Shown here: one piece after another, positions 1 to 60,941 of the stretch | Layout: each line of letters opens with the position of its first letter | How positions within the stretch are numbered: the first letter of the stretch is position 1 | Source: a virus | Direction: 5' to 3' (one strand) | Virus record (IMG/VR): IMGVR_UViG_3300025012_000095 | Span: 1-60,941 of that record | Length of the DNA stretch: 60,941 nt | Translations under genes and position numbers: made by a program | The notes under the pieces: model-generated | Databases searched by the model: none | Told to the model about the DNA's origin: nothing | What the model saw: the letters and a program-made list of their open reading frames with translations, nothing else

Positions 1-3
1 TCT

Positions 4-129
4 GTGTTGGCGTGCGGATGCGTAGCAGACTCGATTGGTGGGCTCTGGGCGCCGTGCGCCGAAGTGGCAGAGGTGCACGCTCTCGCGTGTGAGCTGGCGG
101 GCCAGGGGCTTCTGTTAGATTCCGAGAGA
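4..129. repeat. Left copy of 126-bp terminal direct repeat
   Basis: These 126 bases are identical to the last 126 bases of the window. Bases 1-3 do not match the corresponding bases before the right copy. The pattern is what a circular assembly, or a terminally redundant phage genome, gives. The unique genome length is then about 60,815 bp. Confidence 0.95.
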
Positions 130-285
130 CGCCGGCGGCGGGGGTTCACGGGGTGGAACCTGCCCACACTGCCAGAGGATCAACAACACTTTGACGATCT
201 GATAGACACGTTGCGGAACCACGTCGCCAATCAGAAACGGAAGGAAACGAACAGGACAAAGCAGCGCCCTATCCAGGGTTTGTAA
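4..285 (+). CDS. C-terminal part of a gene that wraps across the window ends
   Basis: The frame is open from the first bases and is the direct continuation of the frame that starts at 60750. Joined through the terminal repeat the product is 115 residues: 22 codons lie before the repeat and 93 from here. The GTG at 4 is therefore an internal codon, not the true start. The protein has several Cys residues (CGC, PCAE, LACE), an Arg-rich stretch and a basic C-terminus, and no family I recognise. It is the last gene of the early-type operon of small genes and is followed by the promoter at 295. Confidence 0.75.
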   Translation: MLACGCVADSIGGLWAPCAEVAEVHALACELAGQGLLLDSERRRRRGFTGWNLPTLPEDQQHFDDLIDTLRNHVANQKRKETNRTKQRPIQGL

Positions 286-294
286 CGTGCAACC

Positions 295-323
295 TTGACA
301 GCCGCCAAGTACTAGGTTATACT
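295..323 (+). promoter_or_regulatory. Sigma-70-type promoter for the left operon
   Basis: A TTGACA box (295-300) is followed by a 17-base spacer and TATACT (318-323). It lies 64 bases before the first gene of the operon. It is the closest match to consensus among the promoters seen in this genome. Confidence 0.8.
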
Positions 324-386
324 TCTGATCGACGCAGCAGAGGATCAACTCGAGGCACTCACAATGGAGGAACGAGAGACACTATC

Positions 387-1481
387 ATGGGAGACCTAAC
401 GTTCATACCAGCCAAGCGGGAGCAGGGCAAGGCGCGGATTGCCCTTGTTGGACCCTCGGGGTCGGGCAAGACTTGGACCGCTCTCTCGATTGCCAGTGGA
501 TTAGCGCCCACTGGCAGGATCGCGGTCATTGACACCGAGCACGGCAGCGCTTCGAAGTATGCCGGCTTGTGGGAATTCGACGTTCTGTGCCTAGACACCT
601 TCGCTCCCGAGCGGTACATCGCAGCCATCAAGGCCGCGGAGGCAGCAGGCTATGATGTCGTTGTGATTGACAGCCTATCGCACGAGTGGGTTGGACCTGG
701 CGGGGCGTTGGAGATGGTAGACGCCGAAACCATCCGCTCGAAGTCCACCAACAGCTATACGGCTTGGCGCAAGGTGACGCCGGAGCACAACCGGCTGTTC
801 GACACCATCATCCGCTGTAACTCGCATGTCGTAGCGACGTTGCGAACAAAGACGGAGTACGTGATAGAGAAGGATGACAGGGGGAAGGCCGTCCCCAGGA
901 AGATCGGGCTGGCGCCCATCACCAGGGAGGGCGCGGATTATGAGTTTGACGTGGTGGCAGAGATGGACCTGGATCACCTCTTGATCGTCACCAAAACTCG
1001 CTGTCCCGACCTCGACGGGCTGGCGGTTAGGAAGCCTGACAAATCGTTCGGGGAGCAGGTAAGAGCCTGGCTGTCCGATGCCCCTCCCCGTGCGCCAGTC
1101 GAAGCATTCACTCCCTCCATTGTGTCGCCCGAGCAGTCTAAAGCCCCGACCGGACAGGCTGCAATTACGGGGAATGTCGCCGCCGAGGTTGTAGGGGCCG
1201 TCAAGCGGGGCGTGAAGGGGGCCATAGAGGATGCTGGTGAAGACACCGACCAGCTACTTGCCGTACTGCGGAAGATCGCGGCAATGGGGGACACGGACAA
1301 CAGAGCGGCGGCCTTGAAGCTCTGGGAGGAACACGTCATTGCGGTTGGTGGGCCGGACACCATGTACCAAGCCATCGAGGAATTGGAGGGGTGGTTGCAG
1401 ACCACCGAGCGAGACGGGCTAATAGCATCGTTGCAAAAGTCGAAAGACCTGCTCGTCTACCGGGCTAGAGCAGTGCCATGA
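387..1481 (+). CDS. RecA-like AAA ATPase (Sak4-type recombinase candidate)
   Basis: A 364-residue P-loop ATPase. Walker A is GPSGSGKT near residues 22-29, and a Walker B-like strand (DVVVIDSLSHEW) lies near residues 90-101. The motif spacing and the N-terminal 'KARIALVGPSGSGKT' context match the phage AAA_24/Sak4 group of single-strand annealing or RecA-like recombination ATPases. The C-terminal 130 residues are low in recognisable motifs. The gene heads the operon behind the promoter at 295 and overlaps the next gene by ATGA. The general ATPase assignment is firm; the recombination role is inferred from the family. Confidence 0.8.
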   Translation: MGDLTFIPAKREQGKARIALVGPSGSGKTWTALSIASGLAPTGRIAVIDTEHGSASKYAGLWEFDVLCLDTFAPERYIAAIKAAEAAGYDVVVIDSLSHEWVGPGGALEMVDAETIRSKSTNSYTAWRKVTPEHNRLFDTIIRCNSHVVATLRTKTEYVIEKDDRGKAVPRKIGLAPITREGADYEFDVVAEMDLDHLLIVTKTRCPDLDGLAVRKPDKSFGEQVRAWLSDAPPRAPVEAFTPSIVSPEQSKAPTGQAAITGNVAAEVVGAVKRGVKGAIEDAGEDTDQLLAVLRKIAAMGDTDNRAAALKLWEEHVIAVGGPDTMYQAIEELEGWLQTTERDGLIASLQKSKDLLVYRARAVP

Positions 1482-1705
1482 CAAACAACCCGCCGGACAC
1501 AAGCGACCTGCTAACCATTGCTGGCGCGGCAACCCTCTTGGGGATTTCTCGCCAAGCGGTGCATCAAAAGATTCAGCGATGGCGACGCACTAAGGGGAGA
1601 AAGGGCCTGGCGTCGGCGCTGATAAACGACCGCATTGTCGTATCCCGAAAAGCCGTAGAGGCTCTGCGAGTGGCTAAGAAGATCCCCCCTCCGTGCGAGG
1701 AGTAA
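1478..1705 (+). CDS. Helix-turn-helix DNA-binding protein
   Basis: 75 residues. The segment from about residue 10 to 60 reads as a MerR/excisionase-like winged HTH: an AATLLGISRQAVHQKI recognition helix pair, then a basic wing and a VSRKAVEALR helix. It starts inside the stop of the upstream ATPase gene, so translation is probably coupled. Its target is unknown; a role in controlling the early operon or helping recombination is possible. Confidence 0.6.
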   Translation: MTNNPPDTSDLLTIAGAATLLGISRQAVHQKIQRWRRTKGRKGLASALINDRIVVSRKAVEALRVAKKIPPPCEE

Positions 1706-1965
1706 CGGCAGCCGAGAAGCTTCACCTTGCGCGTGTAGTGAGGATGGGCTGCTGTATCTGCGGGCGAGCGGCTGAGGTTCATCACATTCGAAGGGACGAA
1801 GGGAGAAATCACATGCGTGTGTTACCGCTTTGCCCTCCGCATCACAGGACGGGCGGGCTTGGGGTGGCTATACACGATGGACGAGAGACGTGGGAGAAGC
1901 GCTACGGCTCAGAGGAGTCGTTGCTAGGGTGGGTAGAGACCCATTTGGGCGGCAGTGATGGCTGA
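1693..1965 (+). CDS. Ref-like HNH nuclease
   Basis: 90 residues from a GTG start that overlaps the end of the HTH gene. The motifs CCICG, VHHIR, LCPPHHR and the tail 'WEKRYGSEESLL' follow the order seen in the phage Ref (RecA-dependent nuclease) family, a His-Me/HNH metal-finger fold. The neighbouring RecA-like ATPase supports a role in recombination or repair. The fold is likely; RecA dependence is only inferred. Confidence 0.65.
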   Translation: MRGVTAAEKLHLARVVRMGCCICGRAAEVHHIRRDEGRNHMRVLPLCPPHHRTGGLGVAIHDGRETWEKRYGSEESLLGWVETHLGGSDG

Positions 1966-2233
1966 ACCAAGTGTTGTGAAATGGAAGAAAGTGCAGGACT
2001 ACTTAGGGCGGCCTGGCATGGCAACCCGACGAGGGGAGTTGGAGGCTTGCATATGGGAGCCGGATCCCGAAGATGATCCACCCAAGAGGTACTTTTGGCA
2101 AGTAGGCCGCTACGCCAATGGCGGGGATTGGGAATTGCAATCCCAGGGGGAAGCCAAACGGCGACGCACCGCAGTAGAGCAGGCTTTGATGGCACTCAAG
2201 CACGTAGAGGAGCGCGCCAATGCCAAGGGGTAA
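1958..2233 (+). CDS. Hypothetical protein
   Basis: 91 residues from ATG 1958 (a GTG one codon earlier is also possible). Charged, soluble and rich in Lys/Arg/Trp, with no motif I recognise. It overlaps both neighbours, so it is translated within the left operon. Confidence 0.55.
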   Translation: MAEPSVVKWKKVQDYLGRPGMATRRGELEACIWEPDPEDDPPKRYFWQVGRYANGGDWELQSQGEAKRRRTAVEQALMALKHVEERANAKG

Positions 2234-2426
2234 TCGTTTTAGGGCAGTCCTGGTCAGCACTGGCAGTTTGCGCCATTACGTGAAGGTGTGGGGTGATGGT
2301 GTTCCTTGCTCCGCCACGCTCTGTAACAGAGATTGGCTCTGCGATGATGAGGAGCCATCACTTGCGGATGGGCTGTGCAAGTGCTGCGTGGCGAGACTGT
2401 CTGCGGAGGTGGACGGTGGTGACTGA
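2220..2426 (+). CDS. Small Cys-rich protein
   Basis: 68 residues. Several Cys residues, including a C-x2-C pair (CKCC), hint at a metal site. It overlaps the upstream gene by 14 bases and the downstream GTG start. No family recognised. Confidence 0.45.
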   Translation: MPRGNRFRAVLVSTGSLRHYVKVWGDGVPCSATLCNRDWLCDDEEPSLADGLCKCCVARLSAEVDGGD

Positions 2427-2631
2427 CGCGGAACACTACTACGTCCTACCAAGCCTGTACGATTGGGGCGATTTCTTGACGGAGATGGGCCCGTTGGCGG
2501 GTGTGCCGGGGACGTGCGGCGTGTTGCTATGCTACGCCACTGCCGATGCGGCGTTGGCGGCGATGGAAGAGGCGGGGTTGCCGCCGGGGACGCTGCCGAT
2601 AATGATACGACGAGCGTCGGGGGCCCCGTGA
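2419..2631 (+). CDS. Hypothetical protein
   Basis: 70 residues from GTG 2419 (GTG 2416 also possible). A purine-rich GCGGAGGTGG just upstream serves as the ribosome site and overlaps the end of the previous gene. The frame extends upstream to 2293, but the upstream part reads like a shadow. It contains a DAALAAMEEAGLPPGTLP helix-turn stretch similar to small phage proteins of unknown function. Confidence 0.5.
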   Translation: MTDAEHYYVLPSLYDWGDFLTEMGPLAGVPGTCGVLLCYATADAALAAMEEAGLPPGTLPIMIRRASGAP

Positions 2632-2951
2632 TAACTGACACGGAACACCTACACGACCTGGCCGCCGCTCGGGTCGCGCCGCATGGCGGGATTGCGCCTG
2701 GGGCCGACGCCTGGGGCTTCCTGGCGCGGTATTGGCACAGCATGGCGGACTTGCTGCAATTCCTCATGCTACGCGAGCGCGCCAGGGCCGCGAGACCGAG
2801 GGGCATTGCGCCTGGGGCCGACGCCTGGCACATGATCGCAGAGGAAAGGGCGGGCGCGTGTCGAAAGTTGGCCGCTGAATGCCAGGAGTGGCGGGATCGG
2901 TACAACGCGCTGAGGCAGGAGCGAGACGGCATAAAGGAGAGGGCGTTGTGA
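2628..2951 (+). CDS. Hypothetical protein with duplicated motif
   Basis: 107 residues from GTG 2628, which overlaps the stop of the previous gene (GTGA). The nine-residue motif GIAPGADAW occurs twice, each time followed by a charged helix, so the protein probably arose by internal duplication. Strongly helical C-terminus. Function unknown. Confidence 0.55.
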   Translation: MITDTEHLHDLAAARVAPHGGIAPGADAWGFLARYWHSMADLLQFLMLRERARAARPRGIAPGADAWHMIAEERAGACRKLAAECQEWRDRYNALRQERDGIKERAL

Positions 2952-3241
2952 CTAGGCCGCTGGAGTGTTGTGTGCAATGCGGTGCCTTAACGGACCGCGC
3001 GGGTGCTGGGGACGGTAGCCTGTATCTCAATGACGATGGGCCGTACTGCGAGGGTTGCTACTACGATACGCTGATCACGAAGTACGAGGAGGCATTAGTC
3101 AGGATAGGGCACTTGGGGCAGGTGCTAACCGAGGCGCTGGAAATGCTCGATCGGGCGGAGAAGCGGCACATAGCGGAGTTGGTTGAGTTGGCGAGACTGA
3201 GAGCGGGCCGCTCACTGGCTATGCTGGAGGGTGGACTGTGA
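2948..3241 (+). CDS. Zinc-ribbon protein with coiled-coil tail
   Basis: 97 residues from GTG 2948, overlapping the upstream stop. The N-terminus has a CCVQC ... YCEGC four-Cys arrangement typical of a zinc ribbon. The second half is an uninterrupted charged helix. No specific family recognised. It lies immediately before the DNA-modification gene at 3266. Confidence 0.55.
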   Translation: MTRPLECCVQCGALTDRAGAGDGSLYLNDDGPYCEGCYYDTLITKYEEALVRIGHLGQVLTEALEMLDRAEKRHIAELVELARLRAGRSLAMLEGGL

Positions 3242-3265
3242 CCGTCGTGACGGCTGACGTGATCG

Positions 3266-4189
3266 ATGGGCGGCGTCGAAATGGGGATGAGCCGGAGGAC
3301 AACCGTGATTTTTTACGTCGGCCTTCACATGCCAAGTCATGCCCGGCATTTCGACAATTGCATGATTAGTGTGAATCGCCTTTGCAAGCGCCGCAGCCCT
3401 TTCGTAGTGCGAAATTGGATTATGGACAGTGGCGCATTCACCACTGTCTATCGCGATGGTGGATACCGGACTCCTCCCGATGCTTATGTGGCTGAGGTTC
3501 GGCGGTGGTCTTCAAACGGCAATCTGGTTGCCGCCGTGTCACAGGACTGGATGTGTGAGCCCGTTGTGCTGGAGAAGACCGGACTGTCCATAGCGGACCA
3601 CCAACGGTTGACGATCGAACGCTATTGTCAGCTCGCACCCCTCATCGACATGACATACCTGATGCCGGTGCTCCAGGGTTATGCGCCGGCCGAGTATGCC
3701 CTACACGTGCGACAATACGGTGAGTTGCTGGCGCCGAGTGCGTGGGTTGGCGTTGGGTCTGTTTGTAAAAGGAACGCTTCGCCTGGGCGGGTGGAGGCGG
3801 TGTTACGGGAGATTTTGACGGTGCGGCCCGACCTGTGGTTGCATGGGTTTGGCCTGAAGACGACAGCTCTAGCAGACGGGCGAGTGCGGGCTATGCTGTC
3901 GTCAGCCGATAGCATGGCGTGGTCCTATGCAGCGCGTTGGGAGGGCCGAGACGCAAACGACTGGAGGGAGGCGGCCCGATTTGTGACGCGAATCGTGTCA
4001 AGGCCGCACCAACTACCATTGTGGCTATCGTCCCACTGTCTAGAGGTGTCGGCGGAGACAGGTGTCGGCGACAATCAGCCTCCGCTTTGTGCGGGGATGG
4101 GCGCGGGGATGAGGATGTGGACTCGCGGCCGAGCAGTCGGTCCCGCCGCGACGTCAACCGAGCAGCCGGCCCTGCCGGGCCTGGCGTAG
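3266..4189 (+). CDS. dpdA: DpdA-like 7-deazaguanine DNA transglycosylase
   Basis: 307 residues; ATG 3281 or 3287 are alternative starts. It is related to tRNA-guanine transglycosylase (TGT) but is a phage DpdA-type protein. Visible motifs in order: MDSGAFT (Asp54, matching the TGT DSGGFQ base-binding loop), QDWMCEP, PVLQG, WVGVGSVCKRN (matching the TGT glycine loop), LHGFGLK, and SADSMAWS (Asp215, in the position of the TGT catalytic nucleophile). The TGT C-terminal Cys3-His zinc site is not evident. Known DpdA proteins exchange guanine in DNA for preQ0 or a derivative, which blocks host restriction enzymes. The YhhQ transporter gene is about 1 kb downstream. The family is clear; the exact base made is unknown. 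Confidence 0.85.
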   Translation: MGGVEMGMSRRTTVIFYVGLHMPSHARHFDNCMISVNRLCKRRSPFVVRNWIMDSGAFTTVYRDGGYRTPPDAYVAEVRRWSSNGNLVAAVSQDWMCEPVVLEKTGLSIADHQRLTIERYCQLAPLIDMTYLMPVLQGYAPAEYALHVRQYGELLAPSAWVGVGSVCKRNASPGRVEAVLREILTVRPDLWLHGFGLKTTALADGRVRAMLSSADSMAWSYAARWEGRDANDWREAARFVTRIVSRPHQLPLWLSSHCLEVSAETGVGDNQPPLCAGMGAGMRMWTRGRAVGPAATSTEQPALPGLA

Positions 4190-4201
4190 TCAATCAATCG
4201 G
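4172..4201. repeat. 30-bp direct repeat, left copy
   Basis: Identical to 6301-6330. This copy spans the last codons and stop of the DpdA gene and the upstream part of the next ribosome site. The two copies bracket the lipoprotein/methyltransferase/YhhQ region. Confidence 0.9.
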
Positions 4202-4210
4202 GAGAATAAC

Positions 4211-4999
4211 ATGATCGACGCCATACTGGACCGCATGATCGACGCCATACTGGACCGATGGACGCTGGTTGGCGACAGATGGTACGCCTTCCGTTGTCCC
4301 GCCGGAAATGGGCCCCGGACTTGGCGGTGTCCGAGCGTCTGCCCGTGCTGTGAGGGCGAGTGCGGGTTTACGGAACACGTGGACGAATGGGGCGGCCCAC
4401 ACTATCCCTGTGGATATTGCGACAGCAGTGGCGTTGTGTCGCTGCGCGCGCGGATGTTGTGGTGGTCCTATGGGTCCCGCGTAGGTAAGTGGTTCTGGCG
4501 GCTCTTCGAACGCCTAGAAGAAAGGCGGCAGGTGAATGACATGACCAAGGACACGCTACGTTGGATCGTCGCGTTGGCCGCGCTTGTGGCGGCGCTGACG
4601 CTGGTTGGGTGCCGTGGCAATGCGACGGCTGGCCCCATCGGTTCCGCCTGGCCGACCGAGGACCTGACCGCCGCTGGCTGGCAGGCTACGGGCATGTGCG
4701 CGCCGGCGGTGGTTACGCCGGCCATGCTGGCGGTGTGGTTCGCCTCGGTTGACGGTACGATCCGTGTAGAGGTCGGCGCCAGTACGGTATCGTTCGGGCA
4801 TTACGTCGTTTCGGTGGATGTTGCCCAGCGATCCGTGTCGGTGGTAGGGCCGCCGGGTGCCGATGTGCTAGAGCGGGACATAGCGGCGTGTGTCGGCTCG
4901 GGGCCGATGCCGGACGACCGCGCCGGGCGCTGGATAGACGGCATGTACACGGATGAGGCTATCGAGCCGACTGCGCCAGCCGGCGAGCCACAAGCCTGA
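4211..4999 (+). CDS. Zinc-finger / lipoprotein-like fusion protein
   Basis: 262 residues in one open frame that looks like two joined genes. The first 16 residues are an exact 8-residue tandem repeat (24-bp duplication at 4211-4258). Residues 40-80 carry Cys pairs (CPCC, CGYC) of a zinc-ribbon type. From Met111 (ATG 4541) the sequence is a lipoprotein signal: MTKD, a hydrophobic stretch of about 18 residues, then a TLVGC lipobox, then a secreted-type domain with two further Cys. The ATG at 4541 may be the true start of a separate lipoprotein of 152 residues. A phage lipoprotein could act in superinfection exclusion; this is inference. Confidence 0.55.
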   Translation: MIDAILDRMIDAILDRWTLVGDRWYAFRCPAGNGPRTWRCPSVCPCCEGECGFTEHVDEWGGPHYPCGYCDSSGVVSLRARMLWWSYGSRVGKWFWRLFERLEERRQVNDMTKDTLRWIVALAALVAALTLVGCRGNATAGPIGSAWPTEDLTAAGWQATGMCAPAVVTPAMLAVWFASVDGTIRVEVGASTVSFGHYVVSVDVAQRSVSVVGPPGADVLERDIAACVGSGPMPDDRAGRWIDGMYTDEAIEPTAPAGEPQA

Positions 5000-5023
5000 C
5001 CGGGATTATGAGGGAGCCGTGAC

Positions 5024-5335
5024 GTGAACTTTAATAAGTGCCCCTTCCCGTGGTTTGGCGGAAAGAGTCAAGCCGCCCCGGTTGTGTGGGCTGCGTTAGG
5101 GGATTGCGTGCATTACATAGTCAACCGTGCGATAGACAAAGAGAGAGGTGAGAGTGAAATACTCCAAGTGGTTCCTGATCGTCGCCGCCTTCTTCATCAC
5201 AGCCTTATTGACCGCGAACATAATCGCCGTAAAGTTGATCGACGTCTTCGGGCTGATTATGCCGGCGGGGGTGATCATCTTCCCCGTCAGCTACATCTTC
5301 GGCGACGTGCTCACCGAGGTCTACGGTTACGCTAG
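5024..5335 (+). pseudogene. N-terminal remnant of a DNA adenine methyltransferase
   Basis: A GTG start with a GGGAG site. The first 30 codons include CPFPWFGGKSQAAPVVW and ALGDCVHYI, the motif X region and following strand of D12-class phage adenine methyltransferases. The expected next element, a motif I of the type EPFAG, is missing. The frame runs instead into the YhhQ gene region and stops at 5335. About 100 bases are homologous; the rest is out-of-frame transporter sequence. It cannot be an active methyltransferase as it stands. Confidence 0.7.
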
Positions 5336-5849
5336 AGCGCGCACGGTCATCTGGCTCGGCTTCCTGTGCAACCTGCTCGCCGTGATCGCCATCACCGTCG
5401 CCCAAATCCTGCCCGCAGCCGCCTTCTGGCAGGGCCAAGGTGCCTACGAGACGATTCTCGGCTATGCCCCCCGCCTGCTGTTGGCCTCCTTCACGGCGTA
5501 CGTCGTCGGCGAATTCGCCAACTCGTACGTCCTCGCCAAGATGAAGATCGCCACCCGCGGCCGCTGGCTGTGGACCCGGACCATTGGCTCCACACTCGTC
5601 GGCCAGGGCCTGGACTCTCTACTCTTCATCCTGATCGCCTTCGCCGGCACCATCCCCACGGCTGGTCTGCTGAGTGCCATCATCACGCAGTGGCTCGTCA
5701 AGTCCGCCTACGAAGCCTTGGCCACACCGATCACCTACGCCGTGACTAGCTTCCTCAAGCGCGAGGAGGGCATCGACGTATTTGACTATGACACGAGCTT
5801 CAACCCGATCTCGACGCCGCATCCTCGTGCCATTCGCCGGATCGGGTAG
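5154..5849 (+). CDS. yhhQ: Queuosine-precursor transporter (YhhQ/VUT family)
   Basis: 231 residues from GTG 5154, with GAGAGAGG a few bases upstream; GTG 5148 is possible. Six or so hydrophobic segments are visible. Family signatures include TANIIAVKLIDVFG, PVSYIFGDVLTEVYGY, a central FANSYVLAKMK and, near the C-terminus, KSAYEALATPITY. YhhQ proteins import 7-deazaguanine precursors (preQ0, preQ1). The last 12 or so codons run into former methyltransferase DNA, so the C-terminus is probably extended. No queuosine biosynthesis gene is present, so with DpdA it suggests a salvage route to modified phage DNA. Less GTG-rich and more C-ending codons than its neighbours suggest transfer. Confidence 0.9.
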   Translation: MKYSKWFLIVAAFFITALLTANIIAVKLIDVFGLIMPAGVIIFPVSYIFGDVLTEVYGYARARTVIWLGFLCNLLAVIAITVAQILPAAAFWQGQGAYETILGYAPRLLLASFTAYVVGEFANSYVLAKMKIATRGRWLWTRTIGSTLVGQGLDSLLFILIAFAGTIPTAGLLSAIITQWLVKSAYEALATPITYAVTSFLKREEGIDVFDYDTSFNPISTPHPRAIRRIG

Positions 5850-5970
5850 CGCGGTCTGCGGCGCGATGCTGGTGGGCTGGGAGGATGTACTGGCGATCGA
5901 ACGCGAGCTAGAGTACGCCGACATTGCGCTGGAGAGCCACAAACGTGAAGCCGCCTTGCGTGTGGTATGA
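5782..5970 (+). pseudogene. C-terminal remnant of a DNA methyltransferase
   Basis: In a different frame from YhhQ and overlapping its end, this segment encodes RRILVPFAGSGSAVCGAML, then a Gly/Ala helix and ERELEYADIALESHK. This is the AdoMet-binding FxGxG motif (motif I) and the following acidic strand end of N6-adenine/N4-cytosine methyltransferases, as found at the C-terminus of beta-class enzymes. The catalytic DPPY/SPPY motif is absent. With the fragment at 5024 it flanks YhhQ; the two may come from one enzyme or from two different ones. Confidence 0.65.
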
Positions 5971-6130
5971 GACCCTTGACGGTTGGTACGAGACCGAGTG
6001 CGGGCACGCGTTCATCGTCGACCACGGCACGCCGGCGGAGAATGGCATGGGGTTTTGCTGCTACTGCGGGGCAACGCTAACGGCGGTCCGGGCGCAGTCA
6101 CACAACGATGACGATCAAGAGGAGGTGTGA
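5945..6130 (+). CDS. Small zinc-ribbon protein
   Basis: 61 residues from GTG 5945, which overlaps the methyltransferase remnant. TECGHAF ... FCCYCGATL forms a C-x-H and C-x2-C type zinc site. The layout resembles short zinc-ribbon proteins common in phages, including Lar-like restriction-alleviation proteins, but the match is too general to name it. Confidence 0.55.
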   Translation: MKPPCVWYETLDGWYETECGHAFIVDHGTPAENGMGFCCYCGATLTAVRAQSHNDDDQEEV

Positions 6131-6134
6131 TGTG

Positions 6135-6338
6135 ATGAACCGTTCGTGGCGCGGCAGCAGAATCTATGAATGGCGTGGATGGGTAGTGCTGTTAGTTGGG
6201 AATTACAAAGTCTCGTTCAAGTGGCGCCCTGGCGGTGCGATTGGCCGATGGGGGCGCTGGAGCATTCTGCCGCGGGTGGGGCCGGAGGATGTGTGGCAAG
6301 CTGCCGGGCCTGGCGTAGTCAATCAATCGGAGGAATGA
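6135..6338 (+). CDS. Hypothetical protein
   Basis: 67 residues from ATG 6135 behind an AAGAGGAGGTG site. Basic and Trp/Arg-rich, with no recognised motif. Its last 12 codons are encoded by the right copy of the 30-bp repeat plus the next ribosome site, so the tail was probably created by a recombination junction. Confidence 0.45.
   Translation: MNRSWRGSRIYEWRGWVVLLVGNYKVSFKWRPGGAIGRWGRWSILPRVGPEDVWQAAGPGVVNQSEE
6301..6330. repeat. 30-bp direct repeat, right copy
   Basis: Identical to 4172-4201, where the same bases end the DpdA gene. Here they lie at the end of the gene at 6135 and before the ribosome site for the gene at 6340. The distance between copies is 2,129 bp. Confidence 0.9.
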
Positions 6339-6339
6339 C

Positions 6340-6609
6340 GTGATTTGCAGACTGGGGATACATCAGTGGGCGTGGTTCGGCCCGATCTATGGCGGGCAGT
6401 TTATGAACCGGGTTTGCAAGCGGTGTAGGGAGCACCAGGTCTACTCCTTGGCTCAGGGTGACTATCGCTCCGACTGGCATCGTGTTGGCGCCGAGGATTG
6501 GCTGACATATAACCCCGCGCCGCCGGTACTGTCGAAGGAAACGATGGACGTTATTGGTCGGTTGCGCGAAGCTCCTGTTGACACCGTGGCCGGTGGCGCC
6601 GTAACTTGA
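6340..6609 (+). CDS. Hypothetical protein with Cys pair
   Basis: 89 residues from GTG 6340 with an excellent AATCGGAGGAAT site. It begins MICRLGIHQW and has CKRCREHQ, a pattern of short phage zinc-binding proteins. It is the last gene of the left operon; its stop overlaps the -35 box of the next promoter. Confidence 0.55.
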   Translation: MICRLGIHQWAWFGPIYGGQFMNRVCKRCREHQVYSLAQGDYRSDWHRVGAEDWLTYNPAPPVLSKETMDVIGRLREAPVDTVAGGAVT

Positions 6610-6634
6610 CGGCGCGCCCCGGCTGTGGTAGACT
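6606..6634 (+). promoter_or_regulatory. Sigma-70-type promoter for the primase operon
   Basis: TTGACG (6606-6611), a 17-base spacer ending TGTGG, then TAGACT (6629-6634). The spacer end and -10 box are shared with the promoters at 45164 and 53533. Confidence 0.8.
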
Positions 6635-7085
6635 ACCCGCGTACCGCGAGAGCGGCGAAAGGACCGATCATGAGGCCGTCACGGGCCGAAACACGAGGTG
6701 CATACGCGTTACTCACCAGCCCTCCTGGGCGCGGTGCCGGTGCTGGAAGCCTACCCGTGGGCAACTGTGACCCGTCACCGACGCCGCGCCCAGGAGGGCT
6801 GGTTCTGTTAACAACTCACAGGCCCAGCGGACTTGCGGAAAAGCCGACACGGCATCCTGACAGCCGAGGTACGTAGTGGCTAACGGCGCTTTGTAGCGCC
6901 ACTGGTGTCGGGGAATTGAGAGGGTGTCAAGGCCCGCCGAGGTTGCAACACCTTGGGCGGGACGGATTGGTAACAGCCCAGTCGAACCTCAGGTGCGCCT
7001 GTGAGAAGAGCCCTACTCCTTTGCCGCCCCTCCGTAGTGGGGGTAGGGGGGCGAGCATTACTCTAAATTCCCCACCAAAAGGGGG
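6635..7085 (+). ncRNA. Structured gene-free leader, candidate non-coding RNA
   Basis: About 450 transcribed bases between the promoter and the primase gene hold no convincing gene. Perfect 19-base arms (6716-6734 and 6784-6802) enclose a 49-base loop. Further stems are GGCGCT/AGCGCC (6885-6900), a CCCGCC...GGGCGGG stem (about 6933-6961) and a CCCCTCC...GGGGGG stem (about 7023-7055). This could be a regulatory leader, a separate RNA, or a replication origin structure next to the primase. No known riboswitch was recognised. Confidence 0.4.
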
Positions 7086-7090
7086 TTCGT

Positions 7091-9130
7091 ATGGGTTTTC
7101 CGCCCACAGAGTCCGATCTATTCCGATCCGCTCTCTCATACATCGCGCATGGTTGGAGTGTCATCCCCATTCGCCCAAGCGACAAACGGCCGTTGGTGAA
7201 ATGGGAAGAGTACCAAACTCGCCTGCCGACAAAACTTGAGTGGGCCGAGTGGTCTAAGACGCCCAATCTCAACATCGCTCTTGTAACAGGCAAGGTAAGT
7301 GACATCACGGTTGTAGATGTGGACGGCGAGGAAGGAATGGAGTCTATCAAAGCCTGCGGACGCCCATTGCCAAAGACACTCCTTCAGAAAAGCCCGCACG
7401 GCTGGCACATGTTCTTCAGGTATTGCGAGAACCTCCGCAACAAGGCAGGGCTGCTTTCAGGCGTTGACGTGAGGGGGGAAGGTGGCTACGTACTCATAGC
7501 GCCTTCCCATCTGTCTGACGGCAGCTACACATGGCGACGCCAATGCACACCACAACCCTTCCCCGAATGGCTGATTCCCGCCTCGGAAGGTGGGCCACAA
7601 AGGCCAGCCCATGAAAAACCTCGTTGGGTGTCGTTTGCGCTTACCAATGGCGCAGAGGCGGGCCAGCGTAACGCGATGGCCACTCGGCTTGCTGGCTATC
7701 TCTTTGGCCGAGGACTGCCAGAAGATGTTGTTCGGGCAACGTTGGAGCCATATCGCCTGGCTTGCAAGCCCGAACTTTCCCCCACCGAACTAAACACCAC
7801 GATCCGAAGTGTCTCCCGCTACCGGAAGTTTGCATCAGCAGCCGGAGTAATGGATCCCCCGACAGTCCAGAAGACGGCGGCGGGTGAGCGCTATCTGTGG
7901 GATGATCTTGCGGTGGAGGTCAGAACAGTAAGCCGAAATAAGACAGCGCTCCTTGCGGAGCTAGGCGTCACTTTGGCACTTCCCGGCTTATCTGAGACCG
8001 TTCGAGCGCCAAGGGTGGTCAATCTGCTGAGCCAGAGAGACTGCGACAGCTTTGCCGAAAGCTTGCGTCGTGTGGTACCGGAGGTGCAATGGAGTAGCCG
8101 GATAGATGTTCTGTGCAGGCTGGTACTAGAGAGCTATCGGCGGGGGGATCCCGCTGTGCTACTCAAGGATTGCCGTAGGGCCAACGGTGTGCAGTATGCC
8201 TTGGAGCCGCTGCTACTGAGTGATAGCCCGACAGTCTGGTTCGCATCGGGCGGGGTGGGTAAATCACTATTGGCGTTAGCAGCTGCGAGCGCTTTGGCTG
8301 GTCATGATGTCTTTGCTGGAATGAGGGCGAAGCGGCCAATGAGAGTACTCTATCTGGATTGGGAATGGGAGGACTGGCAACACGCCGAACGCCTTCGCCT
8401 ACTCCTGGGAGACGATACAGACGTTGCCGACCTCCTCTACCGTAGGTGCTATGGCGCATTGCCGGACGAGATAGAGGCTATCCGGCAGATAGTGGCGGAT
8501 GAGGAGATCGGCTATGTCGTGATAGACAGCCTGGGGGCGGCGTGTGGGGGTGACTTGAATGATGCCGACACAGCCATCCGGTTCAACGGGTTGATCCGCT
8601 CCCTGAATGTTGGTAGCCTGTGGATTACCCACGTAACCAAGAATAACGAGGCGGACGTCGATCGACCCTTCGGCAGCATCTACTTCCACAACATGGCGAG
8701 GTTGGTCTGGCGGGTGAAGCGCCAGACAGAAGTCGATTCGGACGAGATAGCGGTTGGCTTCTATTGTACAAAATCAAACGCCACGCGTCTTCACAAGCCG
8801 GTCGGGCTAACCGTTAGGTTTGGCGAGCGCATCAGCATAACGCCTGCCGACCTGTTGTCGCACTCCACATTGGCGGCGGGGCTCCCGATTCGTGACCGCA
8901 TCCTCCGAGCACTGACACTGGAGCCAACGAGCGAGGTCGGCCTAGCCGAAGAACTGGGTACAACCAGGAGTACGATCCACAAGAAGCTGGAGGCACTACA
9001 AAAGGCGGGCACGATTGAGGCAGAAAACGGGCATTGGAAGCTTGCGCCCACCTCCGAAGTGCTGTTCGTGCAGTCTGATGCGCCAGCGTGGATGGAGTGT
9101 ATTCCGTTCGACTCGCTGTCAGGTGATTAG
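7091..9130 (+). CDS. Primase-polymerase / RepA-like helicase
   Basis: 679 residues starting behind AAAAGGGGG. Residues 1-190 are a bifunctional primase-polymerase (AEP) domain: GWSVIPI, KWEEYQ, the catalytic VVDVDG near residue 75, and SPHGWHMFF. A primase C-terminal (PriCT-like) segment follows near 200-260. A RecA-fold ATPase has Walker A GGVGKS (about 385-391), Walker B YVVIDSLG (about 473-480) and a THVTKN strand. The last 80 residues form a winged helix (TSEVGLAEELGTTRSTIHKKL). Such proteins prime and unwind phage DNA, so this is the core replication enzyme. No DNA polymerase gene is visible, so the host enzyme is presumably used. Confidence 0.88.
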   Translation: MGFPPTESDLFRSALSYIAHGWSVIPIRPSDKRPLVKWEEYQTRLPTKLEWAEWSKTPNLNIALVTGKVSDITVVDVDGEEGMESIKACGRPLPKTLLQKSPHGWHMFFRYCENLRNKAGLLSGVDVRGEGGYVLIAPSHLSDGSYTWRRQCTPQPFPEWLIPASEGGPQRPAHEKPRWVSFALTNGAEAGQRNAMATRLAGYLFGRGLPEDVVRATLEPYRLACKPELSPTELNTTIRSVSRYRKFASAAGVMDPPTVQKTAAGERYLWDDLAVEVRTVSRNKTALLAELGVTLALPGLSETVRAPRVVNLLSQRDCDSFAESLRRVVPEVQWSSRIDVLCRLVLESYRRGDPAVLLKDCRRANGVQYALEPLLLSDSPTVWFASGGVGKSLLALAAASALAGHDVFAGMRAKRPMRVLYLDWEWEDWQHAERLRLLLGDDTDVADLLYRRCYGALPDEIEAIRQIVADEEIGYVVIDSLGAACGGDLNDADTAIRFNGLIRSLNVGSLWITHVTKNNEADVDRPFGSIYFHNMARLVWRVKRQTEVDSDEIAVGFYCTKSNATRLHKPVGLTVRFGERISITPADLLSHSTLAAGLPIRDRILRALTLEPTSEVGLAEELGTTRSTIHKKLEALQKAGTIEAENGHWKLAPTSEVLFVQSDAPAWMECIPFDSLSGD

Positions 9131-9138
9131 GAGGGCGG

Positions 9139-9465
9139 GTGCCAAGAGAAAGCACGTTGGGAAGAGCGGTGGATGGGGCGTTGGTGGATTACCTCTGCTG
9201 TATAGACACAGAGGATGAGTTAGCAGATCGGCTAAGAGCAGCACTTGTGCTACATCAAGAAAGAGAGGCGACAATGGATGGCAAAGCTCAAGGGGATTGG
9301 CAACTCGGGCCGAGTGTTCTGGGGGCACTACAAGCCTTCAACGGCAGCAACCAGAGTGCCAGTGACGAAAGGCAGTTGGCAAACAGACTGGAGGCCACGT
9401 TGGAGGAGTTTCACAGGGAGCTTATGAGACGCATACATTCACACAGAGAACAGGACGGCATGTGA
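9139..9465 (+). CDS. Hypothetical helical protein
   Basis: 108 residues from GTG 9139 with GGAGGGCGG upstream. Two similar segments (EDELADRLRAAL and ERQLANRLEATL) suggest an internal duplication of a helical unit. It is the last gene before the terminator at 9482. Function unknown. Confidence 0.6.
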   Translation: MPRESTLGRAVDGALVDYLCCIDTEDELADRLRAALVLHQEREATMDGKAQGDWQLGPSVLGALQAFNGSNQSASDERQLANRLEATLEEFHRELMRRIHSHREQDGM

Positions 9466-9481
9466 TTCGTGGCTCCAAAAG

Positions 9482-9519
9482 CGCAAGGCCCGCCGGCTAA
9501 AGGGCTGGCGGGCCTTGCG
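9482..9519 (+). terminator. Terminator-like hairpin
   Basis: Perfect 13-base arms (9482-9494 and 9507-9519) with a 12-base loop, right after the primase operon and before the promoter at 9595. No T-tract follows, so termination strength is uncertain. Confidence 0.6.
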
Positions 9520-9594
9520 GTGGAGGTCCTCAGTAAGTATACCCGAAGCAACTCCTTTGACCAAATTACAAGAGGATGCTCTCAGTGAGAACAC

Positions 9595-9623
9595 TTGACG
9601 CCCTAAAGTTGTTGTGGTAGAAT
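9595..9623 (+). promoter_or_regulatory. Sigma-70-type promoter
   Basis: TTGACG (9595-9600), a 17-base spacer ending TTGTGG, and TAGAAT (9618-9623). It starts the operon at 9643. Confidence 0.8.
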
Positions 9624-9642
9624 GAGCAGACAAGGAGGGGAT

Positions 9643-10464
9643 ATGGATGATCTGGCGCGGGTAGAAACTGAATACATCCTGGTGGAGGGTAGGCGAGAGC
9701 GGTACGAGCTAGCTCCGACCGACACCCCGAGGGACTGGATGCTGCTACTGGTAGCAGCGACGACTGATCGGGATGTATTGAACTGGGATATTGCAGACCT
9801 GATAGTCGATGGCGAGCGCTTCATAGGCGTTCCCGGCATTGACACTGAGACGGGGGAGCCGTGTTGGGACGAGGATGCGATCTTTGACGATGCGAATCCT
9901 CGCTACGCTGGCTTCGACTACTTTGATACGTTGGCGAAACTAGAGGTTCACGTTCCGCGTTCGGAGCAGGCGAGGCTGAGTGCGGCGGGCAAGAAGTTCC
10001 TGCGGGATCCCGAAAGCGAGTGGTATAGGTATCGCCCTGAATGGCAGGGAGCGAAGATGGCGCATTTCATTGCCCTGCGTTACCAGGACTTGCCCTGGGA
10101 GTTAGTGAACCGCTGCCTTTCAGGCGGCTACTCGGTGGCAGCTTGCAATCGAGAAAGGAGCCAGTGGTACGAACAAACCTCGCCGGCCACCGTGGCGGAA
10201 GAAGAGGTCGAGGAGGAGAAGCCAGCGGACAAGGAAGAGGTCTTCGTAGGTTTGAATTACCATCAGACCAGGGGACGTCATGTTGACAGCATAGCCAGTT
10301 GGTTGGTACAGAATGTTGACAGCCTGACGAGGGTAACGTCGTTCTCGTGTGCCGAGGCGGTTGTATGGTGGATATATCACGCCGCCCCAAAGAGCGTGCT
10401 GAACGGCGCTCTGGTGAACGAGGAGTTCGTTCCGTGGCCCCCCGAGGAGGAGGATTATGAGTAA
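9643..10464 (+). CDS. Hypothetical protein
   Basis: 273 residues from ATG 9643 with an AAGGAGGGG site; an upstream in-frame ATG at 9622 overlaps the -10 box and is unlikely. Acidic protein, with a Glu-rich linker (EEEVEEEKPADKEE) near residue 190 separating an N-terminal domain from an 80-residue C-terminal domain. No family recognised. As the first gene of its operon it is likely well expressed. Confidence 0.6.
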   Translation: MDDLARVETEYILVEGRRERYELAPTDTPRDWMLLLVAATTDRDVLNWDIADLIVDGERFIGVPGIDTETGEPCWDEDAIFDDANPRYAGFDYFDTLAKLEVHVPRSEQARLSAAGKKFLRDPESEWYRYRPEWQGAKMAHFIALRYQDLPWELVNRCLSGGYSVAACNRERSQWYEQTSPATVAEEEVEEEKPADKEEVFVGLNYHQTRGRHVDSIASWLVQNVDSLTRVTSFSCAEAVVWWIYHAAPKSVLNGALVNEEFVPWPPEEEDYE

Positions 10465-10726
10465 CCCAAAAGACACCGAGGTGACGCCGTTGAAAGCCAA
10501 GATCACGATTGAGACCGAGGATGGTTGGACCTACCAGTGTGATGCCGTGGAGTGGGACCTAAACCTGGAAGCGGGTTTGAGGGAGACGACTTACGATCAC
10601 GCCCCTAATTTTGTACCGATGAGGCCCACACACGAATATAACCCGCCGGACGACCGTTGGGAGTTGACGGCAAGCGGGTTCGGGTTGCCCTGGCGGAGCC
10701 AAGAGAAAGCGACGGGAGCAGAGTGA
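10457..10726 (+). CDS. Hypothetical protein
   Basis: 89 residues, overlapping the previous gene by 8 bases. It contains the peptide EYNPPDDR, encoded by a 25-bp element found again at 11275-11299 in another gene. No recognised domain. Confidence 0.55.
   Translation: MSNPKDTEVTPLKAKITIETEDGWTYQCDAVEWDLNLEAGLRETTYDHAPNFVPMRPTHEYNPPDDRWELTASGFGLPWRSQEKATGAE
10633..10657. repeat. 25-bp coding repeat, copy 1
   Basis: Matches 11275-11299 with one mismatch. In both places it encodes Y-N-P-P-D-D-R, in two otherwise different small proteins. Confidence 0.8.
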
Positions 10727-10812
10727 CGGGGCTATTGATGTGGCTGTTCGACAAGTTGGTCGCGTCGTGGTGGTTCCCATTGCTCGAATGGCTGGGAAGG
10801 CCAAGGCAATGA
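10723..10812 (+). CDS. 29-residue membrane micro-protein
   Basis: GTG 10723 overlaps the preceding stop (GTGA), and its own stop overlaps ATG 10809 (ATGA). The product is hydrophobic and Trp-rich (LLMWLF, SWWFPLLEWL) and ends basic, as a single membrane-associated helix would. The tight coupling on both sides is the main evidence that it is translated. Confidence 0.5.
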   Translation: MTGLLMWLFDKLVASWWFPLLEWLGRPRQ

Positions 10813-11027
10813 AGAGAGAAGAGGGGATGGTGGAACACTGTGAAAACTGCTGGTGGTTTTCCGCTCCGCCCAGGCCGGCAGCTCTTGGGGATTGCCAACT
10901 GGCCGGGTCTTACCTCGGTGCCCCCGACAACCCCGACTCACCGATGGTTGCTCAGGACTACGAGGGGTATGCGGCAAGCCTTACAGTACGGCCAACATTC
11001 GGTTGCGTAGCGTGGAGGGCAAAATGA
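10809..11027 (+). CDS. Small Cys-motif protein
   Basis: 72 residues from ATG 10809; ATG 10830 also has a good AGAGGGG site. HCENCWWF ... GDCQL ... FGCVAWRAK gives four Cys in the order seen in small phage metal-binding proteins. Function unknown. Confidence 0.55.
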   Translation: MKREEGMVEHCENCWWFSAPPRPAALGDCQLAGSYLGAPDNPDSPMVAQDYEGYAASLTVRPTFGCVAWRAK

Positions 11028-11317
11028 GTGATTTCTCCTACGATAAGGAGCAGTGGGATTGGCCGCACGGCACAGATCCTGGGGTGCTGGCGCTGGACGT
11101 TTGCACGTTGGCCAAGTCCGGCGGCATCACGCTGCCACAGGCAGTTATGCTGCTGGAGTACCACTGTGGTTGGGAGCACGTGGACGCCGTGTGGGCAATG
11201 CGCGGGGAGATTGGAGGACTTGGGAAAGCGATTCGGGCTACGGTGCCGCTAATGGAGGAGGAGGAGGAGGAGTACGAGTATAACCCGCCGGACGACCGTG
11301 AGGAGGTGACGCAATGA
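11024..11317 (+). CDS. Hypothetical acidic protein
   Basis: 97 residues, ATG 11024 overlapping the previous stop. The middle (SGGITLPQAVMLLEYHCGWEH) looks like a helical bundle. The C-terminus has a run of Glu followed by EYNPPDDR, shared with the gene at 10457. Function unknown. Confidence 0.55.
   Translation: MSDFSYDKEQWDWPHGTDPGVLALDVCTLAKSGGITLPQAVMLLEYHCGWEHVDAVWAMRGEIGGLGKAIRATVPLMEEEEEEYEYNPPDDREEVTQ
11275..11299. repeat. 25-bp coding repeat, copy 2
   Basis: Second copy of the element at 10633-10657, differing at one base. It lies at the 3' end of the gene at 11024. Confidence 0.8.
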
Positions 11318-11484
11318 CGACGATGGTCGTATGCCCGAATGCCGGCCACCCTGGATGGTGTGATGGGTGCTTCCACAACCAGCCGCACGAGCGTAAGCTC
11401 GAATGCACGGAGATTGAAAAATTCCTCGCCCCATGTGATGCTCCGTGTGTGGCAGTGGCGGAGGAGGAGGTGGAGAATGAGTGA
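11314..11484 (+). CDS. Small Cys/His-rich protein
   Basis: 56 residues from ATG 11314 with GGAGGTGACG upstream. CPNAGHPGWCDGCFHNQPH supplies a clear Cys/His cluster, and CDAPC a second, so it probably binds zinc. The gene overlaps the next by 8 bases (ATGAGTGA). Function unknown. Confidence 0.5.
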   Translation: MTTMVVCPNAGHPGWCDGCFHNQPHERKLECTEIEKFLAPCDAPCVAVAEEEVENE

Positions 11485-11803
11485 CTGGAGGCGGTGGTCC
11501 GTCGTTCACGGCCTAGCCAGTTGGGCGTATCGGCTGGGCGTTATCGCGGGGTATGGGGTGCGTGGGACGGTGACCGGTTGGCGGTTGGATAGCGTGCGGT
11601 GGCGAGGCCGCCGCGTGTACCTTCTGGGCTGGCCAACAATGAAGTGGGAGTGCCTGCTCCTGCGGCACCATTGGCCGTACTGGCCGGAGGACCGCCCCGT
11701 ATTCATGGGGCTGTGCGGCCGGTGCCTGCCGTGGCCGTGCTGTGGGTCGATTGAGCATGACCATGTGTCGGGTTGCTCGGCAGAAAGTGAGCACGAGGAA
11801 TAA
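11477..11803 (+). CDS. Hypothetical protein with Cys-rich C-terminus
   Basis: 108 residues. Basic and Trp/Arg-rich over the first 75 residues, then CGRCLPWPCC and further Cys/His, which could bind metal. Coupled to the upstream gene. No family recognised. Confidence 0.5.
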   Translation: MSDWRRWSVVHGLASWAYRLGVIAGYGVRGTVTGWRLDSVRWRGRRVYLLGWPTMKWECLLLRHHWPYWPEDRPVFMGLCGRCLPWPCCGSIEHDHVSGCSAESEHEE

Positions 11804-11805
11804 GG

Positions 11806-12039
11806 ATGACTAGGACGGTCGTTCTTTCCAGTGTGGTCATGGAAGGGCTGGCGTTCAACAACGCCGGTGGCTTATATGAATCGCGGGCGGGTTGGGCTAT
11901 AAGGTGGCGGCGAGGAGAACTTTCGGAAGTCTACTGTCCGGGCTGTCGTAGGTGGCGACAGTTGGCCGAGTCGTTTTCCATCGAGGTTCCGTTGTGTGAC
12001 GGATGCTTGGGGACTTTCCTGGAGCTGTTCGATGAATGA
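11806..12039 (+). CDS. Small zinc-ribbon protein
   Basis: 77 residues from ATG 11806 after GGAATAAGG. YCPGCRRW ... LCDGCLG is a classical two-knuckle zinc ribbon. It overlaps the start of the next gene by 8 bases. Confidence 0.55.
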   Translation: MTRTVVLSSVVMEGLAFNNAGGLYESRAGWAIRWRRGELSEVYCPGCRRWRQLAESFSIEVPLCDGCLGTFLELFDE

Positions 12040-12502
12040 GCTTGTAGCGGTGGTGGAGGAGACTGGCGAGGTCGTGCCGGTTCGCGAATCCCTGTCGATG
12101 GGGCGCCTGCTGGCGCACGCTGATGAGACCGATCGCCTGACGGTCTTGCGGTTGGAGATCGAGGAGCGCATCCGGTTCCTGTGCATCGAGGACATGCCGC
12201 TTGAGAAGTTCAGGTGCGAGGAACGCGATCTCGTGCGGCGCCTTGCGACCGACAAGGAGGCGCTGGCTCAGGCGTTCGCCCCGGAGGTGCGGAAGTCGCT
12301 CGGGGGCGCGATCACGATCGACCTGGGGCGGATTCGGTTCACCTGGCCGAAGCCGACGGAGCGGTGGGTGCAGCGGATCAAGCCGGCCCTGATCTTCAAG
12401 CGGAGGCCGGATCTGGCGGAGGAGCTCGGGATCGAACTCGTGATGGACGAGCCACGGGCGCCGATTGTAACGGTTCGTCCGCCGCGGGAGCTCACAAGTT
12501 GA
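12032..12502 (+). CDS. Hypothetical protein, possible Gam-like
   Basis: 156 residues from ATG 12032. A long charged helical region is followed by a strand-rich segment (GAITIDLGRIRFTWPKP) and RWVQRIKP. The helix-then-strand order is reminiscent of Gam-type host-nuclease inhibitors, but no diagnostic residue supports that, so it is left unnamed. Confidence 0.5.
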   Translation: MNELVAVVEETGEVVPVRESLSMGRLLAHADETDRLTVLRLEIEERIRFLCIEDMPLEKFRCEERDLVRRLATDKEALAQAFAPEVRKSLGGAITIDLGRIRFTWPKPTERWVQRIKPALIFKRRPDLAEELGIELVMDEPRAPIVTVRPPRELTS

Positions 12503-12525
12503 CGCATTACTAGGAGGAGGGGCAA

Positions 12526-12930
12526 GTGGGGACTAACTACTACTGGGAGACTCCCGCGTCGGAGAAGTGTTCTCTGTGCGGCAGAAGCGACGCGGGGGAA
12601 TACCTCCACATTGGCAAGTCTAGTGGCGGGTGGTGCTTCCTCCTTCACGTCTACCCCGACGAGGGGATAAACGACCTGGAGGATTGGGCTTACAAATGGC
12701 AGGGCTGCGGCTACATCCGCGACGAATATGGCCGCACAATGTCTCCCCCCGAGATGCGCGGAGTGATAACAGATCGTCGTCACCTCGGCCCTCCCTGGAG
12801 CGAGGGGACTTTGGCGCTGAACCATGCAGTGCAAGGCCCGAACGGGTTGGCGCGATGTGAGATTGACGGGGGGCATTGCATCGGCCACGGGGAGGGGGCC
12901 TGGGATTTTATCGTGGGGGAATTCTCGTGA
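12526..12930 (+). CDS. Conserved phage protein of the MGTNYY type
   Basis: 134 residues from GTG 12526 with AGGAGGAGGGGC upstream. It begins MGTNYYWE, then CSLCGR, LHIGKSSGGWCF and LHVYPDEGI, the arrangement of a protein family common in phages and actinobacteria with no known role. One C-x2-C pair and later Cys/His may bind zinc. Confidence 0.6.
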   Translation: MGTNYYWETPASEKCSLCGRSDAGEYLHIGKSSGGWCFLLHVYPDEGINDLEDWAYKWQGCGYIRDEYGRTMSPPEMRGVITDRRHLGPPWSEGTLALNHAVQGPNGLARCEIDGGHCIGHGEGAWDFIVGEFS

Positions 12931-13178
12931 AGAGGCACAGGGAGGAGATACTCGAAGCCATCGAGCGGTATTATGCAGAGGTGGGGATTGGCCCTAGTAT
13001 GCGGTGCATCATGACAATGACGGGGATCTCCTCGACCTCAATTGTGAGTTACAATCTCCGCTTGTTGGAGAAGGACGGGGACGTGCGAATCATCATGGAT
13101 GGCTCCGGGCGCCGCATGGTTGCGGGCGGTGTGGTGCCGTCTCAGAAACGCCGCATAGAGATAGCAATGTATGGCTGA
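12927..13178 (+). CDS. LexA-type winged-helix DNA-binding protein
   Basis: 83 residues from GTG 12927, overlapping the previous stop. EEILEAIERYYAEVGIGPSM, then MTMTGISSTSIVSYNLRLL and a basic wing match the LexA N-terminal DNA-binding domain. The protease half of LexA is missing, so it cannot self-cleave. It may act as a stand-alone repressor, for example of early promoters. Confidence 0.65.
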   Translation: MKRHREEILEAIERYYAEVGIGPSMRCIMTMTGISSTSIVSYNLRLLEKDGDVRIIMDGSGRRMVAGGVVPSQKRRIEIAMYG

Positions 13179-13515
13179 GTCTGAACTAGAGCGCACTTTC
13201 GATTTCTACTGGACGGCGCTGGGGGGTGGGGCTCTGGACATGCTGGTGAAGTTGTTTCCCCCTCGGAAATGGGAGTATGACCGTGTGGATCGACAGGCAA
13301 AGGTTATAGTCGAATGTGAAGGACAGGGGGGGAGGCATCAAACGTTCATGGGATTCGAGAACGATGCCGAAAAGTACAACAAGGCCGTCGCGGAAGGCTA
13401 CGCGCTTTTTCGGGTCACTAGCAAGATGTTGCGAGACGACCCCGCAGGGGTTTTGACGCCCATTATGGAAACCATCGAGAGGAACAGACGTGAGCGAGAC
13501 GATAACGCTGGCTGA
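13171..13515 (+). CDS. Restriction-fold nuclease (DUF559-like)
   Basis: 114 residues. An early Glu, then KWEYDRVD (Asp) and VIVECEGQGGRH (E-x-E), then FENDAEKYNKA and ALFRVTSKML follow the D...ExK-like order of PD-(D/E)XK nucleases of the DUF559/Vsr-like type frequent in phages. It could process replication or recombination intermediates. It overlaps both neighbours. Confidence 0.6.
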   Translation: MAESELERTFDFYWTALGGGALDMLVKLFPPRKWEYDRVDRQAKVIVECEGQGGRHQTFMGFENDAEKYNKAVAEGYALFRVTSKMLRDDPAGVLTPIMETIERNRRERDDNAG

Positions 13516-13753
13516 GGCTGCCGAGTTAGCGGGGATTACGCAAGCGGGGGTACACTATTGGATCAAAAAAGGCTGGATAACCCCCGCCCCTGATACCATT
13601 ATGGACAGGGGGCGAGTACTAAAGCTCAAGGTGAGCAAGAGGGAGCTACAGGACTTCCTAGCTCTTCGCGGGAAGCTGATGTTGTTAGGGCGGAGGCTGC
13701 CAAAGGGGGCGCAGATTCAAAAGCGGAGGACATCTGATGCCGCAGATATGTAA
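13490..13753 (+). CDS. MerR-like helix-turn-helix protein
   Basis: 87 residues from GTG 13490. TLAEAAELAGITQAGVHYWI then KKGWITPAP is a MerR-type HTH and wing, followed by a basic tail. Just before the candidate small terminase, so it could be a regulator or DNA-packaging helper. Confidence 0.6.
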   Translation: MSETITLAEAAELAGITQAGVHYWIKKGWITPAPDTIMDRGRVLKLKVSKRELQDFLALRGKLMLLGRRLPKGAQIQKRRTSDAADM

Positions 13754-14444
13754 CGCAACCTCAAAGCACACTGGCGTGCAGTGCAAAATGAGGGCCGAGC
13801 CGGGAAGATCCAAATGCCGGTTTCACGGTGGGCGGTCTCCCAGGGGGACCGCCCACTGGAATTACCAGGGGAAAGGCCGGTCTAAAGACCTCCCCCTCCG
13901 GCTGGCGGATAGGGTAAGGGCGGGACTGCTCGATCCAGAACTGATGTCCCTCCGAAAAGACGTGGCAAGGGAAGAGGCGTTTGTTCAGGAGAAGTGGGAG
14001 CGGTTGGCAGGAGAGCCAAGTGCGGAGCTGGCCAAGAAGTTGTTGAAGACTTGGGAGAGGGTGGCCAAGATAAGGGAGAGGGGGGAAGACGAAGATCTCG
14101 TTGAAGCCCTAAACGAGCACCACGAACAGATGCGACGCGTTGGGGAGTGGCAGGACACTTACCGCCTGATGACAGAGATAGGCGGCCATACCAAGACCAA
14201 GGCAAAGCTAGTCAAGGCGGAGGCGAGCCGCGCGGTGGCGCTTGGCATGATGCTAACCGTTGAGCAGCAAGTACTCCAGGTTGGGTTGTTGCAGCAAATC
14301 CTTGCCGAGCAAATTGCGGACAAACGGGTTCTGGCAAGAATCGGGAAGGAAATAGAGACACGGATTCTCTCGTTTGGCCGGCCGGATGATGTTATAGATG
14401 GAGTGGGGAGGTCTAGCGAATGGGAGGAAGACGTGATAGAATAG
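13737..14444 (+). CDS. Candidate terminase small subunit (HGG-motif protein)
   Basis: 235 residues. The N-terminus has CNATSKHTGVQCKMRAEPG and CRFHGGRSPRGT, the Cys/His HGG module found at the start of many phage small terminases and related DNA-binding proteins. The rest is a long charged helical region with possible coiled coil. The large terminase is 5 kb downstream, in the same orientation. Small-terminase function is inferred. Confidence 0.5.
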   Translation: MPQICNATSKHTGVQCKMRAEPGRSKCRFHGGRSPRGTAHWNYQGKGRSKDLPLRLADRVRAGLLDPELMSLRKDVAREEAFVQEKWERLAGEPSAELAKKLLKTWERVAKIRERGEDEDLVEALNEHHEQMRRVGEWQDTYRLMTEIGGHTKTKAKLVKAEASRAVALGMMLTVEQQVLQVGLLQQILAEQIADKRVLARIGKEIETRILSFGRPDDVIDGVGRSSEWEEDVIE

Positions 14445-14585
14445 CATCGGGTGGTGACGTTCAGGCCGAGCGCTGCGCTCAAGCGGGCACTACACAAGTG
14501 AGGCGGTGCAAGTAAGCCGGTATTTGTCCCTGGTTTTGTCAAGCACACGGCGTCCGAACGGATGCTTTGTCAAGTGAGGTGTGAC

Positions 14586-14795
14586 ATGCAGGTGAAATGT
14601 GATCATGCGGAGCGGTACGCTGTATGCGGGACGTGCCGGCATATGCTGGCGCACGAGCCCGTGCAAGCGATAGACACGGTGGCTCCTGGTCGGAAGCGGA
14701 CGTGCCGAAGCTCGGGCGCCTGCGTGTTGGAGGTGTTCACGGGCCGCCGGTTGGACAGGGAGTGCGTCGTGAAGGCCCGGTGCCGAAAGGTGTGA
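14586..14795 (+). CDS. Small Cys-rich protein
   Basis: 69 residues from ATG 14586 after GTGAGGTGTG; ATG 14562 is an alternative. VKCDHAERYAVCGTCRHM gives a likely zinc knuckle, with four more Cys downstream. The 141 bases before it contain two TTTGTCAAG copies (14536 and 14572 region) but no clear promoter. Confidence 0.45.
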   Translation: MQVKCDHAERYAVCGTCRHMLAHEPVQAIDTVAPGRKRTCRSSGACVLEVFTGRRLDRECVVKARCRKV

Positions 14796-14923
14796 TGCTG
14801 TACGACCCGCCGCCGATCATGGCTGCGTATGACTGGGCACGCGGGCTGGCGCTCGGGCTCGGGTGGCTGCTCGGCTGCGGCGCGAGGCTGGGGCGATGTG
14901 TGAAAGGAGAGTGTGAAATATGA
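14795..14923 (+). CDS. 42-residue membrane micro-protein, paralogue 1
   Basis: ATG 14795 overlaps the previous stop. The product begins MLYDPPPIMAAYDWAR, then has a Gly/Leu-rich hydrophobic stretch and Cys. The start is nearly identical to that of the micro-protein at 15272, so the two arose by duplication. Probably membrane associated; role unknown. Confidence 0.55.
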   Translation: MLYDPPPIMAAYDWARGLALGLGWLLGCGARLGRCVKGECEI

Positions 14924-15156
14924 GTAGCTGCCGCCCACGTGATCTACCGGCTGACTGGGTACAGAACGCCCACGGCAACTGGGTTTGCCCCGTCTGCCAG
15001 TACGAGGCGTATTGTTTGTGTGACCCGCCGCCGACGCCGGACGAGGCACGGCGAATTGTGGGCGCGCCGTCGGCGCATGTCATTGTGATTCCGATGGCCC
15101 ACTCGCACCCGCCGACACTAAACACACCGGGAGGCCGGGTAGGGGGTGTGACTTGA
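14920..15156 (+). CDS. Small zinc-ribbon protein
   Basis: 78 residues from ATG 14920 after GAAAGGAGAG. NWVCPVCQYEAYCLCDPPP is a compact Cys cluster likely to bind zinc; the tail is Pro-rich. It lies between the two duplicated micro-proteins. Confidence 0.5.
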   Translation: MSSCRPRDLPADWVQNAHGNWVCPVCQYEAYCLCDPPPTPDEARRIVGAPSAHVIVIPMAHSHPPTLNTPGGRVGGVT

Positions 15157-15272
15157 AAGTGCTCTGCTCGATGATCTGGCGTTTGTCGGAATGGTCCGGC
15201 GTGGGGCTGGGCGTGCTGGCGCCGTGGGTGTTTGGTGGGACGATTGGCCGCCGACCCCGTAGGGTAGCGTGA
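15153..15272 (+). CDS. 39-residue membrane micro-protein
   Basis: TTG 15153 (or GTG 15159) to a TGA that overlaps the next ATG. One hydrophobic helix (GVGLGVLAPWVFGG) is followed by a strongly basic tail (RRPRR), the topology of a small inner-membrane peptide. The evidence is the coupling on both sides and the composition. Confidence 0.4.
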   Translation: MKVLCSMIWRLSEWSGVGLGVLAPWVFGGTIGRRPRRVA

Positions 15273-15424
15273 TGCTTTACGAACCGCCGCCGATGATCAT
15301 GGCCGCGTACGACTGGGCGCGCGTGGGCGGCTGGTTGCTCGGCTACGCCGCATGGGCGGTGTGGGTCTGGTTGCTCGGCTGCGGCGCGTGGGCGGTGTGG
15401 GTGTGGATACGACGAGCGCGCTAG
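15272..15424 (+). CDS. 50-residue membrane micro-protein, paralogue 2
   Basis: ATG 15272 overlaps the previous stop (TGATG). MLYEPPPMIMAAYDWAR copies the start of the product of 14795. The rest is a strongly hydrophobic Trp-rich segment with a WAVWVW repeat, ending RRAR. Likely one or two membrane helices; role unknown. Confidence 0.55.
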   Translation: MLYEPPPMIMAAYDWARVGGWLLGYAAWAVWVWLLGCGAWAVWVWIRRAR

Positions 15425-15446
15425 AAACCATCCGGGAGGTAGGCAA

Positions 15447-15848
15447 GTGGATATCTATGCGCTATGGGCTGAGCTACAATCCACGATCTATGCTGGCAAG
15501 TCCGATGCTGAGGCCGCGGATCTGCTGAATTCCAAGAAGATAATTGTAGCCCGTGACACGGCAACCGCATCGGAGGTGTTCGAGTGCATCGTCCCCGCTG
15601 AGTGGGCGGCGGCGACCGCGCAGGAAAAACAACGCGTGAGCATGGTGCTTGGCATGGGCTCGGTGGCTCTTCGTGGTATCAATACACGCGCGGCCCTGGC
15701 AGCCGCGTTCGGCGTGAGCTCGGCGACGCGAGCGAATATTCTGGCGTTGCTCACAATAAAAATCAGTCGAGCGAATGAGCTGGGCCTTGGCACTGTCGAT
15801 CCCGTTCACGTCTGGCAGGCGCGCCGTGAGTTTGGAGGTGTGAGTTGA
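15447..15848 (+). CDS. Putative virion-associated protein
   Basis: 133 residues from GTG 15447 behind GGGAGGTAGG. Ala-rich and helical (AEAADLLNSKKI, TRAALAAAFGVSSATRANIL). Proteins of this look are found beside phage structural genes. It is coupled to the next gene. Confidence 0.5.
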   Translation: MDIYALWAELQSTIYAGKSDAEAADLLNSKKIIVARDTATASEVFECIVPAEWAAATAQEKQRVSMVLGMGSVALRGINTRAALAAAFGVSSATRANILALLTIKISRANELGLGTVDPVHVWQARREFGGVS

Positions 15849-16291
15849 CGACTTATACGGCCCAATGGGAGACGCTGCCGGCTCTTACGTCCTATCTAAC
15901 AACGGCACTCAATAGCCTTGCCAACAACGGGCTCGTAATTGGTGCCGCGATCGACGTCGATAACGAGATGTGGATGAATGTGGAGCTGAATCTCGCCGCC
16001 CAGGGTAGTGCGCGCTCGGCCGGGGCCTATGTAGCCATCTACGGAGTGCGTGCAGTTGACGGCGGGACTAACTACGGCTACGGCTCCGCCTCGCTTGCCC
16101 CGGGTGCCCATACGCTACTGTGCGCGCTGCCGCTTGACGCGGCGACGACGGCCCGGATTGTCAATGCGCTGGTGTTCATCCCGGCCTGTACGGATATGAT
16201 GTTGATTGTCGAGAACAAGACCGGGCAAGCCTTCGCCGCGTCGGCAACCACACTGTCCTATGGCTTCGTGAGTGAGCAGGTGGTCGGCTGA
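15845..16291 (+). CDS. Putative structural protein
   Basis: 148 residues from a TTG start overlapping the upstream stop; GGAGGTG lies just before. It is Ala/Thr/Gly-rich with alternating beta-strand patterns, and the sequence is typical of virion surface proteins. It precedes a LamG-like protein, to which it is coupled (TGATG). No specific match. Confidence 0.5.
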   Translation: MTTYTAQWETLPALTSYLTTALNSLANNGLVIGAAIDVDNEMWMNVELNLAAQGSARSAGAYVAIYGVRAVDGGTNYGYGSASLAPGAHTLLCALPLDAATTARIVNALVFIPACTDMMLIVENKTGQAFAASATTLSYGFVSEQVVG

Positions 16292-17097
16292 TGGGTGGCT
16301 TTCGGGGTTGGGGATGGTCTGGGCCGGGGCCGCCGGTTGGTGAGCCGTTCGGGCTGAATACTCAGAGCCCACAGGCACGAGGGCTGCTGGCGTGGTATGC
16401 TCCAGCGGCGACACCGGGGACGGGGGTACTACACAACCGCTTCCGGCAGACACTCATCGCGTCTCGCATCGCGGCGTGGTCGCGTGATATCGGCCCTCTG
16501 ATTACTGCCGTAGCCACGGATGTCCTAGCCACAACCGCAATCATCAATTTTAGCATGGTTGCGTGGCTGGATTGGGATGGGGTGGATCAGAGCCGCACTG
16601 TGACGTACAACGGCGACCCCGGGGCAAATGGATACGGATTCCGAATAGGCGATCTGACAGGCGGGCCTGGTCCAAAGCTTGGCGTTATGCTCGGCGGGCA
16701 GAGCTGGAACGCGTGTTTGCCGGGCATAACGTTGGCGCCCGGTGCCAATCACGTAGTGGCTACGCGCGGCGCCACATTGTGGACAACGTACCTGTCTGCC
16801 ACGGTGGTAGGCACGGGGTCTCTGACGCCAGGCGTGCCAAGTTACGGCAGCATTTCCCTGCCCTCTAACGCATTCTCTAGAGGGCTGGGAGACTGGCGCA
16901 TTTACAACCGAGCCCTGGCCCCCGCCGAGGTCTGGCAGCTGTACGACCCGGCGACCCGCTGGGATCTCTACCGCCCGCTGACGCGGCGACTGTGGGCAGT
17001 GACGGCACCGATCGTCGCGGGGGCCGTTGGCATATGGGGCCGCCGCGCTGAGTTGGCATTGCCGGGCGGCGTGACGATCGGCCCGGTGGGAGGTTAG
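16291..17097 (+). CDS. LamG/concanavalin-like virion protein
   Basis: 268 residues. The region of about residues 30-215 follows the LamG jelly-roll order: RGLLAWYAP, INFSMVAWLDWD, NGYGFRIGD, NHVVATRGA and GLGDWRIYNRALAPAEVWQLY. The last is the usual end motif of LamG_3 domains. Such modules bind carbohydrate and occur in phage tail fibres or capsid decorations. Probably displayed on the virion for host or surface binding. Confidence 0.65.
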   Translation: MGGFRGWGWSGPGPPVGEPFGLNTQSPQARGLLAWYAPAATPGTGVLHNRFRQTLIASRIAAWSRDIGPLITAVATDVLATTAIINFSMVAWLDWDGVDQSRTVTYNGDPGANGYGFRIGDLTGGPGPKLGVMLGGQSWNACLPGITLAPGANHVVATRGATLWTTYLSATVVGTGSLTPGVPSYGSISLPSNAFSRGLGDWRIYNRALAPAEVWQLYDPATRWDLYRPLTRRLWAVTAPIVAGAVGIWGRRAELALPGGVTIGPVGG

Positions 17098-17098
17098 T

Positions 17099-18019
17099 AT
17101 GGGCGTCAAGTCTGGGCAGGTATGGACGGGCGTCTTTCCGTGCCGGGATGCGACGGGGGCATTGGCGACACCTTCCGTTGGGCCGGTTGGCTCGCTATAT
17201 GTAGCCGGTGCCGCGAATGGCGCATCGGTGACGATTGGTGGATCAAACCCCTACACATTCTCGGTCACGCTCCCTGTGTTGACTGCTGGCCAAACGGTGA
17301 GCCTCTACGTCACGGCCACGATTGCGGGTATCGCGACGGCATCGGTCATAGCGGAGGAGGTGGCAGACACCTATATCGCCAGTGATGTCTACAGCCGCTT
17401 GACCGGTACGGTGGAGCCGCTGGTAGCGGCGCAGGCGATCCGCGATACGCTGAAGCTGGCACCGACCGCCGGCACTGCGGCCGAGGGGTCGATTGACGAC
17501 CAGCTGGCCGACATCGAGGCGCAGACGGATGACATCGGCGCGGCGGGCGCGGGCCTGACGGCGCTTGGCGATACGCGGCTGGCGAATCTCGATGTGACGG
17601 TGAGCAGTCGCTCGGTCTACGCGGGGGCCGACACGGTTGGCACGACCACGTTGCTCTCCCGGCTTAGCGCGACACGGGCCGGCTATCTCGACAACCTGTC
17701 CGCGGGAGCCGTGGCGCTGGAGGCCACGCTATCCACCCTGGTCGCGAGCATTTGGACGGGCATCACAGGGACGGCCGCGAATCTGATTGCGGATCACGTT
17801 CTGCGGCGCACGACGGCCAATGTCGAGGCTTCTGCGAACGGTGACCTTCTGTCGGCGCGGTCGCTGTATGGGGCAGTGGCGCGGCTGGTGCACAAGGTGA
17901 GCGTGAGCGGGTCCACCATGACGTCTTACCGGGCAGACGACAGCACTTCGCTTACGACAGCGGCGCTAACCACAGATTCTTCCGCGGCCCCGACCATCGG
18001 AATCGACCCCGCCGCATGA
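17099..18019 (+). CDS. Putative structural protein
   Basis: 306 residues. A beta-rich N-terminal domain is followed by repeated 'RL-x-N-L-D' and 'LSATRAGYLDNLS' segments that often form trimeric stalks in phage fibre proteins. No Cys after residue 15. It probably belongs to the virion together with its two upstream neighbours. Confidence 0.55.
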   Translation: MGVKSGQVWTGVFPCRDATGALATPSVGPVGSLYVAGAANGASVTIGGSNPYTFSVTLPVLTAGQTVSLYVTATIAGIATASVIAEEVADTYIASDVYSRLTGTVEPLVAAQAIRDTLKLAPTAGTAAEGSIDDQLADIEAQTDDIGAAGAGLTALGDTRLANLDVTVSSRSVYAGADTVGTTTLLSRLSATRAGYLDNLSAGAVALEATLSTLVASIWTGITGTAANLIADHVLRRTTANVEASANGDLLSARSLYGAVARLVHKVSVSGSTMTSYRADDSTSLTTAALTTDSSAAPTIGIDPAA

Positions 18020-18816
18020 CCCATCTCGTGGCGTGTACTCAGTGTGCCGAGCCCTTCGAGCGGTCCCCGGAGTTCTTCGCTGTTGACAAGAGGCGAAGTG
18101 ACGGCTTGGGATCGTGGTGCAGGGCGTGCCGTCGGGCCAAGTGCGCCGAATTCACTCGCGGCTACAGGAGCCGAATGGCACCTGGCGAGTTGAGGGCGCA
18201 GGACAGGCGTCGCGTGGAGTCCTATGCCGATCTTGAGCCCCCGGCCGAGAAGCGGTGCCCCGCGTGTGCGGAGACAAAGGCGGTTGGTGAGTTTGGGGTA
18301 GATCGGAAAAGGAAGGACCGGCTAACGGCCTATTGTCGCCCATGCACGGCGGCGAAGAGCCATGCAAGCTACATGAGGCATCGGGAAGCCAGGCTCGAGC
18401 AGTCCAAGGCCTACCGGTCTGGGGTGAGGCCAGCGCGGCAAGCGCGAGCAAGGGAGTATTACAAGGAGAACAAGGCGGAGATAGACGCAAAGCACCGTGA
18501 GTATTACCGCGATGACGCCAACCGCGACGCCTTTCGGGACAGGGTGGCTCGGCGGCGCGTTCGCCAGGCCGGCGCCCCTGCCGAGAAGATCGATCGTGTG
18601 GGCGTTTACGATCGCGACGGCGGCCGGTGCCATATCTGCGGGCGTCGTTGCCGAAGGGACTCATGGCACATGGACCATATCGTTCCAGTGGCCGCCGGCG
18701 GGGCACATGTCTACGAGAACGTGGCCGTCTCTTGTCCGACGTGCAATCGCGCCAAGGCGCACACGGGGCCGGGACAAATGCTGCTGCCAGTGGTTGCGCG
18801 CATGGTTGCCACATGA
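18016..18816 (+). CDS. HNH endonuclease with two Cys4 modules
   Basis: 266 residues. Two similar N-terminal Cys4 modules (about 7-45 and 75-115) share a C-x2-C, FG/FFAVD+, GL/RL, WC/YC-x2-C pattern. A charged coiled region follows. The HNH domain (about 195-250) has RCHICGRRC, HMDHIVPVAAGG, YENVAVSCPTCNRAK. The ATGA coupling on both sides makes it an operon member rather than a free-standing homing gene, although a mobile origin or a packaging-nuclease role near the terminase is possible. Confidence 0.75.
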   Translation: MTHLVACTQCAEPFERSPEFFAVDKRRSDGLGSWCRACRRAKCAEFTRGYRSRMAPGELRAQDRRRVESYADLEPPAEKRCPACAETKAVGEFGVDRKRKDRLTAYCRPCTAAKSHASYMRHREARLEQSKAYRSGVRPARQARAREYYKENKAEIDAKHREYYRDDANRDAFRDRVARRRVRQAGAPAEKIDRVGVYDRDGGRCHICGRRCRRDSWHMDHIVPVAAGGAHVYENVAVSCPTCNRAKAHTGPGQMLLPVVARMVAT

Positions 18817-19001
18817 GCGGTTGGCGCGGCTTGCTGGAGTGGCTGGGTATCTTCTGGCCAGGTGTGCCAGTTAGGGCTTGCGTCACGCTGGCTGACGCGG
18901 CGGTTACCGCCGTGGCCTTGGCTGACTCTGCGACTACGGCAGTGACGCTGGCCGACTCAGCGTTGGCAACGGTCGCGTTGTCCGACGCTCGATGTGGATA
19001 G
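18813..19001 (+). CDS. Small repeat protein
   Basis: 62 residues from ATG 18813. After a Trp-rich hydrophobic start it carries about four degenerate copies of a 10-residue unit (A-D-S-A-T-T-A-V-T-L). Possibly a short fibre or membrane-linked peptide; function unknown. Confidence 0.45.
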   Translation: MSGWRGLLEWLGIFWPGVPVRACVTLADAAVTAVALADSATTAVTLADSALATVALSDARCG

Positions 19002-19010
19002 GGGGACTGA

Positions 19011-19316
19011 ATGGCCCACGGCGGGGATTATCTCGAGGGCTCAACGGTTCGTGTCCAAGTGACGTTCGTGGTCGGAGGGGTGAACACCGATCCGACTACG
19101 GTCACGCTCAAGGTCAAGAGTCCGGCGGGCGTGACGACGACCTACACCTATGCGTTGAGCCAGGTGTCGAAGTCGGCGACCGGGGTCTACTCCAAGGATC
19201 TGGGGCCGTCTATCATTGACGCGCCGGGGGCATGGTGGTACAGGTGGATCGGAACTGGCACCGCTGCGGGAGTCGCCGAAACATCGATCACGATCCTCGC
19301 GAGCCAGATAGACTGA
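19011..19316 (+). CDS. Ig-like small structural protein
   Basis: 101 residues from ATG 19011. Beta-sandwich pattern: GDYLEGSTVRVQVTFVV, DPTTVTLKVKSP, then GAWWYRWIGTG and AETSITI. This order is common among small phage proteins located before terminase or in the neck. Probably virion associated. Confidence 0.55.
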   Translation: MAHGGDYLEGSTVRVQVTFVVGGVNTDPTTVTLKVKSPAGVTTTYTYALSQVSKSATGVYSKDLGPSIIDAPGAWWYRWIGTGTAAGVAETSITILASQID

Positions 19317-19345
19317 GGCTATATGATCACGGAAAGGGAGCAAAA

Positions 19346-21199
19346 ATGACCGTAGCGGCGAATCCCTGGACAAGCCTAGCCGCATGGTGCCAGGGCGATG
19401 CGTTGGCCACTTCGGCTGTAAAGACTGACGATGAGTTGTGGGAGTGGGTGGCCGACACCCTCGGTGTTGTTATCCCGCGAAAAGCTTGTTTTGACGGGCA
19501 CACGGCCCCATTCGATGCGTTTGCGGAAGCGTTCTTTGCGAAAACCCCGATCTCGGTGTGGATTGGATCTAGAGGATTCTCGGGGAAGTCGTATCTGCTG
19601 GCAGTGTTGGGGATAACGGAGGCGCTGCTACTTGGGGCGGATGTGAGAATCTTGGGAGGGTCCACGGACCAGTCGGAGAACGTAGTTCGGTACACGGAAT
19701 CCTTTATGGGCCGCCCGAAGTTCCCCCCCGGCATGATTCTGTCTGGGAGGCAGCCAGGAGTAACCAAGACTCGAATCAGTCTTGTAAACGGAGGGGGGAT
19801 GATAGCTCTTCCTGCGTCCATGACCGCTGTTAGAGGTCCCCACCCGTCTCGTCTTAGGGTGGACGAGTGCTTTATCGCCGGCACACGAGTTGCCGTGCCA
19901 GAAGGGGTGAAAGTAATCGAGAGCTTTGCCCCTGGCGACAGGGTTCTTTCTTGGAAGGACGGGAAGATAGTTGAGGGGGAGGTTCTTCGTACCTGGGATC
20001 GGGGGAGACGTGAGACTATCAAGTTGACGGTGCGGACGGGCAGCAACTTGGTTTGCACGCCCGAGCACAAGATCCTTGATGGTGTCGAGGACAAGTGGGT
20101 ACAGGCTTCCATCTCAACCTTTGTCCGTACAGCGTCGTTCGTTGAAAAGTGGGAGACGGGGGTAGGGAAGATCGTTGATCGTGTGGCTTTTGGGAGAAGC
20201 CGTGTTTATGACATTGCTACAACTCACGGTAACTACATAGTAGAGGGTGTGATAGTTCACAACTGCGACGAGTTGGACTGGAAGGTGCTTCAGGCTGCGC
20301 TGGGGCAGACGATGGCTGCTGGGGCGGTCCAAGCCCAGACGGTGGTGTCAAGCACTCACCACCACGCTGACGGGACCATGACGCAGGTGCTCAAATTGGC
20401 TGAGGAGCGGGGGTGGGCCACCCACAGGTGGTGTTTCAATTGTACGTCAAAGACGGTTGAGAACCCGACTGGCTGGCTGGCCCCCTCTGAGGTTGCCCGC
20501 AAGCGGCAAGAGGTTCCGGCCGCAATGTTTGAAGTTGAGTATAATCTCTCTGAGCCCAGCCCTGAATCCCGAGCAATCATGCCACAATCCGTCGAGGATA
20601 TGTTTCAGGAGGGGTTGGGTCGTTTTGACGGCAAGCCGGGGGAGTATATAGAGATTGAGGCTCCCGTCCAGGGGGCGCGGTACTCTACGGGGGCAGACTG
20701 GGCCAAGGACGTTAACTGGACAGACATTGTAACGCTCCGGTACGACGTGACCCCGGTTAAGGTGGTGGCCTGGGAACGGCGGGGGCGCGAGCCCTACCCC
20801 ATAATGGCGGGATGCTTAGACAAGCGAGCTACCCGATACCCTGGGAGGGTGTTTCACGACCAAACCGGTGTTGGCAACGGGCTTCACGACTTTTTGAATT
20901 GCAACGCTACCGGTGTGGTGTTGGTGGGGAGGAGGAGAACCGACCTGCTTTCTAGCTACATCACCGCTATAGAGGGAGGGCGGATAGTCGCCCCTCGGAT
21001 TGCACATGTTCACGGTGAGCATCGTTATTGCGCGAGTGACGACCTTTGGGGGGATGGGCATCTCCCCGACTCAGTGTGTTCACACGCATTGGCGTGGTCA
21101 GGAGTAAGTCAGGGCGGGCTAGGTCAACCTGATACTGGCCCCGAGTACAACTTGCTAGATCACACCGAGCTTGGCGGTTGGGATCGACTAGAGCTTTAG
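19346..21199 (+). CDS. terL: Terminase large subunit, interrupted by an intein
   Basis: 617 residues as encoded and about 485 after removal of the 132-residue intein. Start ATG 19346 has AAAGGGAGC upstream. The ATPase half shows Walker A GSRGFSGKS (residues 74-82) and Walker B RLRVDE, with the intein inserted directly after the catalytic Glu and before CDELDW. The nuclease half has STGADWAKDVNW and VFHDQTGVGNG with the expected acidic residues. It packages DNA into the Mu-like prohead encoded downstream. Since the intein cuts the Walker B motif, activity requires splicing. Confidence 0.9.
   Translation: MTVAANPWTSLAAWCQGDALATSAVKTDDELWEWVADTLGVVIPRKACFDGHTAPFDAFAEAFFAKTPISVWIGSRGFSGKSYLLAVLGITEALLLGADVRILGGSTDQSENVVRYTESFMGRPKFPPGMILSGRQPGVTKTRISLVNGGGMIALPASMTAVRGPHPSRLRVDECFIAGTRVAVPEGVKVIESFAPGDRVLSWKDGKIVEGEVLRTWDRGRRETIKLTVRTGSNLVCTPEHKILDGVEDKWVQASISTFVRTASFVEKWETGVGKIVDRVAFGRSRVYDIATTHGNYIVEGVIVHNCDELDWKVLQAALGQTMAAGAVQAQTVVSSTHHHADGTMTQVLKLAEERGWATHRWCFNCTSKTVENPTGWLAPSEVARKRQEVPAAMFEVEYNLSEPSPESRAIMPQSVEDMFQEGLGRFDGKPGEYIEIEAPVQGARYSTGADWAKDVNWTDIVTLRYDVTPVKVVAWERRGREPYPIMAGCLDKRATRYPGRVFHDQTGVGNGLHDFLNCNATGVVLVGRRRTDLLSSYITAIEGGRIVAPRIAHVHGEHRYCASDDLWGDGHLPDSVCSHALAWSGVSQGGLGQPDTGPEYNLLDHTELGGWDRLEL
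19868..20263 (+). other. Mini-intein within the large terminase
   Basis: 132 residues (175-306 of the precursor). It starts with CFIAGTRV (catalytic Cys1, block A) and contains LVCTPEHKIL (block B, T-x2-H). It ends RVYDIATTHGNYIVEG (block F) and VIVHN (block G, terminal His-Asn), followed by Cys+1. No LAGLIDADG or HNH homing-endonuclease region is present, so it is a minimal Hint splicing domain that cannot move by its own nuclease. Confidence 0.92.
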
Positions 21200-21208
21200 G
21201 AGGTGAAT

Positions 21209-23365
21209 ATGGCTGTCTGGGAAATGCAACAGGCAACACAGCGGGCGGAACAAGCGCTTGCAAAGGTGCGGGTTTCGCGGCAACAGGCAGCTGGCACCAC
21301 AAAAGAGAAGGGGACTTCGGGGCGTTCTACCTGGCGAGGAGAACGCATCTTCGACGAGTTGGACGATCCTAACGCTTTGTGGCTTCCCCCGACCCGTTGG
21401 GAGACCGTTAGGGAGATGCTGATTGACCCTGACGTTTGCGCCTCTCTGGATGCAACGGTGTTGCCCTTGCTTGGCCGAAAACTGATCGTGCAGCCCGGTG
21501 CTCCCACTGCACTGGGAAAGGATGTGGCGGCGTTCGTCGAGAACGACCTCAAACACATGTCTGCGGAGTGGCAGGATATTCGGGGTGCTGCCCTGCTGGG
21601 CATGTTGGCAGAGGGGGTTGCGCCTTTTCACACGGTCTACTCGTTCTCGGGGGACACAAAGCGCTATCACTTGCGAAAGTTGGCTTATCGGCCCCCGTCA
21701 TCCATTAGCATTTGGCACGAGGACGAGCATGGGGGGCCGGATGGGCTAACCCAGGTAGTAACGAATGAGCACGGGTTATCGGAGGAAGTCCATTTTGAGA
21801 TGGACGAACTCCTGCTATTCGTGCGGAACCAGACGCGGGCAGGGATCACCGGGGAGCCGATTACGCGCCGCATGTATGGTCCTTACAAGCTCAAGACGGT
21901 GTTGGCGAAGGTTGGTGGCGCTGCGGTTGAGCGGCACGGCATGGGTATACCGACGGTGCTCTACAAGGGGAACAATGAGGCCACTCATGCACGCATCCAG
22001 CGGATACTGATGGGGTTGCGGGCAGGAGCCAAGCAGTTTGCTCTTTGGACCGACCTGGAGTCTATGCAGGACTTCAAGATTGCTGGAGTTGAGGGGCAGA
22101 TTATAGACCCGTTGGGGCAACTGGAGTTCCACCGCCGAGCCATCTACTTTGCCACATTCACTCAATGGTTGCCACTGGGATCGGATGGGACGGGCGCTAG
22201 GGCACTGGGGGATTCCCACCTCGATGCGTTCCTGATGATGCTTGGGGCGCTTTCCGAGATGGAGGAGGCAACCTACAATCGGTATCTGATTCCCAAATGG
22301 GTGGGGTATAACTGGGGGGACGAGATTCCCGAAAGTGAGTTGCCAAAGGTTATAGCTCCTCGTATCGACTCGCGGAACGTCAAGGAGTGGATGGAAGCGT
22401 TGAACTCCGCGGTACTGGCGGGGGTCTCCTTTGACGAGCGAGTGGTCAAGGAAGCGGCATATCAACTGCTCGACCTGAGTTTGCCGGAGGAGACATCTAC
22501 AGTGTTGCCCCCGCAGACCTCGGGGGTTACTGAGGTACCACAAGACACTGAGGGAGAGCCGCCCGACGAGAGCGGAGATCTCCCCACCACTCAGGCGGCC
22601 CAGGGCGAACCGCTGAAGTCGGATCTCGTCCTTCAAGAGAGTGGGGTAATAGTCAACTTCGACTTGATGGAAGGAAAGATGGATGCGGCCGTGCGGCGAT
22701 TGTTGGAGAAACTGACGCGCCTTCAAGAAAAGCAGGCGCGTCGCGTTAGTTCCATAGTACGCAAGGCCATAAGCCGTGGGGATTACGCCATGCTGGAGAC
22801 ACTAGAAATCCCTTCTACCGAAGAAGCGAAGGCCCTGCGCGATGAAATGATTATCTTGGCGCTGATGGGGGTTACGCAAGTCGCAGAAGAGGTGCAGGTG
22901 CCAGATGCCCGCCCCAACGAACTTTTGCCGTCGCTGGATCTCGCCGTAGACACGATGGCTAACGAGGGAGCCAGGTCGTTAGCTGATCGTATGCGGACAG
23001 CGGCCGGGGCCGCTGCGTCACTGGCGCTGGTGGCGGGGGTAACGGGGGCGGGGGGTCAGATAGAAGGGATTATAACAGGGGCGAGCGCAAAGTTCCTCAG
23101 CGATTTGACGGAGCGCTTGGTCTCTGGGGCACTCCATCTAGGGCGGCGGGTTGTGACCGGGTATCTGGACTTGACGAAGGGGGATTTTCTCTACTCCGCG
23201 AGGATGGACCGGAATACCTGTAAAGGGTGTTGGGAGGAGGATGGCAACTCTTGGCCCGCGGGGTCATCCGAGGTGGTTTGGCCTCCGGCGGCTTGTTTGG
23301 GCGGCATGAAGTGTCGTTGTATTCTTATAGCCATGAATACAGGTGAAGTTGTGTGGCCAAAGTAG
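21209..23365 (+). CDS. Portal protein fused to MuF-type minor head protein
   Basis: 718 residues from ATG 21209, with AGGAGGTG four bases upstream. Residues 40-440 match Mu gp29/DUF935 portals (DPDVCASLDATVLPL, the helical RILMGLRAGAKQFALW region, GDSHLDAFLMML). After an acidic linker near 460-500 a second domain ends with ARMDRNTCKGCWEEDG ... CLGGMKCRCIL, the C-terminal Cys signature of Mu gpF/SPP1 gp7-type minor head proteins. Portal and MuF are usually separate genes; here they are one polypeptide. Confidence 0.8.
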   Translation: MAVWEMQQATQRAEQALAKVRVSRQQAAGTTKEKGTSGRSTWRGERIFDELDDPNALWLPPTRWETVREMLIDPDVCASLDATVLPLLGRKLIVQPGAPTALGKDVAAFVENDLKHMSAEWQDIRGAALLGMLAEGVAPFHTVYSFSGDTKRYHLRKLAYRPPSSISIWHEDEHGGPDGLTQVVTNEHGLSEEVHFEMDELLLFVRNQTRAGITGEPITRRMYGPYKLKTVLAKVGGAAVERHGMGIPTVLYKGNNEATHARIQRILMGLRAGAKQFALWTDLESMQDFKIAGVEGQIIDPLGQLEFHRRAIYFATFTQWLPLGSDGTGARALGDSHLDAFLMMLGALSEMEEATYNRYLIPKWVGYNWGDEIPESELPKVIAPRIDSRNVKEWMEALNSAVLAGVSFDERVVKEAAYQLLDLSLPEETSTVLPPQTSGVTEVPQDTEGEPPDESGDLPTTQAAQGEPLKSDLVLQESGVIVNFDLMEGKMDAAVRRLLEKLTRLQEKQARRVSSIVRKAISRGDYAMLETLEIPSTEEAKALRDEMIILALMGVTQVAEEVQVPDARPNELLPSLDLAVDTMANEGARSLADRMRTAAGAAASLALVAGVTGAGGQIEGIITGASAKFLSDLTERLVSGALHLGRRVVTGYLDLTKGDFLYSARMDRNTCKGCWEEDGNSWPAGSSEVVWPPAACLGGMKCRCILIAMNTGEVVWPK

Positions 23366-23375
23366 GAGGAGAAAG

Positions 23376-23612
23376 ATGAACCGGGATGCTGCGTGTGGTG
23401 CGTGGACGTTTGCAACGGCCGTGTTGGTTGTGGCAACAGTCTTTCGATTCGGTATATGGGAAGGGACGCTTGCGCTTGCCCTGTGTACTGCCTTGGGGAT
23501 AGTAGGGGCTGCGGTTTTGCCGGGGCGTATTCTAGCTCCCCGCGACGGCGGAGTAGAAGGAGAGTCCTCCGGCAAGTGGGCAATACTTAAGGGGGATCGT
23601 GGCAAGCCTTGA
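23376..23612 (+). CDS. Small membrane protein
   Basis: 78 residues from ATG 23376 with AGGAGGAGAAAG. Two hydrophobic stretches (about 10-25 and 29-50) separated by FGIWEG, then a soluble charged tail. Location between portal and protease genes is unusual for a membrane protein; function unknown. Confidence 0.55.
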   Translation: MNRDAACGAWTFATAVLVVATVFRFGIWEGTLALALCTALGIVGAAVLPGRILAPRDGGVEGESSGKWAILKGDRGKP

Positions 23613-23805
23613 CATCTCGGCGCTTGTTTTGGCCAAGGTGCAGCGAGGAGAGTTGCCCGTTGCCGAGGCGGATGCTTTTCTGGTCCAGCTTCGGCGGGCT
23701 AAGTTGCAGGAAGCCGAAGCGCTCGTTGAGCTTAGGCGAGCTAGGTTGAGTGAGGCTCACGCGCTAGCCTGTCTGCGTGAGGCGTTGACATCTGGCGAAA
23801 CATGA
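23599..23805 (+). CDS. Hypothetical helical protein
   Basis: 68 residues from GTG 23599, overlapping the previous gene. Almost entirely helical, with two similar LRRAKLQEAEALVEL / LRRARLSEAHALACL segments, so an internal duplication. Its 3' end overlaps the promoter at 23785. Confidence 0.5.
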   Translation: MASLDISALVLAKVQRGELPVAEADAFLVQLRRAKLQEAEALVELRRARLSEAHALACLREALTSGET

Positions 23806-23813
23806 TGTAGGAT
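23785..23813 (+). promoter_or_regulatory. Sigma-70-type promoter for the head/tail operon
   Basis: TTGACA (23785-23790), a 17-base spacer and TAGGAT (23808-23813), inside the end of the preceding gene and 110 bases before the protease gene. Confidence 0.7.
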
Positions 23814-23854
23814 AACCACAGAAGTCGCGCGAAGAGCGCTCCTTTTGTGAACTT

Positions 23855-23888
23855 GGTCCGCCGAAAGGCTCGCCGTACTCGGTGGGCC
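23855..23888 (+). promoter_or_regulatory. Leader stem-loop before head genes
   Basis: Ten-base arms (23855-23864, 23879-23888, two G-U pairs) with a 14-base loop, then a pyrimidine-rich CTTCTCTTTG. It could attenuate or stabilise the head-gene transcript. Confidence 0.4.
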
Positions 23889-23922
23889 CTTCTCTTTGTA
23901 AGAAACGATACCAGGGAGCAGC

Positions 23923-25680
23923 ATGGGCGCAAGCATCAAGGGCGTAGAGATTCTGAGGGTTGGAACCTGGAAGGGCTATCGAGGTGAGATAGAGGTCGCC
24001 CAGGAAGACCTGGAGGAATACGTCGCTGCTTATGACGCCGCCACTGCTGCCGGGATGAAGGCAGTAAAGGTGTCGGTGGGGAGTAAGGTGGAAAACGTTC
24101 CGCTGAACCGCACGACACTAGGGCACAACGAGTTGGATCGTAGGGGGCTGACCATCCGCGAGGCTCCCATGATTGGAGTGCTCGGCAATCTGCGGGTGAA
24201 GGGCGAAGCATTACTGGCAGACATTCTCGACGTGCCGGAGAGACTGGCGAAGGTGATCGAGAAGGCATATCCCGACCGGAGCTTTGAGGGCATCACGGTC
24301 AAGAGCGGGAGTGGTATCCAGATCGGTAAGCGGACATTCAAGCGCATGGTCACCGGGCTGGCGCTGTTGGGAGAGTCTCTGCCAGCCGTGACAACGCTGG
24401 CGGATTTGCCAAAGGTGCTGGCTGCGGAGGTTGAGGGCGAGTGGATTCTGTTTGCTGAACCGATCCCCGACCCGGTGTCGGAGGAAGACTATGTGACCGA
24501 GGATCTCCCCACGAGCCCGCTGGAGCGGGGGTATGAGTTCATCAATCAGGCAATCCGCAAGGCCGCTCAGGCGATGTGGAAGATCAAGCCCGATGCGATG
24601 GACGGGCCATACGTGACCGACATCTTTGATGCCGAAGCGATCATGTGCTACCAGAACGCTTTGTGGTCAGTGCCGTATACCGTCGATGAGCTGGGCGAGG
24701 CGACATTGGGTACGCCCGTGAAGGTTAGAGCCGAGTACGTTCCGGTTCAGGCTGCGAGGCAGTCGGATACGGGGCGGGAGTTGGAAGATATCTTAGACCA
24801 GTTGGACAGAATGGCCGCGCGCGTAGAAGTGTTGACGAAAGGCCGAAAGGGCAACCCTATTATCCGCGCTCGGTTTCGCGCTCTGAAGGAGCGGATTGCG
24901 GGCACGGTCAGACTCACCACGAAGGAGAAGACAATGGATGTGGCGGAAATCCGCTCACTGTTGAAGCTCGATGAGAATGCCAGCACTCCGATGGTAGTGC
25001 GGGCGCTCGTTGAGGCTGCGAAGGTCGCTCCACAGGAGGGCGAGGCCCATCTGCTTGCGGCCGTGGTCGATCTAGCCGAGGGAATGGTGTTTGACAACGT
25101 GGAGCAGTTTGTAGCGTGGCTTGCGGGGAAGCTCGATGTCTCCCCTGGCGATCTGGCTGCGATTGCCTCTGCGGTTGCGGAAGCGATGGGGTTTGATAGC
25201 ACCCCGACCGACGCTCCCGCACCTGACGCAGCTCCCCCGCCTGCCGGTGATATGCCGGCAGCCAGCGAACCGCAAGGAGAAGGCAAGATGGACGTGACAG
25301 CACTCCAGGCCGCGCTAGGGGAGCAGAGCGCCAAGGTAACAGAGCTGCTGACCTGGCGTGCGACACAGGAAGGGCAGCAGGCAAAGCTCCAGGCCGCGGC
25401 CGAGGTGGACCGGCACATTGCGGCTGGGAAGTTCCTACCGGCTCAGCGTGAAACTCTCGTTACGCTGGCAAACCATGACCTCCAGGCTTTTTCGCAGTTG
25501 GCTTCTGGCCAGCCTGTCGTGAAGCGGCTGGGGCAGCGTGGTTCCAGTGCAGAGCAACCAATTAGTGTGGCCGAGACCGACGTCCAGGCGATGGTGTCGA
25601 TGGGGTATTCTCGCGAGGATGCCCTGAAGGCTCTTGAGCTCGTGGCGAAGGAAGACGGCCGCCTCGAAGAGGAGGACTGA
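23923..25680 (+). CDS. Head maturation protease / scaffold (Mu gpI-like)
   Basis: 585 residues. The N-terminal third (WKGYRGEIEVAQEDLEEYV, TTLGHNE, PDRSFEGI) resembles Mu I-type prohead proteases. The His of LGHN and the Ser of RSFEG are catalytic candidates. The C-terminal half is Ala/Glu-rich and helical, with an Ala/Pro linker near 425-455, as expected of a scaffold. Two internal ATGs with strong ribosome sites (24934 and 25288) suggest that scaffold forms are also made from the same frame, as in Mu (I/Z) and lambda (C/Nu3). Degraded or lost when the capsid matures. Confidence 0.75.
   Translation: MGASIKGVEILRVGTWKGYRGEIEVAQEDLEEYVAAYDAATAAGMKAVKVSVGSKVENVPLNRTTLGHNELDRRGLTIREAPMIGVLGNLRVKGEALLADILDVPERLAKVIEKAYPDRSFEGITVKSGSGIQIGKRTFKRMVTGLALLGESLPAVTTLADLPKVLAAEVEGEWILFAEPIPDPVSEEDYVTEDLPTSPLERGYEFINQAIRKAAQAMWKIKPDAMDGPYVTDIFDAEAIMCYQNALWSVPYTVDELGEATLGTPVKVRAEYVPVQAARQSDTGRELEDILDQLDRMAARVEVLTKGRKGNPIIRARFRALKERIAGTVRLTTKEKTMDVAEIRSLLKLDENASTPMVVRALVEAAKVAPQEGEAHLLAAVVDLAEGMVFDNVEQFVAWLAGKLDVSPGDLAAIASAVAEAMGFDSTPTDAPAPDAAPPPAGDMPAASEPQGEGKMDVTALQAALGEQSAKVTELLTWRATQEGQQAKLQAAAEVDRHIAAGKFLPAQRETLVTLANHDLQAFSQLASGQPVVKRLGQRGSSAEQPISVAETDVQAMVSMGYSREDALKALELVAKEDGRLEEED
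24934..25680 (+). CDS. Nested in-frame scaffold protein (internal start)
   Basis: ATG 24934 is preceded by GAAGGAGAAGACA and would give a 248-residue scaffold equal to the C-terminus of the protease protein. A second internal ATG at 25288 has the very similar AAGGAGAAGGCAAG and gives 130 residues. Both forms start Met-Asp-Val. Inferred from ribosome sites and Mu-like organisation. Confidence 0.5.
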   Translation: MDVAEIRSLLKLDENASTPMVVRALVEAAKVAPQEGEAHLLAAVVDLAEGMVFDNVEQFVAWLAGKLDVSPGDLAAIASAVAEAMGFDSTPTDAPAPDAAPPPAGDMPAASEPQGEGKMDVTALQAALGEQSAKVTELLTWRATQEGQQAKLQAAAEVDRHIAAGKFLPAQRETLVTLANHDLQAFSQLASGQPVVKRLGQRGSSAEQPISVAETDVQAMVSMGYSREDALKALELVAKEDGRLEEED

Positions 25681-26006
25681 TGGCACCCGAACTAACCGCT
25701 GCCGATCTCTCGGCGGCTATTGTAGAGGCTCAGCGGCTTGCCGCTATGTATCCGCTCGGCATCCCCACGAAAGGACCGACGGCGCGAATGAAGTTGTGCG
25801 CCGAGTTGATCTTGAAGGGAAAAGCCGTGGATGTTGCGATGAGGAAGGCTGGGTACGGTAGAAAGTTCATCGCAGGAAACGCCGACAAGTTTGTCGATCT
25901 ATTGGCCAGCGAGGGGTTGCTAAAGCCAAAGGAAGCAGCCGCCGCAGTGGGTGACCAGGCTGCCGCCAAGGCTTTGAAGCCCGCCAAGAAGGAGGTAGGG
26001 GCATGA
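25680..26006 (+). CDS. Hypothetical head-module protein
   Basis: 108 residues, ATG 25680 overlapping the protease stop. Helical, Ala/Lys-rich; the segment DVAMRKAGYGRKFIAGNADKF looks like a small DNA-binding or terminase-like helix pair. Lies between protease/scaffold and decoration protein, so a head-assembly role is possible. Confidence 0.5.
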   Translation: MAPELTAADLSAAIVEAQRLAAMYPLGIPTKGPTARMKLCAELILKGKAVDVAMRKAGYGRKFIAGNADKFVDLLASEGLLKPKEAAAAVGDQAAAKALKPAKKEVGA

Positions 26007-26455
26007 CCGCCAAAACCGCCACGACCGCAGGGCCGCGTCAGACAAAGGGAGACCAGAACGCGGTCTACACCGAGTACCCCGTAGAGGCAGGCGAGATTAT
26101 CTATGAGGGTGGGCTGGTGATGATTGACGCCGACGGCTACGCTCTTCCGGCGGCCGACACGGCCGCTCAGTTTGTCGTTGGGTGGGCCGACGAGACCGTG
26201 ATTGCCACGGGACTCGCAGATGGGGCATTGAACGTGAGAGTGGTGTCGAACATTGCTTGTCGAATGGCAGCATCCAGCATTACGCGGGCGATGATTAACA
26301 CCAACCCTCTGATGTACGTGATTGATGACAATACGGTGGATGAGACTCAGCCGGGGCAGAGCTTGAAGGCCGGGATCCTGGTGCATCCGTATATTTCCAC
26401 GGCCGAGGGCTGGGTCTTCATTCCGGCTTACGGCGTGCGCCTCTACGCACTGTAA
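26003..26455 (+). CDS. Capsid decoration-like protein
   Basis: 150 residues. EYPVEAGEIIYEGGLVMIDADG, AAQFVVGWADE and LNVRVVSNIACRM follow the beta-tulip pattern of DUF2190/Mu-like decoration proteins. It sits immediately before the major capsid gene, the usual place. It probably binds the capsid surface as a stabiliser. Confidence 0.65.
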   Translation: MTAKTATTAGPRQTKGDQNAVYTEYPVEAGEIIYEGGLVMIDADGYALPAADTAAQFVVGWADETVIATGLADGALNVRVVSNIACRMAASSITRAMINTNPLMYVIDDNTVDETQPGQSLKAGILVHPYISTAEGWVFIPAYGVRLYAL

Positions 26456-26470
26456 AGGAGAGGAAACACA

Positions 26471-27415
26471 ATGGCTGGTTCTATCAAGGCGTCCAGCGTA
26501 TCGGCTCTCACCAATGCGGTGCGCGCAGCGTGGCTCACGAGCTTCAACGCGGCTCAGGACAATCTTCCGTGGCGCGATCTCGTTACCGACATGGGTAAGT
26601 CAAATCACGCCACCCAGAACATCGACTGGCTGGGCGAAACCCCAGAAATGCAGGATGCGACACGGGAAGACCTGCACATTGGGGCGCTGAACCGCTACAG
26701 CTATTCGATCACCCACAAGGTCTACAAGGCCGCGCTCAAGGTGAGACTGGCAGACTTGGAGACTGACAATCAGAACCAGATCCCGCCACGCGTGGCGGGG
26801 CTGGCAAAGCGCGCGGCAGGACACCCTGGCCGGTTGTCGTTCGATCAGCTCGAGGCGAATCCGACTGCCTTCGACGCGACAGCGCTGTTTGCCAACACCC
26901 GCGCCTACGGCGCGGCGGCGAACACCGACAACCTTCTCGCGGGGACAGGGACGACCGCGGCGAACATTGAGACTGACATCCAGACGCTCCGCACGACCAT
27001 GATGAGGTTTCAGGATGACACGGGCGAGGAGATGGAGCTGTCTCCAAACGTGCTCATTATCCCGCCAGACCTGGGACTGAAGTTCTCGAAGGTGCTTGGC
27101 GGCACGCGCGATCCTGGGGGCACGACGCTCCAGACCGGCGTCATTCCGCCAACAATGGGGAACAAGTGGAGCGCGGGTGGTTACACGGTCTACGAACTCG
27201 CGCGACTCTCTGATACGGACAATTGGTACGGGTTGCACACCGGAGAGGAACTCAATCCGTTTATCTACAGCTGGATAGCGCAGCCGGCGATTATGAATCG
27301 CCCGTCCGTGGATGACGCATCGGCTGTTGAGAGTGACATGCTGATCTATGCCGTCAGGGGCCACTACAACGTGGGTGTCTCCCTGCCGATGTACTTCTGC
27401 TCTGTGGTCAACTAA
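26471..27415 (+). CDS. Major capsid protein (Mu gpT-like)
   Basis: 314 residues from ATG 26471 with AAAGGAGAGG. HK97-fold proteins of the Mu gpT group show this layout: an N-terminal helical arm, YSITHKVYKAALKVRL, FDATALFANTRAYG, LIIPPDLGLKF and a GHYNVGVSLP C-terminus. Size, position after protease and decoration genes, and a strong ribosome site all fit. Confidence 0.85.
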   Translation: MAGSIKASSVSALTNAVRAAWLTSFNAAQDNLPWRDLVTDMGKSNHATQNIDWLGETPEMQDATREDLHIGALNRYSYSITHKVYKAALKVRLADLETDNQNQIPPRVAGLAKRAAGHPGRLSFDQLEANPTAFDATALFANTRAYGAAANTDNLLAGTGTTAANIETDIQTLRTTMMRFQDDTGEEMELSPNVLIIPPDLGLKFSKVLGGTRDPGGTTLQTGVIPPTMGNKWSAGGYTVYELARLSDTDNWYGLHTGEELNPFIYSWIAQPAIMNRPSVDDASAVESDMLIYAVRGHYNVGVSLPMYFCSVVN

Positions 27416-27427
27416 GGGGGGTGGAGT

Positions 27428-28651
27428 ATGAATGGACAACGAGCCACCACGGCTCTACTCGTGGCGTTTGCAGCGTTGCTGGTTGGATCAACTGCTTTGG
27501 GGTTGGTTCTGACGCAGCCTGTGATCGTGCAACTCCCACCAGCGGTGAATCCTGGGGGGCCGTCGGCGGCTGGTATGGATGTTCCACTGTTCCCGGCCCC
27601 CCTGGAGATTCAGACCACTTACACAGGTGACGCGTTGAAGATCCGCCAGGACGGCACCGGTGACGGCCTGACGGTGTTCGATGGCTCGACGGTGGAGGCA
27701 ACCTTTGGGGCGAGCACCTTCACGTTCGCGAACCCGCTGGACATGAGTGCGGCGATCATCTCGAACATCGGGAACGCCGGCACCGACTTCACATCTGCCG
27801 GGGGCCTCTCGCTGACCGATGATCTCGATATGACTGCCGACCCGATTCTAAACATCGGCAACGCGGGGACCGACTTCTTGACTAATGGTGGCCTGACCCT
27901 GGCGAATGCCGAGATCATCACTACCGGTGGTCTCACGGTGACGAACGGTGGAATCATCGTCACCGAGGATGGCGTGGACACGAATGGCACACCGCTGTAC
28001 TTGGGCGCCGATCGCGGCGCCTACCTAGACGAGTCGTCTGACGATATCATTCAGACGATCCTGGCAACCGGGTCGGGACTGTTCCGAATCATCACGGGCA
28101 ATCTGAGTGTGGGCAATGGCACGCCGACTCAGGCGCAAAATGGCGAGGACGCCTACGTTGAGGGCAAGCTGGAGATCGACGAATTGGCCTACCTTGACGG
28201 TGGAGCGCAAACGCCAGCCGGCACGGCTCAAGGGATCGGCTTTGAGTCTTGGGTTCCGGCAACCGTTATAACATCCACCAACGGCGCGCTGTGGACCATT
28301 CCTGGGAGCCAGAAGTGGCTCATCAAGGGAGTGTTCTGCAACGTCACGACCAACTTCGATTGCACCGGCGATGACTGCCAGTTGATCATAGGGGATGATA
28401 CGGATACGGACGGTTACCTGGTATTGGCAGACGCAACGCTGCAAGCTGCCGATACCGAAGGAACCGGCTGGCCGGCTGGCTGGCAGGGATTCGCAGCGGC
28501 CACTATCGGGGCGTTCCTCGACGGTATCACGACGGGGTTCCCGCAGGTGGCCGCCCAGACCATCGACATCGACATTCGGGACGTGTCGGCGGGTACCGAT
28601 CCGACGGCTGGAGCGGCAACCTGTTATCTGAGGTATACTCGCTTCGAGTAG
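27428..28651 (+). CDS. Membrane-anchored or secreted beta-repeat virion protein
   Basis: 407 residues from ATG 27428 after GGGGGGTGGAG. Residues 8-30 form a signal-anchor-like hydrophobic stretch. Residues 75-190 carry repeats such as NIGNAGTDF followed by GGLSLTDDLDM, GGLTLANAEII, GGLTVTNGGII, a likely beta-helix or fibre shaft. The C-terminal 170 residues have four Cys. A head fibre is possible; the hydrophobic N-terminus is odd for that. Confidence 0.55.
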   Translation: MNGQRATTALLVAFAALLVGSTALGLVLTQPVIVQLPPAVNPGGPSAAGMDVPLFPAPLEIQTTYTGDALKIRQDGTGDGLTVFDGSTVEATFGASTFTFANPLDMSAAIISNIGNAGTDFTSAGGLSLTDDLDMTADPILNIGNAGTDFLTNGGLTLANAEIITTGGLTVTNGGIIVTEDGVDTNGTPLYLGADRGAYLDESSDDIIQTILATGSGLFRIITGNLSVGNGTPTQAQNGEDAYVEGKLEIDELAYLDGGAQTPAGTAQGIGFESWVPATVITSTNGALWTIPGSQKWLIKGVFCNVTTNFDCTGDDCQLIIGDDTDTDGYLVLADATLQAADTEGTGWPAGWQGFAAATIGAFLDGITTGFPQVAAQTIDIDIRDVSAGTDPTAGAATCYLRYTRFE

Positions 28652-28660
28652 GGGTGGAGG

Positions 28661-29101
28661 GTGGCGTATACCACTTTAGCTCATGTGGAGGGCCGGTTAC
28701 GGGGACCGGCCCTCACCGAGACCTCGGTGCCAACGATCAACGAGGTCCAATCATTAATTAACGATATCGCCGCCGAGGAAAACGCGGCCTTGGCGTCGCA
28801 TGGCTTGAGCGTTCCCGCAACGGAGCCAGCCGAGTTTGTAGCGTGGCTGGGGCACGTCAACGCAACGGGGGTCTGCGCGCTCCTTGGAGACAATCGCGGG
28901 CAGTTGAAGGAAACAGCAAAGTGGTTTCGGGATCAGTACGACAAACAGATAGCATCCATGTGGGATGGGACAGCGTTTTCGTCAGGGGCGAGCCTGGTAT
29001 CGGGGGCTTTACCGACGAGTTGGACTGTTGAGTACCCAGACGAGGACGTTGACCTGGGGACCATTGGAGAGCCTGTTTTTAACGAGGCCTGGAAAATGTA
29101 A
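28661..29101 (+). CDS. Head-tail connector (Mu gp36/DUF1320-like)
   Basis: 146 residues from GTG 28661. AYTTLAHVEGRL, EVQSLINDIAAEENAALA and AKWFRDQYDKQI match the helical connector pattern of proteins encoded just after Mu-like major capsid genes. It probably extends the portal. Confidence 0.65.
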   Translation: MAYTTLAHVEGRLRGPALTETSVPTINEVQSLINDIAAEENAALASHGLSVPATEPAEFVAWLGHVNATGVCALLGDNRGQLKETAKWFRDQYDKQIASMWDGTAFSSGASLVSGALPTSWTVEYPDEDVDLGTIGEPVFNEAWKM

Positions 29102-29577
29102 TGCTGACACTAGCCATTACGGGTGGAGTGCAGGAAGTCCTGAAGGGACTACAGGAGTTAGAGAGGCACACGAGAGACTGGCGTCCCTTCTTTGAACGAT
29201 ACGGGACGGATCATCTCAGACCGAAATGGCGTGCTTGGATGGACTCAGAGGGGAGTGGGCAGTGGGCACCGTTATCCCCTCGGTATGCGGCTTACAAAGC
29301 ACAGCGCTATCCCGGCAAGAAGATCTTGCAGCGGGAGGGAACGCTTCGGCAGAGTTTTGAAGAAAGCGGTGCGTATGGCATCACGCGACTCGAGGAGCGG
29401 CAAGCGGAGTATGGGACTTCCGCCCCAAGCGCAATATTCCATCAGTGTGGAACGAGAACGATGCCGCAACGACAAGTAGTCGTCTTTGACGCCGAGGACA
29501 AAAAGGCTCTGATACAGATGGCGGCTGCGTACATGGCGGAGATGGCGAGAGAGGTTGGGGTAGGGGGCCGCAAATGA
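29101..29577 (+). CDS. Tail completion / virion morphogenesis protein (Mu gpG-like)
   Basis: 158 residues, ATG sharing a base with the previous stop. YGTDHLRPKWRAWMDSEG, WAPLSPRYAAYKAQRYPGKKI and LQREGTLRQSF are the hallmarks of the phage virion-morphogenesis/HK97 gp10-like group. Works at the head-tail joint. Confidence 0.75.
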   Translation: MLTLAITGGVQEVLKGLQELERHTRDWRPFFERYGTDHLRPKWRAWMDSEGSGQWAPLSPRYAAYKAQRYPGKKILQREGTLRQSFEESGAYGITRLEERQAEYGTSAPSAIFHQCGTRTMPQRQVVVFDAEDKKALIQMAAAYMAEMAREVGVGGRK

Positions 29578-30095
29578 GTTGGGCATTTGCGGAGGCGACT
29601 GCTGAGGCGGCCATCACGTATATCGAGGCCAACGGAGCCGCCAAGCTGACCTCCGTGGCTGCCAGGTACAGTGATGGGATTCCCCTACCAGCCATAGCGG
29701 CGTTGCGGTTATCCGACCCCTGGCTAGGGGCCGAGTCAGAGTTTCCGGTGGTGTACTTTGTCCCTGAGGAATCGAGGCGAGTGCCATCGGCAATGGGAAT
29801 GAAACAAGGGGGGTTGTGGGCGCACAGGTTTTTGGTTGCGATTGTTGCCGAGTTATCCATAGATCAGGGCAGGGCAATAACGTCAGCGGAGACCATACGG
29901 CGGATGATGATGCGGTATGTAGTGGCAATACTTGAGATGCTGGCTGAGGGGTACGCTTCGATGGGGCATGAGTGGGGCGTGGGTGGCCCCACGGAGGTTT
30001 ACTACGATGCAACAATAACCGACAAGGAACGGAATGCGTATCTTGGAGACGCCCGCATCGTAATCTGGAGTACCGGGAAGGAGACATCACTATGA
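29574..30095 (+). CDS. Putative tail terminator
   Basis: 173 residues, ATGA-coupled. Size, position after the gpG-like gene and an alpha/beta pattern (VVYFVPEESRR, RFLVAIVAELS, NAYLGDARIVIW) fit the tail terminator/tail-to-head joining family. No sequence signature is diagnostic. Confidence 0.5.
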   Translation: MSWAFAEATAEAAITYIEANGAAKLTSVAARYSDGIPLPAIAALRLSDPWLGAESEFPVVYFVPEESRRVPSAMGMKQGGLWAHRFLVAIVAELSIDQGRAITSAETIRRMMMRYVVAILEMLAEGYASMGHEWGVGGPTEVYYDATITDKERNAYLGDARIVIWSTGKETSL

Positions 30096-30526
30096 GTGAA
30101 CTACGAGATCCCCGCACGTTCCGTGTGGCTTTGCGGACTGGGTGGGGGCCAGGGGACGGTATCCACTTCCCCAGAATTGACGATGATCTTGCCCGCCGGG
30201 TGGCGGGGGAAAACTTCGAGATAGCCGAAGACGACCTAGAGCACTACTCCCCCGGCGATGTCGTGGAGGGGCGCATCCCCATCAGCTCGGTGAGCGTGCT
30301 TCTGGGGCGCGGCCTGATTGAAGAGGTGGAGGCAACATCCACCATAGGCGCCATTGCGAGGAACAAGCCGAACGCCACACAAGCGGCGGTCGAGCGAGCG
30401 GCGGAGGTGGGGCTGGACCTTTTGACTGTCTGGGGCACGGGCCACGGCGGGCGGGTTACGCTGGCCGATGTCGAGGGTGTGCTGATTGAGAACGCCGATG
30501 AGGACGAGGACGAGGAGGTCGAATGA
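30092..30526 (+). CDS. Neck/tail protein with E3-binding-like helix module
   Basis: 144 residues from ATG 30092. Near residues 95-130 the stretch ATQAAVERAAEVGLDLLTVW, then GTGHGGRVTLADVEG, has the pattern of the peripheral subunit-binding (E3-binding) domain of acyl-transferase complexes. Very acidic tail. The module is known mainly from metabolic enzymes; here it probably mediates protein contacts in virion assembly. Confidence 0.5.
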   Translation: MSELRDPRTFRVALRTGWGPGDGIHFPRIDDDLARRVAGENFEIAEDDLEHYSPGDVVEGRIPISSVSVLLGRGLIEEVEATSTIGAIARNKPNATQAAVERAAEVGLDLLTVWGTGHGGRVTLADVEGVLIENADEDEDEEVE

Positions 30527-31524
30527 CCACCGTAACCATTAGTGGGCGTTGGCTGTACTTCCAGGGAGTCATCCTCTCGGCGTCTGGCCTGACAGGATCG
30601 TTCACCCCGCCAGCGGCAAAGCCCAAGACGCAGGAGAGGACGGGGCCGTTCGATTTGGCGCCGGTCCGCTCGCAGACGGGCTACGTTGACGTTGACGACA
30701 TGTCGTTTTCTATGTGGTTCGACACCGACTACACGACTCTAGTCTCGTTACTCCATCTGGTTGATGCCACGGGGAGAGTATGCGCTTGGGGTTACAACGG
30801 CGACACGTTGGGCAACAAGTTTGAGGGCGTGCAGGTCCACAAGGCTACATTCACGCCAACGAGCGAGGCGGCGGAGTTGACGCCGTACGAGGTGACATTC
30901 CAGGTAACGCCCAACGGGCTGGAGCACGGGCAGATCGTCCACGTTCTCAGCGAGCAGACGATTGCTGGAAACACCGAAGCGGCTGCGGCCAATCACGGGA
31001 CGATGGCAACGGCGGTCGCCATCACGTCGTCGTCAGTGGCGAACCCCAGCGTTATCACGTCAACGGCGCACGGACTGGTGACGGGTGACACGGTTCTGAT
31101 TGCGGGTCATACCGGATCAACTCCTACCATCAACGGCTCCCACGTTGTAACAAAAACGGGGGCCAACACCTACACGATCCCGGTGAACGTCACCGTGGGG
31201 GGAACGGGTGGGACGGGCACGCGGACGAGCAGCCGTAATGGCGGAGCCGGGTATCTCCACGTGACGGCGCTGAACCTCGACAGCGGGACGGGCATCGTTT
31301 TCAAGTTGCGGGACTCGGCGGACAACGTGACCTTCGTGGACCTCGGCACCTTCACAACTATCACGGTGGAATACGCCGACTCGGATGTTGACACAGGGAC
31401 AGCGGAGCGCATCGCAATCGCGGGAAACATCGACCGATATGTCGCCTGCTCCTGGGCCTACGGTGGTGCACCGGGCGGGAGCCAGGACACTACTTTCTGG
31501 ATGGGATTAACTCGCAAAGAATAG
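30523..31524 (+). CDS. Putative major tail tube protein with added domain
   Basis: 333 residues. The N-terminal 150 residues are strand-rich (LAPVRSQTGYVDVDDMSFSM, FEGVQVHKATFTP), as in tail tube or tube-like proteins. After residue 160 comes a Thr/Ser/Gly-rich beta module (ANPSVITSTAHGLVTGDTV), then a jelly-roll-like C-terminus. Such an extra domain would face outwards from the tail. Confidence 0.55.
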   Translation: MTTVTISGRWLYFQGVILSASGLTGSFTPPAAKPKTQERTGPFDLAPVRSQTGYVDVDDMSFSMWFDTDYTTLVSLLHLVDATGRVCAWGYNGDTLGNKFEGVQVHKATFTPTSEAAELTPYEVTFQVTPNGLEHGQIVHVLSEQTIAGNTEAAAANHGTMATAVAITSSSVANPSVITSTAHGLVTGDTVLIAGHTGSTPTINGSHVVTKTGANTYTIPVNVTVGGTGGTGTRTSSRNGGAGYLHVTALNLDSGTGIVFKLRDSADNVTFVDLGTFTTITVEYADSDVDTGTAERIAIAGNIDRYVACSWAYGGAPGGSQDTTFWMGLTRKE

Positions 31525-31534
31525 GAGTCTTACG

Positions 31535-31975
31535 ATGGCAATGCCGATCATTTCCGAGCGTGTGGTAAACATTGACAACAAGTCGGGGAGCCCCACAGCC
31601 TACACGGCCCTGTTGGTGGGGGGGATGGACAAGCTGGGTGAGATGACTTATCCCGCCCAGGATGTTACGGGTGCGGCCGACGTAGCCCCCGTGCGGAAGG
31701 CGACGGGGTTCAAGGTTCCGTCGAACTTCACTCTCCAGTTTGAGGCAGATGTGGGTGGGACGCCGGATCCGGTAGACGACTTCGTGGAGAACGCCACGGC
31801 AAATAACCCTCGAACAGTCTTGGCAACGTTCAACACTACCACGTTGTCGTGGACAGCCACCGGTGAGGCGAACATCATTCGCAGCACCGTCATTGCCGAG
31901 CCTGGCGAGAACGGCGTGACGCTGGTCGAGGTTGAGTTTGAGCCCACGGGGGTCTGGACTCCCTCGCTCTCCTAG
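31535..31975 (+). CDS. Putative tail tube protein
   Basis: 146 residues from ATG 31535. Strand-rich, moderately acidic, and placed directly before the tail chaperone, the usual position of the tube gene. Which of this gene and its neighbour at 30523 is the main tube is unclear. Confidence 0.55.
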   Translation: MAMPIISERVVNIDNKSGSPTAYTALLVGGMDKLGEMTYPAQDVTGAADVAPVRKATGFKVPSNFTLQFEADVGGTPDPVDDFVENATANNPRTVLATFNTTTLSWTATGEANIIRSTVIAEPGENGVTLVEVEFEPTGVWTPSLS

Positions 31976-32092
31976 CAGGCTGTATGACTGCGCCATGTCC
32001 GCAGTTGTCCGGCTTGGAATCAACGGGGGCCGTATCGGCCAGGGGGGCATGGCTCTCTGGTGCTGGCGGCCCCGTAGATTAGGAGGAGTGCG

Positions 32093-32617
32093 ATGGGGAC
32101 GGTACGGTGGACCGTAAGTGCGACTGACACGGTGCCCTTGAGGTTTGACGACCCTGGTTTTGTCAGGGTGTGTCAGACAGTAGGGACCGATCTGTACGAG
32201 ACCCTGAGCAAGTTGTTGGGGTGCGAGCCGAACGATGTTGATTGGACGCCCTATGTGCGGGAGGGTGTTCGGATAGACGCCAGGACGGGCATCACACAAA
32301 ACGAGGACGACCAGATCGCCAACAAGGGGCAACAGACCAACGCCAAGGAGGGCATTCGGGTTGACATCGTAGAGATCAACCGTCTGACCTTTGCGACGTG
32401 GGTGAAGGGGGTCAGTGCGGATGACGGAGATGCGGCCAAGATTTGGCAGCAACTTTCTTCTCCCAGGAAGTCGGACAGGGCAGAGGCGTTTTCATCTCTG
32501 CCACTGGAGACTGCGACGGCGCTGCTGGCTAGGTTGAGGGTACACATCGAAGAGGCTTCCAAGCCGGCGATGAGAGACCCAAAACTATCCCAAGCCACGG
32601 ACGAGGAGGAAGCCTAA
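32093..32617 (+). CDS. Tail assembly chaperone, short form
   Basis: 174 residues from ATG 32093 with AGGAGGAG. This is the unshifted product. The order is a strand-rich N-terminus, then helices (INRLTFATWVKGV, SLPLETATALLARL). Its position immediately before the tape measure gene is diagnostic together with the frameshift signal. Confidence 0.75.
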   Translation: MGTVRWTVSATDTVPLRFDDPGFVRVCQTVGTDLYETLSKLLGCEPNDVDWTPYVREGVRIDARTGITQNEDDQIANKGQQTNAKEGIRVDIVEINRLTFATWVKGVSADDGDAAKIWQQLSSPRKSDRAEAFSSLPLETATALLARLRVHIEEASKPAMRDPKLSQATDEEEA

Positions 32618-32871
32618 CTTGGGCGATCTGCGCGTGCAAAGGCGAGCGTAAACCAGGGTGCGAGCAGCACGCGGGGGATTATTGTGAGCCCTGGGTGGCG
32701 AGGTTCTTCAGGATGTTGGACCTCGCCGCCCATTTCGGTTCTCGGAAGGTAGCGTCAAAGCCAATCGACCCAGATCAACTCTCGCTGGTGGAGCTGGGGG
32801 TGCTGGACGATTGGTTCAAGTTATACGATGCCCGTGTGGCGAAAGCCTATAAGGACGCACAGAAGAAATGA
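32093..32871 (+). CDS. Tail assembly chaperone, -1 frameshift fusion form
   Basis: The zero frame (32093-32617, 174 residues) holds the slippery heptamer C-CCA-AAA at 32578-32584, in the correct phase. A -1 slip there moves ribosomes into a frame that is open from 32533 to 32871, giving a 259-residue fusion. The added 95 residues include a Cys cluster (CACKGERKPGC) and a helical end. The fusion stop overlaps the ATG of the tape measure gene. This is the G/GT arrangement of siphoviruses, in which both forms chaperone the tape measure protein. Confidence 0.8.
32578..32584 (+). other. -1 ribosomal frameshift slippery site
   Basis: CCCAAAA in X-XXY-YYZ phase with the chaperone frame, 33 bases before its stop. 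The -1 frame is open around it and continues for 95 codons to the start of the tape measure gene. Confidence 0.75.
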
Positions 32872-35800
32872 CCGAGGCTGAAGTCCTCCTAAAACTCCGG
32901 TCAACGGCCGAGACGGGTGGCTTTCAAAAAGTCACTGCTGCGGCTACTGCCCTTATGGAGAAGTTTGCCAGCGCGACGAAGGAGATACTGAAGTTTAGCG
33001 GCGCGGCCAAGCTGGCTGCCGCCGCTGTGGTTTTGTTGGGGCAGGGGGGTTTTCAACAGGTACTTGCTGGGGCCACTGCCTTCACCGACAAGCTCACTCT
33101 TGTTGTGAGGGAGATCCAGAGGTTTCGTGCCGAGTTAAGGCAGACATGGGCTGGCATGATTCAACTTGGGCAGAGTGGCTTTCAAGAGATTATTGCTGCG
33201 GCCGCTTCTTTTACTGGGAAGATTTCCCTCGTTGTGAAAGAGATCCAGAAGTTTCGCGTAGGGGTCAGGCAAGTTGCAGCGAGCATGATTCAACTTGGCC
33301 AGGACGGTTTTCAGGAAGTGAACGGGGCGATAACCTCCTTTACGGGGAAACTCGCTAGCGTGGGGCAAGAGATAAGGAAGTTTGGGGAAGGGATCAAGCA
33401 GGCCGCAACTGGTATGCTCAAGCTGGCCCAGGGCGGCTTTCAACAGGTTATTGCTGCGACAACCTCCCTGGTGGGGGAGATCACTGGCATTGCGAAGGAG
33501 ATAATGGCGTTCATCGAGAGAATCAAGCAAGCCGCAACCAGTTTGGTTGAGCTTGGGCAGAAAATACTCTCGGTCGCGGAGACGGCGTTGAAGCTTGCCG
33601 ACCGTTTCGGGTTGACGGGGATTATCGCAAAGACTCTTGTAAAGCAACTTGTCCCCGTTGGCTTGGAGATGGTGGGGATGGACAAAAGCGCGAACAAGGC
33701 CGCGACGGCAATTGGATTCGTTGCGGGAAAGATGAAGGGGACATCGCTTGCCTCGACGGAGCTAGGGGGGAGGCTCCAGCAGGTTTCGGGGGGTTTACAG
33801 TCCTTGGGCTTGGGGGCACAGGGGTTTGCCGGGAAGCTTCAATTGCTTTCGATGGCCGCAGGTCTTGTCCTTCTCCCACTCACAATACTAGGGGGTGTGG
33901 CGGGGATCGCCACAAAAGTGGTCACGGGTCTTGCGATGGGAGTGGTGCACCTGGGCGCAGGTTTTCTCAAGGCAACGTCAGGTGCTGTTGGATTCGTCAG
34001 CAGGGTGGTTATGCTTGCGAATAGCCTAATTAGCTTCTCCGCTGCCATAAAGGCAGCCGGGGGAGCCGGCCCCTTGATAGCCGATGTAGGGAAGCAATTT
34101 GCTACTTTTGGCCCTGTCATTACATCGCTTGGCGCAAGCCTTCAGGGGGTGTTCGGGGAAAAGATGAGGGGGTTGTTTGCGAGCCTTGCCATATCCATCC
34201 AAGGTGCGGGGACAGCACTCAAGTCAATGCTGGGGCTGGGGAAAGCAGCACAGGGCATTGCGATGGGGTTCAACGGTGCGGCTTCCTCTGCTGCGGGGTT
34301 ACGGGATCGTATTGCGGGGGTGTCACAAGCGCTAAAGGCGACTAAAGGCGAGGTGGGGGTCGAGAAGATAGCCGACGCTTTTGATAAGGCGGTGGCCGCA
34401 GGCGGGAAACTAAAAGACCAGGTGGTGTCGCTGTCGAGTGGGTTGGGGGGGTTGAAGAGCGGATTCACGGGGGCGGCGGCATCAGCCTTGGGGTTGGGGA
34501 AGGGGATAGATGGTACGAAGGCTTCGATAACCCCCCTGAAGGGGGAGATCAAGCAAGTCAACACTGACATTACAACGATGTCTATAACCATCAAGTCGAT
34601 GAAGAAAGCTTTGGCTAGTGATGAGGGCTCGGTGGGAATCGAGCGGATTTCCGATGCCTTCGATAAGGTGTCAGCCAAAGTAAAGGGCTTCGTAGCAACC
34701 CTAAAGACAATGGCGAGTGCGAACCTTGCCAAGTTTTCCACCCCGCTGGTGGCTGGATTGCGGTCGATTTCAGATCACTCGATCAACGCAATGATGGCGA
34801 TGTATAAAGCGGGGAACGGGGCACAGGACACCGCCAAGAAATTCGGCGAGGTGTCGGTGAGGGTCGGGGGGCTCGGGACGATCTTCTCGACGCTAAGCAA
34901 GGCGTTGGAGCACTTAGGTAGCCAGGCGACGATTTTTGGTGGGGTCTGGAGCGTGGCTACTCAAAAAGCGGGGGTGTTCCGAGGCGCCCTAACGAGTCTT
35001 GCCGGGATGGTCGGGGGAGTGAGCAAGGCTTTTCAGGGCGTCTCCGCAAACGCCGGGGCCGTGGGGACCGTTTTCAAAACCCTGGGCATAGAGAATGCAG
35101 CCAAGAAGTTCGGAGAGTTTGCGGTAAAGGTTGGAGGAGTTGGGGGGGGGCTCTCGGGGCTAGGCAAGGCATTGGGGCACCTGAGTAGCCAAGCGTCAGT
35201 TTTTGGCTCGGTGTGGAGTGGGGCAACCGCTAAGGCTGGTTTTTTCCGGGGTGTCGTCTTGGGGCTTGCTGGGGCGGCTGGTACGGCAGGCAAGGCTTTG
35301 CAGGGCCTCTCCGCTAACGCAGGGGCAGTAGGGACTGCGCTGAGATCCTCAAGTGAACTGGCTGGCAAAACCGCTGTTGGTTTCGGCCAGCTTGCGAACC
35401 AGTTTTACAAGCTGGAGAAAAAGTTGCCCCAAACGTCGAATGCTGCGAGAGCAACGGGGATTGCTTTAGGCGCAATGGGTGACGCCGCGAAGATGGCGGG
35501 GACTCAGTTAGGCAATCTCTCGGAAGGAACGGGGGCAGTAACCACGGGGCTGTGGCTAGCCAAGGGGGCTGGTGGCGGTTTTTTGAGTATGCTCATAAAG
35601 TTTGTCGGGGGGCTTAGTGCAACAACAGTAGGGGTTGGCCTCTTCGTGATTGCCTTGGCGGCCGTGTCGGTGGCGCTAATCAAGGTGGGGCAGCAGTTCG
35701 AGAAGCAGTTTCGGATCATAGCTCAGAAGACCGGTGAGGTTGGGCCGAAACTGGAGGAGCTGAAGGCGGATTTCTTGGCGGTAGGGGCAGAGGCCACGGT

Positions 35801-38800
35801 TCCGCTGGGGAGGGTGGCGGAAGCGGTTTCGGCTTTGCATCAGAGGCTGGACATTACGGGGGAGCCTCTTCGGGCACTGACTACCCAATTGATGCAACTT
35901 GAGCAGATGGGCGTTACAGTTAGTGTTGCCTCACTAACCAGGGCTTTTGGGGACTGGAGCATTGCGACAGAGGCCCAGTCTGGCGCGCTAGACAGATTCT
36001 TTGCCATTCAGCAGCAGTCCGGCATTGAGATGGAGAGGATGACACAACTCGTAACCCAGTATGGTGGTCCCATGCGGCAACTGGGGTTCTCGTTTGAGAC
36101 GGCGACAGCCCTTCTGGCCAGGTTCGAGAACGAGGGCGTCAACACCGAGTTGGTGATGGGGTCGCTCAGGATCTCGTTGACCGCCTACGCCAAGGCGGGC
36201 TTGCCGGCCGAGGAAGCGATGGCTACGGTTATCGCCAAGATCAAAGAGATGGGCTTCTCTTATGAGGCCACCACCCTGGCGGGTAAGGTTTTTGGAGCGC
36301 AAGCAGGCCCCGATATGGCAGCCGCGATTATCGAGGGACGCTTCGAGATTGATGACTACACAGCCGCACTGAAAAATGCGGACGGCCAGATCGCCAAGAC
36401 GGCGGAATCGACGTTGACTTTTGGCCAACGGGTGCAGGAGGCGAAGAACAAGATCGCCGTTTCTCTGCAACCGGTTGGAAGCCTGTTCCAGAAGGTGTGG
36501 TCCGACTCCAAGAAGTACTTACTCGACGGGGTGGTGGCGATATTGCTGAAGTTCTGCAATTGGTTTACATTCGTGGTCCTGTGGTTGGACGCAAAGACCC
36601 GCAACATGCGGCTGATTATAGGTGCTTGGGTAACGCTCTTTATGATTCCCGTGAAGATCATTTGGAAGATACTCAAGAACTTTGCCTACATTGTTTGGAA
36701 CATAATCAAGTGGATGTTGCGGACGGTTTTTGGGACAATGGAATCGGGCACCTCCTCCTGGGTAGATGCCATGATGCGAGGGACCGTCGCGATTCTACGC
36801 GGCTGGGCGATAGGGATGCGGAAGTTGATTGAGCTTACTCGCCGGGCAGTCCACGCTATTTTGGTCTTGCTTAACGGTTTTTTCCAGGCGCTCCCAGAGA
36901 AGATGCGCGCTTATATCGGCGTGGGGGTTCAGAATATAGGCAACGCCATTATTGGAGGGTTGGACGATATTGCGGCGGGGCTGGATGAGGCGGCGGCGGG
37001 GCTGGAGGCGGCGTTCAACAAGGCGAAGGGCGCAATGGATGAGCTCGAAAGTACGGGAGAGATTGAGCTTCCCGAGATTGATATAAGCGGCTTGACGGAT
37101 GGCGCAGAAAAAGCTGAGAAGGTTGCGAAAGACAAAGGGGAGAAGATTGGGGATGCTCTGGGCGAGGGGATGGTTCAGAACTTTGATGCTGCTCTTAAGA
37201 GGCTAGAGCTAGAGTTGCTGAAGGCCGAGTTTCTGCCGACCGGGGATCTCCCCGCTGACATGGTGCAGGCCATCCAGCGAACAGCCGAGATGATAGGCGC
37301 GAAGTTACAGAGCGAGTGGGACTTGATAGATGCCAACCTGACGGTTCCGCAACTCGACTTCGGCGACGCCCGTGGCGTCGAAGAGAAAATGGCCGTATAC
37401 CAAGAGTGGGTTGAGGAGCAGAAGATAGCCGAGGAGGATCGTTTCCGCCGCCGCATGGCGAACATGGCAATCGAGGCAAACGAGCTAAAGAGCGATGAGG
37501 CGAAGGCCAAGGTTGTTGAGCAGATGGATGCCGAGCAGCAACGGCACGACCTCATGATGGGCTACTTCGATGATGAGGGCAAGGCATTGATGGCGATGTA
37601 TGCCGTCTGGCAAGCCGCGATGGCGGAGCAGAAGGCGAACATCGCTGCGCGCCAGAAGGAAGCCGAGAGGTGGGAGACAGACGTTGCGAACAAGGCCAAG
37701 GAAGGTATAGATTCGCTTGCCAAGGCAGAAGAGGCTCGCCATAAGAAGGTGGTTGAGTACACCACCTTTCTGACCACACGGGAGAAGATTCGACACGACG
37801 CGGCGATGAAGGCGATCACCGACGAGGGGGATGCCATCAAGGGCTACCTCGATGACTGGAAGGAGCGTATAGACGACCTCAAGTTGGGGCTCGATACGCT
37901 GACCATTGATTTGGACATCCCGCGAGAGACGGCTCTGCTCGATGGATTGAAGGCGCAACTGGATGCGATCAAGGCGGTCACAGACACGCTGGTAGTGTTT
38001 GGTGGAGAGGACCGCCAGAAGGCGATGGAGAAGGAGAAGGAGCGGATAGCTCTGACGACGGAGGGGCAGAAGCAGATGCTTGAGGCCGGCAAGGACTTAT
38101 TGACCGGCGACCTGGCGCGCGCTGCCGAGCTGCTACTTGCGGGATATAGCCAGAAGGCTGATGTGGTGCGGGAAATCTTCGCCAAGCTCTCGAAGGACAT
38201 GGAGAATCAAGTCAACGCTCAGCAGGCAATTATTGATGGAAAGAACGCCGAGATCCTAGTGGTGCAGCAACGGATCAACCAGGAAGAGTACTTATTGAAG
38301 TTGGCCACCGACCAATCCGAGGATCTTCTAAAAGCGATTGAAGACCGCAACGTAGCCGAAACAGCTCGTTACGATGCCGAGACAACTCGAATTGCGTCGT
38401 TGGTTGCCGCGGAGGAAGAGAAGTTCAACAAGACGAAGGAAAGCATCGCTACACTGCGGGAGATAGAGGACGGGCGTCATACGGCCAGAATGGTAGCCAT
38501 TACAGAAGAGTATGCCTTGGAGTTGGCGAGGCTCGACCACACTCAGGCCGAAATAGACCAGATGATGGCTGACGCGATTCAGCGGTCGATAGATGTTGGC
38601 AAGGCTGCGGGCCAAGTAATCGAGGAGGCACAGCGCCAAGCTGCGGCCGTGGCGACTACGGGAGCCTTCGAGGTCGGGGATGCCTGGGCTACCTCGGCCA
38701 CGATGGCTTCGCAGGCGTGGGTGAGCGGGATGGCCGTGATGGGCGCCGCGGTCCAGCGTTTTGCGCACGTGGTTGCAATTGCCATGAAGCCGGTGTGGGC

Positions 38801-39974
38801 AGCCATCACAGGCACCCCGCCTGGAGACGAGGGTGGGGAGGACTCCTCCGACGCACAGAGGAAGTGGAAGAGGTCCAAGGGCTTCGCTGGCAAATATGGG
38901 TTCCTGGCGGGGACGGGAACGTTCGATAAGTGGTACGAGAAGTGGTACGGGAAGAAGGGGCCCAAGGGAGATACAGCTTCGGGGAGGGGTGCGGCTGGAA
39001 TGAAGGGGCCGTTTGACAAAGTGGCTGACGACGCCTTGGACGCGGCGGGTAAGATTCAGTTGGGATTCTTTGTTCCGATGGAGAATGGATTCCATAAGTT
39101 GATAGCCCTGGTGACTGACCTTGGCGAGCAGTTGATTGACCTTGTTAAGCAGTCCAGGCTACTTCCTGGGTTGCTGCCCCCGCCGCCAGGGGCAGGGCCA
39201 AACGAGATGGGCAAGGGTGGGAGCAGGCCGGTAGACCCCACCGAGATGGGTAAGGGTGGAAGCAGGCCAGTAGACCCCACCGAGATGGGCTTCGAGTACT
39301 ACTTTGCGGCGCTGAAATCGTGGAACAAACAGGCCATGACGGTAATCGCGTCGGCGGCGGGTTTGGTTGCTACGGAAGTCGCGAGCAATCGTAAGGGGAT
39401 ATGCAAGCTGCTTGCAGACGATGAGCCGAACGATCTCGGCTTCGAGTACTACTTTGCGGCGCTGGGCAAGTGGAGTGCGCAGGCCATGACGGTAATCGCG
39501 TCGGCGGCGGGTTTGGTTGCTACGGAAGTCGCGGGTAGGCGTAAAAACATCAGCGACTTGCTGGGAGAATGGGGGCCAAATGACCTCGGCTTCGAGCACT
39601 ACTTCGCTGCATTGAAATCGTGGAGTGCGCAGGCCGAGACGGTCTTGGCGTCGGCCGCAGGACTGGACTTTTCACACATCGAGGATGTCAGGAAGAGACT
39701 AACAGACCTCTTATTGAGCAGTGGCGGGGCGTTCCTGGGCAGTACGGGCGAGGGTGGGGGCGGGCCTACCTTAACGGTATACGCATCAACGGCAAACGTC
39801 GCGGAAATCAACTTCGGCGGGTTGTACTTTGACACAACGGTAGTCACGGAGATGGATGGGCAAGAGATTGCCACCAAGGTGGTGAAGGTACTGGTTAACG
39901 ATACGCGATTGCTAGATGATCTCGGTAAGAGCCTAGCCACTCGCGGCGCACAGACGGGGACATACGGACCATGA
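32868..39974 (+). CDS. Tail tape measure protein
   Basis: 2,368 residues, one eighth of the genome. Five tandem 43-residue repeats (residues 18-232) each begin GFQ and end with a Gln-x or Gly-Gln turn. A middle region has a duplicated unit of about 92 residues around KAFQGVSANAGAVGT. A membrane-like segment (about 920-945) precedes the PhageMin_Tail-type core (EKQFRIIAQKTGEV to KVFGAQAGPDMAAAI). Then come more hydrophobic helices (about 1240-1300), long coiled coils and three 50-residue repeats near the C-terminus. At the usual 0.15 nm per residue the tail would be about 350 nm. Confidence 0.9.
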   Translation: MTEAEVLLKLRSTAETGGFQKVTAAATALMEKFASATKEILKFSGAAKLAAAAVVLLGQGGFQQVLAGATAFTDKLTLVVREIQRFRAELRQTWAGMIQLGQSGFQEIIAAAASFTGKISLVVKEIQKFRVGVRQVAASMIQLGQDGFQEVNGAITSFTGKLASVGQEIRKFGEGIKQAATGMLKLAQGGFQQVIAATTSLVGEITGIAKEIMAFIERIKQAATSLVELGQKILSVAETALKLADRFGLTGIIAKTLVKQLVPVGLEMVGMDKSANKAATAIGFVAGKMKGTSLASTELGGRLQQVSGGLQSLGLGAQGFAGKLQLLSMAAGLVLLPLTILGGVAGIATKVVTGLAMGVVHLGAGFLKATSGAVGFVSRVVMLANSLISFSAAIKAAGGAGPLIADVGKQFATFGPVITSLGASLQGVFGEKMRGLFASLAISIQGAGTALKSMLGLGKAAQGIAMGFNGAASSAAGLRDRIAGVSQALKATKGEVGVEKIADAFDKAVAAGGKLKDQVVSLSSGLGGLKSGFTGAAASALGLGKGIDGTKASITPLKGEIKQVNTDITTMSITIKSMKKALASDEGSVGIERISDAFDKVSAKVKGFVATLKTMASANLAKFSTPLVAGLRSISDHSINAMMAMYKAGNGAQDTAKKFGEVSVRVGGLGTIFSTLSKALEHLGSQATIFGGVWSVATQKAGVFRGALTSLAGMVGGVSKAFQGVSANAGAVGTVFKTLGIENAAKKFGEFAVKVGGVGGGLSGLGKALGHLSSQASVFGSVWSGATAKAGFFRGVVLGLAGAAGTAGKALQGLSANAGAVGTALRSSSELAGKTAVGFGQLANQFYKLEKKLPQTSNAARATGIALGAMGDAAKMAGTQLGNLSEGTGAVTTGLWLAKGAGGGFLSMLIKFVGGLSATTVGVGLFVIALAAVSVALIKVGQQFEKQFRIIAQKTGEVGPKLEELKADFLAVGAEATVPLGRVAEAVSALHQRLDITGEPLRALTTQLMQLEQMGVTVSVASLTRAFGDWSIATEAQSGALDRFFAIQQQSGIEMERMTQLVTQYGGPMRQLGFSFETATALLARFENEGVNTELVMGSLRISLTAYAKAGLPAEEAMATVIAKIKEMGFSYEATTLAGKVFGAQAGPDMAAAIIEGRFEIDDYTAALKNADGQIAKTAESTLTFGQRVQEAKNKIAVSLQPVGSLFQKVWSDSKKYLLDGVVAILLKFCNWFTFVVLWLDAKTRNMRLIIGAWVTLFMIPVKIIWKILKNFAYIVWNIIKWMLRTVFGTMESGTSSWVDAMMRGTVAILRGWAIGMRKLIELTRRAVHAILVLLNGFFQALPEKMRAYIGVGVQNIGNAIIGGLDDIAAGLDEAAAGLEAAFNKAKGAMDELESTGEIELPEIDISGLTDGAEKAEKVAKDKGEKIGDALGEGMVQNFDAALKRLELELLKAEFLPTGDLPADMVQAIQRTAEMIGAKLQSEWDLIDANLTVPQLDFGDARGVEEKMAVYQEWVEEQKIAEEDRFRRRMANMAIEANELKSDEAKAKVVEQMDAEQQRHDLMMGYFDDEGKALMAMYAVWQAAMAEQKANIAARQKEAERWETDVANKAKEGIDSLAKAEEARHKKVVEYTTFLTTREKIRHDAAMKAITDEGDAIKGYLDDWKERIDDLKLGLDTLTIDLDIPRETALLDGLKAQLDAIKAVTDTLVVFGGEDRQKAMEKEKERIALTTEGQKQMLEAGKDLLTGDLARAAELLLAGYSQKADVVREIFAKLSKDMENQVNAQQAIIDGKNAEILVVQQRINQEEYLLKLATDQSEDLLKAIEDRNVAETARYDAETTRIASLVAAEEEKFNKTKESIATLREIEDGRHTARMVAITEEYALELARLDHTQAEIDQMMADAIQRSIDVGKAAGQVIEEAQRQAAAVATTGAFEVGDAWATSATMASQAWVSGMAVMGAAVQRFAHVVAIAMKPVWAAITGTPPGDEGGEDSSDAQRKWKRSKGFAGKYGFLAGTGTFDKWYEKWYGKKGPKGDTASGRGAAGMKGPFDKVADDALDAAGKIQLGFFVPMENGFHKLIALVTDLGEQLIDLVKQSRLLPGLLPPPPGAGPNEMGKGGSRPVDPTEMGKGGSRPVDPTEMGFEYYFAALKSWNKQAMTVIASAAGLVATEVASNRKGICKLLADDEPNDLGFEYYFAALGKWSAQAMTVIASAAGLVATEVAGRRKNISDLLGEWGPNDLGFEHYFAALKSWSAQAETVLASAAGLDFSHIEDVRKRLTDLLLSSGGAFLGSTGEGGGGPTLTVYASTANVAEINFGGLYFDTTVVTEMDGQEIATKVVKVLVNDTRLLDDLGKSLATRGAQTGTYGP
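32919..33563 (+). repeat. Five tandem 43-codon repeats in the tape measure gene
   Basis: Each 129-bp unit encodes GFQ-x-V/I, a small-residue helix, then K-E-I-x-K/R-F and a hydrophobic helix ending in LGQ or LAQ. Units are diverged in DNA but equal in length. Confidence 0.85.
39204..39737 (+). repeat. Tandem repeats at the 3' end of the tape measure gene
   Basis: Two copies of a 39-bp unit (39204-39281, encoding EMGKGGSRPVDPT) run into three copies of a 150-bp unit starting at 39288, 39438 and 39588 (LGFEYYFAALKSW...). The first two 150-bp copies are almost identical in DNA, so the duplication is recent. Confidence 0.85.
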
Positions 39975-40885
39975 GTCTAGTATCGCCGAGCGCGTACTGG
40001 GGGGTCGTAGCGGCTGGGACGGGTGGCACGCAGCTTGACGCGACCGTCGGCGAGTGGGTACGCGCGTTCGAGATCAAGGACAGCGGGGCTGTTGAATGGG
40101 TCAGGGCCGGCACGCAGCAGCGTGCCACCCGGTCCGGGATTGCCAGAGACGTAGAGAGTTATCCGACCGGCTGCGAGCGGGAGTTTGCCATCGTCGCCAC
40201 GACCACCACTCAGGCTCCTGGCACACAGGCAATGATGAACGCCATGTTCTCCGAATGGCGGCGGCTGCAAGTGCTCCTGAGCCCCGATGCGGGTCAGGTC
40301 TACATGAAGATCACGCGAACGGCTGACGACGACGCGGCCACGATCTCGAACATGCTCCTCTGTGAAGCGATGGAGCTTCCGGCAATGCCTTTCCCCAAGG
40401 GCGGCGACCCCGAGACGATCTACGGCGGCGTACTCCGGTATCCGCTGAAGGTGTGGTGTGGCTTCCCGTTCTTCTGGACTCTGACCGCCGAGACGGTGGA
40501 TACCACATCCATCACCGGGACACCAGGCACGGCCACAGCTACGAACACGGGAAGCGTCTACTGCGGGGCGAAGTTCGTGGTGGGGAGTGTCAGCGGGACA
40601 ATCACAAAGCTCGTGTTCTCGAACACTACGACTGGAGATGAGTTCAGCGTCAGTAGTGCTGGGTTTGTGAACGGCGACACTATCGACATGGGCTACACCG
40701 ACAAGCAGTGGACAGGGGATAGGCTGAGTGGGACCGGGGCGCCGGTGTTTGCGCTCAATGGTTCGTCCCTGGCGAAGTGCTCGATGCTCCTCAAGCCGGG
40801 CGCGAACTCCCTATCGGTTGCCAAGACTGGCGGAACGTCATGTATGGTGACGGTCTCCTGGCAGCCCTGTCACGGCAGTATCTAA
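39971..40885 (+). CDS. Putative distal tail protein
   Basis: 304 residues, ATGA-coupled to the tape measure gene. The N-terminal half resembles a Dit-like ring domain; the C-terminal half (TGSVYCGAKFVVGSVSG onwards) is a beta-sandwich that could bind carbohydrate. Assignment rests mostly on position. Confidence 0.55.
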   Translation: MSLVSPSAYWGVVAAGTGGTQLDATVGEWVRAFEIKDSGAVEWVRAGTQQRATRSGIARDVESYPTGCEREFAIVATTTTQAPGTQAMMNAMFSEWRRLQVLLSPDAGQVYMKITRTADDDAATISNMLLCEAMELPAMPFPKGGDPETIYGGVLRYPLKVWCGFPFFWTLTAETVDTTSITGTPGTATATNTGSVYCGAKFVVGSVSGTITKLVFSNTTTGDEFSVSSAGFVNGDTIDMGYTDKQWTGDRLSGTGAPVFALNGSSLAKCSMLLKPGANSLSVAKTGGTSCMVTVSWQPCHGSI

Positions 40886-42096
40886 TGATCGACCGCGCTG
40901 ACCTCCAGTTCGTCATTTGGGATAACGACATGAGCGCCATGTCGCCCGTGTTCGATCCGATCTCGGCATCGGTAACTCGCGGGCGACAGCCGACAGGCCT
41001 GATGACATTGGCGCTGCGTAGGAATGACCCCGCCCTGGCAGAGAGCGGAATACTTATTCCTCCCGCCGGGCCGGGAGCTTTGTACCTCTTGGCGTGCTAC
41101 TTCCGCGACTTCTCCGCACCGTTTCAGATAGTGCGTTGCCAGGTTGCGGAGATGGGGGATTACTTCCTGCTGTCTGGGGAAGCGCTATTCAGTGAGATCC
41201 TACGCAGCCGCCTGGTGATGGCATCTGGGACGACGGTGAGCGATTCGTATACTGGCAAGGCCGACAATGTGGCGAGGGCCTATCTCAGGGCAAACTTCGT
41301 TACACCGACGGCTATTATTCCAACAAACTATCCCAGGGCCACGCGCGACGAGTTCGGGGGGATAGTGGTGGCGGTAGAAGCGGACACGACTGCTCACCCC
41401 ACTACAATCACCTATGATGTTTCGGTGGGGCAGAACGCGGTTGAGTGGGCGGAAGAGTTTGCTTTGAAGTGGAACCTTCGGTGGACGCTATCTCTTGCGG
41501 CGGCGACGGCGACCTTCGGGTTGGTGTATCCATATCAAAAGGCGGACAAGTCAATCACGGGTGGGTTTCTTCTTACGCCCAGCCTCGGCACCCTGGAGAG
41601 TTGGAAGGAGATTATGGACTATACTGCCATCCGCAACACATGGCTGTTGGTGGATGGCACTAACAGGACATGGCGCACTGACAACACGTCGGTGGCGGCT
41701 TACGGAAACAAAGAAGCTGAGATCAAGATGGAGGTTGGTGGGGCGGTCCCATCCGTTGCGATGCGGGGGTACGAATCCGATGACCTGCTAGCCAAGGGGA
41801 AAGACCCCGACCAGCGGATTGAGATAGCACCGCGCGATGCCTCGTGGTTTGAGTTCATCACACACTACGGGGTGGGTGATTTGGTAACGGCTGCCGACTA
41901 CTATGGCTGGGACCGCGAGGTTGATCTGCAAATCGTAGATGCGACGATTGATCTCCCACAAGGCGGGGGTGGTGCGACGGTAAAGTTGGGCATTGGCATC
42001 GGACCCCGCGACAGATTCGGGGAGGGCTGGCGTCTGCTGGGGCCGAAAGGCGGCCGGGAGATGGGTAGCCGATTCGCACTGGGGACGGGTGGATGA
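40885..42096 (+). CDS. Tail-tip protein (Gp37-like)
   Basis: 403 residues from ATG 40885 (TAATG overlap). ADLQFVIWDNDMSAM, ADNVARAYLRANFV, QNAVEWAEEFALKWNLRW and ARYGVGD-like FITHYGVGDLVT follow the ReqiPepy6 Gp37-like tail-hub family of siphoviruses. It probably forms the hub at the tail end. Confidence 0.65.
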   Translation: MIDRADLQFVIWDNDMSAMSPVFDPISASVTRGRQPTGLMTLALRRNDPALAESGILIPPAGPGALYLLACYFRDFSAPFQIVRCQVAEMGDYFLLSGEALFSEILRSRLVMASGTTVSDSYTGKADNVARAYLRANFVTPTAIIPTNYPRATRDEFGGIVVAVEADTTAHPTTITYDVSVGQNAVEWAEEFALKWNLRWTLSLAAATATFGLVYPYQKADKSITGGFLLTPSLGTLESWKEIMDYTAIRNTWLLVDGTNRTWRTDNTSVAAYGNKEAEIKMEVGGAVPSVAMRGYESDDLLAKGKDPDQRIEIAPRDASWFEFITHYGVGDLVTAADYYGWDREVDLQIVDATIDLPQGGGGATVKLGIGIGPRDRFGEGWRLLGPKGGREMGSRFALGTGG

Positions 42097-43181
42097 CCCC
42101 CTTCCGCTTGTGGTTTGCTCGGGTAGTATTCCTGGCCGCCCTTGTCGTGCTAGCATGGGGCTCTAGCGTGGCTTCCGGCACGTCCAGGCGCGCCCTAAGC
42201 GATTTTGATGCGGGGGTGGCTATAGTGGTACCCCCTGGTCAAACATGCGCCACATGGACCCCCCAGGCGGTTCCGTCAATTATTCCCACGGCTGCGGGTA
42301 TGCCGGGGCCAACGGTTACTCCTCCACCGTTGGCCCCGGCGGTGTGGGCCGGGGTGCAGTTCTTGGGGCAGGAAGCGGAGAGCGATTGGCAAGCACTTGC
42401 GGCTGCGGGATTTGGAACGGCGCGAGTGCGGGTGATCCAGTCGGGATCGGAGGTGCCTCACGCGTGGATCGGCAGAGAGGTGGCTCGCGCCGAACGGTAT
42501 GGGACGCGGGTCCTCCTCACGTTCTGGGTACAGGGGGCAGGAAAGATTGACGTGGACTGCTCGACCGCATCGGTTGCAGCCTATACTGTGGCGGTGAGGG
42601 AGATAGCCCGCGTCTACAAAGGGCGCATCTGGGCATACCAGATTGATAGCGAGCCCGATCTTTGCAAGGCATCCGCCGCAAGTTACTCTGCCCGACTGAT
42701 AGCTGCGTGGCAAGCCATCAAAGCCGAAGACCCCAAGGCTCTCGTTGTAATGGGTGGGCTGGCTTACGAGACCTACGCTGCACCGTTGACCTGGTTGGAT
42801 GATGCACTACGTACATTGTACGGCAGTCGGTGCTGGCCCTGCATGGATGCAATTGCGGTTCACTCGTATGCGGACGACTGGGGACGGTGGCCCGGTGGGT
42901 TGGAGGGCAAGCTGGCTGCCGTGCGGAAGAGGATGAAGCTGTGGGGCCTCACACTTCCCGTATGGGTATCGGAGGGAGGGGCTTCGAGCGGGCCGTCGAA
43001 TCAGTGGCATGAGCGGACCCCCGCGACTCAGGCGAAGCTCGTGGCCGACTACCTGATGCGATGTCGGACCTTGCCCCTCTGTGTGGTTTTCCGCGCAACC
43101 GACGGCCTCGAGGTTGACCAGTACGGCATCATCGGCAAGCCCGCGATGGATGCCGCAAGGAAGGTCTTGGGTGATCGGTGA
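42093..43181 (+). CDS. Secreted glycoside-hydrolase-like TIM-barrel protein
   Basis: 362 residues. A signal peptide or anchor (residues 10-30) and a Pro/Thr-rich linker (about 60-85) lead to a TIM-barrel domain. YQIDSEPD supplies the acid/base-type Glu in the usual place after strand 4, and VWVSEGG near residue 290 the nucleophile-type Glu after strand 7, as in clan GH-A enzymes. It may degrade host surface glycans as a tail-associated or exported enzyme. Confidence 0.65.
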   Translation: MTPFRLWFARVVFLAALVVLAWGSSVASGTSRRALSDFDAGVAIVVPPGQTCATWTPQAVPSIIPTAAGMPGPTVTPPPLAPAVWAGVQFLGQEAESDWQALAAAGFGTARVRVIQSGSEVPHAWIGREVARAERYGTRVLLTFWVQGAGKIDVDCSTASVAAYTVAVREIARVYKGRIWAYQIDSEPDLCKASAASYSARLIAAWQAIKAEDPKALVVMGGLAYETYAAPLTWLDDALRTLYGSRCWPCMDAIAVHSYADDWGRWPGGLEGKLAAVRKRMKLWGLTLPVWVSEGGASSGPSNQWHERTPATQAKLVADYLMRCRTLPLCVVFRATDGLEVDQYGIIGKPAMDAARKVLGDR

Positions 43182-43470
43182 CATCGGGGGGCGCAACGAG
43201 CTTACGGCTGATGAGATTCGGGCATTGACTCCCGCCGAGTATCGGTGTGCGGTTTGTGGAAAAACGGCTATACTGCTGGCGTGCGAGCCGCTGCCGCGGG
43301 GGTGGGGAGTTCGCGTGGTAGTGCGCGACGGGATGGTGATGCGAGGTGGAGCCGCCTATTACTGCGAAGACTGCAACATGGGCCGGGTTGCCGAAAGGAT
43401 TGTCTCATGGCCGATAGCACCGTACTCCAGGCGGATGCGGTCACGCTCTGCGCCGGTAGGGGGTGAGTAA
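43171..43470 (+). CDS. Zinc-ribbon protein
   Basis: 99 residues from GTG 43171 with AAGGAAGG. RCAVCGKTA ... YYCEDCNMG is a clear four-Cys ribbon. Function unknown. Overlaps the end of the glycosidase gene. Confidence 0.55.
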   Translation: MIGDIGGRNELTADEIRALTPAEYRCAVCGKTAILLACEPLPRGWGVRVVVRDGMVMRGGAAYYCEDCNMGRVAERIVSWPIAPYSRRMRSRSAPVGGE

Positions 43471-43814
43471 TGGAAGCCGTCTTCATACGAGCACTCGAGA
43501 ATGGCGGGCCGCTATTGTCAATGGCGGTATTGACGATCTACACACTGGTTACGGTCTGGAACCGGCGGAGTAACGGCAACGTGACCTCGCTCCTGACAGC
43601 GCTTGAGACGAGAATAGGGGTGAAGATTGACGCGTTAGCGTGTGAGACGACAGCGAATAAGCTGGCGCTCCAGAATCTACAGTTGGCTCTTGGCCCGATT
43701 GAACGCGAGCGTGCGGCTATCGACCAAAGGCGAGTCATTACCGAGGCGGTGAGGGCGGTGCTGGCGGAGGTGGCTCCGGCTGGTGTACCGCGCCGAAAGA
43801 AGGAAAGCCCATAA
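43470..43814 (+). CDS. Membrane protein with coiled coil, possible holin
   Basis: 114 residues. One N-terminal hydrophobic helix (SMAVLTIYTLVTVW), then a long charged helix and a basic Lys/Arg tail. The plan fits an antiholin or small holin-like protein, or an anchored regulator. A better holin candidate lies after the endolysin at 50323. Confidence 0.5.
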   Translation: MEAVFIRALENGGPLLSMAVLTIYTLVTVWNRRSNGNVTSLLTALETRIGVKIDALACETTANKLALQNLQLALGPIERERAAIDQRRVITEAVRAVLAEVAPAGVPRRKKESP

Positions 43815-43857
43815 GCCAATCCACCACGGGGGCCGAGGACCACCGAGGAGGTGCGGC

Positions 43858-45177
43858 ATGGACGAAGAACTCTCTCACATTCTGGCACTACAATCCCAGG
43901 GCTACTCGTATACCGAGATTGGTGAGTGCCTTGGGAAGACCAAGAGCGCCGTTGAGAGCAAGATAAGGCGAGCAAGGAAGGCAGGGAAGCTCGCGGATCT
44001 TGCCGTCGGCCAGAATCCACCCTCGACTACCGGCCAACTCACCGTCAGCAGCGATGCTGACGCGATGGTGCTGGAGTCCCCCCGATCTGCGACAATCATG
44101 ACGCTGGACCAACTCCTTACGGCCTGCGAAGTTGATCTGAGTACGTGGGAGGTCGAGCGGTACGTCGTCAACAAGTGGGACCAGAAGCCGGACGAGCCGC
44201 TATTTCAGGTGAAGGCATGGCTGCGGCCGTTGAAGGCTTTGGTGAACTTGAAGGTGGCGGTGGCCCAACTGTTGCAAGACATGCAACAGCACGCACCGGT
44301 CTACGCTCAACTCCGCTATGAGAAGCCGGCCCTCTCCGAGCGGCACATGCTAGAGGTCTGCCTGATGGATTTGCACTCTGGAATGTACGCATGGGGAGAG
44401 GAAACAGGGGCAGATTATGACTCAGATATAGCATGTGATCTGGCACGGCGTAGTGTAAAAGCGTTGCTGGCTCATGCGTGGACGTTCTCTCTCGAGCGGA
44501 TACTACTGCCGTTGGGGAACGACCTGGCACATAGCGACCGGACTAACCAAGGGGCTGGTGGTATGACGCAGAAGGGGACGTCCGTTGACGTGGATGGGAG
44601 GCGGGCAAGGCTACTGCGGATGATTCGTATGATTGCAGTAGAGTCCATCGACACACTACGGATGGCTGCGCCGGTTGACGTGGTAATGATCCAGGGGAAC
44701 CACGATGAAGAGACGGTCATGGCGCTGGGGGAGATAGTGTCGGCGTGGTACAGGAACGATCAGTCGGTGACGGTGGACATGAGCCCAAAGCCACGCAAGT
44801 ACGTTCGATACGGAGCGACACTTCTGGGGTTCACGCACGGGCACAAAGGCAAGGCACAAGATCTGCCGCTTATCATGGCGTCGGAGACTCCGGCAGACTG
44901 GGCGGGAACGACATGGAGGGAGTGGCACTTAGGACATCTTCATCGGAAAGGCGAGATCGTCGAGGAGCACGCGGGGGTCAGGGTTAGGACCATGCCAAGC
45001 CTGGCGGCTCTGGACGCATGGTCGGCGGGGCAGGGATATAACCACAAGAGAGCGGCGGAGGCCTATCTCTGGCATCACGACACGGCTTACGTGGGGCACT
45101 TCTCGGTCGCACTTCCCGGTGAATTGGATAGGCAAGGAGAGAGTGTGAGGCTAAGAGAAACTCTTGACAGCGTATAG
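43858..45177 (+). CDS. HTH-metallophosphoesterase fusion
   Basis: 439 residues from ATG 43858 with GAGGAGGTGCGG. Residues 1-45 are an HTH (ALQSQGYSYTEIGECLGKTKSAVESKI). Residues 180-420 are a calcineurin-like phosphoesterase: DLHSG, PLGNDLAHSD, IQGNHDEET, GFTHGHKGK and GHLHRK supply the metal-binding Asp, Asn and His residues. Proteins like this occur in late regions of siphophages, with unknown substrate (nucleic acid or nucleotide likely). Confidence 0.8.
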   Translation: MDEELSHILALQSQGYSYTEIGECLGKTKSAVESKIRRARKAGKLADLAVGQNPPSTTGQLTVSSDADAMVLESPRSATIMTLDQLLTACEVDLSTWEVERYVVNKWDQKPDEPLFQVKAWLRPLKALVNLKVAVAQLLQDMQQHAPVYAQLRYEKPALSERHMLEVCLMDLHSGMYAWGEETGADYDSDIACDLARRSVKALLAHAWTFSLERILLPLGNDLAHSDRTNQGAGGMTQKGTSVDVDGRRARLLRMIRMIAVESIDTLRMAAPVDVVMIQGNHDEETVMALGEIVSAWYRNDQSVTVDMSPKPRKYVRYGATLLGFTHGHKGKAQDLPLIMASETPADWAGTTWREWHLGHLHRKGEIVEEHAGVRVRTMPSLAALDAWSAGQGYNHKRAAEAYLWHHDTAYVGHFSVALPGELDRQGESVRLRETLDSV

Positions 45178-45192
45178 TTGTTATGGTAGACT
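45164..45192 (+). promoter_or_regulatory. Sigma-70-type promoter for the lysis operon
   Basis: TTGACA (45164-45169), a 17-base spacer ending TTATGG and TAGACT (45187-45192). Overlaps the last codons of the phosphoesterase gene. Confidence 0.8.
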
Positions 45193-45235
45193 TAGTGCCG
45201 AGGGGCCAAAGCGAAGAGGACGAGCGGGTACAAGT

Positions 45236-46132
45236 ATGGGACAGATTCACCCGCTCGATCAACGTAAAGGGGCGAGAAATTTGAATCAGGATACCGAGAC
45301 AATCAGAGTCGAGCGTGGCTACGCGGCAATGCGGGCAGCCGCTCGTCGGCACCACGAGCAGCGCGTGGCGACGATAGCCTTTACGATCTTCGCACTTGGC
45401 ACGGCGTTTGGGTGGTGGCTGAAGCCGGTGGTTGTCCCCCAGGTGGCTAGGGCGCAGGTGATTATCCAGGAAAACTCGGCGGCGGCTGTTGAATCTTCAA
45501 CGTTAGCCTCGCTCCAATTGGGCTACAAACCCCCTGCGATTGATGACGCGGTTGGCGATTCAACCACCAATGGTGTTAGCGATTCAGCTAGTATGCCAAC
45601 CGGTATTAGCGAATCCACGATTCCGTGGATGCCGGAGACGGTTACAAGGTGGTTGCCTGAAATTACGGGGGCGGCTACGGCACATGGCATTGACCCCGAA
45701 CTTGTGGCAATCGTGATGTTGGTGGAGTCAGGGGGCGGAGACGATGCCACCAGCCGGAGTGGGGCAACGTCGCTCATGCAGGTAATGCCGGCTACCGGGG
45801 CGGGCATCGCAGCAGAGCGGGGCATAGAAAAGTACGATCTCTATGATCCGGCAACCTCAATCGACTTTGGAGCCTATTATCTCGCTCAGCAGATGGCGGC
45901 TTTCGGCAAGGTTGACGATCCCGATTGGCAAGCCTCGGTGGAATTGGCTGCCGCCGCCTACAACGGCGGGCCTGGCTCCGTGATTCGTGGCCGGCTGTCG
46001 TCGGAGACGATACGATATAGGCGCTGGATGGGGGGTTTTTGGCGCGAGAGACATGATTCGGCTTCGCCAACGTTTGAGGAATGGAAAGTGGCTGGGGGTT
46101 CTCGGCTTATCCAGAATGCGGAGGAGCATTGA
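45236..46132 (+). CDS. Membrane-anchored lytic transglycosylase
   Basis: 298 residues from ATG 45236; TTG 45281 with AAAGGGGCGAG is an attractive alternative. A hydrophobic helix (ATIAFTIFALGTAFGWWL) anchors the protein. The C-terminal SLT domain has the catalytic Glu in MLVESGG, then GATSLMQVMPATG and AAYNGGPG. It cleaves peptidoglycan glycan strands. It opens the lysis operon directly behind the promoter at 45164. Confidence 0.82.
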   Translation: MGQIHPLDQRKGARNLNQDTETIRVERGYAAMRAAARRHHEQRVATIAFTIFALGTAFGWWLKPVVVPQVARAQVIIQENSAAAVESSTLASLQLGYKPPAIDDAVGDSTTNGVSDSASMPTGISESTIPWMPETVTRWLPEITGAATAHGIDPELVAIVMLVESGGGDDATSRSGATSLMQVMPATGAGIAAERGIEKYDLYDPATSIDFGAYYLAQQMAAFGKVDDPDWQASVELAAAAYNGGPGSVIRGRLSSETIRYRRWMGGFWRERHDSASPTFEEWKVAGGSRLIQNAEEH

Positions 46133-47496
46133 ACAAGGATCAACAGCAACGACTAGCGCTGACAGCGGCAATAGGCGTCCCGCTTCTGGTTATCTACTCG
46201 TTGGCCACGGGGTCGATGGCCCCACGCTGTGCGGTGGGTGAGCGGTGCATCATCGGCTACGACTCCGAGGTAGGGATACCGGCGGGCCTGACGGTAGTGG
46301 AGCACATTCCAGCTCTGAACGCCGTGGTGGTAGAAGAGACTGCTCAGGTACGGGTCTTCTCTCGCGCTGAGGGGGTGCGATACACCGAGACAGACGGAGA
46401 GATGCGTCTGATTGAGCCGGTGGCATACACTTTACTGGCTTCGGTTGACCCCCTCGTGGCACAATGGCACCTTGCGGCTATTGATGCGGTTGGGGCGTGG
46501 ACGAGAACGAAGGGCAAGGGGCAGACAGTTGCCGTGGTAGACACGGGGACGGACTGCGCCCACCCCGATTTGGCGGGGATCTGCAAGGCGGGCAAGAACT
46601 TCACCAGCTCAACACCCTGCGGTCCCGGCTCTAACTGCGATGGGCACGGGCACGGCACGCACGTTGCGGGGATCGTAGCGGCAGTGGGGCGAGTGTTAGG
46701 TGTGTCGCCGGAAGCCAAGGTGATTCCGGTCAAGGTGCTGACTGACCAGGGGGGCGGCTTGTGGTCCGATGTAGCGATGGGGATAGTCTGGGCAGCAGAT
46801 CAAGCTCCGGTCGCCATCAACATGAGCCTCGGCAGCCCTGGTGCATCGCAAGTCGTGCAGGACGCGGTGAACTACGCGCTTGGCAAGGGAATCACAGTTG
46901 TGGTGGCCAGGGGCAATAACGGGAGCGCCGCGCCGGACTATCCAGCCTGTTACCCTGGCGTCATAAACGTGACGGCAACGGGAGTGGGCGGAGCACGCGC
47001 GGCCTGGTCCAGCTTTGGCAATTGTGGGGAGCGGCTTCAGATCGCGGCTCCCGGCGAGAGCATAGCGTCAACGGTTCCCGGTGGGGGACTGGAGGCGTGG
47101 AGTGGCACGAGTATGGCGGCTCCGGTAGTGAGTGGCGTGGTGGCATTGGTGAGGAGTGTCGGTGTACCAGCCTCATTCGTGCCTGACGTGTTGGCCAAGA
47201 CAGCAGGCACTCTCAGTAATGCCAAGGGGGAGGTGGGCATCGTCCACGCGGGGCGTGCAGTTTCCGCGCCTTCCCCCACTGCGGGGCCGTCACCAACGCG
47301 GATGCAAACGCCGGCCCTATCAACGCAGACCAGGACGCCAGTGGGCTATCCTGCCCCTGCGACTGCCACCCCACCAATTGTCCCTCCCACAAGGACACCT
47401 CCGCCTGGATGTCTCCTTGTGCGAAGGACAATGTTGGTGTTCGACGGTGCACCGGTACTGATGCCGGTCTGGGTATACGACTGCAAGGAGGATTGA
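46129..47496 (+). CDS. Subtilisin-like serine protease (S8), secreted
   Basis: 455 residues from TTG 46129 with CGGAGGAGC, overlapping the previous stop. A hydrophobic export segment (about 13-28) is followed by a propeptide-like region and the catalytic domain. Asp is in VVDTGTDCAHPD, His in GHGTHVAGIVAAVG and Ser in SGTSMAAPVVSG, all intact. A Thr/Pro-rich linker (about 390-430) leads to a short Cys-containing tail. A complete subtilase is unusual in a phage lysis region; it might cut host surface protein or process a lysis protein. Confidence 0.85.
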   Translation: MNKDQQQRLALTAAIGVPLLVIYSLATGSMAPRCAVGERCIIGYDSEVGIPAGLTVVEHIPALNAVVVEETAQVRVFSRAEGVRYTETDGEMRLIEPVAYTLLASVDPLVAQWHLAAIDAVGAWTRTKGKGQTVAVVDTGTDCAHPDLAGICKAGKNFTSSTPCGPGSNCDGHGHGTHVAGIVAAVGRVLGVSPEAKVIPVKVLTDQGGGLWSDVAMGIVWAADQAPVAINMSLGSPGASQVVQDAVNYALGKGITVVVARGNNGSAAPDYPACYPGVINVTATGVGGARAAWSSFGNCGERLQIAAPGESIASTVPGGGLEAWSGTSMAAPVVSGVVALVRSVGVPASFVPDVLAKTAGTLSNAKGEVGIVHAGRAVSAPSPTAGPSPTRMQTPALSTQTRTPVGYPAPATATPPIVPPTRTPPPGCLLVRRTMLVFDGAPVLMPVWVYDCKED

Positions 47497-47814
47497 GTGG
47501 GGGACGGACAGGTTGCTGTGGCGAAATCTTCCCCGCGAGACAACCAGGTGTTGCTAGCACTGGCGCGGGTACGTGTTATTTGGGGAGGAATAGTCTATGG
47601 TGAGAACCCTATCTCGAGCGCAAGTGTTTTCGAGATGCGGGTGGCGCTAGATGATCTGGCGAACATCATCATGCAGAGAACGTGGGGGCAGGGTTTTGCA
47701 TTCGAGGCGGCGTGCCGCGCACTACGAAGGGAAGCGAGTGATCCTGGGACAGCTTGGCCTGCCGAGATAGACGATTGGGCAGACGCCTATGATGAATGGA
47801 TGACGACGCAGTGA
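47497..47814 (+). CDS. Hypothetical protein
   Basis: 105 residues from GTG 47497, abutting the protease stop with AAGGAGGATT upstream. Mixed helical protein with an acidic Trp-containing C-terminus (DDWADAYDEWM). Function unknown. Confidence 0.5.
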   Translation: MGDGQVAVAKSSPRDNQVLLALARVRVIWGGIVYGENPISSASVFEMRVALDDLANIIMQRTWGQGFAFEAACRALRREASDPGTAWPAEIDDWADAYDEWMTTQ

Positions 47815-47851
47815 CAGCCGTTCCGTGTGGATCTAGAGTGGAGGAGGGAAA

Positions 47852-48028
47852 GTGAAAGGACAAAGACGATTGTTCGTGGATGGCGTAGATATGGGCGGCG
47901 TGCAATGGACATTCAACCCGCAGGCGGATGTGCAACAGCAGTGGTTCGAGGATTCCATCGAAGATGACGCAGTGCCCACGGGATACGAGGAGATGGTGGA
48001 GGTTGCAAGGAGGGCGTGGGGTGACTAA
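47852..48028 (+). CDS. Small acidic protein
   Basis: 58 residues from GTG 47852 after an excellent GGAGGAGGGAAA. It ends by overlapping the next gene by 8 bases. Acidic, with Gln/Trp/Phe; no motif recognised. The ribosome site and overlap support it. Confidence 0.5.
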   Translation: MKGQRRLFVDGVDMGGVQWTFNPQADVQQQWFEDSIEDDAVPTGYEEMVEVARRAWGD

Positions 48029-48215
48029 CGATGTGGTGATGACTGATGCATGGCTTGCCTCCAATATCATCGTCAAGGCGTGTATTGCCAGAGAGCGGTA
48101 TGCTCGCTACTGCCTCGACGAGAACCAGCACGACGACTACGTAGCCGCTCTCATGAGGCTATTCGAGGCAGTCGATCTGTGGACAGAAGTGGGTCAAGAG
48201 CGGAAGGAAAAATAG
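48021..48215 (+). CDS. Hypothetical protein
   Basis: 64 residues from GTG 48021 with AAGGAGGGCG. Helical; no recognised motif. Directly precedes the endolysin gene. Confidence 0.5.
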   Translation: MTNDVVMTDAWLASNIIVKACIARERYARYCLDENQHDDYVAALMRLFEAVDLWTEVGQERKEK

Positions 48216-48218
48216 GTG

Positions 48219-50321
48219 ATGGGAACAAAGCTCAGCCTGCATGTCCAGTCGCACCTGGCGCATGACATGGTGATCGACTACTGCAAGCGCACACAGCCAA
48301 CCGTTGTGAAGTTCCTGGACGATCCGCGCCGCGACACAATCGAGGCGATCAAATCCGTGAGCCCCGCGACAAAAGTGATCTATCGGATGTTCTGGGGTGA
48401 GCAAACCGATGCGGTAAGCTATAAGGCGTTTCGGACAAAGGCCGTCAAGCGAGCCGAGGAGCTAAAAGGGCTCGTAAATTTCATGGAAGGGTGGAACGAG
48501 TTCGGCTTGTCAGATCTATCCCGCCTGGCGTCGTTCGTCCAGTGGGAGATTGGTCTCGGCAAGGCCCTGAATGATGCAGGAATGGGGGCCTGCCTGGGCC
48601 AGGTCTCAACCGGAGCGTTCGATGCTGGAGGGTACCTGATACAGACCGACGATGGTTCGATGCCGCTCGCTAAGGCGGGGCGACGGGTGAGCGATGCCCA
48701 ACGCAGTGCGATTCGACTGCCCTACAAGGAGGGCCGAGGCGGGCGGATCCGGATGACGGACGCTCTCACGTCGTCCAAGGCATTCGATGTGATGCGCCCA
48801 TTGTTCGAGTTCCTACACGCTACGGGGCCTGACAACATCTGGGGTTCCCATGAGTACACGAGCCCCTACATCACCTATGGCTGGCGAACACCTGACGGCT
48901 TGAACCAGTGGGACCATGCAAGGGACGCGTACAAGGGCTACTCGGTAACTGGTATCTGGAGTCCCACGATTGACGGCTGGTGGACATTACGCTATCGGAT
49001 GCTCTGGCGAGTACTCCAGATGGAGAAGCTGACTAACGTGTCAATGGCTTTCACGGAGACCGGCATAGATGACATCCAGCCCCGCCCCGGCCCTCAAGGT
49101 AAGGGATGGCGAGACTTTAGACATACCGAGTGGGCAAGACTCCCCGGCCTTGGTCCGTGGTCAAAGCAGGCGGGCATCTACGCAAGGCAACTGGAGTACG
49201 ACCCCTATGTACTAGGAGCCGTGACATACGGATTCGGGACCGTGGATAAGGCGTGGCTCTCGTTCGATGATAGTGTAAATCGCGTGCTGTTCGAGGACTT
49301 CATCAAGGAACAGAAAGAGACTAGTTCTCCAATACCAGAAGATCCACCAGACCCGCCAGTAGATCCACCCCCGCCCCCGCCCCCGCCCCCAGTTCTTGAC
49401 CTTGGCCTCGATGCAGTGCTGAGAACCGACGCTGATGCTAAACTCGTCCTCTCGGCAGTCCAAGCAGAACACGGACGGGTAGGGGTGGGCTTGAACAAGA
49501 AAGCCTCTATATGGAAAGCCGCAAGAGCTAGAGGAGACGCCTATCACCCTACAACCAATGAGATTACCATTTCTGGCAGTAAGGGAAGATACGTCTGCCA
49601 ACGCTGGGAAAGACCCATAGACACCACGGTCGCCGCCCTCTTCTGCGAAGTCAACAAGTGGGATGTGGTCTACGCCGCTCTTGCGGGAGAGCCAGCCCCC
49701 GCACCCTTGCCACCCTCGGGGTTGGGTGTTGACGTGAGCCACCATCAGCAGCTAATTAACTGGGGGAAGATGAGAGCTCAGTTTGTGGAGTGGTGCTACA
49801 TCAAGGCCAGCGAAGGCACGACTTTCATCGACCCCCGCTTCTCCGAAAACTGGAGCGGCGCAAGAGCCGTAAGGATGAGCCGGGGCGCCTACCACTTCTA
49901 CTCGCCGACACTGAGCGCAGAGAAGCAGGCGGCCTTGCTAGCTAGACTACTCAAGAATGACTCAGGTGAATTGCCCCCTGCCCTAGATGTTGAAGTCTTC
50001 GGGATCTCACCTCCCCATCTCCATGCTTGCCTCCTTGCTATCGAAAGCCTCTGTGGACGTAGACCCATTATCTACAGCTCGGCCAATTACCTCAATCCCC
50101 TCGGCCGCCTCGCCTGGACCAAGGACTACCAACTGTGGGTCGCTTCGTGGACAGCAAAAGTAGCCCCTACCCTACCCGCTGCTTGGAGTACCTACGCCTT
50201 CTGGCAGTTCGGCCAAACAAAGGACGTCGCTAGATTCGGGTGCCCCGCCGCTCAAGCACTCGACCTGAACCGCGTAGGGCCAGGGTACACCTCGAGCGGG
50301 TCACATACAACGGAGGACTGA
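48219..50321 (+). CDS. Two-domain endolysin: TIM-barrel glycosidase plus GH25 muramidase
   Basis: 700 residues from ATG 48219 (GTG 48216 possible). Residues 1-375 form a TIM-barrel with MEGWNEFG and AFTETGIDD as likely catalytic Glu sites. A run of nine Pro (about 390-398) and an approximately 100-residue spacer domain follow. The last 200 residues are GH25: LGVDVSHHQ, YIKASEGTTFID, GAYHFYSP, PPALDVEVF and WQFGQT. GH25 enzymes cut the MurNAc-GlcNAc bond of peptidoglycan. A holin gene follows. Confidence 0.85.
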   Translation: MGTKLSLHVQSHLAHDMVIDYCKRTQPTVVKFLDDPRRDTIEAIKSVSPATKVIYRMFWGEQTDAVSYKAFRTKAVKRAEELKGLVNFMEGWNEFGLSDLSRLASFVQWEIGLGKALNDAGMGACLGQVSTGAFDAGGYLIQTDDGSMPLAKAGRRVSDAQRSAIRLPYKEGRGGRIRMTDALTSSKAFDVMRPLFEFLHATGPDNIWGSHEYTSPYITYGWRTPDGLNQWDHARDAYKGYSVTGIWSPTIDGWWTLRYRMLWRVLQMEKLTNVSMAFTETGIDDIQPRPGPQGKGWRDFRHTEWARLPGLGPWSKQAGIYARQLEYDPYVLGAVTYGFGTVDKAWLSFDDSVNRVLFEDFIKEQKETSSPIPEDPPDPPVDPPPPPPPPPVLDLGLDAVLRTDADAKLVLSAVQAEHGRVGVGLNKKASIWKAARARGDAYHPTTNEITISGSKGRYVCQRWERPIDTTVAALFCEVNKWDVVYAALAGEPAPAPLPPSGLGVDVSHHQQLINWGKMRAQFVEWCYIKASEGTTFIDPRFSENWSGARAVRMSRGAYHFYSPTLSAEKQAALLARLLKNDSGELPPALDVEVFGISPPHLHACLLAIESLCGRRPIIYSSANYLNPLGRLAWTKDYQLWVASWTAKVAPTLPAAWSTYAFWQFGQTKDVARFGCPAAQALDLNRVGPGYTSSGSHTTED

Positions 50322-50322
50322 C

Positions 50323-50649
50323 GTGGATATCATTTCGTGGCTCGATGCCTTGCAGACGTTGCTCGTGCCTATCTTGGCAGTTATCGGTATCACCGGTGGC
50401 CTCAAGGGCTTCTTCGGGAAGGCGCCTGACTGGCACCTCGGTAACCTCGTTATCCCAGGTGGCCTCTGGCTATCCTGGGTAGTTGCCCTTGGCGTCAGGC
50501 TTTTCGAGTATGCCACCGGCCATATCGTTATCCCACCCAATACCGACATCGCCCTCTTCCTCGCCGCCCAGTGGGCTGCCCTTGCCACTGCTGCCAACGT
50601 CATCCGTAATTGGATCATGCCCTCCGGTACTACCATCGACATAGAATAA
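50323..50649 (+). CDS. Holin candidate
   Basis: 108 residues from GTG 50323, one base after the endolysin stop. Three hydrophobic segments (about 10-27, 42-60 and 75-92) are separated by short charged turns. The place after the GH25 gene and before a terminator is typical of a holin. Confidence 0.7.
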   Translation: MDIISWLDALQTLLVPILAVIGITGGLKGFFGKAPDWHLGNLVIPGGLWLSWVVALGVRLFEYATGHIVIPPNTDIALFLAAQWAALATAANVIRNWIMPSGTTIDIE

Positions 50650-50661
50650 CCCGCACCCCCA

Positions 50662-50710
50662 CTAGGGAGCGCTGCCGACTAACCTCCCAGCGCTCCCTAG
50701 CTTTCTCCCT
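50662..50710 (+). terminator. Rho-independent terminator of the late/lysis operon
   Basis: Perfect 12-base arms (50662-50673 and 50689-50700; CTAGGGAGCGCT and its complement) around a 15-base loop, followed by CTTTCTCCCTT. Confidence 0.75.
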
Positions 50711-50870
50711 TCTCGCTTACCCCCCTCCCCCACCCTTGCTCCCTTTTCCACCCCCTTGCATACCCTGTCCCCCACCCACCCCCACTATACCCCCTCCCAC
50801 CCCACGCGCCGCCGCCCCTTTCACCCCGCAAAACCACTTCCCCCACGCCCACCCCCACGCTTCCCTAAGG
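50711..50870. other. C-rich tract without genes
   Basis: About 160 bases made almost only of C, with some T and A; the other strand is G-rich with many G-runs. An open frame through it is low complexity and not believable. G-runs on the - strand could form quadruplexes. Possible roles are a transcription block, origin or packaging signal; none is shown. Confidence 0.6.
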
Positions 50871-50930
50871 AGGAGGGGGTTAGGAGGGACGTGTTTGAGA
50901 GCCGGCCGATCCTTAAGTAGTCTCACCTAA

Positions 50931-51060
50931 AAAACTGTTTTTCCCCAACAAACAATAACCATAACCACGCATAACTTACAAGTTAGCCTTGCCTAACGCC
51001 AACCATTAGGCCGAACTAACTTATTATTTAGGCTAGGCTAAAAAAGGGGCGAGTTGGCGG
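50931..51060. other. AT-rich iteron region, left
   Basis: An AT-rich island with a 14-bp element TTAGGCNAGGCTAA at 51028-51041, its complement at 50983-50996, and a weaker copy at 51006-51019. The same element occurs twice at 53391-53426. Candidate origin or regulator-binding region; no gene seen. Confidence 0.5.
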
Positions 51061-51111
51061 CGGCTGGGACGCCAAACGCCGGCTGGCAGGGGCAGAGTGG
51101 GGCGGGGCGGA

Positions 51112-51204
51112 GTAGAACCCCTGTTCATAGGCCATTGTGCCTATGCCAGTATAGGCCATATGGCCGATGCGGAGTGTCAAGGGCCATGGTAGACTCTATA
51201 CCAG
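51112..51204 (+). repeat. Promoter-bearing dispersed repeat, copy A
   Basis: Shares most bases with 59096-59186 and its centre with 56050-56100. It contains a hairpin (CATAGGC ... GCCTATG, 51125-51144), the palindrome GGCCATATGGCC (51154-51165) followed by GATGC, and the promoter below. Confidence 0.7.
51174..51202 (+). promoter_or_regulatory. Promoter of the 51-kb small-gene operon
   Basis: GTGTCA (51174-51179), 17 bases, TATACC (51197-51202). A TAGACT at 51190 is an alternative -10. The palindrome lies 9 bases before the -35 box, a position suited to an activator. Confidence 0.55.
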
Positions 51205-51255
51205 ATCGACGCTCGATACGCCAAGCGACACTCACTAAGGAGGCTACGCACGACA

Positions 51256-51495
51256 ATGACGACAGGGACAAGCCGCATCATGGCGGGGTTGGCGAAAGTG
51301 GCGAAAGTAAGGGACGCAATTGGCATCGATGTGCCTGTGTACACGTCGATCCGGACCACGGAGCGTAAGCCGGAGAGTATGCTGGACGCGATCTTTGGTC
51401 CACCCACGGAGACGACGATCACAACGTACTATGTGTCGATGCACAATGGGCAGCTCGCGCAGCATGAGACAACCCAGACACTCCAGACACTATAA
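51256..51495 (+). CDS. Hypothetical protein
   Basis: 79 residues from ATG 51256, with AAGGAGGCTACG upstream. A basic helical N-terminus, then a Thr-rich strand region (TETTITTYYVSMHNG). Function unknown; first gene of its operon. Confidence 0.55.
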   Translation: MTTGTSRIMAGLAKVAKVRDAIGIDVPVYTSIRTTERKPESMLDAIFGPPTETTITTYYVSMHNGQLAQHETTQTLQTL

Positions 51496-51506
51496 CGACA
51501 GGTACC

Positions 51507-51533
51507 ACAGCCTCACCATTCTGGTGGGGCTGT
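51507..51533 (+). terminator. Hairpin between small genes
   Basis: Twelve-base arms (ACAGCCTCACCA and its near complement, one G-U pair) around a 3-base loop. No T-run, so it could be a weak terminator or a processing signal. Confidence 0.4.
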
Positions 51534-51555
51534 ATCTTGCCAGGAGGGATCGACG

Positions 51556-51816
51556 ATGGTTAGCAAAGAAAGAGCTCGGCGTGACTCGGCCTTGCGCGTC
51601 GCCACTACGTACGCGCAATCAGGAGACGTGGACGGGGTGCTGACCTGGTTGCACGTTGCTGGCCAGCATATGAAAGTGGAGGGAACGAGCCATCGACGAT
51701 TGTGGCATATGCTGGCCAACGCAAACAACTCCGGGCGACACGCACGGATCGAGGCCATGTTTCTCGAACACCAAGCGCGCATACGCGCAAGAGGAGAGTG
51801 TAACAATGGTTATTAG
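51556..51816 (+). CDS. Hypothetical helical protein
   Basis: 86 residues, ATG 51556 with CCAGGAGGGATC. Helical repeat-like (VDGVLTWLHVAGQHM, HARIEAMFLEHQARI), resembling a tetratricopeptide-type pair. Function unknown. Confidence 0.5.
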   Translation: MVSKERARRDSALRVATTYAQSGDVDGVLTWLHVAGQHMKVEGTSHRRLWHMLANANNSGRHARIEAMFLEHQARIRARGECNNGY

Positions 51817-52003
51817 GGTTTCGGCCGATACCATGACGGAGATCATGGCGTTGCTCGCGCAAGATGAACTCGTAGGTCTGTGCCGAGCCTGTGGCGAAAT
51901 TGCGTACGACGTGGACTCGGATGCGTTTGGCGACGAATGCGAAATGTGCGGCCAGCGCGCAGTTGACGGCGCCGAGGGGCTTTTGCTGGGCATTTCGCTA
52001 TGA
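51806..52003 (+). CDS. Small zinc-ribbon protein
   Basis: 65 residues from ATG 51806, overlapping the previous gene. LCRACGEIAY ... CEMCGQRA is a four-Cys ribbon; very acidic. Function unknown. Confidence 0.55.
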   Translation: MVIRVSADTMTEIMALLAQDELVGLCRACGEIAYDVDSDAFGDECEMCGQRAVDGAEGLLLGISL

Positions 52004-52254
52004 ACCTGCCCAACACGTGCCGCATCGTGATCCTTCCGCATACTGATGTGGGCGCCGTAACGGTCAACCAGTGGCGCAAGATCACGTGGTTGGCAACCAG
52101 ACCGATGGACTGCGCTCGGCCGGACCTGGCTACGCTACAGTTGTATGGTTCTAACGATTGCGGTCCGGGCTGGCTGGCATTCGAGATGAACTTTGGCAAC
52201 GGTGGCCATTCGCTCTGTGGTGGCATTGCGCCGAATGGCGATAGTCACACGTAA
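52000..52254 (+). CDS. Hypothetical protein
   Basis: 84 residues, ATGA-coupled. Alternating strand pattern with three Cys; no match recognised. Confidence 0.5.
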   Translation: MNLPNTCRIVILPHTDVGAVTVNQWRKITWLATRPMDCARPDLATLQLYGSNDCGPGWLAFEMNFGNGGHSLCGGIAPNGDSHT

Positions 52255-52259
52255 CCCTG

Positions 52260-52311
52260 CCATAGCAGGCGCCTAGCGTGCGACGGTGACCACGCTAGGC
52301 GTCTGCTATGG
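52260..52311. terminator. Long inverted repeat
   Basis: Arms of 21 bases (52260-52280 and 52291-52311) with a single mismatch and a 10-base loop. No T-run follows. It may stop transcription, protect RNA, or be a protein-binding site; the CGCCTAGCG core recurs nearby. Confidence 0.5.
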
Positions 52312-52357
52312 CCGTGCTACGACCTGGCGGGCCTATATAGGGGCAACGGAGGGACAA

Positions 52358-52978
52358 ATGGGAACACGGCATTGGAGTAACGGGCAGCTCGACCTAGCGC
52401 TCGTCAAAAGAGCGCTGGCGACCAGTGTCGGGCGCGCACAGCCCGACAGACTCATAATCGAGCCGGACGTCGGTGGTGGTGGTGGTGCCTGGTATGCGAA
52501 CGGCTTCTGTGCATACCGCATCTACGATGCAACCATGCAACTACAGTTGACCGCTTTTTTCACGGCCAAGTCAGGCTGTCGCGTCATTACTGACGGGGCC
52601 CCAACGGCCACGCGGCTTGCATCGTTGCATTATCCCGTTGACGCGACGGAGGCAAATCTACTACCGTGGTCGTCCTGGACGCACGATGGGAGGATCCATG
52701 GTGGTTCGACGGTGCGTGTGTTCACGCGGCCAGACGGCCAGCTAGTGGCCTTCAATGATGCGTTCGTACGGCCGATGCAAGAGCTTGGCTGGTTGCTGTA
52801 CCTGGCCAGCAATCGCCACCCACTGCTCGCTGTTGCGGGAGAGCAGGTTATGGCGCTGGCTATGCCGATGGTCTGGGACCACGACAGCCTGTCGCCATTG
52901 CCAGGCGTAGTGGTACCATCGGCAGTGCCCAGCGAAGCGGCGCCTGTGCACGCTGTGCACGCTGGGCACAACGCCTAG
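52358..52978 (+). CDS. Hypothetical protein
   Basis: 206 residues from ATG 52358 with ACGGAGGGACAA; the frame is open upstream through the inverted repeat, but those starts lack ribosome sites. Gly-rich loop (GGGGG) near 40 and a C-terminal Val/Ala/His tail with a repeated VHAVHAGH. No recognised domain. Confidence 0.55.
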   Translation: MGTRHWSNGQLDLALVKRALATSVGRAQPDRLIIEPDVGGGGGAWYANGFCAYRIYDATMQLQLTAFFTAKSGCRVITDGAPTATRLASLHYPVDATEANLLPWSSWTHDGRIHGGSTVRVFTRPDGQLVAFNDAFVRPMQELGWLLYLASNRHPLLAVAGEQVMALAMPMVWDHDSLSPLPGVVVPSAVPSEAAPVHAVHAGHNA

Positions 52979-53014
52979 TGGCACACGGCCCAACTGAGAC
53001 GCTAGGCGATCGTT

Positions 53015-53060
53015 GGGAGCGCAACCCCTGGAGAGGTCTCCGGGGGTTGCGCTCCCTTTC
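53015..53060 (+). terminator. Rho-independent terminator
   Basis: GGGAGCGCAACCCC pairs with GGGGTTGCGCTCCC around a loop that itself contains a small palindrome, and is followed by TTTC. Ends the operon of the gene at 52358. Confidence 0.75.
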
Positions 53061-53532
53061 GTTGTGTGCCAGGCAAGGCACGAGCATAGGCGTTGGCGCC
53101 TATGCTCCTAGCGCGAATCCTGGCACGTTGTGAGGCAGTCTACGCGGCGGGTTTGGCGCTGGGCACGCTACCACGCGCGCTAAGGGCCGTCGCTGGCCAG
53201 GCTGTACGCAACTAACGCATGTTCCATAGCGTGCGTGGTAGCGGTTTGTAGGGGACGACAGGCCTAGGGACAAGCCGGACGGGGATCCCGAGCTGACGGT
53301 CAGCGGGCAGGGAACGCATGTTCCATAGAACACATATTCTATGATGCGGCCGCAGAACATGCGAGCCATAGAACAGGCGTGCTTTCATAGTTAGGCCAGG
53401 CTAACAACAAGTTTAGGCCAGGCTAAAAATAACCAGGGCTGGCCCGGTGCTCAAAAAGGCCGTTTTTGCCTTAATAATCGCCTTAATGAGGGCTTCCCCA
53501 AAAAAACGTTTCTTATGCTACTCGATTATCTA
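53061..53532. other. Gene-free regulatory region, right
   Basis: No convincing gene. It holds a perfect 11-base-arm hairpin (53082-53107), two copies of AACGCATGTTCCATAG (53214-53229, 53313-53328), a CATAGAA/TTCTATG palindrome (53324-53343), and two TTAGGCCAGGCTAA iterons (53391-53404, 53413-53426) followed by an AT-rich stretch. Candidate origin or control region. Confidence 0.5.
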
Positions 53533-53562
53533 TTGACAGGCGACAAGCCGTTATGGTAGACT
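53533..53562 (+). promoter_or_regulatory. Sigma-70-type promoter for the right small-gene operon
   Basis: TTGACA (53533-53538), an 18-base spacer ending TTATGG, and TAGACT (53557-53562). The last nine bases are the same as in the promoter at 45164. Confidence 0.8.
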
Positions 53563-53598
53563 CGTGTCAAGTTCTTAGCACATAGAAAGGGGCGGCCG

Positions 53599-53886
53599 AT
53601 GGTACGAATGGAATCAGCGTTAAGAGTGCGGGGAGCAACGGCTATCGAGTATCCTTCGGGTCGTTGGGGATTTGCGGGGGCAGTTCCGGGCCGTTTGGCG
53701 TTCGTGCGCCAGGATGGAACAGAGCCGACGGCCGAAGAGATCGACGGCGCGCGGCAGTTTGGAGCGAGCATTGTCGGGCTACGCTTGCGGACCTGGGCGA
53801 CGGAAGCGGAGGCTAAGGAGGCGGAGATCCTCGAACGGGCACCGATTGAAGCGGACTACTACCGGGCCAGCGGTGACAACCAATGA
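53599..53886 (+). CDS. Hypothetical protein
   Basis: 95 residues from ATG 53599 after AGAAAGGGGCGG. Strand-rich middle then a charged helix with EAEAKEAEI. No family recognised; first gene behind the promoter at 53533. Confidence 0.55.
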   Translation: MVRMESALRVRGATAIEYPSGRWGFAGAVPGRLAFVRQDGTEPTAEEIDGARQFGASIVGLRLRTWATEAEAKEAEILERAPIEADYYRASGDNQ

Positions 53887-54110
53887 GCGACAGTGAGGGA
53901 GGGCGGCGAGCACGGACTACGGCGGAGTGGGCGGCCATAAGTCACTGGCTTATGTTCGGGGCCTTGACTTATGTAAGGCAATCCGGGGACAAGTGGCTAG
54001 CTGAGTACCCGACTGCCCTAGGAGAACCAACCACGGAGTGGTGGACGGAAGCGGGGGCAGAAGCAGAGGTAAGGCGGTTCCTGAAGCAACTTGCGCGCGA
54101 CACACTCTAA
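53883..54110 (+). CDS. Hypothetical protein
   Basis: 75 residues, ATGA-coupled. Contains WLAEYPTALGEPTTEWWTE and a helical end; no known domain. Confidence 0.5.
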   Translation: MSDSEGGRRARTTAEWAAISHWLMFGALTYVRQSGDKWLAEYPTALGEPTTEWWTEAGAEAEVRRFLKQLARDTL

Positions 54111-54121
54111 GGGGGTGAACC

Positions 54122-54391
54122 ATGAGGCATCTATCGCTGGTCAAGGCACTCACGAGGGCTGGCATTGAAGTCAAGGAACACCAGCTGTGTGGGCCGAATG
54201 GCGAACCGCGCGGATCACAATACTCCGCCGCGGGGGGCGGGTATATCGCCCGGTGGTACGTTCAGGGAGTCAGGGGTAAGCCGGGCACCTTTGACGCCAT
54301 AGCGGTGAGTGTGGGCCGCGACGGGCCGGGCTATTCCGAGTCCTACACGCGCCGGCTAGCGTCCGTTGTGGGCGCACTGGCAGGAAAGTAA
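54122..54391 (+). CDS. Hypothetical protein
   Basis: 89 residues, ATG 54122 behind AAGGGGGTG. Basic, with a Gly-rich turn followed by strands (GGGYIARWYVQGV), like a small double-strand-binding or ubiquitin-like fold, but not assignable. Confidence 0.5.
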   Translation: MRHLSLVKALTRAGIEVKEHQLCGPNGEPRGSQYSAAGGGYIARWYVQGVRGKPGTFDAIAVSVGRDGPGYSESYTRRLASVVGALAGK

Positions 54392-54612
54392 TGGACGTCA
54401 AGCCGACAGCGCTGCACGCGTATGAGGTGACGTATAACGACGGGGGGGACGGGGATAGAACAGCTATCCGGTTCGGTGAGACGGCGTGGCACGCGGCCAA
54501 GGGGCTCACAGCGGGGGGTGGCGGGTATCCTTTTCCCCTGACGATAATAGACGTGCGGCGCCTTAGCGCTGCTGAGCGGGGCGGGCTGACGAGTTGGGAT
54601 ATAACATCATGA
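54391..54612 (+). CDS. Hypothetical protein
   Basis: 73 residues, ATG sharing a base with the previous stop. A DGGDGDRTAIRFGETAWHAAK loop-helix stretch is the only feature. Function unknown. Confidence 0.5.
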   Translation: MDVKPTALHAYEVTYNDGGDGDRTAIRFGETAWHAAKGLTAGGGGYPFPLTIIDVRRLSAAERGGLTSWDITS

Positions 54613-55028
54613 GTGAGCGCATGACGGATCGTCGAGGCTTCGAGGTGGCGACGTGTTCCCGGTGCGCCGGCACCGGGAGGCATAGTTACTGTCAGCAGTA
54701 TGGAGACACCTGCTTCAAGTGCGGCGGGACGGGCCGCACTCACACAAAGCGAGGGGAGGCCGCGCTTCTCTACTTTCGGGATAGCCGGCGGGTACCCGTG
54801 TGCAGTCTGAAGGAGGGTGACAAGTGGTTCCGCAAGGGGGTACCGGGTTACACAAGCGGCAAGTGGGCTACGGTAACGATTGACGACGTGATAGAATTTG
54901 CGAGCAACGTCGGCCGCGTGGTGAAGATCGAAGGGCCGACACTATATCAACAGCGGCTTGCGGCGGCACTGGCATATCAAGAGACGCTAACTATGGCCGG
55001 GACGGTCCGAAAGCGGGTGAGGGCGTGA
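54609..55028 (+). CDS. DnaJ-type zinc-finger protein
   Basis: 139 residues from ATG 54609 (ATGA overlap). CSRCAGTGR and CFKCGGTGR are two C-x2-C-x-G-x-G motifs of the DnaJ central zinc finger. The rest is a mixed alpha/beta domain. J-domain absent, so it is not a co-chaperone by itself; such modules are common in small phage proteins. Confidence 0.6.
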   Translation: MSERMTDRRGFEVATCSRCAGTGRHSYCQQYGDTCFKCGGTGRTHTKRGEAALLYFRDSRRVPVCSLKEGDKWFRKGVPGYTSGKWATVTIDDVIEFASNVGRVVKIEGPTLYQQRLAAALAYQETLTMAGTVRKRVRA

Positions 55029-55231
55029 GGCATTACTGCATATTCACGAGCGCGAACGCGGGGCCTCCCGACGAGATGGGGCGGGAGGCCGACGTATGGA
55101 AATGCATCTTTGACGGGACGGCAAGGGTGGTGGACGTACGGCGAGCTGCACGCACCATGGCAGCTTGCGGGCTACGGGTACGGGCTTTCGTGGAGAGAAG
55201 CGATCAGGGGTACATGGTCCTAGACCTATGA
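55025..55231 (+). CDS. Hypothetical protein
   Basis: 68 residues from GTG 55025, overlapping both neighbours. Small alpha/beta protein with Cys; no match. Confidence 0.45.
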   Translation: MRHYCIFTSANAGPPDEMGREADVWKCIFDGTARVVDVRRAARTMAACGLRVRAFVERSDQGYMVLDL

Positions 55232-55515
55232 CTCACTTCTATGCAGGCACCAGCTATCCCACACGACGAGCGATGATACTCGCGCAGGTTGACGATTGGT
55301 TGACGGGCGACGGATGGCATAACGAGGGGTTTATCCTCAGCTACCTGGGGGAGTGTACAGATCGGGAGATCGACGCTCACATGCTTACGGCACGGTGGGC
55401 TATAGGGAGACGGAACGAGAGTGGTTACGATGGGTCCGAAGGGGAGAGACGGGAGGCTATTGCGGTACTTAGAGCCGGGTATACCGGCGGGAAGGGGGTA
55501 ACATGGAGGATGTAG
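55228..55515 (+). CDS. Hypothetical protein
   Basis: 95 residues, ATGA-coupled. TRRAMILAQVDDWLTGDGWH, GECTDREIDAHMLTARWAI suggest a winged-helix-like helical protein. Possible small regulator; low certainty. Confidence 0.5.
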   Translation: MTHFYAGTSYPTRRAMILAQVDDWLTGDGWHNEGFILSYLGECTDREIDAHMLTARWAIGRRNESGYDGSEGERREAIAVLRAGYTGGKGVTWRM

Positions 55516-55772
55516 TGGGGGCGGCGCCATTGGTTCACGGGAACGGTACGTCACTAGACACTCTCACGGAGCAGCTACGGGGGGCCATCGACGCGGGAAG
55601 GGCGGCTCTCGAGGCGCTACACAACACGCACCCCAACGGCCGGGACTACTACCCCGAACCGGGCCGGTGGAATCGGGCAGTGGGGCTATACGAGGAACGC
55701 GCGGCGGCGCTGACGGGAGTTCTCGACTCTCTCATGGCGGAGTGGGAATACCTGGAGGACACCTACCGATGA
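55503..55772 (+). CDS. Hypothetical helical protein
   Basis: 89 residues from ATG 55503 with AAGGGGGTAAC. Two helices with a DYYPEPGRWNRAVGLYEERA middle. No known family. Confidence 0.5.
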   Translation: MEDVVGAAPLVHGNGTSLDTLTEQLRGAIDAGRAALEALHNTHPNGRDYYPEPGRWNRAVGLYEERAAALTGVLDSLMAEWEYLEDTYR

Positions 55773-56044
55773 GCGGGGCCAAAGCTCGCGTATGGTGGCT
55801 TCACTATCCCGGCCTGGGCTACGCGATAACGTTCCACTTCTCTAAGCCCGTTGGGGAGCGGGAGGTGCGCGCCGATGCTCGTGGCTACTTCCGCGTCAGG
55901 AAACTTCCCAATGAGACGGCGGTCGGGGAAGTGGTAGCAGCGGAAGAGATCGAGGCATCGGCGGCGAGGCTAGCGCGCGCCTGGGCGACGGGGAGCCTAA
56001 GGCGATTGGGGTGTTACACGTACACAATCGAGAGACTGCCATAG
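55769..56044 (+). CDS. Hypothetical protein
   Basis: 91 residues from ATG 55769, coupled to the previous gene. Strand-rich N-terminus (ARVWWLHYPGLGYAITF) and a helical end. Last gene before the repeat-bearing gap at 56045. Confidence 0.5.
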   Translation: MSGAKARVWWLHYPGLGYAITFHFSKPVGEREVRADARGYFRVRKLPNETAVGEVVAAEEIEASAARLARAWATGSLRRLGCYTYTIERLP

Positions 56045-56049
56045 AACAT

Positions 56050-56100
56050 ACGTACATAGGCCAAATGGCCGATGCGTGGAGTCAAGCGAGTCTGATATCA
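56050..56100 (+). repeat. Dispersed repeat, diverged copy B
   Basis: Contains GGCCAAATGGCC (56059-56070) followed by GATGCG and GAGTCAAG, matching the centre of the repeats at 51112 and 59096. A clear promoter with correct spacing is not seen here, although a gene starts at 56158. Confidence 0.5.
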
Positions 56101-56157
56101 TGAGGGTCGATCAGCAGCCACGCAGGAGAGCGCTAAGGCGCTCGGGAAGGGGGAAAC

Positions 56158-56712
56158 ATGGGAACACGAGCTGACTTCTACGTTGGGGTGGGCGAGGGCG
56201 CGGAGTGGCTGGGCAGTGTCGCATGGGATGGATACCAGTGGGCCGAAAGCCCAGACGGCGGGCTAATGGCTACCCGATCTGTAGAGGAGTGGCGGCAGGT
56301 CGTCTCGAGACTCCTCGAACGAGACGACGCCTGCACTCCCGCTCTCGGTTGGCCGTGGCCGTGGAATGATAGCACCGGGACCGACTACGCCTACGCCTGG
56401 CACAACGGCAAGCCGCTAGCGGTACAGTGGGGGGAGGGTTACGAGTGGCCAGATATGTCAGGGGTGCGGGAAGTGGCATTTGACGGTCGGTCGGGGCTTA
56501 CTTTGACAACCAGCGATGGAAATCTGCCCTCCGAGGTTGAACATGCGAGTACTCGGCTGGATCGTGCAATGGCTGCCAAGCGCAACTACGAACGCGAGCT
56601 CGATTATGCCGGCTGGGGAGACCCACATTACTGCACGCGGATGGATGCACTACTCCGCGAGATTCGGGCGGCGCGTAAGGCGCTGACGGCTGCCCTCTAC
56701 GAAGCACAGTAG
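56158..56712 (+). CDS. Conserved phage protein of the MGTRADFY type
   Basis: 184 residues from ATG 56158 with GGAAGGGGGAAAC. It starts MGTRADFYVGVGEGAEWLGS and continues AWDGYQW, a start shared by a phage protein family of unknown function. The C-terminus is helical and charged. Confidence 0.6.
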   Translation: MGTRADFYVGVGEGAEWLGSVAWDGYQWAESPDGGLMATRSVEEWRQVVSRLLERDDACTPALGWPWPWNDSTGTDYAYAWHNGKPLAVQWGEGYEWPDMSGVREVAFDGRSGLTLTTSDGNLPSEVEHASTRLDRAMAAKRNYERELDYAGWGDPHYCTRMDALLREIRAARKALTAALYEAQ

Positions 56713-56800
56713 CGGACAGCCGTACCGGCCCGGACCCACGTCCGAGCCGGCGGGCTGGGCGATACTCGCACAGCACCGCGAGAGGGAGGGAAGGCAGACG

Positions 56801-57151
56801 ATGGATGAGATGGCAGTGCGAAAGGCGATGGACACCCTGCGGCTAGGTTGGCTTTCACGGAACTCCGACTACTGCCGCGACTGCGCGGGCGTCGGGATAG
56901 TAACGTCTCGCGAGAATCAGGCGCCGCTCGGTAGCGGGTTGAACTGGGCGGAGACGTCTGTCGAGCCATGCGAGGAATGCGTTGGCGGGGGGAAGTGCCC
57001 GACGTGTGGAAACCCGCTTTTGACCGACCCCGCCGGCCAACCGATCGAGGGCTTCAAAGGCGACGGTCGCATCAGCTGTATAGTGGGTCACGTGTCGATA
57101 GATGGTTGGGCATTCGCGGGCTGCCCGCCGACATACGAAGAGCTCTACTAG
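56801..57151 (+). CDS. Zinc-binding protein
   Basis: 116 residues. YCRDCAGVG, PCEECVGGGKCPTCGNP give three Cys pairs of DnaJ/ribbon type, then a folded end with WAFAGCPP. Function unknown. Confidence 0.55.
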   Translation: MDEMAVRKAMDTLRLGWLSRNSDYCRDCAGVGIVTSRENQAPLGSGLNWAETSVEPCEECVGGGKCPTCGNPLLTDPAGQPIEGFKGDGRISCIVGHVSIDGWAFAGCPPTYEELY

Positions 57152-57159
57152 GGGGAATC

Positions 57160-57786
57160 ATGACAACGAGAGAACGCAAGGAACGCAAGGCAGAGCGCCG
57201 CCGCGCGTGGGCCGAGAGCCGTCGTCGGCAGGCGGCAGTTGCCCGCGCGGGTGCGTCAGCGATCGCAGACGGGATCCCATTCGGGCAGCCGATCCTGGTC
57301 GGCCACCACTCCGAAGCCCACGCACGGCGGGACCAGGATCGCATACATGCGGGCTTCCGCGCGGGACACGAGCACGACCAGATGGCCCAACATCACGAGG
57401 ATCAGGCAGTCGGGATCGAGCAGCAGCTTGATAGCTCGATCTACTCAGATGATGTCGACGCGCACGAGCGGTTGCGGGAGCGCATTGCACGGCTCGAGGC
57501 CGAGCGGGATCGCGTCAAGGCGTACAACGCTTCGTGCCGGAAGGGCGCGAGGGATCTGTCGGTGCTGGACGAGGGGCAGCAGGGCAATCTGCTAAGCGTT
57601 GCACGGCACTGTCCCTACCAGCTAGGGAAGCGCGGCGAGTTTCCCGGCTACCACCTGACCAATCTGGGCGCCCGCATTCGCACGGACAAGAAGCGCCTGG
57701 CCGCGCTAGGCGAGGCGCGCACCTCAGCGGAGCGGACCTCGGCGGAGCGGGCCTACGCGAGGCGTACCTGTACGGGGCGGACATGA
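57160..57786 (+). CDS. DUF3560-like protein
   Basis: 208 residues from ATG 57160 with GGGGGAATC. A very basic N-terminal helix is followed by PFGQPILVGHHSEAHARRDQ, the core motif of DUF3560, and long charged helices. The last 25 residues are Ser/Ala/Glu/Arg repeats read out of frame from DNA that, in another frame, encodes pentapeptide repeats. The true C-terminus was probably altered by recombination. Confidence 0.6.
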   Translation: MTTRERKERKAERRRAWAESRRRQAAVARAGASAIADGIPFGQPILVGHHSEAHARRDQDRIHAGFRAGHEHDQMAQHHEDQAVGIEQQLDSSIYSDDVDAHERLRERIARLEAERDRVKAYNASCRKGARDLSVLDEGQQGNLLSVARHCPYQLGKRGEFPGYHLTNLGARIRTDKKRLAALGEARTSAERTSAERAYARRTCTGRT

Positions 57787-58043
57787 TCTGGGGCTGGGTG
57801 GGAAGGCGGTTTCTCCCCGAGCGACACGGACAGGCGTGCCGAGTCCTTGTCAGAGGAAGACCGCCTCGCCAGCGACACGTGCTGGTCGAATTCGGTGATG
57901 GGTATTGTACCCGCACAATGCAGGGGTGCCTGAGGAGGCGCAAGATGTTGAATGATGGCGATGGCGATAGTCCCAACGTTCGCCCGTCATGCCCGAGAGG
58001 AGCGGCCGGCACACACGAGGAGGCAGGCGATGATGCGAGATGA
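57783..58043 (+). CDS. Hypothetical protein
   Basis: 86 residues from ATG 57783 (ATGA overlap). VGRRFLPERHGQACRVLVRG and HVLVEFGDGYCTRT look like a small beta-barrel; the tail is acidic. The same frame upstream of this ATG encodes a few pentapeptide repeats (AHLSGADLGGAGLREAYLYG), possibly a decayed fusion. Confidence 0.5.
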   Translation: MIWGWVGRRFLPERHGQACRVLVRGRPPRQRHVLVEFGDGYCTRTMQGCLRRRKMLNDGDGDSPNVRPSCPRGAAGTHEEAGDDAR

Positions 58044-58713
58044 GTGTCTGACGATCATTGAGGCGGCTCGGGCTGCCGGGGAACAGCCGGACCTCGGCTG
58101 GGTGAACCTCGGCGGCGCGGACCTACGCGGGGCGGACCTGACCGGCGCGGACCTCGGCGGGGCGAACCTCCGCGGGGCGAACCTCGGCGGGGCGAACCTA
58201 CGCGTGGCGTACCTACGCGGGGCGTACCTACGCGAGGCCAACCTACGCGAGGCCAACCTACGCGGGGCGAACCTCGGCGGGGCTTACCTATGCGGGGCGG
58301 ACCTAACCGGCGCGGACCTACGCGAGGCGAACCTACGTGGGGCGTATCTACGTGGGGCGTATCTACGCTGGGTGTACCTACGCGAGGCCAACCTACGCGG
58401 GGCGAACCTGGCCGGGGCGGACCTACGCGAGGCGGACCTACGCGGGGCGGACCTGTACGGAGCGGACTTACGCGGAGTGAACCTACGCGGCGCGGACCTG
58501 TACGAGTCGGACCTGACCGACGCGGACCTGCGCAAGGGGAACCTCAGTTGGGCGAACCTACGCGAGGCGTACCTACGCGAGGCCAACCTACGCGAGGCAT
58601 ACCTACGCTGGGCGGACCTGCGCGGGGCTGACCTCGGCGGGGCGGACCTGACCGGGGCGATCCTGGACGGGGCGATCCTGGACGGAGAGGAGGCAGGCGA
58701 TGACACGAGATGA
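58030..58713 (+). CDS. Pentapeptide-repeat protein 1
   Basis: 227 residues from ATG 58030 with GAGGAGGCAGGCG. After an 18-residue helix (RDECLTIIEAARAAGEQ) come about 40 A(D/N)Lxx pentapeptides to the end, forming a right-handed quadrilateral beta-helix. Some such proteins (Qnr, MfpA) mimic DNA and bind gyrase; whether this one does is not known. Repeats are very similar in DNA, so copy number can change by slippage. Confidence 0.85.
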   Translation: MMRDECLTIIEAARAAGEQPDLGWVNLGGADLRGADLTGADLGGANLRGANLGGANLRVAYLRGAYLREANLREANLRGANLGGAYLCGADLTGADLREANLRGAYLRGAYLRWVYLREANLRGANLAGADLREADLRGADLYGADLRGVNLRGADLYESDLTDADLRKGNLSWANLREAYLREANLREAYLRWADLRGADLGGADLTGAILDGAILDGEEAGDDTR

Positions 58714-59113
58714 GTGTCTGGCAATCGTGGCAGCGGCTTGGGCTGTCGGGGAGCAGCCGGACCTATGCGGAGCCGACCTCGGCTGGGCGAACCTCATCGG
58801 GGCGGACCTCAGTTGGGCGGACCTGCGCGGGGCGAACCTGACCGGGGCGGACCTGACCGGGGCGAACCTGACCGAGGCGGACCTACGCGGGGCCGACCTC
58901 GGCTGGGCGAAGCTGACCGGGGCGGACCTGACCGGGGCGAACCTCAGCGGGGCGAGCCTGACCGGGGCGAACCTAGGCTGGGCGAACCTCATCGAGGCGG
59001 ACCTCAGTTGGGCGGACCTGTGCGGGGCGGACCTGCGCGGGGCAATCGGGTTAGGTACGCCAGCCGAGTTGCTGGTGCGGCTGGACATCAATTACGTAGA
59101 ACCCCTGTCCTAG
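58700..59113 (+). CDS. Pentapeptide-repeat protein 2
   Basis: 137 residues; the start region, including ribosome site and first helix, is nearly identical to that of the gene at 58030, so this is a tandem duplicate with about 19 repeats. The last 20 residues leave the repeat (TPAELLVRLDINYVEPLS). It overlaps the first gene by 14 bases. Confidence 0.82.
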   Translation: MTRDECLAIVAAAWAVGEQPDLCGADLGWANLIGADLSWADLRGANLTGADLTGANLTEADLRGADLGWAKLTGADLTGANLSGASLTGANLGWANLIEADLSWADLCGADLRGAIGLGTPAELLVRLDINYVEPLS

Positions 59114-59186
59114 ACCATTATGCTTATGCCGTATAGGCCATATGGCTGATGCGGGAAGACAAGGGCCGTGGTAGAGTCTATACCAG
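59096..59186 (+). repeat. Promoter-bearing dispersed repeat, copy C
   Basis: Matches 51112-51204 over most of its length. It begins inside the end of the second pentapeptide gene and carries GGCCATATGGCT (59136-59147), followed by GATGC and a promoter. Confidence 0.7.
59156..59184 (+). promoter_or_regulatory. Promoter of the last early-type operon
   Basis: AAGACA (59156-59161), 17 bases, TATACC (59179-59184), the same layout as the promoter at 51174. Confidence 0.5.
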
Positions 59187-59234
59187 CCACCAGGGCCAGC
59201 AATCGGGGCGACCCATCACGCAAAGGAGCGAGAC

Positions 59235-59480
59235 GTGAGAACCATTGAGGTACGAGTTTTCAGTCACAATGTGGACAACGACCTGGACGAGTGGGATCTG
59301 GACGATTGGCTCTGTGAGCTGGACTGCGTAACAGCACGAGCCACGAGTCTGTTTGACGCACTCAACACCAACGCAAATGATTCTCGCCACTGCCTCATCC
59401 AGAGCATCGGCGGCGATCGGTGGGGCGTGTTCGGCCTGATCGAGCCGGGCGAGCTGTACGCGGTCGAGGTGGCACAGTGA
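59235..59480 (+). CDS. Hypothetical protein
   Basis: 81 residues from GTG 59235 behind AAAGGAGCGAG. Acidic N-terminal half (DNDLDEWDLDDWLCELD). First gene of its operon; no known family. Confidence 0.55.
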   Translation: MRTIEVRVFSHNVDNDLDEWDLDDWLCELDCVTARATSLFDALNTNANDSRHCLIQSIGGDRWGVFGLIEPGELYAVEVAQ

Positions 59481-59683
59481 GCCGCCGCCTGCTGGGACTG
59501 CCGTCCACCGTGCTCGAGCTGGCCGACCGGAACCACGACGACCGGGGCGAGCATGCCCATCAATGGCGGTTTGGCACGTGCGCTTGCGGGCGGACGTTCG
59601 CAGACCTATCACACGGTGGCATCCGCTGGGAGTGCCGCGAGTGCGAGCTGCGGCGCTATCCGCCGCTAGGAGGTGCACAATGA
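59477..59683 (+). CDS. Small zinc-binding protein
   Basis: 68 residues from GTG 59477, coupled. HQWRFGTCACGRTF ... WECRECELR is a four-Cys/His ribbon. Function unknown. Confidence 0.55.
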   Translation: MSRRLLGLPSTVLELADRNHDDRGEHAHQWRFGTCACGRTFADLSHGGIRWECRECELRRYPPLGGAQ

Positions 59684-59802
59684 GCGATATAATGGACCTG
59701 CTACTCCTGTATCTGGCGCTGAGTGGTGCGTTCGCACTGGGGATGTTCTTAATGGCCGCCCTGGTGGCGGCGGGAAAGGGAAGGGGGCAATCAGATGAGT
59801 GA
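59680..59802 (+). CDS. 40-residue membrane micro-protein
   Basis: ATG 59680 with CTAGGAGGTGCAC, overlapping both neighbours. A long hydrophobic helix (LLLLYLALSGAFALGMFLMA) then a short charged tail. Likely inserted in the inner membrane. Confidence 0.6.
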   Translation: MSDIMDLLLLYLALSGAFALGMFLMAALVAAGKGRGQSDE

Positions 59803-60109
59803 CAAGCCGAGGGGAGAAAAGGAAATCCGCCGCTGGGCGATGGCGAGGGTCTATGTTGCACCGTCCGACGGTCCGCTGACCTACACCTACGCGCAAGCCA
59901 TTGATCACGTAACGGTGGAGTTGCCATACGGCAGGATCATCGAACGCGACGAGGCAAGATTGCCGGTTTACGCAGCCAGGAATGCTGAGTTCGCCGCCTG
60001 GTGTACAGCATTCCTGCACGCTGAGATGATGGTAAGGCGGTGGCTTACCCGCGCCTACGAGGAAGGATGGGCGGGGAGTCTAGAGCCAGACTGCGAGGAG
60101 CTCGAATGA
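59795..60109 (+). CDS. Hypothetical protein
   Basis: 104 residues. Helical, with AEFAAWCTAFLHAEMMVRRW and an acidic tail. No known family. Confidence 0.5.
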   Translation: MSDKPRGEKEIRRWAMARVYVAPSDGPLTYTYAQAIDHVTVELPYGRIIERDEARLPVYAARNAEFAAWCTAFLHAEMMVRRWLTRAYEEGWAGSLEPDCEELE

Positions 60110-60276
60110 AGATGCTTTGCGAGAACGTCGGTCCATGCTGTAGCCACTGTAAGCACTCAAAGCCGCACGAGGCACGGGATCATTCGGACTGCGATGGCGG
60201 CGTTTGTGGTGGATTGCCAACGCGTTGTCGTCCAACATCGGAGGGGGAGGGGGAGAAAAATGAAGGTCCGGATTGA
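60106..60276 (+). CDS. Small Cys/His-rich protein
   Basis: 56 residues, ATGA-coupled. CENVGPCCSHCKHSKPHEARD and later Cys form a likely zinc cluster; the tail is charged and overlaps the ribosome site of the next gene. Confidence 0.5.
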   Translation: MKMLCENVGPCCSHCKHSKPHEARDHSDCDGGVCGGLPTRCRPTSEGEGEKNEGPD

Positions 60277-60451
60277 AGTGGATATTGCCCCGTGGTGGAG
60301 GGCGGAGGAGTACGACAACGACATGGCGACAGGCGAGCTGCCGATGGACGACCGCGATGCCAATCTAATCGAGATGTTCGGCGAGGACATCTCCGCGCTG
60401 CTCGACGGTGCGGCGTGGACTATCGTACGGGAGGCAGACAATGAGGGCTGA
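60260..60451 (+). CDS. Hypothetical acidic protein
   Basis: 63 residues from ATG 60260 with GGAGGGGGAGGGGG. Acidic, strand then helices; unknown function. Confidence 0.5.
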   Translation: MKVRIEVDIAPWWRAEEYDNDMATGELPMDDRDANLIEMFGEDISALLDGAAWTIVREADNEG

Positions 60452-60683
60452 GCGCTATGCGTTGTGGCAGGCATGGCTTGATATGCTCGTGGATGAGGTG
60501 GAGCTCGCTGACAAACAGCTCACCGGCGTGCCCAGGCATGACACGGACGAACGCACCTGGATGGGAGCGCGCACCTTCTGGGCTGGAAAGGCGCTGGCGC
60601 TGGACAGAATCAGGAGTCAGTTGGATAACATTCGCGGCGTGGTTAAGGCCGCCTACGGACCAGGGGAGCCGGACAATGGGTGA
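60441..60683 (+). CDS. Hypothetical helical protein
   Basis: 80 residues from ATG 60441. Two long helices around a DERTWMGARTFWAGK turn. Unknown function. Confidence 0.5.
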   Translation: MRAERYALWQAWLDMLVDEVELADKQLTGVPRHDTDERTWMGARTFWAGKALALDRIRSQLDNIRGVVKAAYGPGEPDNG

Positions 60684-60753
60684 GCGTGATGTCCAACGGT
60701 GGATCGCGGCTCTGCTGGCATTCCTGATACTGATAGCGGCGGGGTGGAGATGA
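60676..60753 (+). CDS. 25-residue membrane micro-protein
   Basis: ATG 60676 overlaps the previous stop, and its stop overlaps the next ATG at 60750. VQRWIAALLAFLILIAAGWR is a single membrane helix with basic ends. Coupling on both sides supports translation. Confidence 0.5.
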   Translation: MGERDVQRWIAALLAFLILIAAGWR

Positions 60754-60941
60754 AGCGATCCACCGAACGACTAGTGGCCGTCCCCGACACCGTGGTTGTA
60801 GGCCCCGTGTTGAAGGTGTTGGCGTGCGGATGCGTAGCAGACTCGATTGGTGGGCTCTGGGCGCCGTGCGCCGAAGTGGCAGAGGTGCACGCTCTCGCGT
60901 GTGAGCTGGCGGGCCAGGGGCTTCTGTTAGATTCCGAGAGA
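60750..60941 (+). CDS. N-terminal part of the gene that wraps to the window start
   Basis: ATG 60750 after GGGGTGGAG. The frame is open to the window end and continues at position 4 in phase, giving 115 residues in total. This is the true start of the product described at 4-285. Confidence 0.75.
   Translation, partial: MKRSTERLVAVPDTVVVGPVLKVLACGCVADSIGGLWAPCAEVAEVHALACELAGQGLLLDSER
60816..60941. repeat. Right copy of 126-bp terminal direct repeat
   Basis: Identical to 4-129. See the left copy. Confidence 0.95.

Follow-up and report, generated by a model that had tools for sequence, protein, structure and literature searches.

A complete phage genome with a predicted DNA 7-deazaguanine insertase, a queuosine-precursor transporter gene that looks recently captured, and no detected preQ0 synthesis genes

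Introduction

Hundreds of phages carry DpdA without the means of making its substrate, a puzzle in the field. For these DpdA-only phages (the "third group"), host supply or uptake of an exogenous precursor was proposed by Hutinet 2019, with the remark that some phages encode YhhQ (PMC6884629); mass spectrometry of DpdA-only phages gave no modification for Mycobacterium phage Orion and a trace for Salmonella phage 7-11, the former result being explained by a phage and a host that both lack the preQ0 pathway (PMC6884629). This lack leaves a gap that a transporter could fill. The stretch of viral DNA analysed here and called the window (IMG/VR record IMGVR_UViG_3300025012_000095, 60,941 nucleotides) contains dpdA and yhhQ. 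Being complete and carrying a transporter, such a genome puts the uptake answer directly to the test.

The combination of DpdA and a transporter without synthesis is of an already known kind, anticipated by Hutinet 2019 (PMC6884629) and shown by Fusobacterium phage phiFN37; the window is an unusually clean, complete form of it. Added here are the apparent capture of yhhQ into a methylase locus, where it lies between two methyltransferase remnants, and a DpdA tail resembling a clamp motif, both of which were overlooked in the initial annotation.

Genome and preQ0 synthesis genes

The window is a complete circular phage genome with a 126-bp overlap of its ends (exact repeat; bases 4-129 = 60816-60941). 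A second contig, IMGVR_UViG_3300025015_000077, reads through the end junction; it is 100% identical to the window over 4-15846 and 99.8% identical across the final 2.6 kb. Genes for portal, head protease, major head, tape measure and endolysin were present, and a tailed phage is the source genome in the explanation proposed below. A long array of 15-bp tandem repeats at 58002-59046 encodes pentapeptide-type repeats; 56-bp direct repeats were found at 51149 and 59131.

Profiles of QueC, PTPS/QueD and FolE gave no match anywhere in the window record; the same profiles found these genes in Streptococcus virus MS1, HCTV-16 and PSTCR7 (controls). QueE and other Que proteins gave tblastn matches at noise level only in the window record. 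Since the genome is complete, FolE, QueD and QueC are truly missing, and the phage fits the DpdA-only group, the part of QueE in this assignment being by tblastn only. The earlier statement that FolE, QueD, QueE and QueC are missing thus held by profile for QueC, QueD and FolE, and by tblastn alone for QueE.

A strong QueC match was obtained in one of 50 viral records carrying this DpdA family (2 of the 50 being the window phage): in L009 (IMGVR_UViG_3300045241_000217), QueC and QueD lie immediately upstream of a same-family DpdA. QueC adjacency as a rule in the family was rejected on this count.

DpdA

3305..4189, plus strand: dpdA, predicted TGT-fold DNA 7-deazaguanine insertase, 294 aa (PF23859, phrog_1279, AlphaFold model)
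3294..3299, plus strand: Shine-Dalgarno GGAGGA of dpdA (sequence; GGAGG at 3294-3298 precedes GTG 3305)
3425..3442, plus strand: DSGAFT motif with the invariant Asp41, the motif-based counterpart of TGT Asp102
3542..3562, plus strand: QDWMCEP motif with the invariant Asp81, the motif-based counterpart of TGT Asp156 (base recognition)
3902..3925, plus strand: SADSMAWS motif with the invariant Asp202, the motif-based counterpart of TGT Asp280 (nucleophile)

The DpdA/TGT-like frame first reported for ORF 3266-4189 was borne out, the motifs quoted for it being present, and the profile search identified the protein as DpdA: PF23859, E = 1.5e-42, 146 bits (curated cut-off 27); phrog_1279, E = 2e-61. 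The true start is likely GTG 3305 and not the ATG 3266 annotated earlier, since homologues begin near that residue.

An AlphaFold model was built from 66 sequences (pLDDT 85), and its comparison with solved structures gave a TGT fold; best match: DpdA 7ui4, the crystal structure of a DNA preQ0 insertase (Z 19.7 over 222 residues); next matches: tRNA transglycosylases (Z 17-19), including archaeosine TGT 1iq8 (Z 18.8). The relation came from the fold comparison; the sequence profile of DpdA gave no match against the PDB. In the alignment Asp41, Asp81 and Asp202 were invariant across the 66 sequences; their motifs, which were mapped by motif order and not by residue-level superposition, we take to be the sites of the TGT general base, the base-recognition aspartate and the nucleophile. 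The zinc-site cysteines of tRNA TGT (Cys-x-Cys-x2-Cys ... His) were absent from the window DpdA. At least 505 viral relatives were found in IMG/VR, and this type of DpdA is therefore common. By family, fold and motifs, the protein probably inserts a 7-deazaguanine base into DNA.

In Microcystis phage Mwe-JY07 (L104:5998-6768) DpdA leaves the frame of its homologues after about residue 211; either the record contains a frameshift or the gene is broken.

C-terminal peptide of DpdA

4010..4027, plus strand: QLPLWL, sliding-clamp-binding-like peptide, DpdA residues 236-241, in the tail after the catalytic domain; tail peptide sequence: VSRPHQLPLWLSS

In the DpdA alignment a variable linker is followed by a C-terminal peptide with Gln and hydrophobic residues at fixed spacing (QLSLCL, QHMLDL, QGELF, QKPLF, QLPLF, QLTMDF). 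The spacing is that of the beta-clamp-binding motif Q-L-x-L-F, which is usually C-terminal (PMC4549789). The window copy deviates from it, with Trp in place of the consensus Phe and a position not at the very end: 53 residues follow, and most homologues end soon after the motif. With the motif defined as Q-x-x-[LMI][FLWYM] or Q-x-x-[LMIF]-x-[LFWM], it was present in the last 20 residues of 53 of 82 distinct DpdA sequences, compared with 24 of the 775 other ORFs in these loci; the window QLPLWL, being farther from the C-terminus, is outside the 53. After clustering at 70% identity, the whole-tail count was 20 of 34 (500 shuffles of the tails: mean 2.7, maximum 8), a statistic that rests on related sequences, so that its p-value is not independent. 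The tail Gln was conserved in 45 of 67 tails (entropy 1.9 bits; immediate neighbours 3.3-3.5).

The distant 9g/MS1-type DpdA subfamily was read in eight sequences (MS1, JenP1, Seurat, Iggy, ALK, RHEph06, MMDA13 and Yong-L2-223), and all eight have LF at the end or at most 2 residues from it. In six of these phages (MS1, Seurat, Iggy, RHEph06, MMDA13, Yong-L2-223) an annotated sliding clamp adjoins dpdA or lies 1-2 genes away; in JenP1 and ALK the corresponding genes are unannotated, and a weak clamp profile match was obtained in ALK alone. The TGT-like protein of phiFN37 has QIFLF near its end. An archaeal PCNA motif considered in HCTV-16 was rejected, the gene examined being DUF6610 and not a recognised DpdA.

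The DpdA tail peptide thus looks like a sliding-clamp-binding motif. It could instead be a structural element or bind some other protein, since the case for a clamp motif is one of sequence conservation, with a weak consensus, and roughly one DpdA tail in three lacks the motif as defined. Such a role is rather unlikely: the conserved positions are those of the published, usually C-terminal Q-L-x-L-F (PMC4549789), QLPLWL sits where the confidence of the AlphaFold model falls off past the catalytic domain, and the distant DpdA proteins end in LF near clamp genes.

Clamp-binding transposases likewise carry a short C-terminal Q-L-x-L-F-like peptide; they are proteins unrelated to DpdA, and their binding was shown biochemically (PMC4549789). 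A precedent for a clamp-bound modifier of phage DNA is T4 alpha-glucosyltransferase, which binds the sliding clamp gp45 (pull-down), its share of modification depending mainly on factors other than clamp binding (PMC13216743). Its enzyme family and chemistry are unrelated to those of the window DpdA, for which clamp binding is predicted only. A word search of a literature library found no paper linking DpdA or 7-deazaguanine insertion to a sliding clamp. If clamp-binding, the tail motif would account for the way in which a base-exchange enzyme locates phage DNA and keeps pace with replication.

Transporter gene and its locus

5154..5849, plus strand: yhhQ, queuosine-precursor transporter (QPTR/COG1738) by PF02592 and TIGR00697, up to 75% identity to bacterial proteins
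5141..5149, plus strand: likely Shine-Dalgarno of yhhQ, GAGAGAGGT (sequence)
5024..5119, plus strand: 5' remnant of an alpha-class (D12-like) DNA adenine methylase, 32 aa, NFNKCPFPWFGGKSQAAPVVWAALGDCVHYI; 61% identity over 26 aa to prophiGD11-3 gp26
5812..5970, plus strand: 3' remnant of a beta-class (N6_N4-type) DNA methylase, RRRILVPFAGSGSAVCGAMLVGWEDVLAIERELEYADIALE; 61% identity over 36 aa to the C-terminus of the Caulobacter phage DMCA methylase
4211..4999, plus strand: ORF between dpdA and yhhQ, 262 aa, matching no family; the N-terminal half is rich in Cys and the C-terminal half has a lipoprotein-like stretch
4172..4215, plus strand: 44-bp direct repeat, copy 1, spanning the dpdA end, a ribosome-binding site and the next start; 91% identical to copy 2
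6301..6344, plus strand: 44-bp direct repeat, copy 2

The complete YhhQ described about 1 kb from dpdA was found as annotated (ORF 5148-5849, gap about 1 kb), and its family was confirmed by profile search: PF02592, E = 1e-52, full length (positions 1-152 of 152); equivalog TIGR00697 (queuosine precursor transporter), 128 bits (cut-off 51). With the E. coli-type model PRK11212 the score stayed below cut-off. Judged from the sequence, the start is likely GTG 5154. A preQ1 riboswitch upstream of yhhQ gave no Rfam match.

The best matches of YhhQ were 70-75% identical proteins of Chloroflexota, Desulfobacterota and Rubrobacter. In the tree it nests among bacterial sequences, apart from other phage transporters; naming of a donor or host was dropped, as the nesting among Chloroflexota and deltaproteobacterial sequences is without firm support. 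Close relatives in IMG/VR: none beyond the same phage.

Bacterial homology of YhhQ ends near nucleotide 5810, and the last codons of the ORF use methylase DNA in another reading frame. The alpha-class remnant stops just short of the first catalytic motif. As the two remnants derive from different enzymes, yhhQ either replaced the stretch between and within two methylase genes or entered a region already damaged. GC skew is clearly negative only across about 5100-6000 (the insert), the strand being otherwise mostly positive, and this switch fits a recent capture. Taken with the bacterial affinity of the protein, yhhQ looks like a recent capture from a bacterium. An empty-site relative (methylase genes without yhhQ) was not found, a scan with the 3' remnant matching the same phage alone. 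Transposon-like ends were rejected: the only sequence shared, the 6-bp TCAACC at 5121 and 5800, is too short.

The same data bear on the reading of yhhQ as a passenger, that is, bacterial DNA brought between two methylase genes by illegitimate recombination and not (yet) useful. The confined negative skew, the abrupt junction with its out-of-frame methylase residues and the want of a close phage relative having the gene all speak for it. It is unlikely nevertheless: the gene keeps an unbroken reading frame for about 219 aa, its identity to bacterial transporters reaches 75%, and it has a plausible ribosome-binding site; yhhQ is identical in the second contig, which differs from the window at 6 sites, all elsewhere; and the pairing of transporter and DpdA recurs independently (see below).

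The copies of the 44-bp direct repeat flank the segment containing yhhQ and may be an aid to module exchange. The ORF at 4211-4999, in which the lipoprotein-like stretch LVGCRGN stands mid-protein, may be two genes read as one.

Substrate of the transporter

Neighbours of 80 bacterial YhhQ homologues were counted within the fetched flank (up to 6 kb): QueC, 5 of 80; QueF, 10 of 80; TGT-like gene, 3 of 80; yhhQ, QueC and QueF stand together in one Chloroflexota relative. These neighbours indicate preQ0 or preQ1 as substrate, and the window YhhQ would accordingly be a predicted transporter of either, in a family (COG1738) whose members vary in substrate (PMC11130926, PMC5372724).

The transporter might instead serve the host tRNA, raising queuosine in tRNA during infection without connection to DpdA or phage DNA. 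QPTR normally supplies tRNA queuosine (PMC5372724, PMC11130926), the QueF and QueC neighbours of the bacterial relatives belong to the tRNA queuosine pathway, and such a role was proposed by Hutinet 2019 for phages with pathway genes and without DpdA (PMC6884629). It is improbable here: the phage genome has no tRNA gene, DpdA is encoded 1 kb away, and transporter-like genes adjoin DpdA in other viral records.

Known systems and proposed mechanism

Like the window, the DpdA-only phages of Hutinet have DpdA without FolE, QueD, QueE or QueC; it differs from them as a complete genome with a full-length bacterial transporter that appears recently captured, and Orion and 7-11 had no or trace modification. 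Fusobacterium phage phiFN37 (OR492271) has, like the window, a TGT-like gene and a full transporter with one small gene between them, and no QueC, QueD or FolE above cut-off; it differs in that its TGT-like protein has no PF23859 match and its transporter is distant (31% identity to that of the window). Queuovirinae, Streptococcus virus MS1, HCTV-16 and Providencia phage PSTCR7 likewise have a YhhQ-type transporter in a preQ0 pathway setting, but encode preQ0 synthesis as well; the DpdA of MS1 and Queuovirinae belongs to a distant subfamily, and in the others it was not found by PF23859. In three other DpdA-bearing viral records (L013, L143, L174) a short Vut_1-type transporter-like gene lies directly beside DpdA. 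A total of 72 phage records, many from phages with preQ0 synthesis, contain short transporters of the same superfamily. From these records and phiFN37 it follows that the combination of transporter and DpdA arose more than once.

Import rather than synthesis is the best reading of the window, because both families were assigned correctly and the complete genome is without synthesis genes; to this extent the uptake proposed in the initial annotation stood, and its arrangement is not new. In the mechanism proposed, the captured YhhQ/QPTR would raise preQ0 or preQ1 in the infected cell, the phage itself not making the 7-deazaguanine base that would replace part of its guanine; DpdA, with its catalytic aspartates in place, would swap DNA guanine for the imported base; QLPLWL would dock DpdA on the host beta sliding clamp, so that the exchange would follow the replication fork; and the 7-deazaguanine product would shield the phage DNA from restriction. 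As one explanation, imported precursor, exchange by DpdA, clamp docking and shielding from restriction are given about an even chance. Against it stand the recent look of yhhQ, which may not yet serve the phage, and the DpdA-only phages Orion and 7-11 with no or a trace of modified base (PMC6884629). A DpdA without activity, or one working on a different nucleic acid (e.g., tRNA), with no DNA modification, is distinctly improbable: Orion, with DpdA and no precursor, is unmodified (PMC6884629), but the catalytic motifs do not vary across 66 diverse sequences, viral relatives number at least 505, the best-matching solved structure is that of a DNA preQ0 insertase, the window protein has no Cys cluster of the tRNA TGT type, and the clamp-like tail points to DNA.

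A wider form of the proposed mechanism is possible but doubtful: the phage DpdA family would be tethered to the clamp by its C-terminal peptide and exchange thereby coupled to replication, and in this phage the precursor would be wholly imported, the transporter sitting in a broken methyltransferase locus, so that methylation-based modification would have been traded for a salvage-based one.

Among the bacterial relatives, yhhQ of a Chloroflexi MAG (JAGVRI010000023.1; L020:5962-10694) stands beside a divergent TGT-like gene (DSGGY motif), NurA and a HerA-type helicase; at L032:9752-12429 and L051:10039-11603 bacterial yhhQ stands beside a TGT-like gene and HerA. Such loci may represent a bacterial island for 7-deazaguanine modification of DNA, with defence-type partners.

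Follow-up and report, generated by a model that had tools for sequence, protein, structure and literature searches.

7-Deazaguanines protect DNA (PMC6884629), and a third group of phages described by Hutinet et al. in 2019 encodes DpdA without FolE, QueD, QueE or QueC and so has to obtain the precursor from its host or the environment (PMC6884629). Carriage of DpdA alone does not guarantee modification, since phage Orion has the protein and no 7-deazaguanine was detected in it; YhhQ occurs in some phages and is not correlated with any of the groups (PMC6884629). YhhQ belongs to the queuosine-precursor transporters (QPTR), whose substrates are preQ0 and preQ1 in E. coli and queuine in Chlamydia (PMC11130926). 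In Sinorhizobium phage phiLM21, dpdA (gp25) is followed by a gene of the same transporter family, Vut (gp26), and then by a methyltransferase-like gene (gp27).

Here we describe a related arrangement in a window of 60,941 nucleotides, which is the whole of IMG/VR virus record IMGVR_UViG_3300025012_000095. Like the third-group phages, it has dpdA and no de novo preQ0 pathway: Pfam scans of the genome's ORFs, covering all but some short frames (mostly <70 amino acids), gave no match to FolE, QueD, QueE, QueC or QueF, and the precursor would therefore come from outside the phage. Unlike those phages, it adds a full-length, cell-type YhhQ importer, lodged in the scar of two methyltransferases. It also differs from phiLM21, in which the Vut protein is short and divergent (175 amino acids) and the methyltransferase-like gene belongs to another family and is intact. 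The parts were already known, and their arrangement is new. We read the locus, with a probability of about two in three, as a salvage-type 7-deazaguanine DNA-modification module, completed when the phage recently captured a bacterial importer of preQ0/preQ1 that took the place of two methyltransferases.

The dpdA gene (3266-4189, plus strand) encodes a TGT-like DNA transglycosylase of the kind that inserts 7-deazaguanine bases (phrog_1279, E 2e-61). Its product matches PF23859 (E 1.5e-42; 146 bits against 27) and keeps the Asp of DSG (D54) and that of DSM (D215), both invariant in an alignment of 16 relatives. The gene, which was absent from an earlier sequence-only reading of this DNA, lies ~1 kb upstream of yhhQ in the same direction. 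An unrelated open frame between the two (4211-4999, plus strand) matched no family above the cut-off; the probable start of a small lipoprotein-like gene lies within it, at ~4541.

The yhhQ gene (QPTR/Vut_1; 5148-5849, plus strand) begins with a GTG at 5148 or 5154. Its product gave a full-length match to PF02592 (E 1.1e-52; 178.9 bits against a cut-off of 27.2) and scored 128.1 bits with the equivalog model TIGR00697 (curated cut-off 50.95). With 71 of the 73 columns that are ≥95% conserved in cellular members retained, the protein looks functional, and membership of the family predicts that it imports preQ0 and/or preQ1. Alignment with cellular homologues covers residues 2-222 and ends at FNPLxx; residues 223-233, the final 11, therefore come from read-through into the DNA of the right flank, and the donor's stop codon has disappeared. 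At the DNA level, the longest matches to cellular yhhQ begin at 5143-5160 and similarity extends to 5806-5816, so each junction is located to within a few tens of bases.

Composition and phylogeny set the gene apart from its surroundings. In codon usage, yhhQ is the strongest outlier of 24 genes (distance 0.319; next gene, 0.194), and its GC3 reaches 0.865; the other genes that were checked have values of 0.63-0.72. The protein is 70-75% identical to cellular YhhQ, with no cellular copy found that is less than 25% diverged from it, and in a tree with moderate deep support and long viral branches it nests among YhhQs of Chloroflexota and Thermodesulfobacteriota, apart from other viral ones. By these measures, yhhQ is a foreign gene, and it looks like a recent capture from a bacterium with a YhhQ of Chloroflexota/Thermodesulfobacteriota type.

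Sharp junctions and foreign codon usage would also be seen if assembly had joined a cellular yhhQ to phage DNA. We consider such a chimera very improbable, given that a second IMG/VR contig with different end points (IMGVR_UViG_3300025015_000077; 36,499 bases), possibly from the same sample as the window record, is identical to window positions 4-34042, both junctions included; the loss of the donor stop codon and the divergence from all cellular copies argue in the same direction. In addition, the window closes as a circle, with bases 4-129 repeated exactly at 60816-60941 (a 126-bp exact end overlap). This circularity, together with the different permutation of the second contig, which crosses the window's end join, means that the window apparently amounts to a complete phage genome of ~60.8 kb, assembled as a circle. 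Mismatches between the two contigs are confined to the first 20 bases of the second, within window positions 57952-58713. That interval encodes a pentapeptide-repeat protein and has strong internal DNA repeats. The portal and head genes of the genome are Mu-like; a 655-residue protein (19232-21199), encoded immediately before the portal gene in the position expected for the terminase, gave weak Hint/intein-splicing matches and possibly holds an intein.

The sequence-only reading had placed yhhQ inside the remains of one or more DNA methyltransferase genes, and profile searches bore this out on both sides. On the left, a GTG at 5024 opens a stump of ~31 codons, MNFNKCPFPWFGGKSQAAPVVWAALGDCVHY (5024-5116, plus strand), after which homology to the D12 class of adenine methyltransferases ends, at ~5117. 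A profile of 8 D12 methyltransferases from phages detected the stump with E 3e-13 (next-best window ORF, E 2.8); it is identical to one relative (L111) at 24 of 30 residues (80%), and tblastn matched it to Mycobacterium phage prophiGD11-3 gp26 with E 2e-4. Comparison with the D12 relatives L108-L114 showed that the stump breaks off after GDCVHY, as had been noticed, just before AdoMet motif I: past HY the relatives read VEPFFGSGAVLLNRP and enter VEPFFGSG, and the window reads IVNRAIDKERGE. Thus, only the first ~31 codons remain of a D12-class enzyme (PF02086; motif I and DPPY), and PF02086 found no match anywhere in the whole record. Between the end of D12 homology and the start of yhhQ similarity lies the left junction with the yhhQ leader (5117-5153, plus strand), which contains the Shine-Dalgarno-like GAGAGAGGTGAG.

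The right flank, in another frame, carries the C-terminal stump of a beta-class N6/N4 methyltransferase (5812-5970, plus strand; ~52 codons). The stump opens with RRRILVPFAGSGS at ~5812, shortly before motif I, and ends with its own stop codon at 5970. The sequence RRRILVPFAGSGSAVCGAMLVGWEDVLAIERELEYADIALESHKREAALRVV, up to this stop, matches the C-terminal end of beta-class enzymes with a profile E of 8e-11 (next-best window ORF, 2.5), and 20+ viral homologues read ...PRRILVPFAGSGSEMIGAxLAGWEEVxGIExxxxYxxIAxxRL, in agreement with the earlier recognition of LVPFAGSGSAV as an AdoMet motif. Of a complete beta-class enzyme (PF01555; DPPY, target region and motif I), only these last ~52 codons are left, and PF01555 had no match anywhere in the whole record. 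A small Cys-containing gene (5945-6130, plus strand; phrog_10312, E 5e-9) overlaps the 3' end of the stump, an overlap that would be natural if the methyltransferase gene originally ended here.

Both frames are open, and the left one keeps a start codon and a Shine-Dalgarno-like GAGGGAG, which would suit two small genes that are intact in their own right, an outcome that the sequence-only reading had itself raised as an objection. The homologues make this barely credible: those of the left flank extend into methyltransferases of ~350-420 residues, and the frames homologous to the right flank are mostly longer beta-class enzymes with a catalytic motif. In three viral contigs (L122, L123 and L126), the beta-class C-terminus forms a separate 88-residue open frame with no catalytic motif inside, either a split gene or a pseudogene, which covers more of the enzyme than does the right stump of the window.

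By their homology, the stumps derive from two different enzymes, a D12 N-terminus and a beta-class C-terminus. The two classes have the catalytic motif on opposite sides of motif I, as was also visible in the relatives examined. A single interrupted methyltransferase was considered and rejected, as the left piece is D12 and the right piece beta-class and no examined protein held both. The earlier observation is confirmed, and its interpretation is supported in part: yhhQ does lie between truncated pieces of methyltransferases. The catalytic DPPY is indeed gone: the lone [DNS]PP[YFW] in the genome's long open frames is a minus-strand SPPW at 19027, outside any methyltransferase context, and searches with PF02086, PF01555 and the motif found no intact D12- or beta-class methyltransferase elsewhere in the genome.

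Both stumps break within a few residues of the same AdoMet motif I (VEPFxGSG and LVPFAGSG), which suggests that the motif took part in the rearrangement; this is a suggestion only, because the motif I DNA of D12 relatives and that of the right stump are alike at just 14-17 of 27 bases. Such a coincidence, greater than that of two random cuts, would also fit a history in two steps and without a swap, in which the methyltransferases were recombined or deleted at motif I to leave a dead hybrid, and yhhQ arrived later as a moron with no functional link to methylation. A dpdA relative (L174; IMGVR_UViG_3300031414_000061) does have a D12 and then a beta methyltransferase gene in overlapping tandem (1093-2915), ~2 kb upstream of dpdA. 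We nevertheless find this history rather unlikely, as the low DNA similarity offers little substrate for recombination and yhhQ would need to have inserted precisely where the two genes were joined.

A direct exchange of modification strategy, in which two methyltransferases were deleted and replaced by an imported-base pathway with a freshly captured transporter, is an account that we put forward tentatively. In this exchange, the capture of the transporter would be so recent that foreign codon usage persists in its gene and the stumps have yet to decay. The stumps still encode recognizable, unbroken sequence, which fits a recent event. It may also be that the methyltransferases were lost before yhhQ arrived. 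The earlier description of yhhQ as part of another modification pathway is apt, with DpdA 1 kb upstream; its accompanying idea of an anti-restriction swap, a functional exchange with methylation, is one that we infer.

A relative with an uninterrupted methyltransferase at this locus, the check that the sequence-only reading had proposed, was looked for in IMG/VR and among isolated phages and was not found. In IMG/VR, searches via yhhQ, dpdA, the primase, the right stump and DNA patterns returned no uninterrupted locus, and only the duplicate contig shares the locus. No record among isolated phages covered both parts of a joint D12 and beta query, and a DNA-level search of the region in phages gave no match. 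Since no uninterrupted ancestor was found, replacement is read from the stumps. Methyltransferase genes do occur near dpdA in other phages: in addition to the tandem in L174, D12 and beta methyltransferases flank dpdA on both sides in L182, and further examples are phiLM21 gp27, two methyltransferase-family genes in RHph_TM3_3_3, and L006. These relatives are precedents for the parts as neighbours and not the ancestor, because their subtypes differ from those of the stumps.

Vut-family genes were found near dpdA in 6 of the 92 dpdA loci searched, so that most dpdA phages do without one. The six represent four distinct phages (phiLM21, L014, L220 and L181/L185/L186), in which the Vut gene abuts dpdA. 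In phiLM21, gp26 (L152:5810-6337), annotated as 'hypothetical protein', is a short Vut-family gene (PF02592, E 5e-14) directly after dpdA, and a similar short Vut gene overlaps dpdA in L014 (7502-8020). YhhQ is also present in Streptococcus phage MS1, Fusobacterium phage phiFN37, Haloarcula virus HCTV-16 and Providencia phage PSTCR7, at just 27-35% identity to that of the window and of separate origin. It lies one gene from a gene annotated as queuine tRNA-ribosyltransferase in phiFN37 and adjoins such a gene in MS1; MS1, HCTV-16 and PSTCR7 also carry biosynthesis genes, whereas none was found in the window.

These neighbourhoods bear on whether YhhQ instead serves the queuosine metabolism of host tRNA, as a metabolic moron, rather than modification of phage DNA. 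YhhQ/QPTR normally supplies tRNA queuosine synthesis (PMC11130926), and some phages have preQ0/Q genes without DpdA (PMC6884629). Given an intact, co-oriented dpdA at a distance of 1 kb, and Vut genes adjoining dpdA in several independent phages, we judge a role in host tRNA improbable here.

In the module as we envisage it, preQ0 and/or preQ1 from other cells would enter the infected host through YhhQ, and DpdA would exchange guanines in the phage DNA for the imported base, with family membership as the basis for each of these two steps. The exchange would block restriction enzymes that depend on guanine at the exchanged positions, and the module would have taken over the role of the methyltransferases. 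The yhhQ gene lies where a D12-class and a beta-class methyltransferase gene had been, and all that persists of them is the beginning of the first and the tail of the second. Many dpdA phages cannot make the base that they would insert; phage-encoded preQ0/preQ1 salvage is a source suggested by this locus and by the repeated pairing of Vut genes with dpdA in unrelated phages. The fresh scar may show a phage on its way from one anti-restriction strategy to another; such changes are usually inferred from gene presence or absence alone.

A 44-bp direct repeat (blastn, 91%) surrounds the region, with one copy at the 3' end of dpdA (4172-4215, plus strand) and the other at 6301-6344 (plus strand). 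Its exact 25-bp core, at 4177-4201 and 6306-6330, has 0 occurrences expected by chance. The repeat copies the 3' end of dpdA and the next ribosome-binding region, and it flanks a 2.1-kb block that holds yhhQ; the second copy seems to overwrite the 3' end of a gene at 6108. The repeat could mark exchange or insertion of the whole 2.1-kb block as a unit by recombination. Finally, a homologue of the 5945-6130 gene in Pseudomonas phage D14H is annotated 'Restriction alleviation protein', and the gene might be another anti-restriction gene at the locus.

Follow-up and report, generated by a model that had tools for sequence, protein, structure and literature searches.

Does the DNA packaging ATPase of a phage depend on a protein that must first remove itself from the middle of the catalytic motif? 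The question is raised by one gene in a virus record of 60,941 nucleotides (IMG/VR record IMGVR_UViG_3300025012_000095; the whole stretch analysed is hereafter called the window), where an initial annotation had placed a mini-intein inside the Walker B motif of a large terminase (TerL). We followed this claim computationally, and arrived at the reading that a divergent phage TerL is interrupted, immediately behind the catalytic Glu of Walker B, by a class 1 mini-intein predicted to be functional; to this reading we assign a probability of roughly 0.92. The features concerned are collected in Table 1.

Table 1. The terL precursor gene, its parts and its neighbours in the window
Feature	Position	Strand	Description
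HNH/endonuclease VII-like gene, free-standing	18016..18816	+	upstream of terL
terL precursor	19346..21199	+	617 aa; predicted spliced product 485 aa
N-extein	19346..19867	+	174 aa; Walker A GSRGFSGKS; Walker B RLRVDE at its extreme end
Class 1 mini-intein (predicted)	19868..20263	+	132 aa; C1, CTPEH in block B, VYDIATTHGNY in block F, VHN in block G
C-extein	20264..21199	+	Cys+1 first; remaining ATPase and RuvC-like nuclease (GADWAKD, HDQTGVG, PDS)
Portal protein (Mu-like)	21203..23365	+	confirms packaging gene order

The host protein and the insertion site

The terL frame is uninterrupted by stops over the entire gene, intein included. Its longest possible ORF begins at 19232 and overlaps the preceding gene, which makes the ATG at 19346 the likelier start. 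The GC content of the intein (53%) differs mildly from that of the exteins (58-59%), a difference that is not decisive, and a search for repeats at the intein junctions found none.

The identity of the host protein was examined with a profile of five intein-free TerLs (from Thermus/Meiothermus phage and IMG/VR), from which the window's sequence was left out. The spliced extein matched this profile as a single continuous domain (9.2e-8), whereas the unspliced precursor gave piecemeal matches only. With Walker A, Walker B, a RuvC-like nuclease and homology to known TerL all found, the host ORF is, as judged from its sequence, a divergent phage large terminase. Moreover, RLRVDE/CDELDW (a slash marks the insertion point or the position corresponding to it) aligned to LVVLDE/AAWIP of the Thermus and Meiothermus phage TerLs, and the window TerL was also aligned to T4 gp17 (YIDE/CAFIP) and to P74-26 TerL, using a profile that includes the window's own row. 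As T4 gp17 carries IDECAF here, a Cys at the +1 position is natural at this point of Walker B. The placement originally proposed, exactly after the catalytic Glu of RLRVDE, therefore holds against independent TerLs; a TerL Walker B insertion site reads VDE/C in the window and LNE/A in mycobacteriophage Gaia.

Several other genes of the window were recorded along the way. A DpdA-like gene at 3266-4189 (Pfam 1.5e-42) suggests that the phage DNA may carry 7-deazaguanine modifications, and a subtilase (S8) family protease is encoded at 46081-47496 (Pfam 3e-44), upstream of the phage's endolysin gene. Near the record end lie genes for a DUF3560 protein (56968-57786) and for a strong match to pentapeptide-repeat proteins (57952-58713). 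The HNH/endonuclease VII-like gene listed in Table 1 bears repeated Cys-rich motifs.

Splicing residues, fold and the endonuclease

The insert translates to CFIAGTRVAV...CTPEHKIL...VYDIATTHGNYIVEGVIVHN, then Cys, with Cys1 encoded at 19868-19870, Asn132 at 20261-20263 and Cys+1 at 20264-20266; by these codon positions, the boundaries and residue assignments of the initial annotation were exact to the base. The class 1 residue set is complete, comprising Cys1, T64-x-x-H67 in block B (CTPEHK), D115 and H119 in block F, and H131-N132 in block G, followed by Cys+1. When 27 phage inteins were aligned, the window's included, its Cys1 aligned with the 26 others; C1, F2, G5, T6, I17, H67, H131 and N132 were invariant and T64 nearly so. 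That a residue of the catalytic blocks might prove mutated on closer alignment had been allowed for, and none is (C1, H67, H131 and N132 being invariant). Block F (YDIATTHGNY) is one residue short of the common form, and by sequence comparison its His occupies the same position as that of the HPSY type in other phage inteins. Assignment to class 3, which is defined by the lack of a position-1 nucleophile and by a WCT triplet, was considered and rejected, since Cys1 is present.

Profile searches and structure prediction likewise bear out the claim of a mini-intein with a Hint domain. Both intein end models scored above their curated cut-offs, TIGR01445 (intein_Nterm) with 30.8 bits against 24.5 and TIGR01443 (intein_Cterm) with 18.1 bits against 15.6; PF14890 matched the isolated intein domain at its cut-off (8.5e-9), and the Mtu RecA mini-intein was matched by phmmer (1.5e-6). 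The AlphaFold model (pLDDT 82.7) adopts an intein fold, i.e., the Hint fold of class 1 inteins, matching inteins in Foldseek at an E of about 1e-7 and solved inteins along its entire length, with Z of 16.5-18 across 117-126 residues (about 17 for the Mtu RecA intein).

The initial annotation had also stated that no homing nuclease remains. In line with this, no endonuclease family matched the 132-aa insert, a family search of which found neither a LAGLIDADG nor an HNH domain. The low-confidence stretch of the AlphaFold model spans residues 86-98, which we take to be the usual insertion place of a homing endonuclease in inteins, and it is on this account plausible that a former endonuclease domain was lost near these residues. 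A hidden endonuclease in overlapping frames was looked for as well, and none was present in the two longest antisense ORFs, there being no other long frame there; an endonuclease hidden in another frame is reported for the ShiLan element (PMC11855218).

Proposed splicing and alternative explanations

We propose that after translation Cys1 would attack the Glu-Cys bond, assisted by the T-x-x-H of block B, upon which the chain would be transferred to Cys+1, Asn132 would cyclise, and VDE and CDEL would be joined (VDE/CDEL) to give a working ATPase. Because 132 residues part the catalytic Glu from the ATPase core that follows, ATP hydrolysis by the unspliced protein is very unlikely, and we strongly infer that ATPase activity depends on splicing. 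Mycobacteriophage TerL inteins that have been tested, the Walker B intein TerL1-e among them, spliced fast in a reporter (PMC5050341). As for its origin, the window intein most likely represents what is left of a homing intein after loss of the endonuclease, and it would persist because any imprecise deletion would ruin a protein that the phage cannot do without.

An alternative starts from the proposal of the initial annotation that splicing may be conditional. The intein would then act as a switch, in which splicing awaits a signal (redox, metal, temperature or a late-infection state) and activates the packaging motor post-translationally. In favour of this idea, the intein breaks up a catalytic motif in an ATPase that is essential, it lacks the endonuclease that would account for its survival as a homing element, and TerL inteins have been suggested to play regulatory roles (PMC5050341). 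However, its catalytic residues are all of the canonical kind, and the N-extein has its Cys residues (15 and 48) far from the junction, which leaves no obvious disulphide trap for redox control; the TerL inteins tested in the same study splice fast, and a lone mini-intein persists simply since precise loss is rare. The suggestion of conditional splicing thus found no support, and we regard a switch as very unlikely; it is improbable to a similar degree that an endonuclease-less class 1 intein was domesticated at the TerL Walker B as a packaging timing switch, independently of the class 3 TerL1-e.

Two further explanations concern what the domain does and whether it still moves. The bacterial intein-like (BIL) domains 2lwy and 6y75 are among the nearest folds to the intein model, as would suit a BIL domain, or another kind of Hint domain, with cleavage instead of splicing as its activity, yet the window domain precisely splits an essential motif, Cys+1 is present, and both intein end models lie above cut-off. 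BIL domains, by comparison, are typical of variable proteins, which are often secreted, and frequently have no +1 nucleophile; this reading is scarcely credible. Collaborative homing would add to the splicing explanation and not replace it: the mini-intein could still be mobile by means of the free-standing HNH endonuclease, whose gene precedes the intein by about 1.1 kb, a mechanism that has been described for group I introns lacking an endonuclease (PMC2814812). Against it, no intein-free close relative was found that would reveal a target site, and the nearest relatives of the HNH protein in phage records are just about 25-30% identical. HNH genes beside terminases are, moreover, common and can belong to packaging. 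We consider such mobility highly improbable, and any link between the HNH gene and the intein is speculative.

Relatives and comparison with known inteins

Close relatives of the TerL and its intein were confined to two further IMG/VR contigs of the same virus, the three contigs being 99.99-100% identical; none was confirmed among 84,980 prokaryote genomes by a pattern method that detects near relatives only. Phage records yielded remote matches only, at about 21-28% identity (TerL or intein), and the best full-length matches of the intein were similarly remote (26-32%). No empty, intein-free site was found in the single virus lineage recovered, and a tree of splicing domains left the window intein unplaced on a long branch, with no supported link to any group.

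Scanning IMG/VR for the motif DECFxxGT returned at least 80 readable loci, including the window's own virus (L102). Nearly all the other loci listed are phage helicases with a DE/C intein, and in those whose far junction could be located, Cys-His nearly always comes next; the E/C...N/C junction of the window intein is common to at least about 30 phage inteins in DECH helicases. Among the matches listed, the window's TerL was the sole terminase Walker B case recognised, and locus L044 resembles a terminase match in its nuclease region. Further class 1 inteins at the TerL Walker B may exist elsewhere. Walker B DE/CH inteins proved very common in phage DECH helicases (listed loci L023-L101), ranging from about 128 aa to over 350 aa, and two clamp-loader-like ATPases (L030, L084) have the same DE/C junction. 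One helicase of Vibrio phage 13VV501A (L022, gene 2152-4653) contains two mini-inteins, the P-loop holding one and Walker B the other, on which its annotation is silent.

Comparison with known TerL insertion sites, a check named in the initial annotation, showed the Walker B position to be already occupied by TerL1-e of mycobacteriophage Gaia gp2, in the same host protein and directly after the same Glu (FIILNE/ALALDTP...VTHN/SHHM, compared with VDE/C...HN/C in the window). TerL1-e splices in a reporter (PMC5050341) and is related to mycobacterial DnaB-b inteins. It is nonetheless a class 3 intein of 341 aa, with no Cys1, a Ser+1 and LAGLIDADG-like motifs, whereas the window intein is class 1 and has 132 aa; BLAST similarity between the two is not significant (E 0.43). 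Given the class of TerL1-e and its LAGLIDADG-like motifs, separate arrivals of the two inteins are most likely.

Other TerL inteins share the class of the window intein and differ in position. That of Acinetobacter phage ME3, its best full-length BLAST match (26%), is also a class 1 mini-intein (137 aa) but sits in the P-loop (GRR/C...HN/TGKT). The class 1 TerL inteins of ctRVW222, Microcystis phage Mic1 and Rhodobacteraceae phage LS06, two of them small (133 and 146 aa), are located close to where the nuclease domain ends, at DH/C or DH/C.../S. The TerL of Mic1 (L019, 1-2859) has a second intein besides that in the nuclease domain, inserted in its ATPase domain (LTG/C...HN/TPKG). The DE/C inteins of phage DECH helicases (IMG/VR L026, L029, L058 and L059; Vibrio phage 13VV501A) resemble the window intein in being class 1 with E/C...HN/C at Walker B, and some likewise lack an endonuclease (128-152 aa); they sit in helicases, however, and the splicing-domain tree did not group them with it with support.

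The site itself is thus already known, and what is new is the combination of a class 1 intein, the lack of an endonuclease, the TerL Walker B and a divergent lineage. The general picture of inteins is unchanged by this example, which offers a natural intein of 132 aa, flanked by Glu (-1) and Cys (+1), as a small splicing candidate for bench use. Together with TerL1-e it gives two inteins of different classes at one and the same point in the Walker B motif of the packaging ATPase, which agrees with a single catalytic site having been colonised independently. When the many helicase DE/C inteins are added, inteins are seen to land repeatedly at the Glu-Cys junction of Walker B in P-loop ATPases that are not related to each other.
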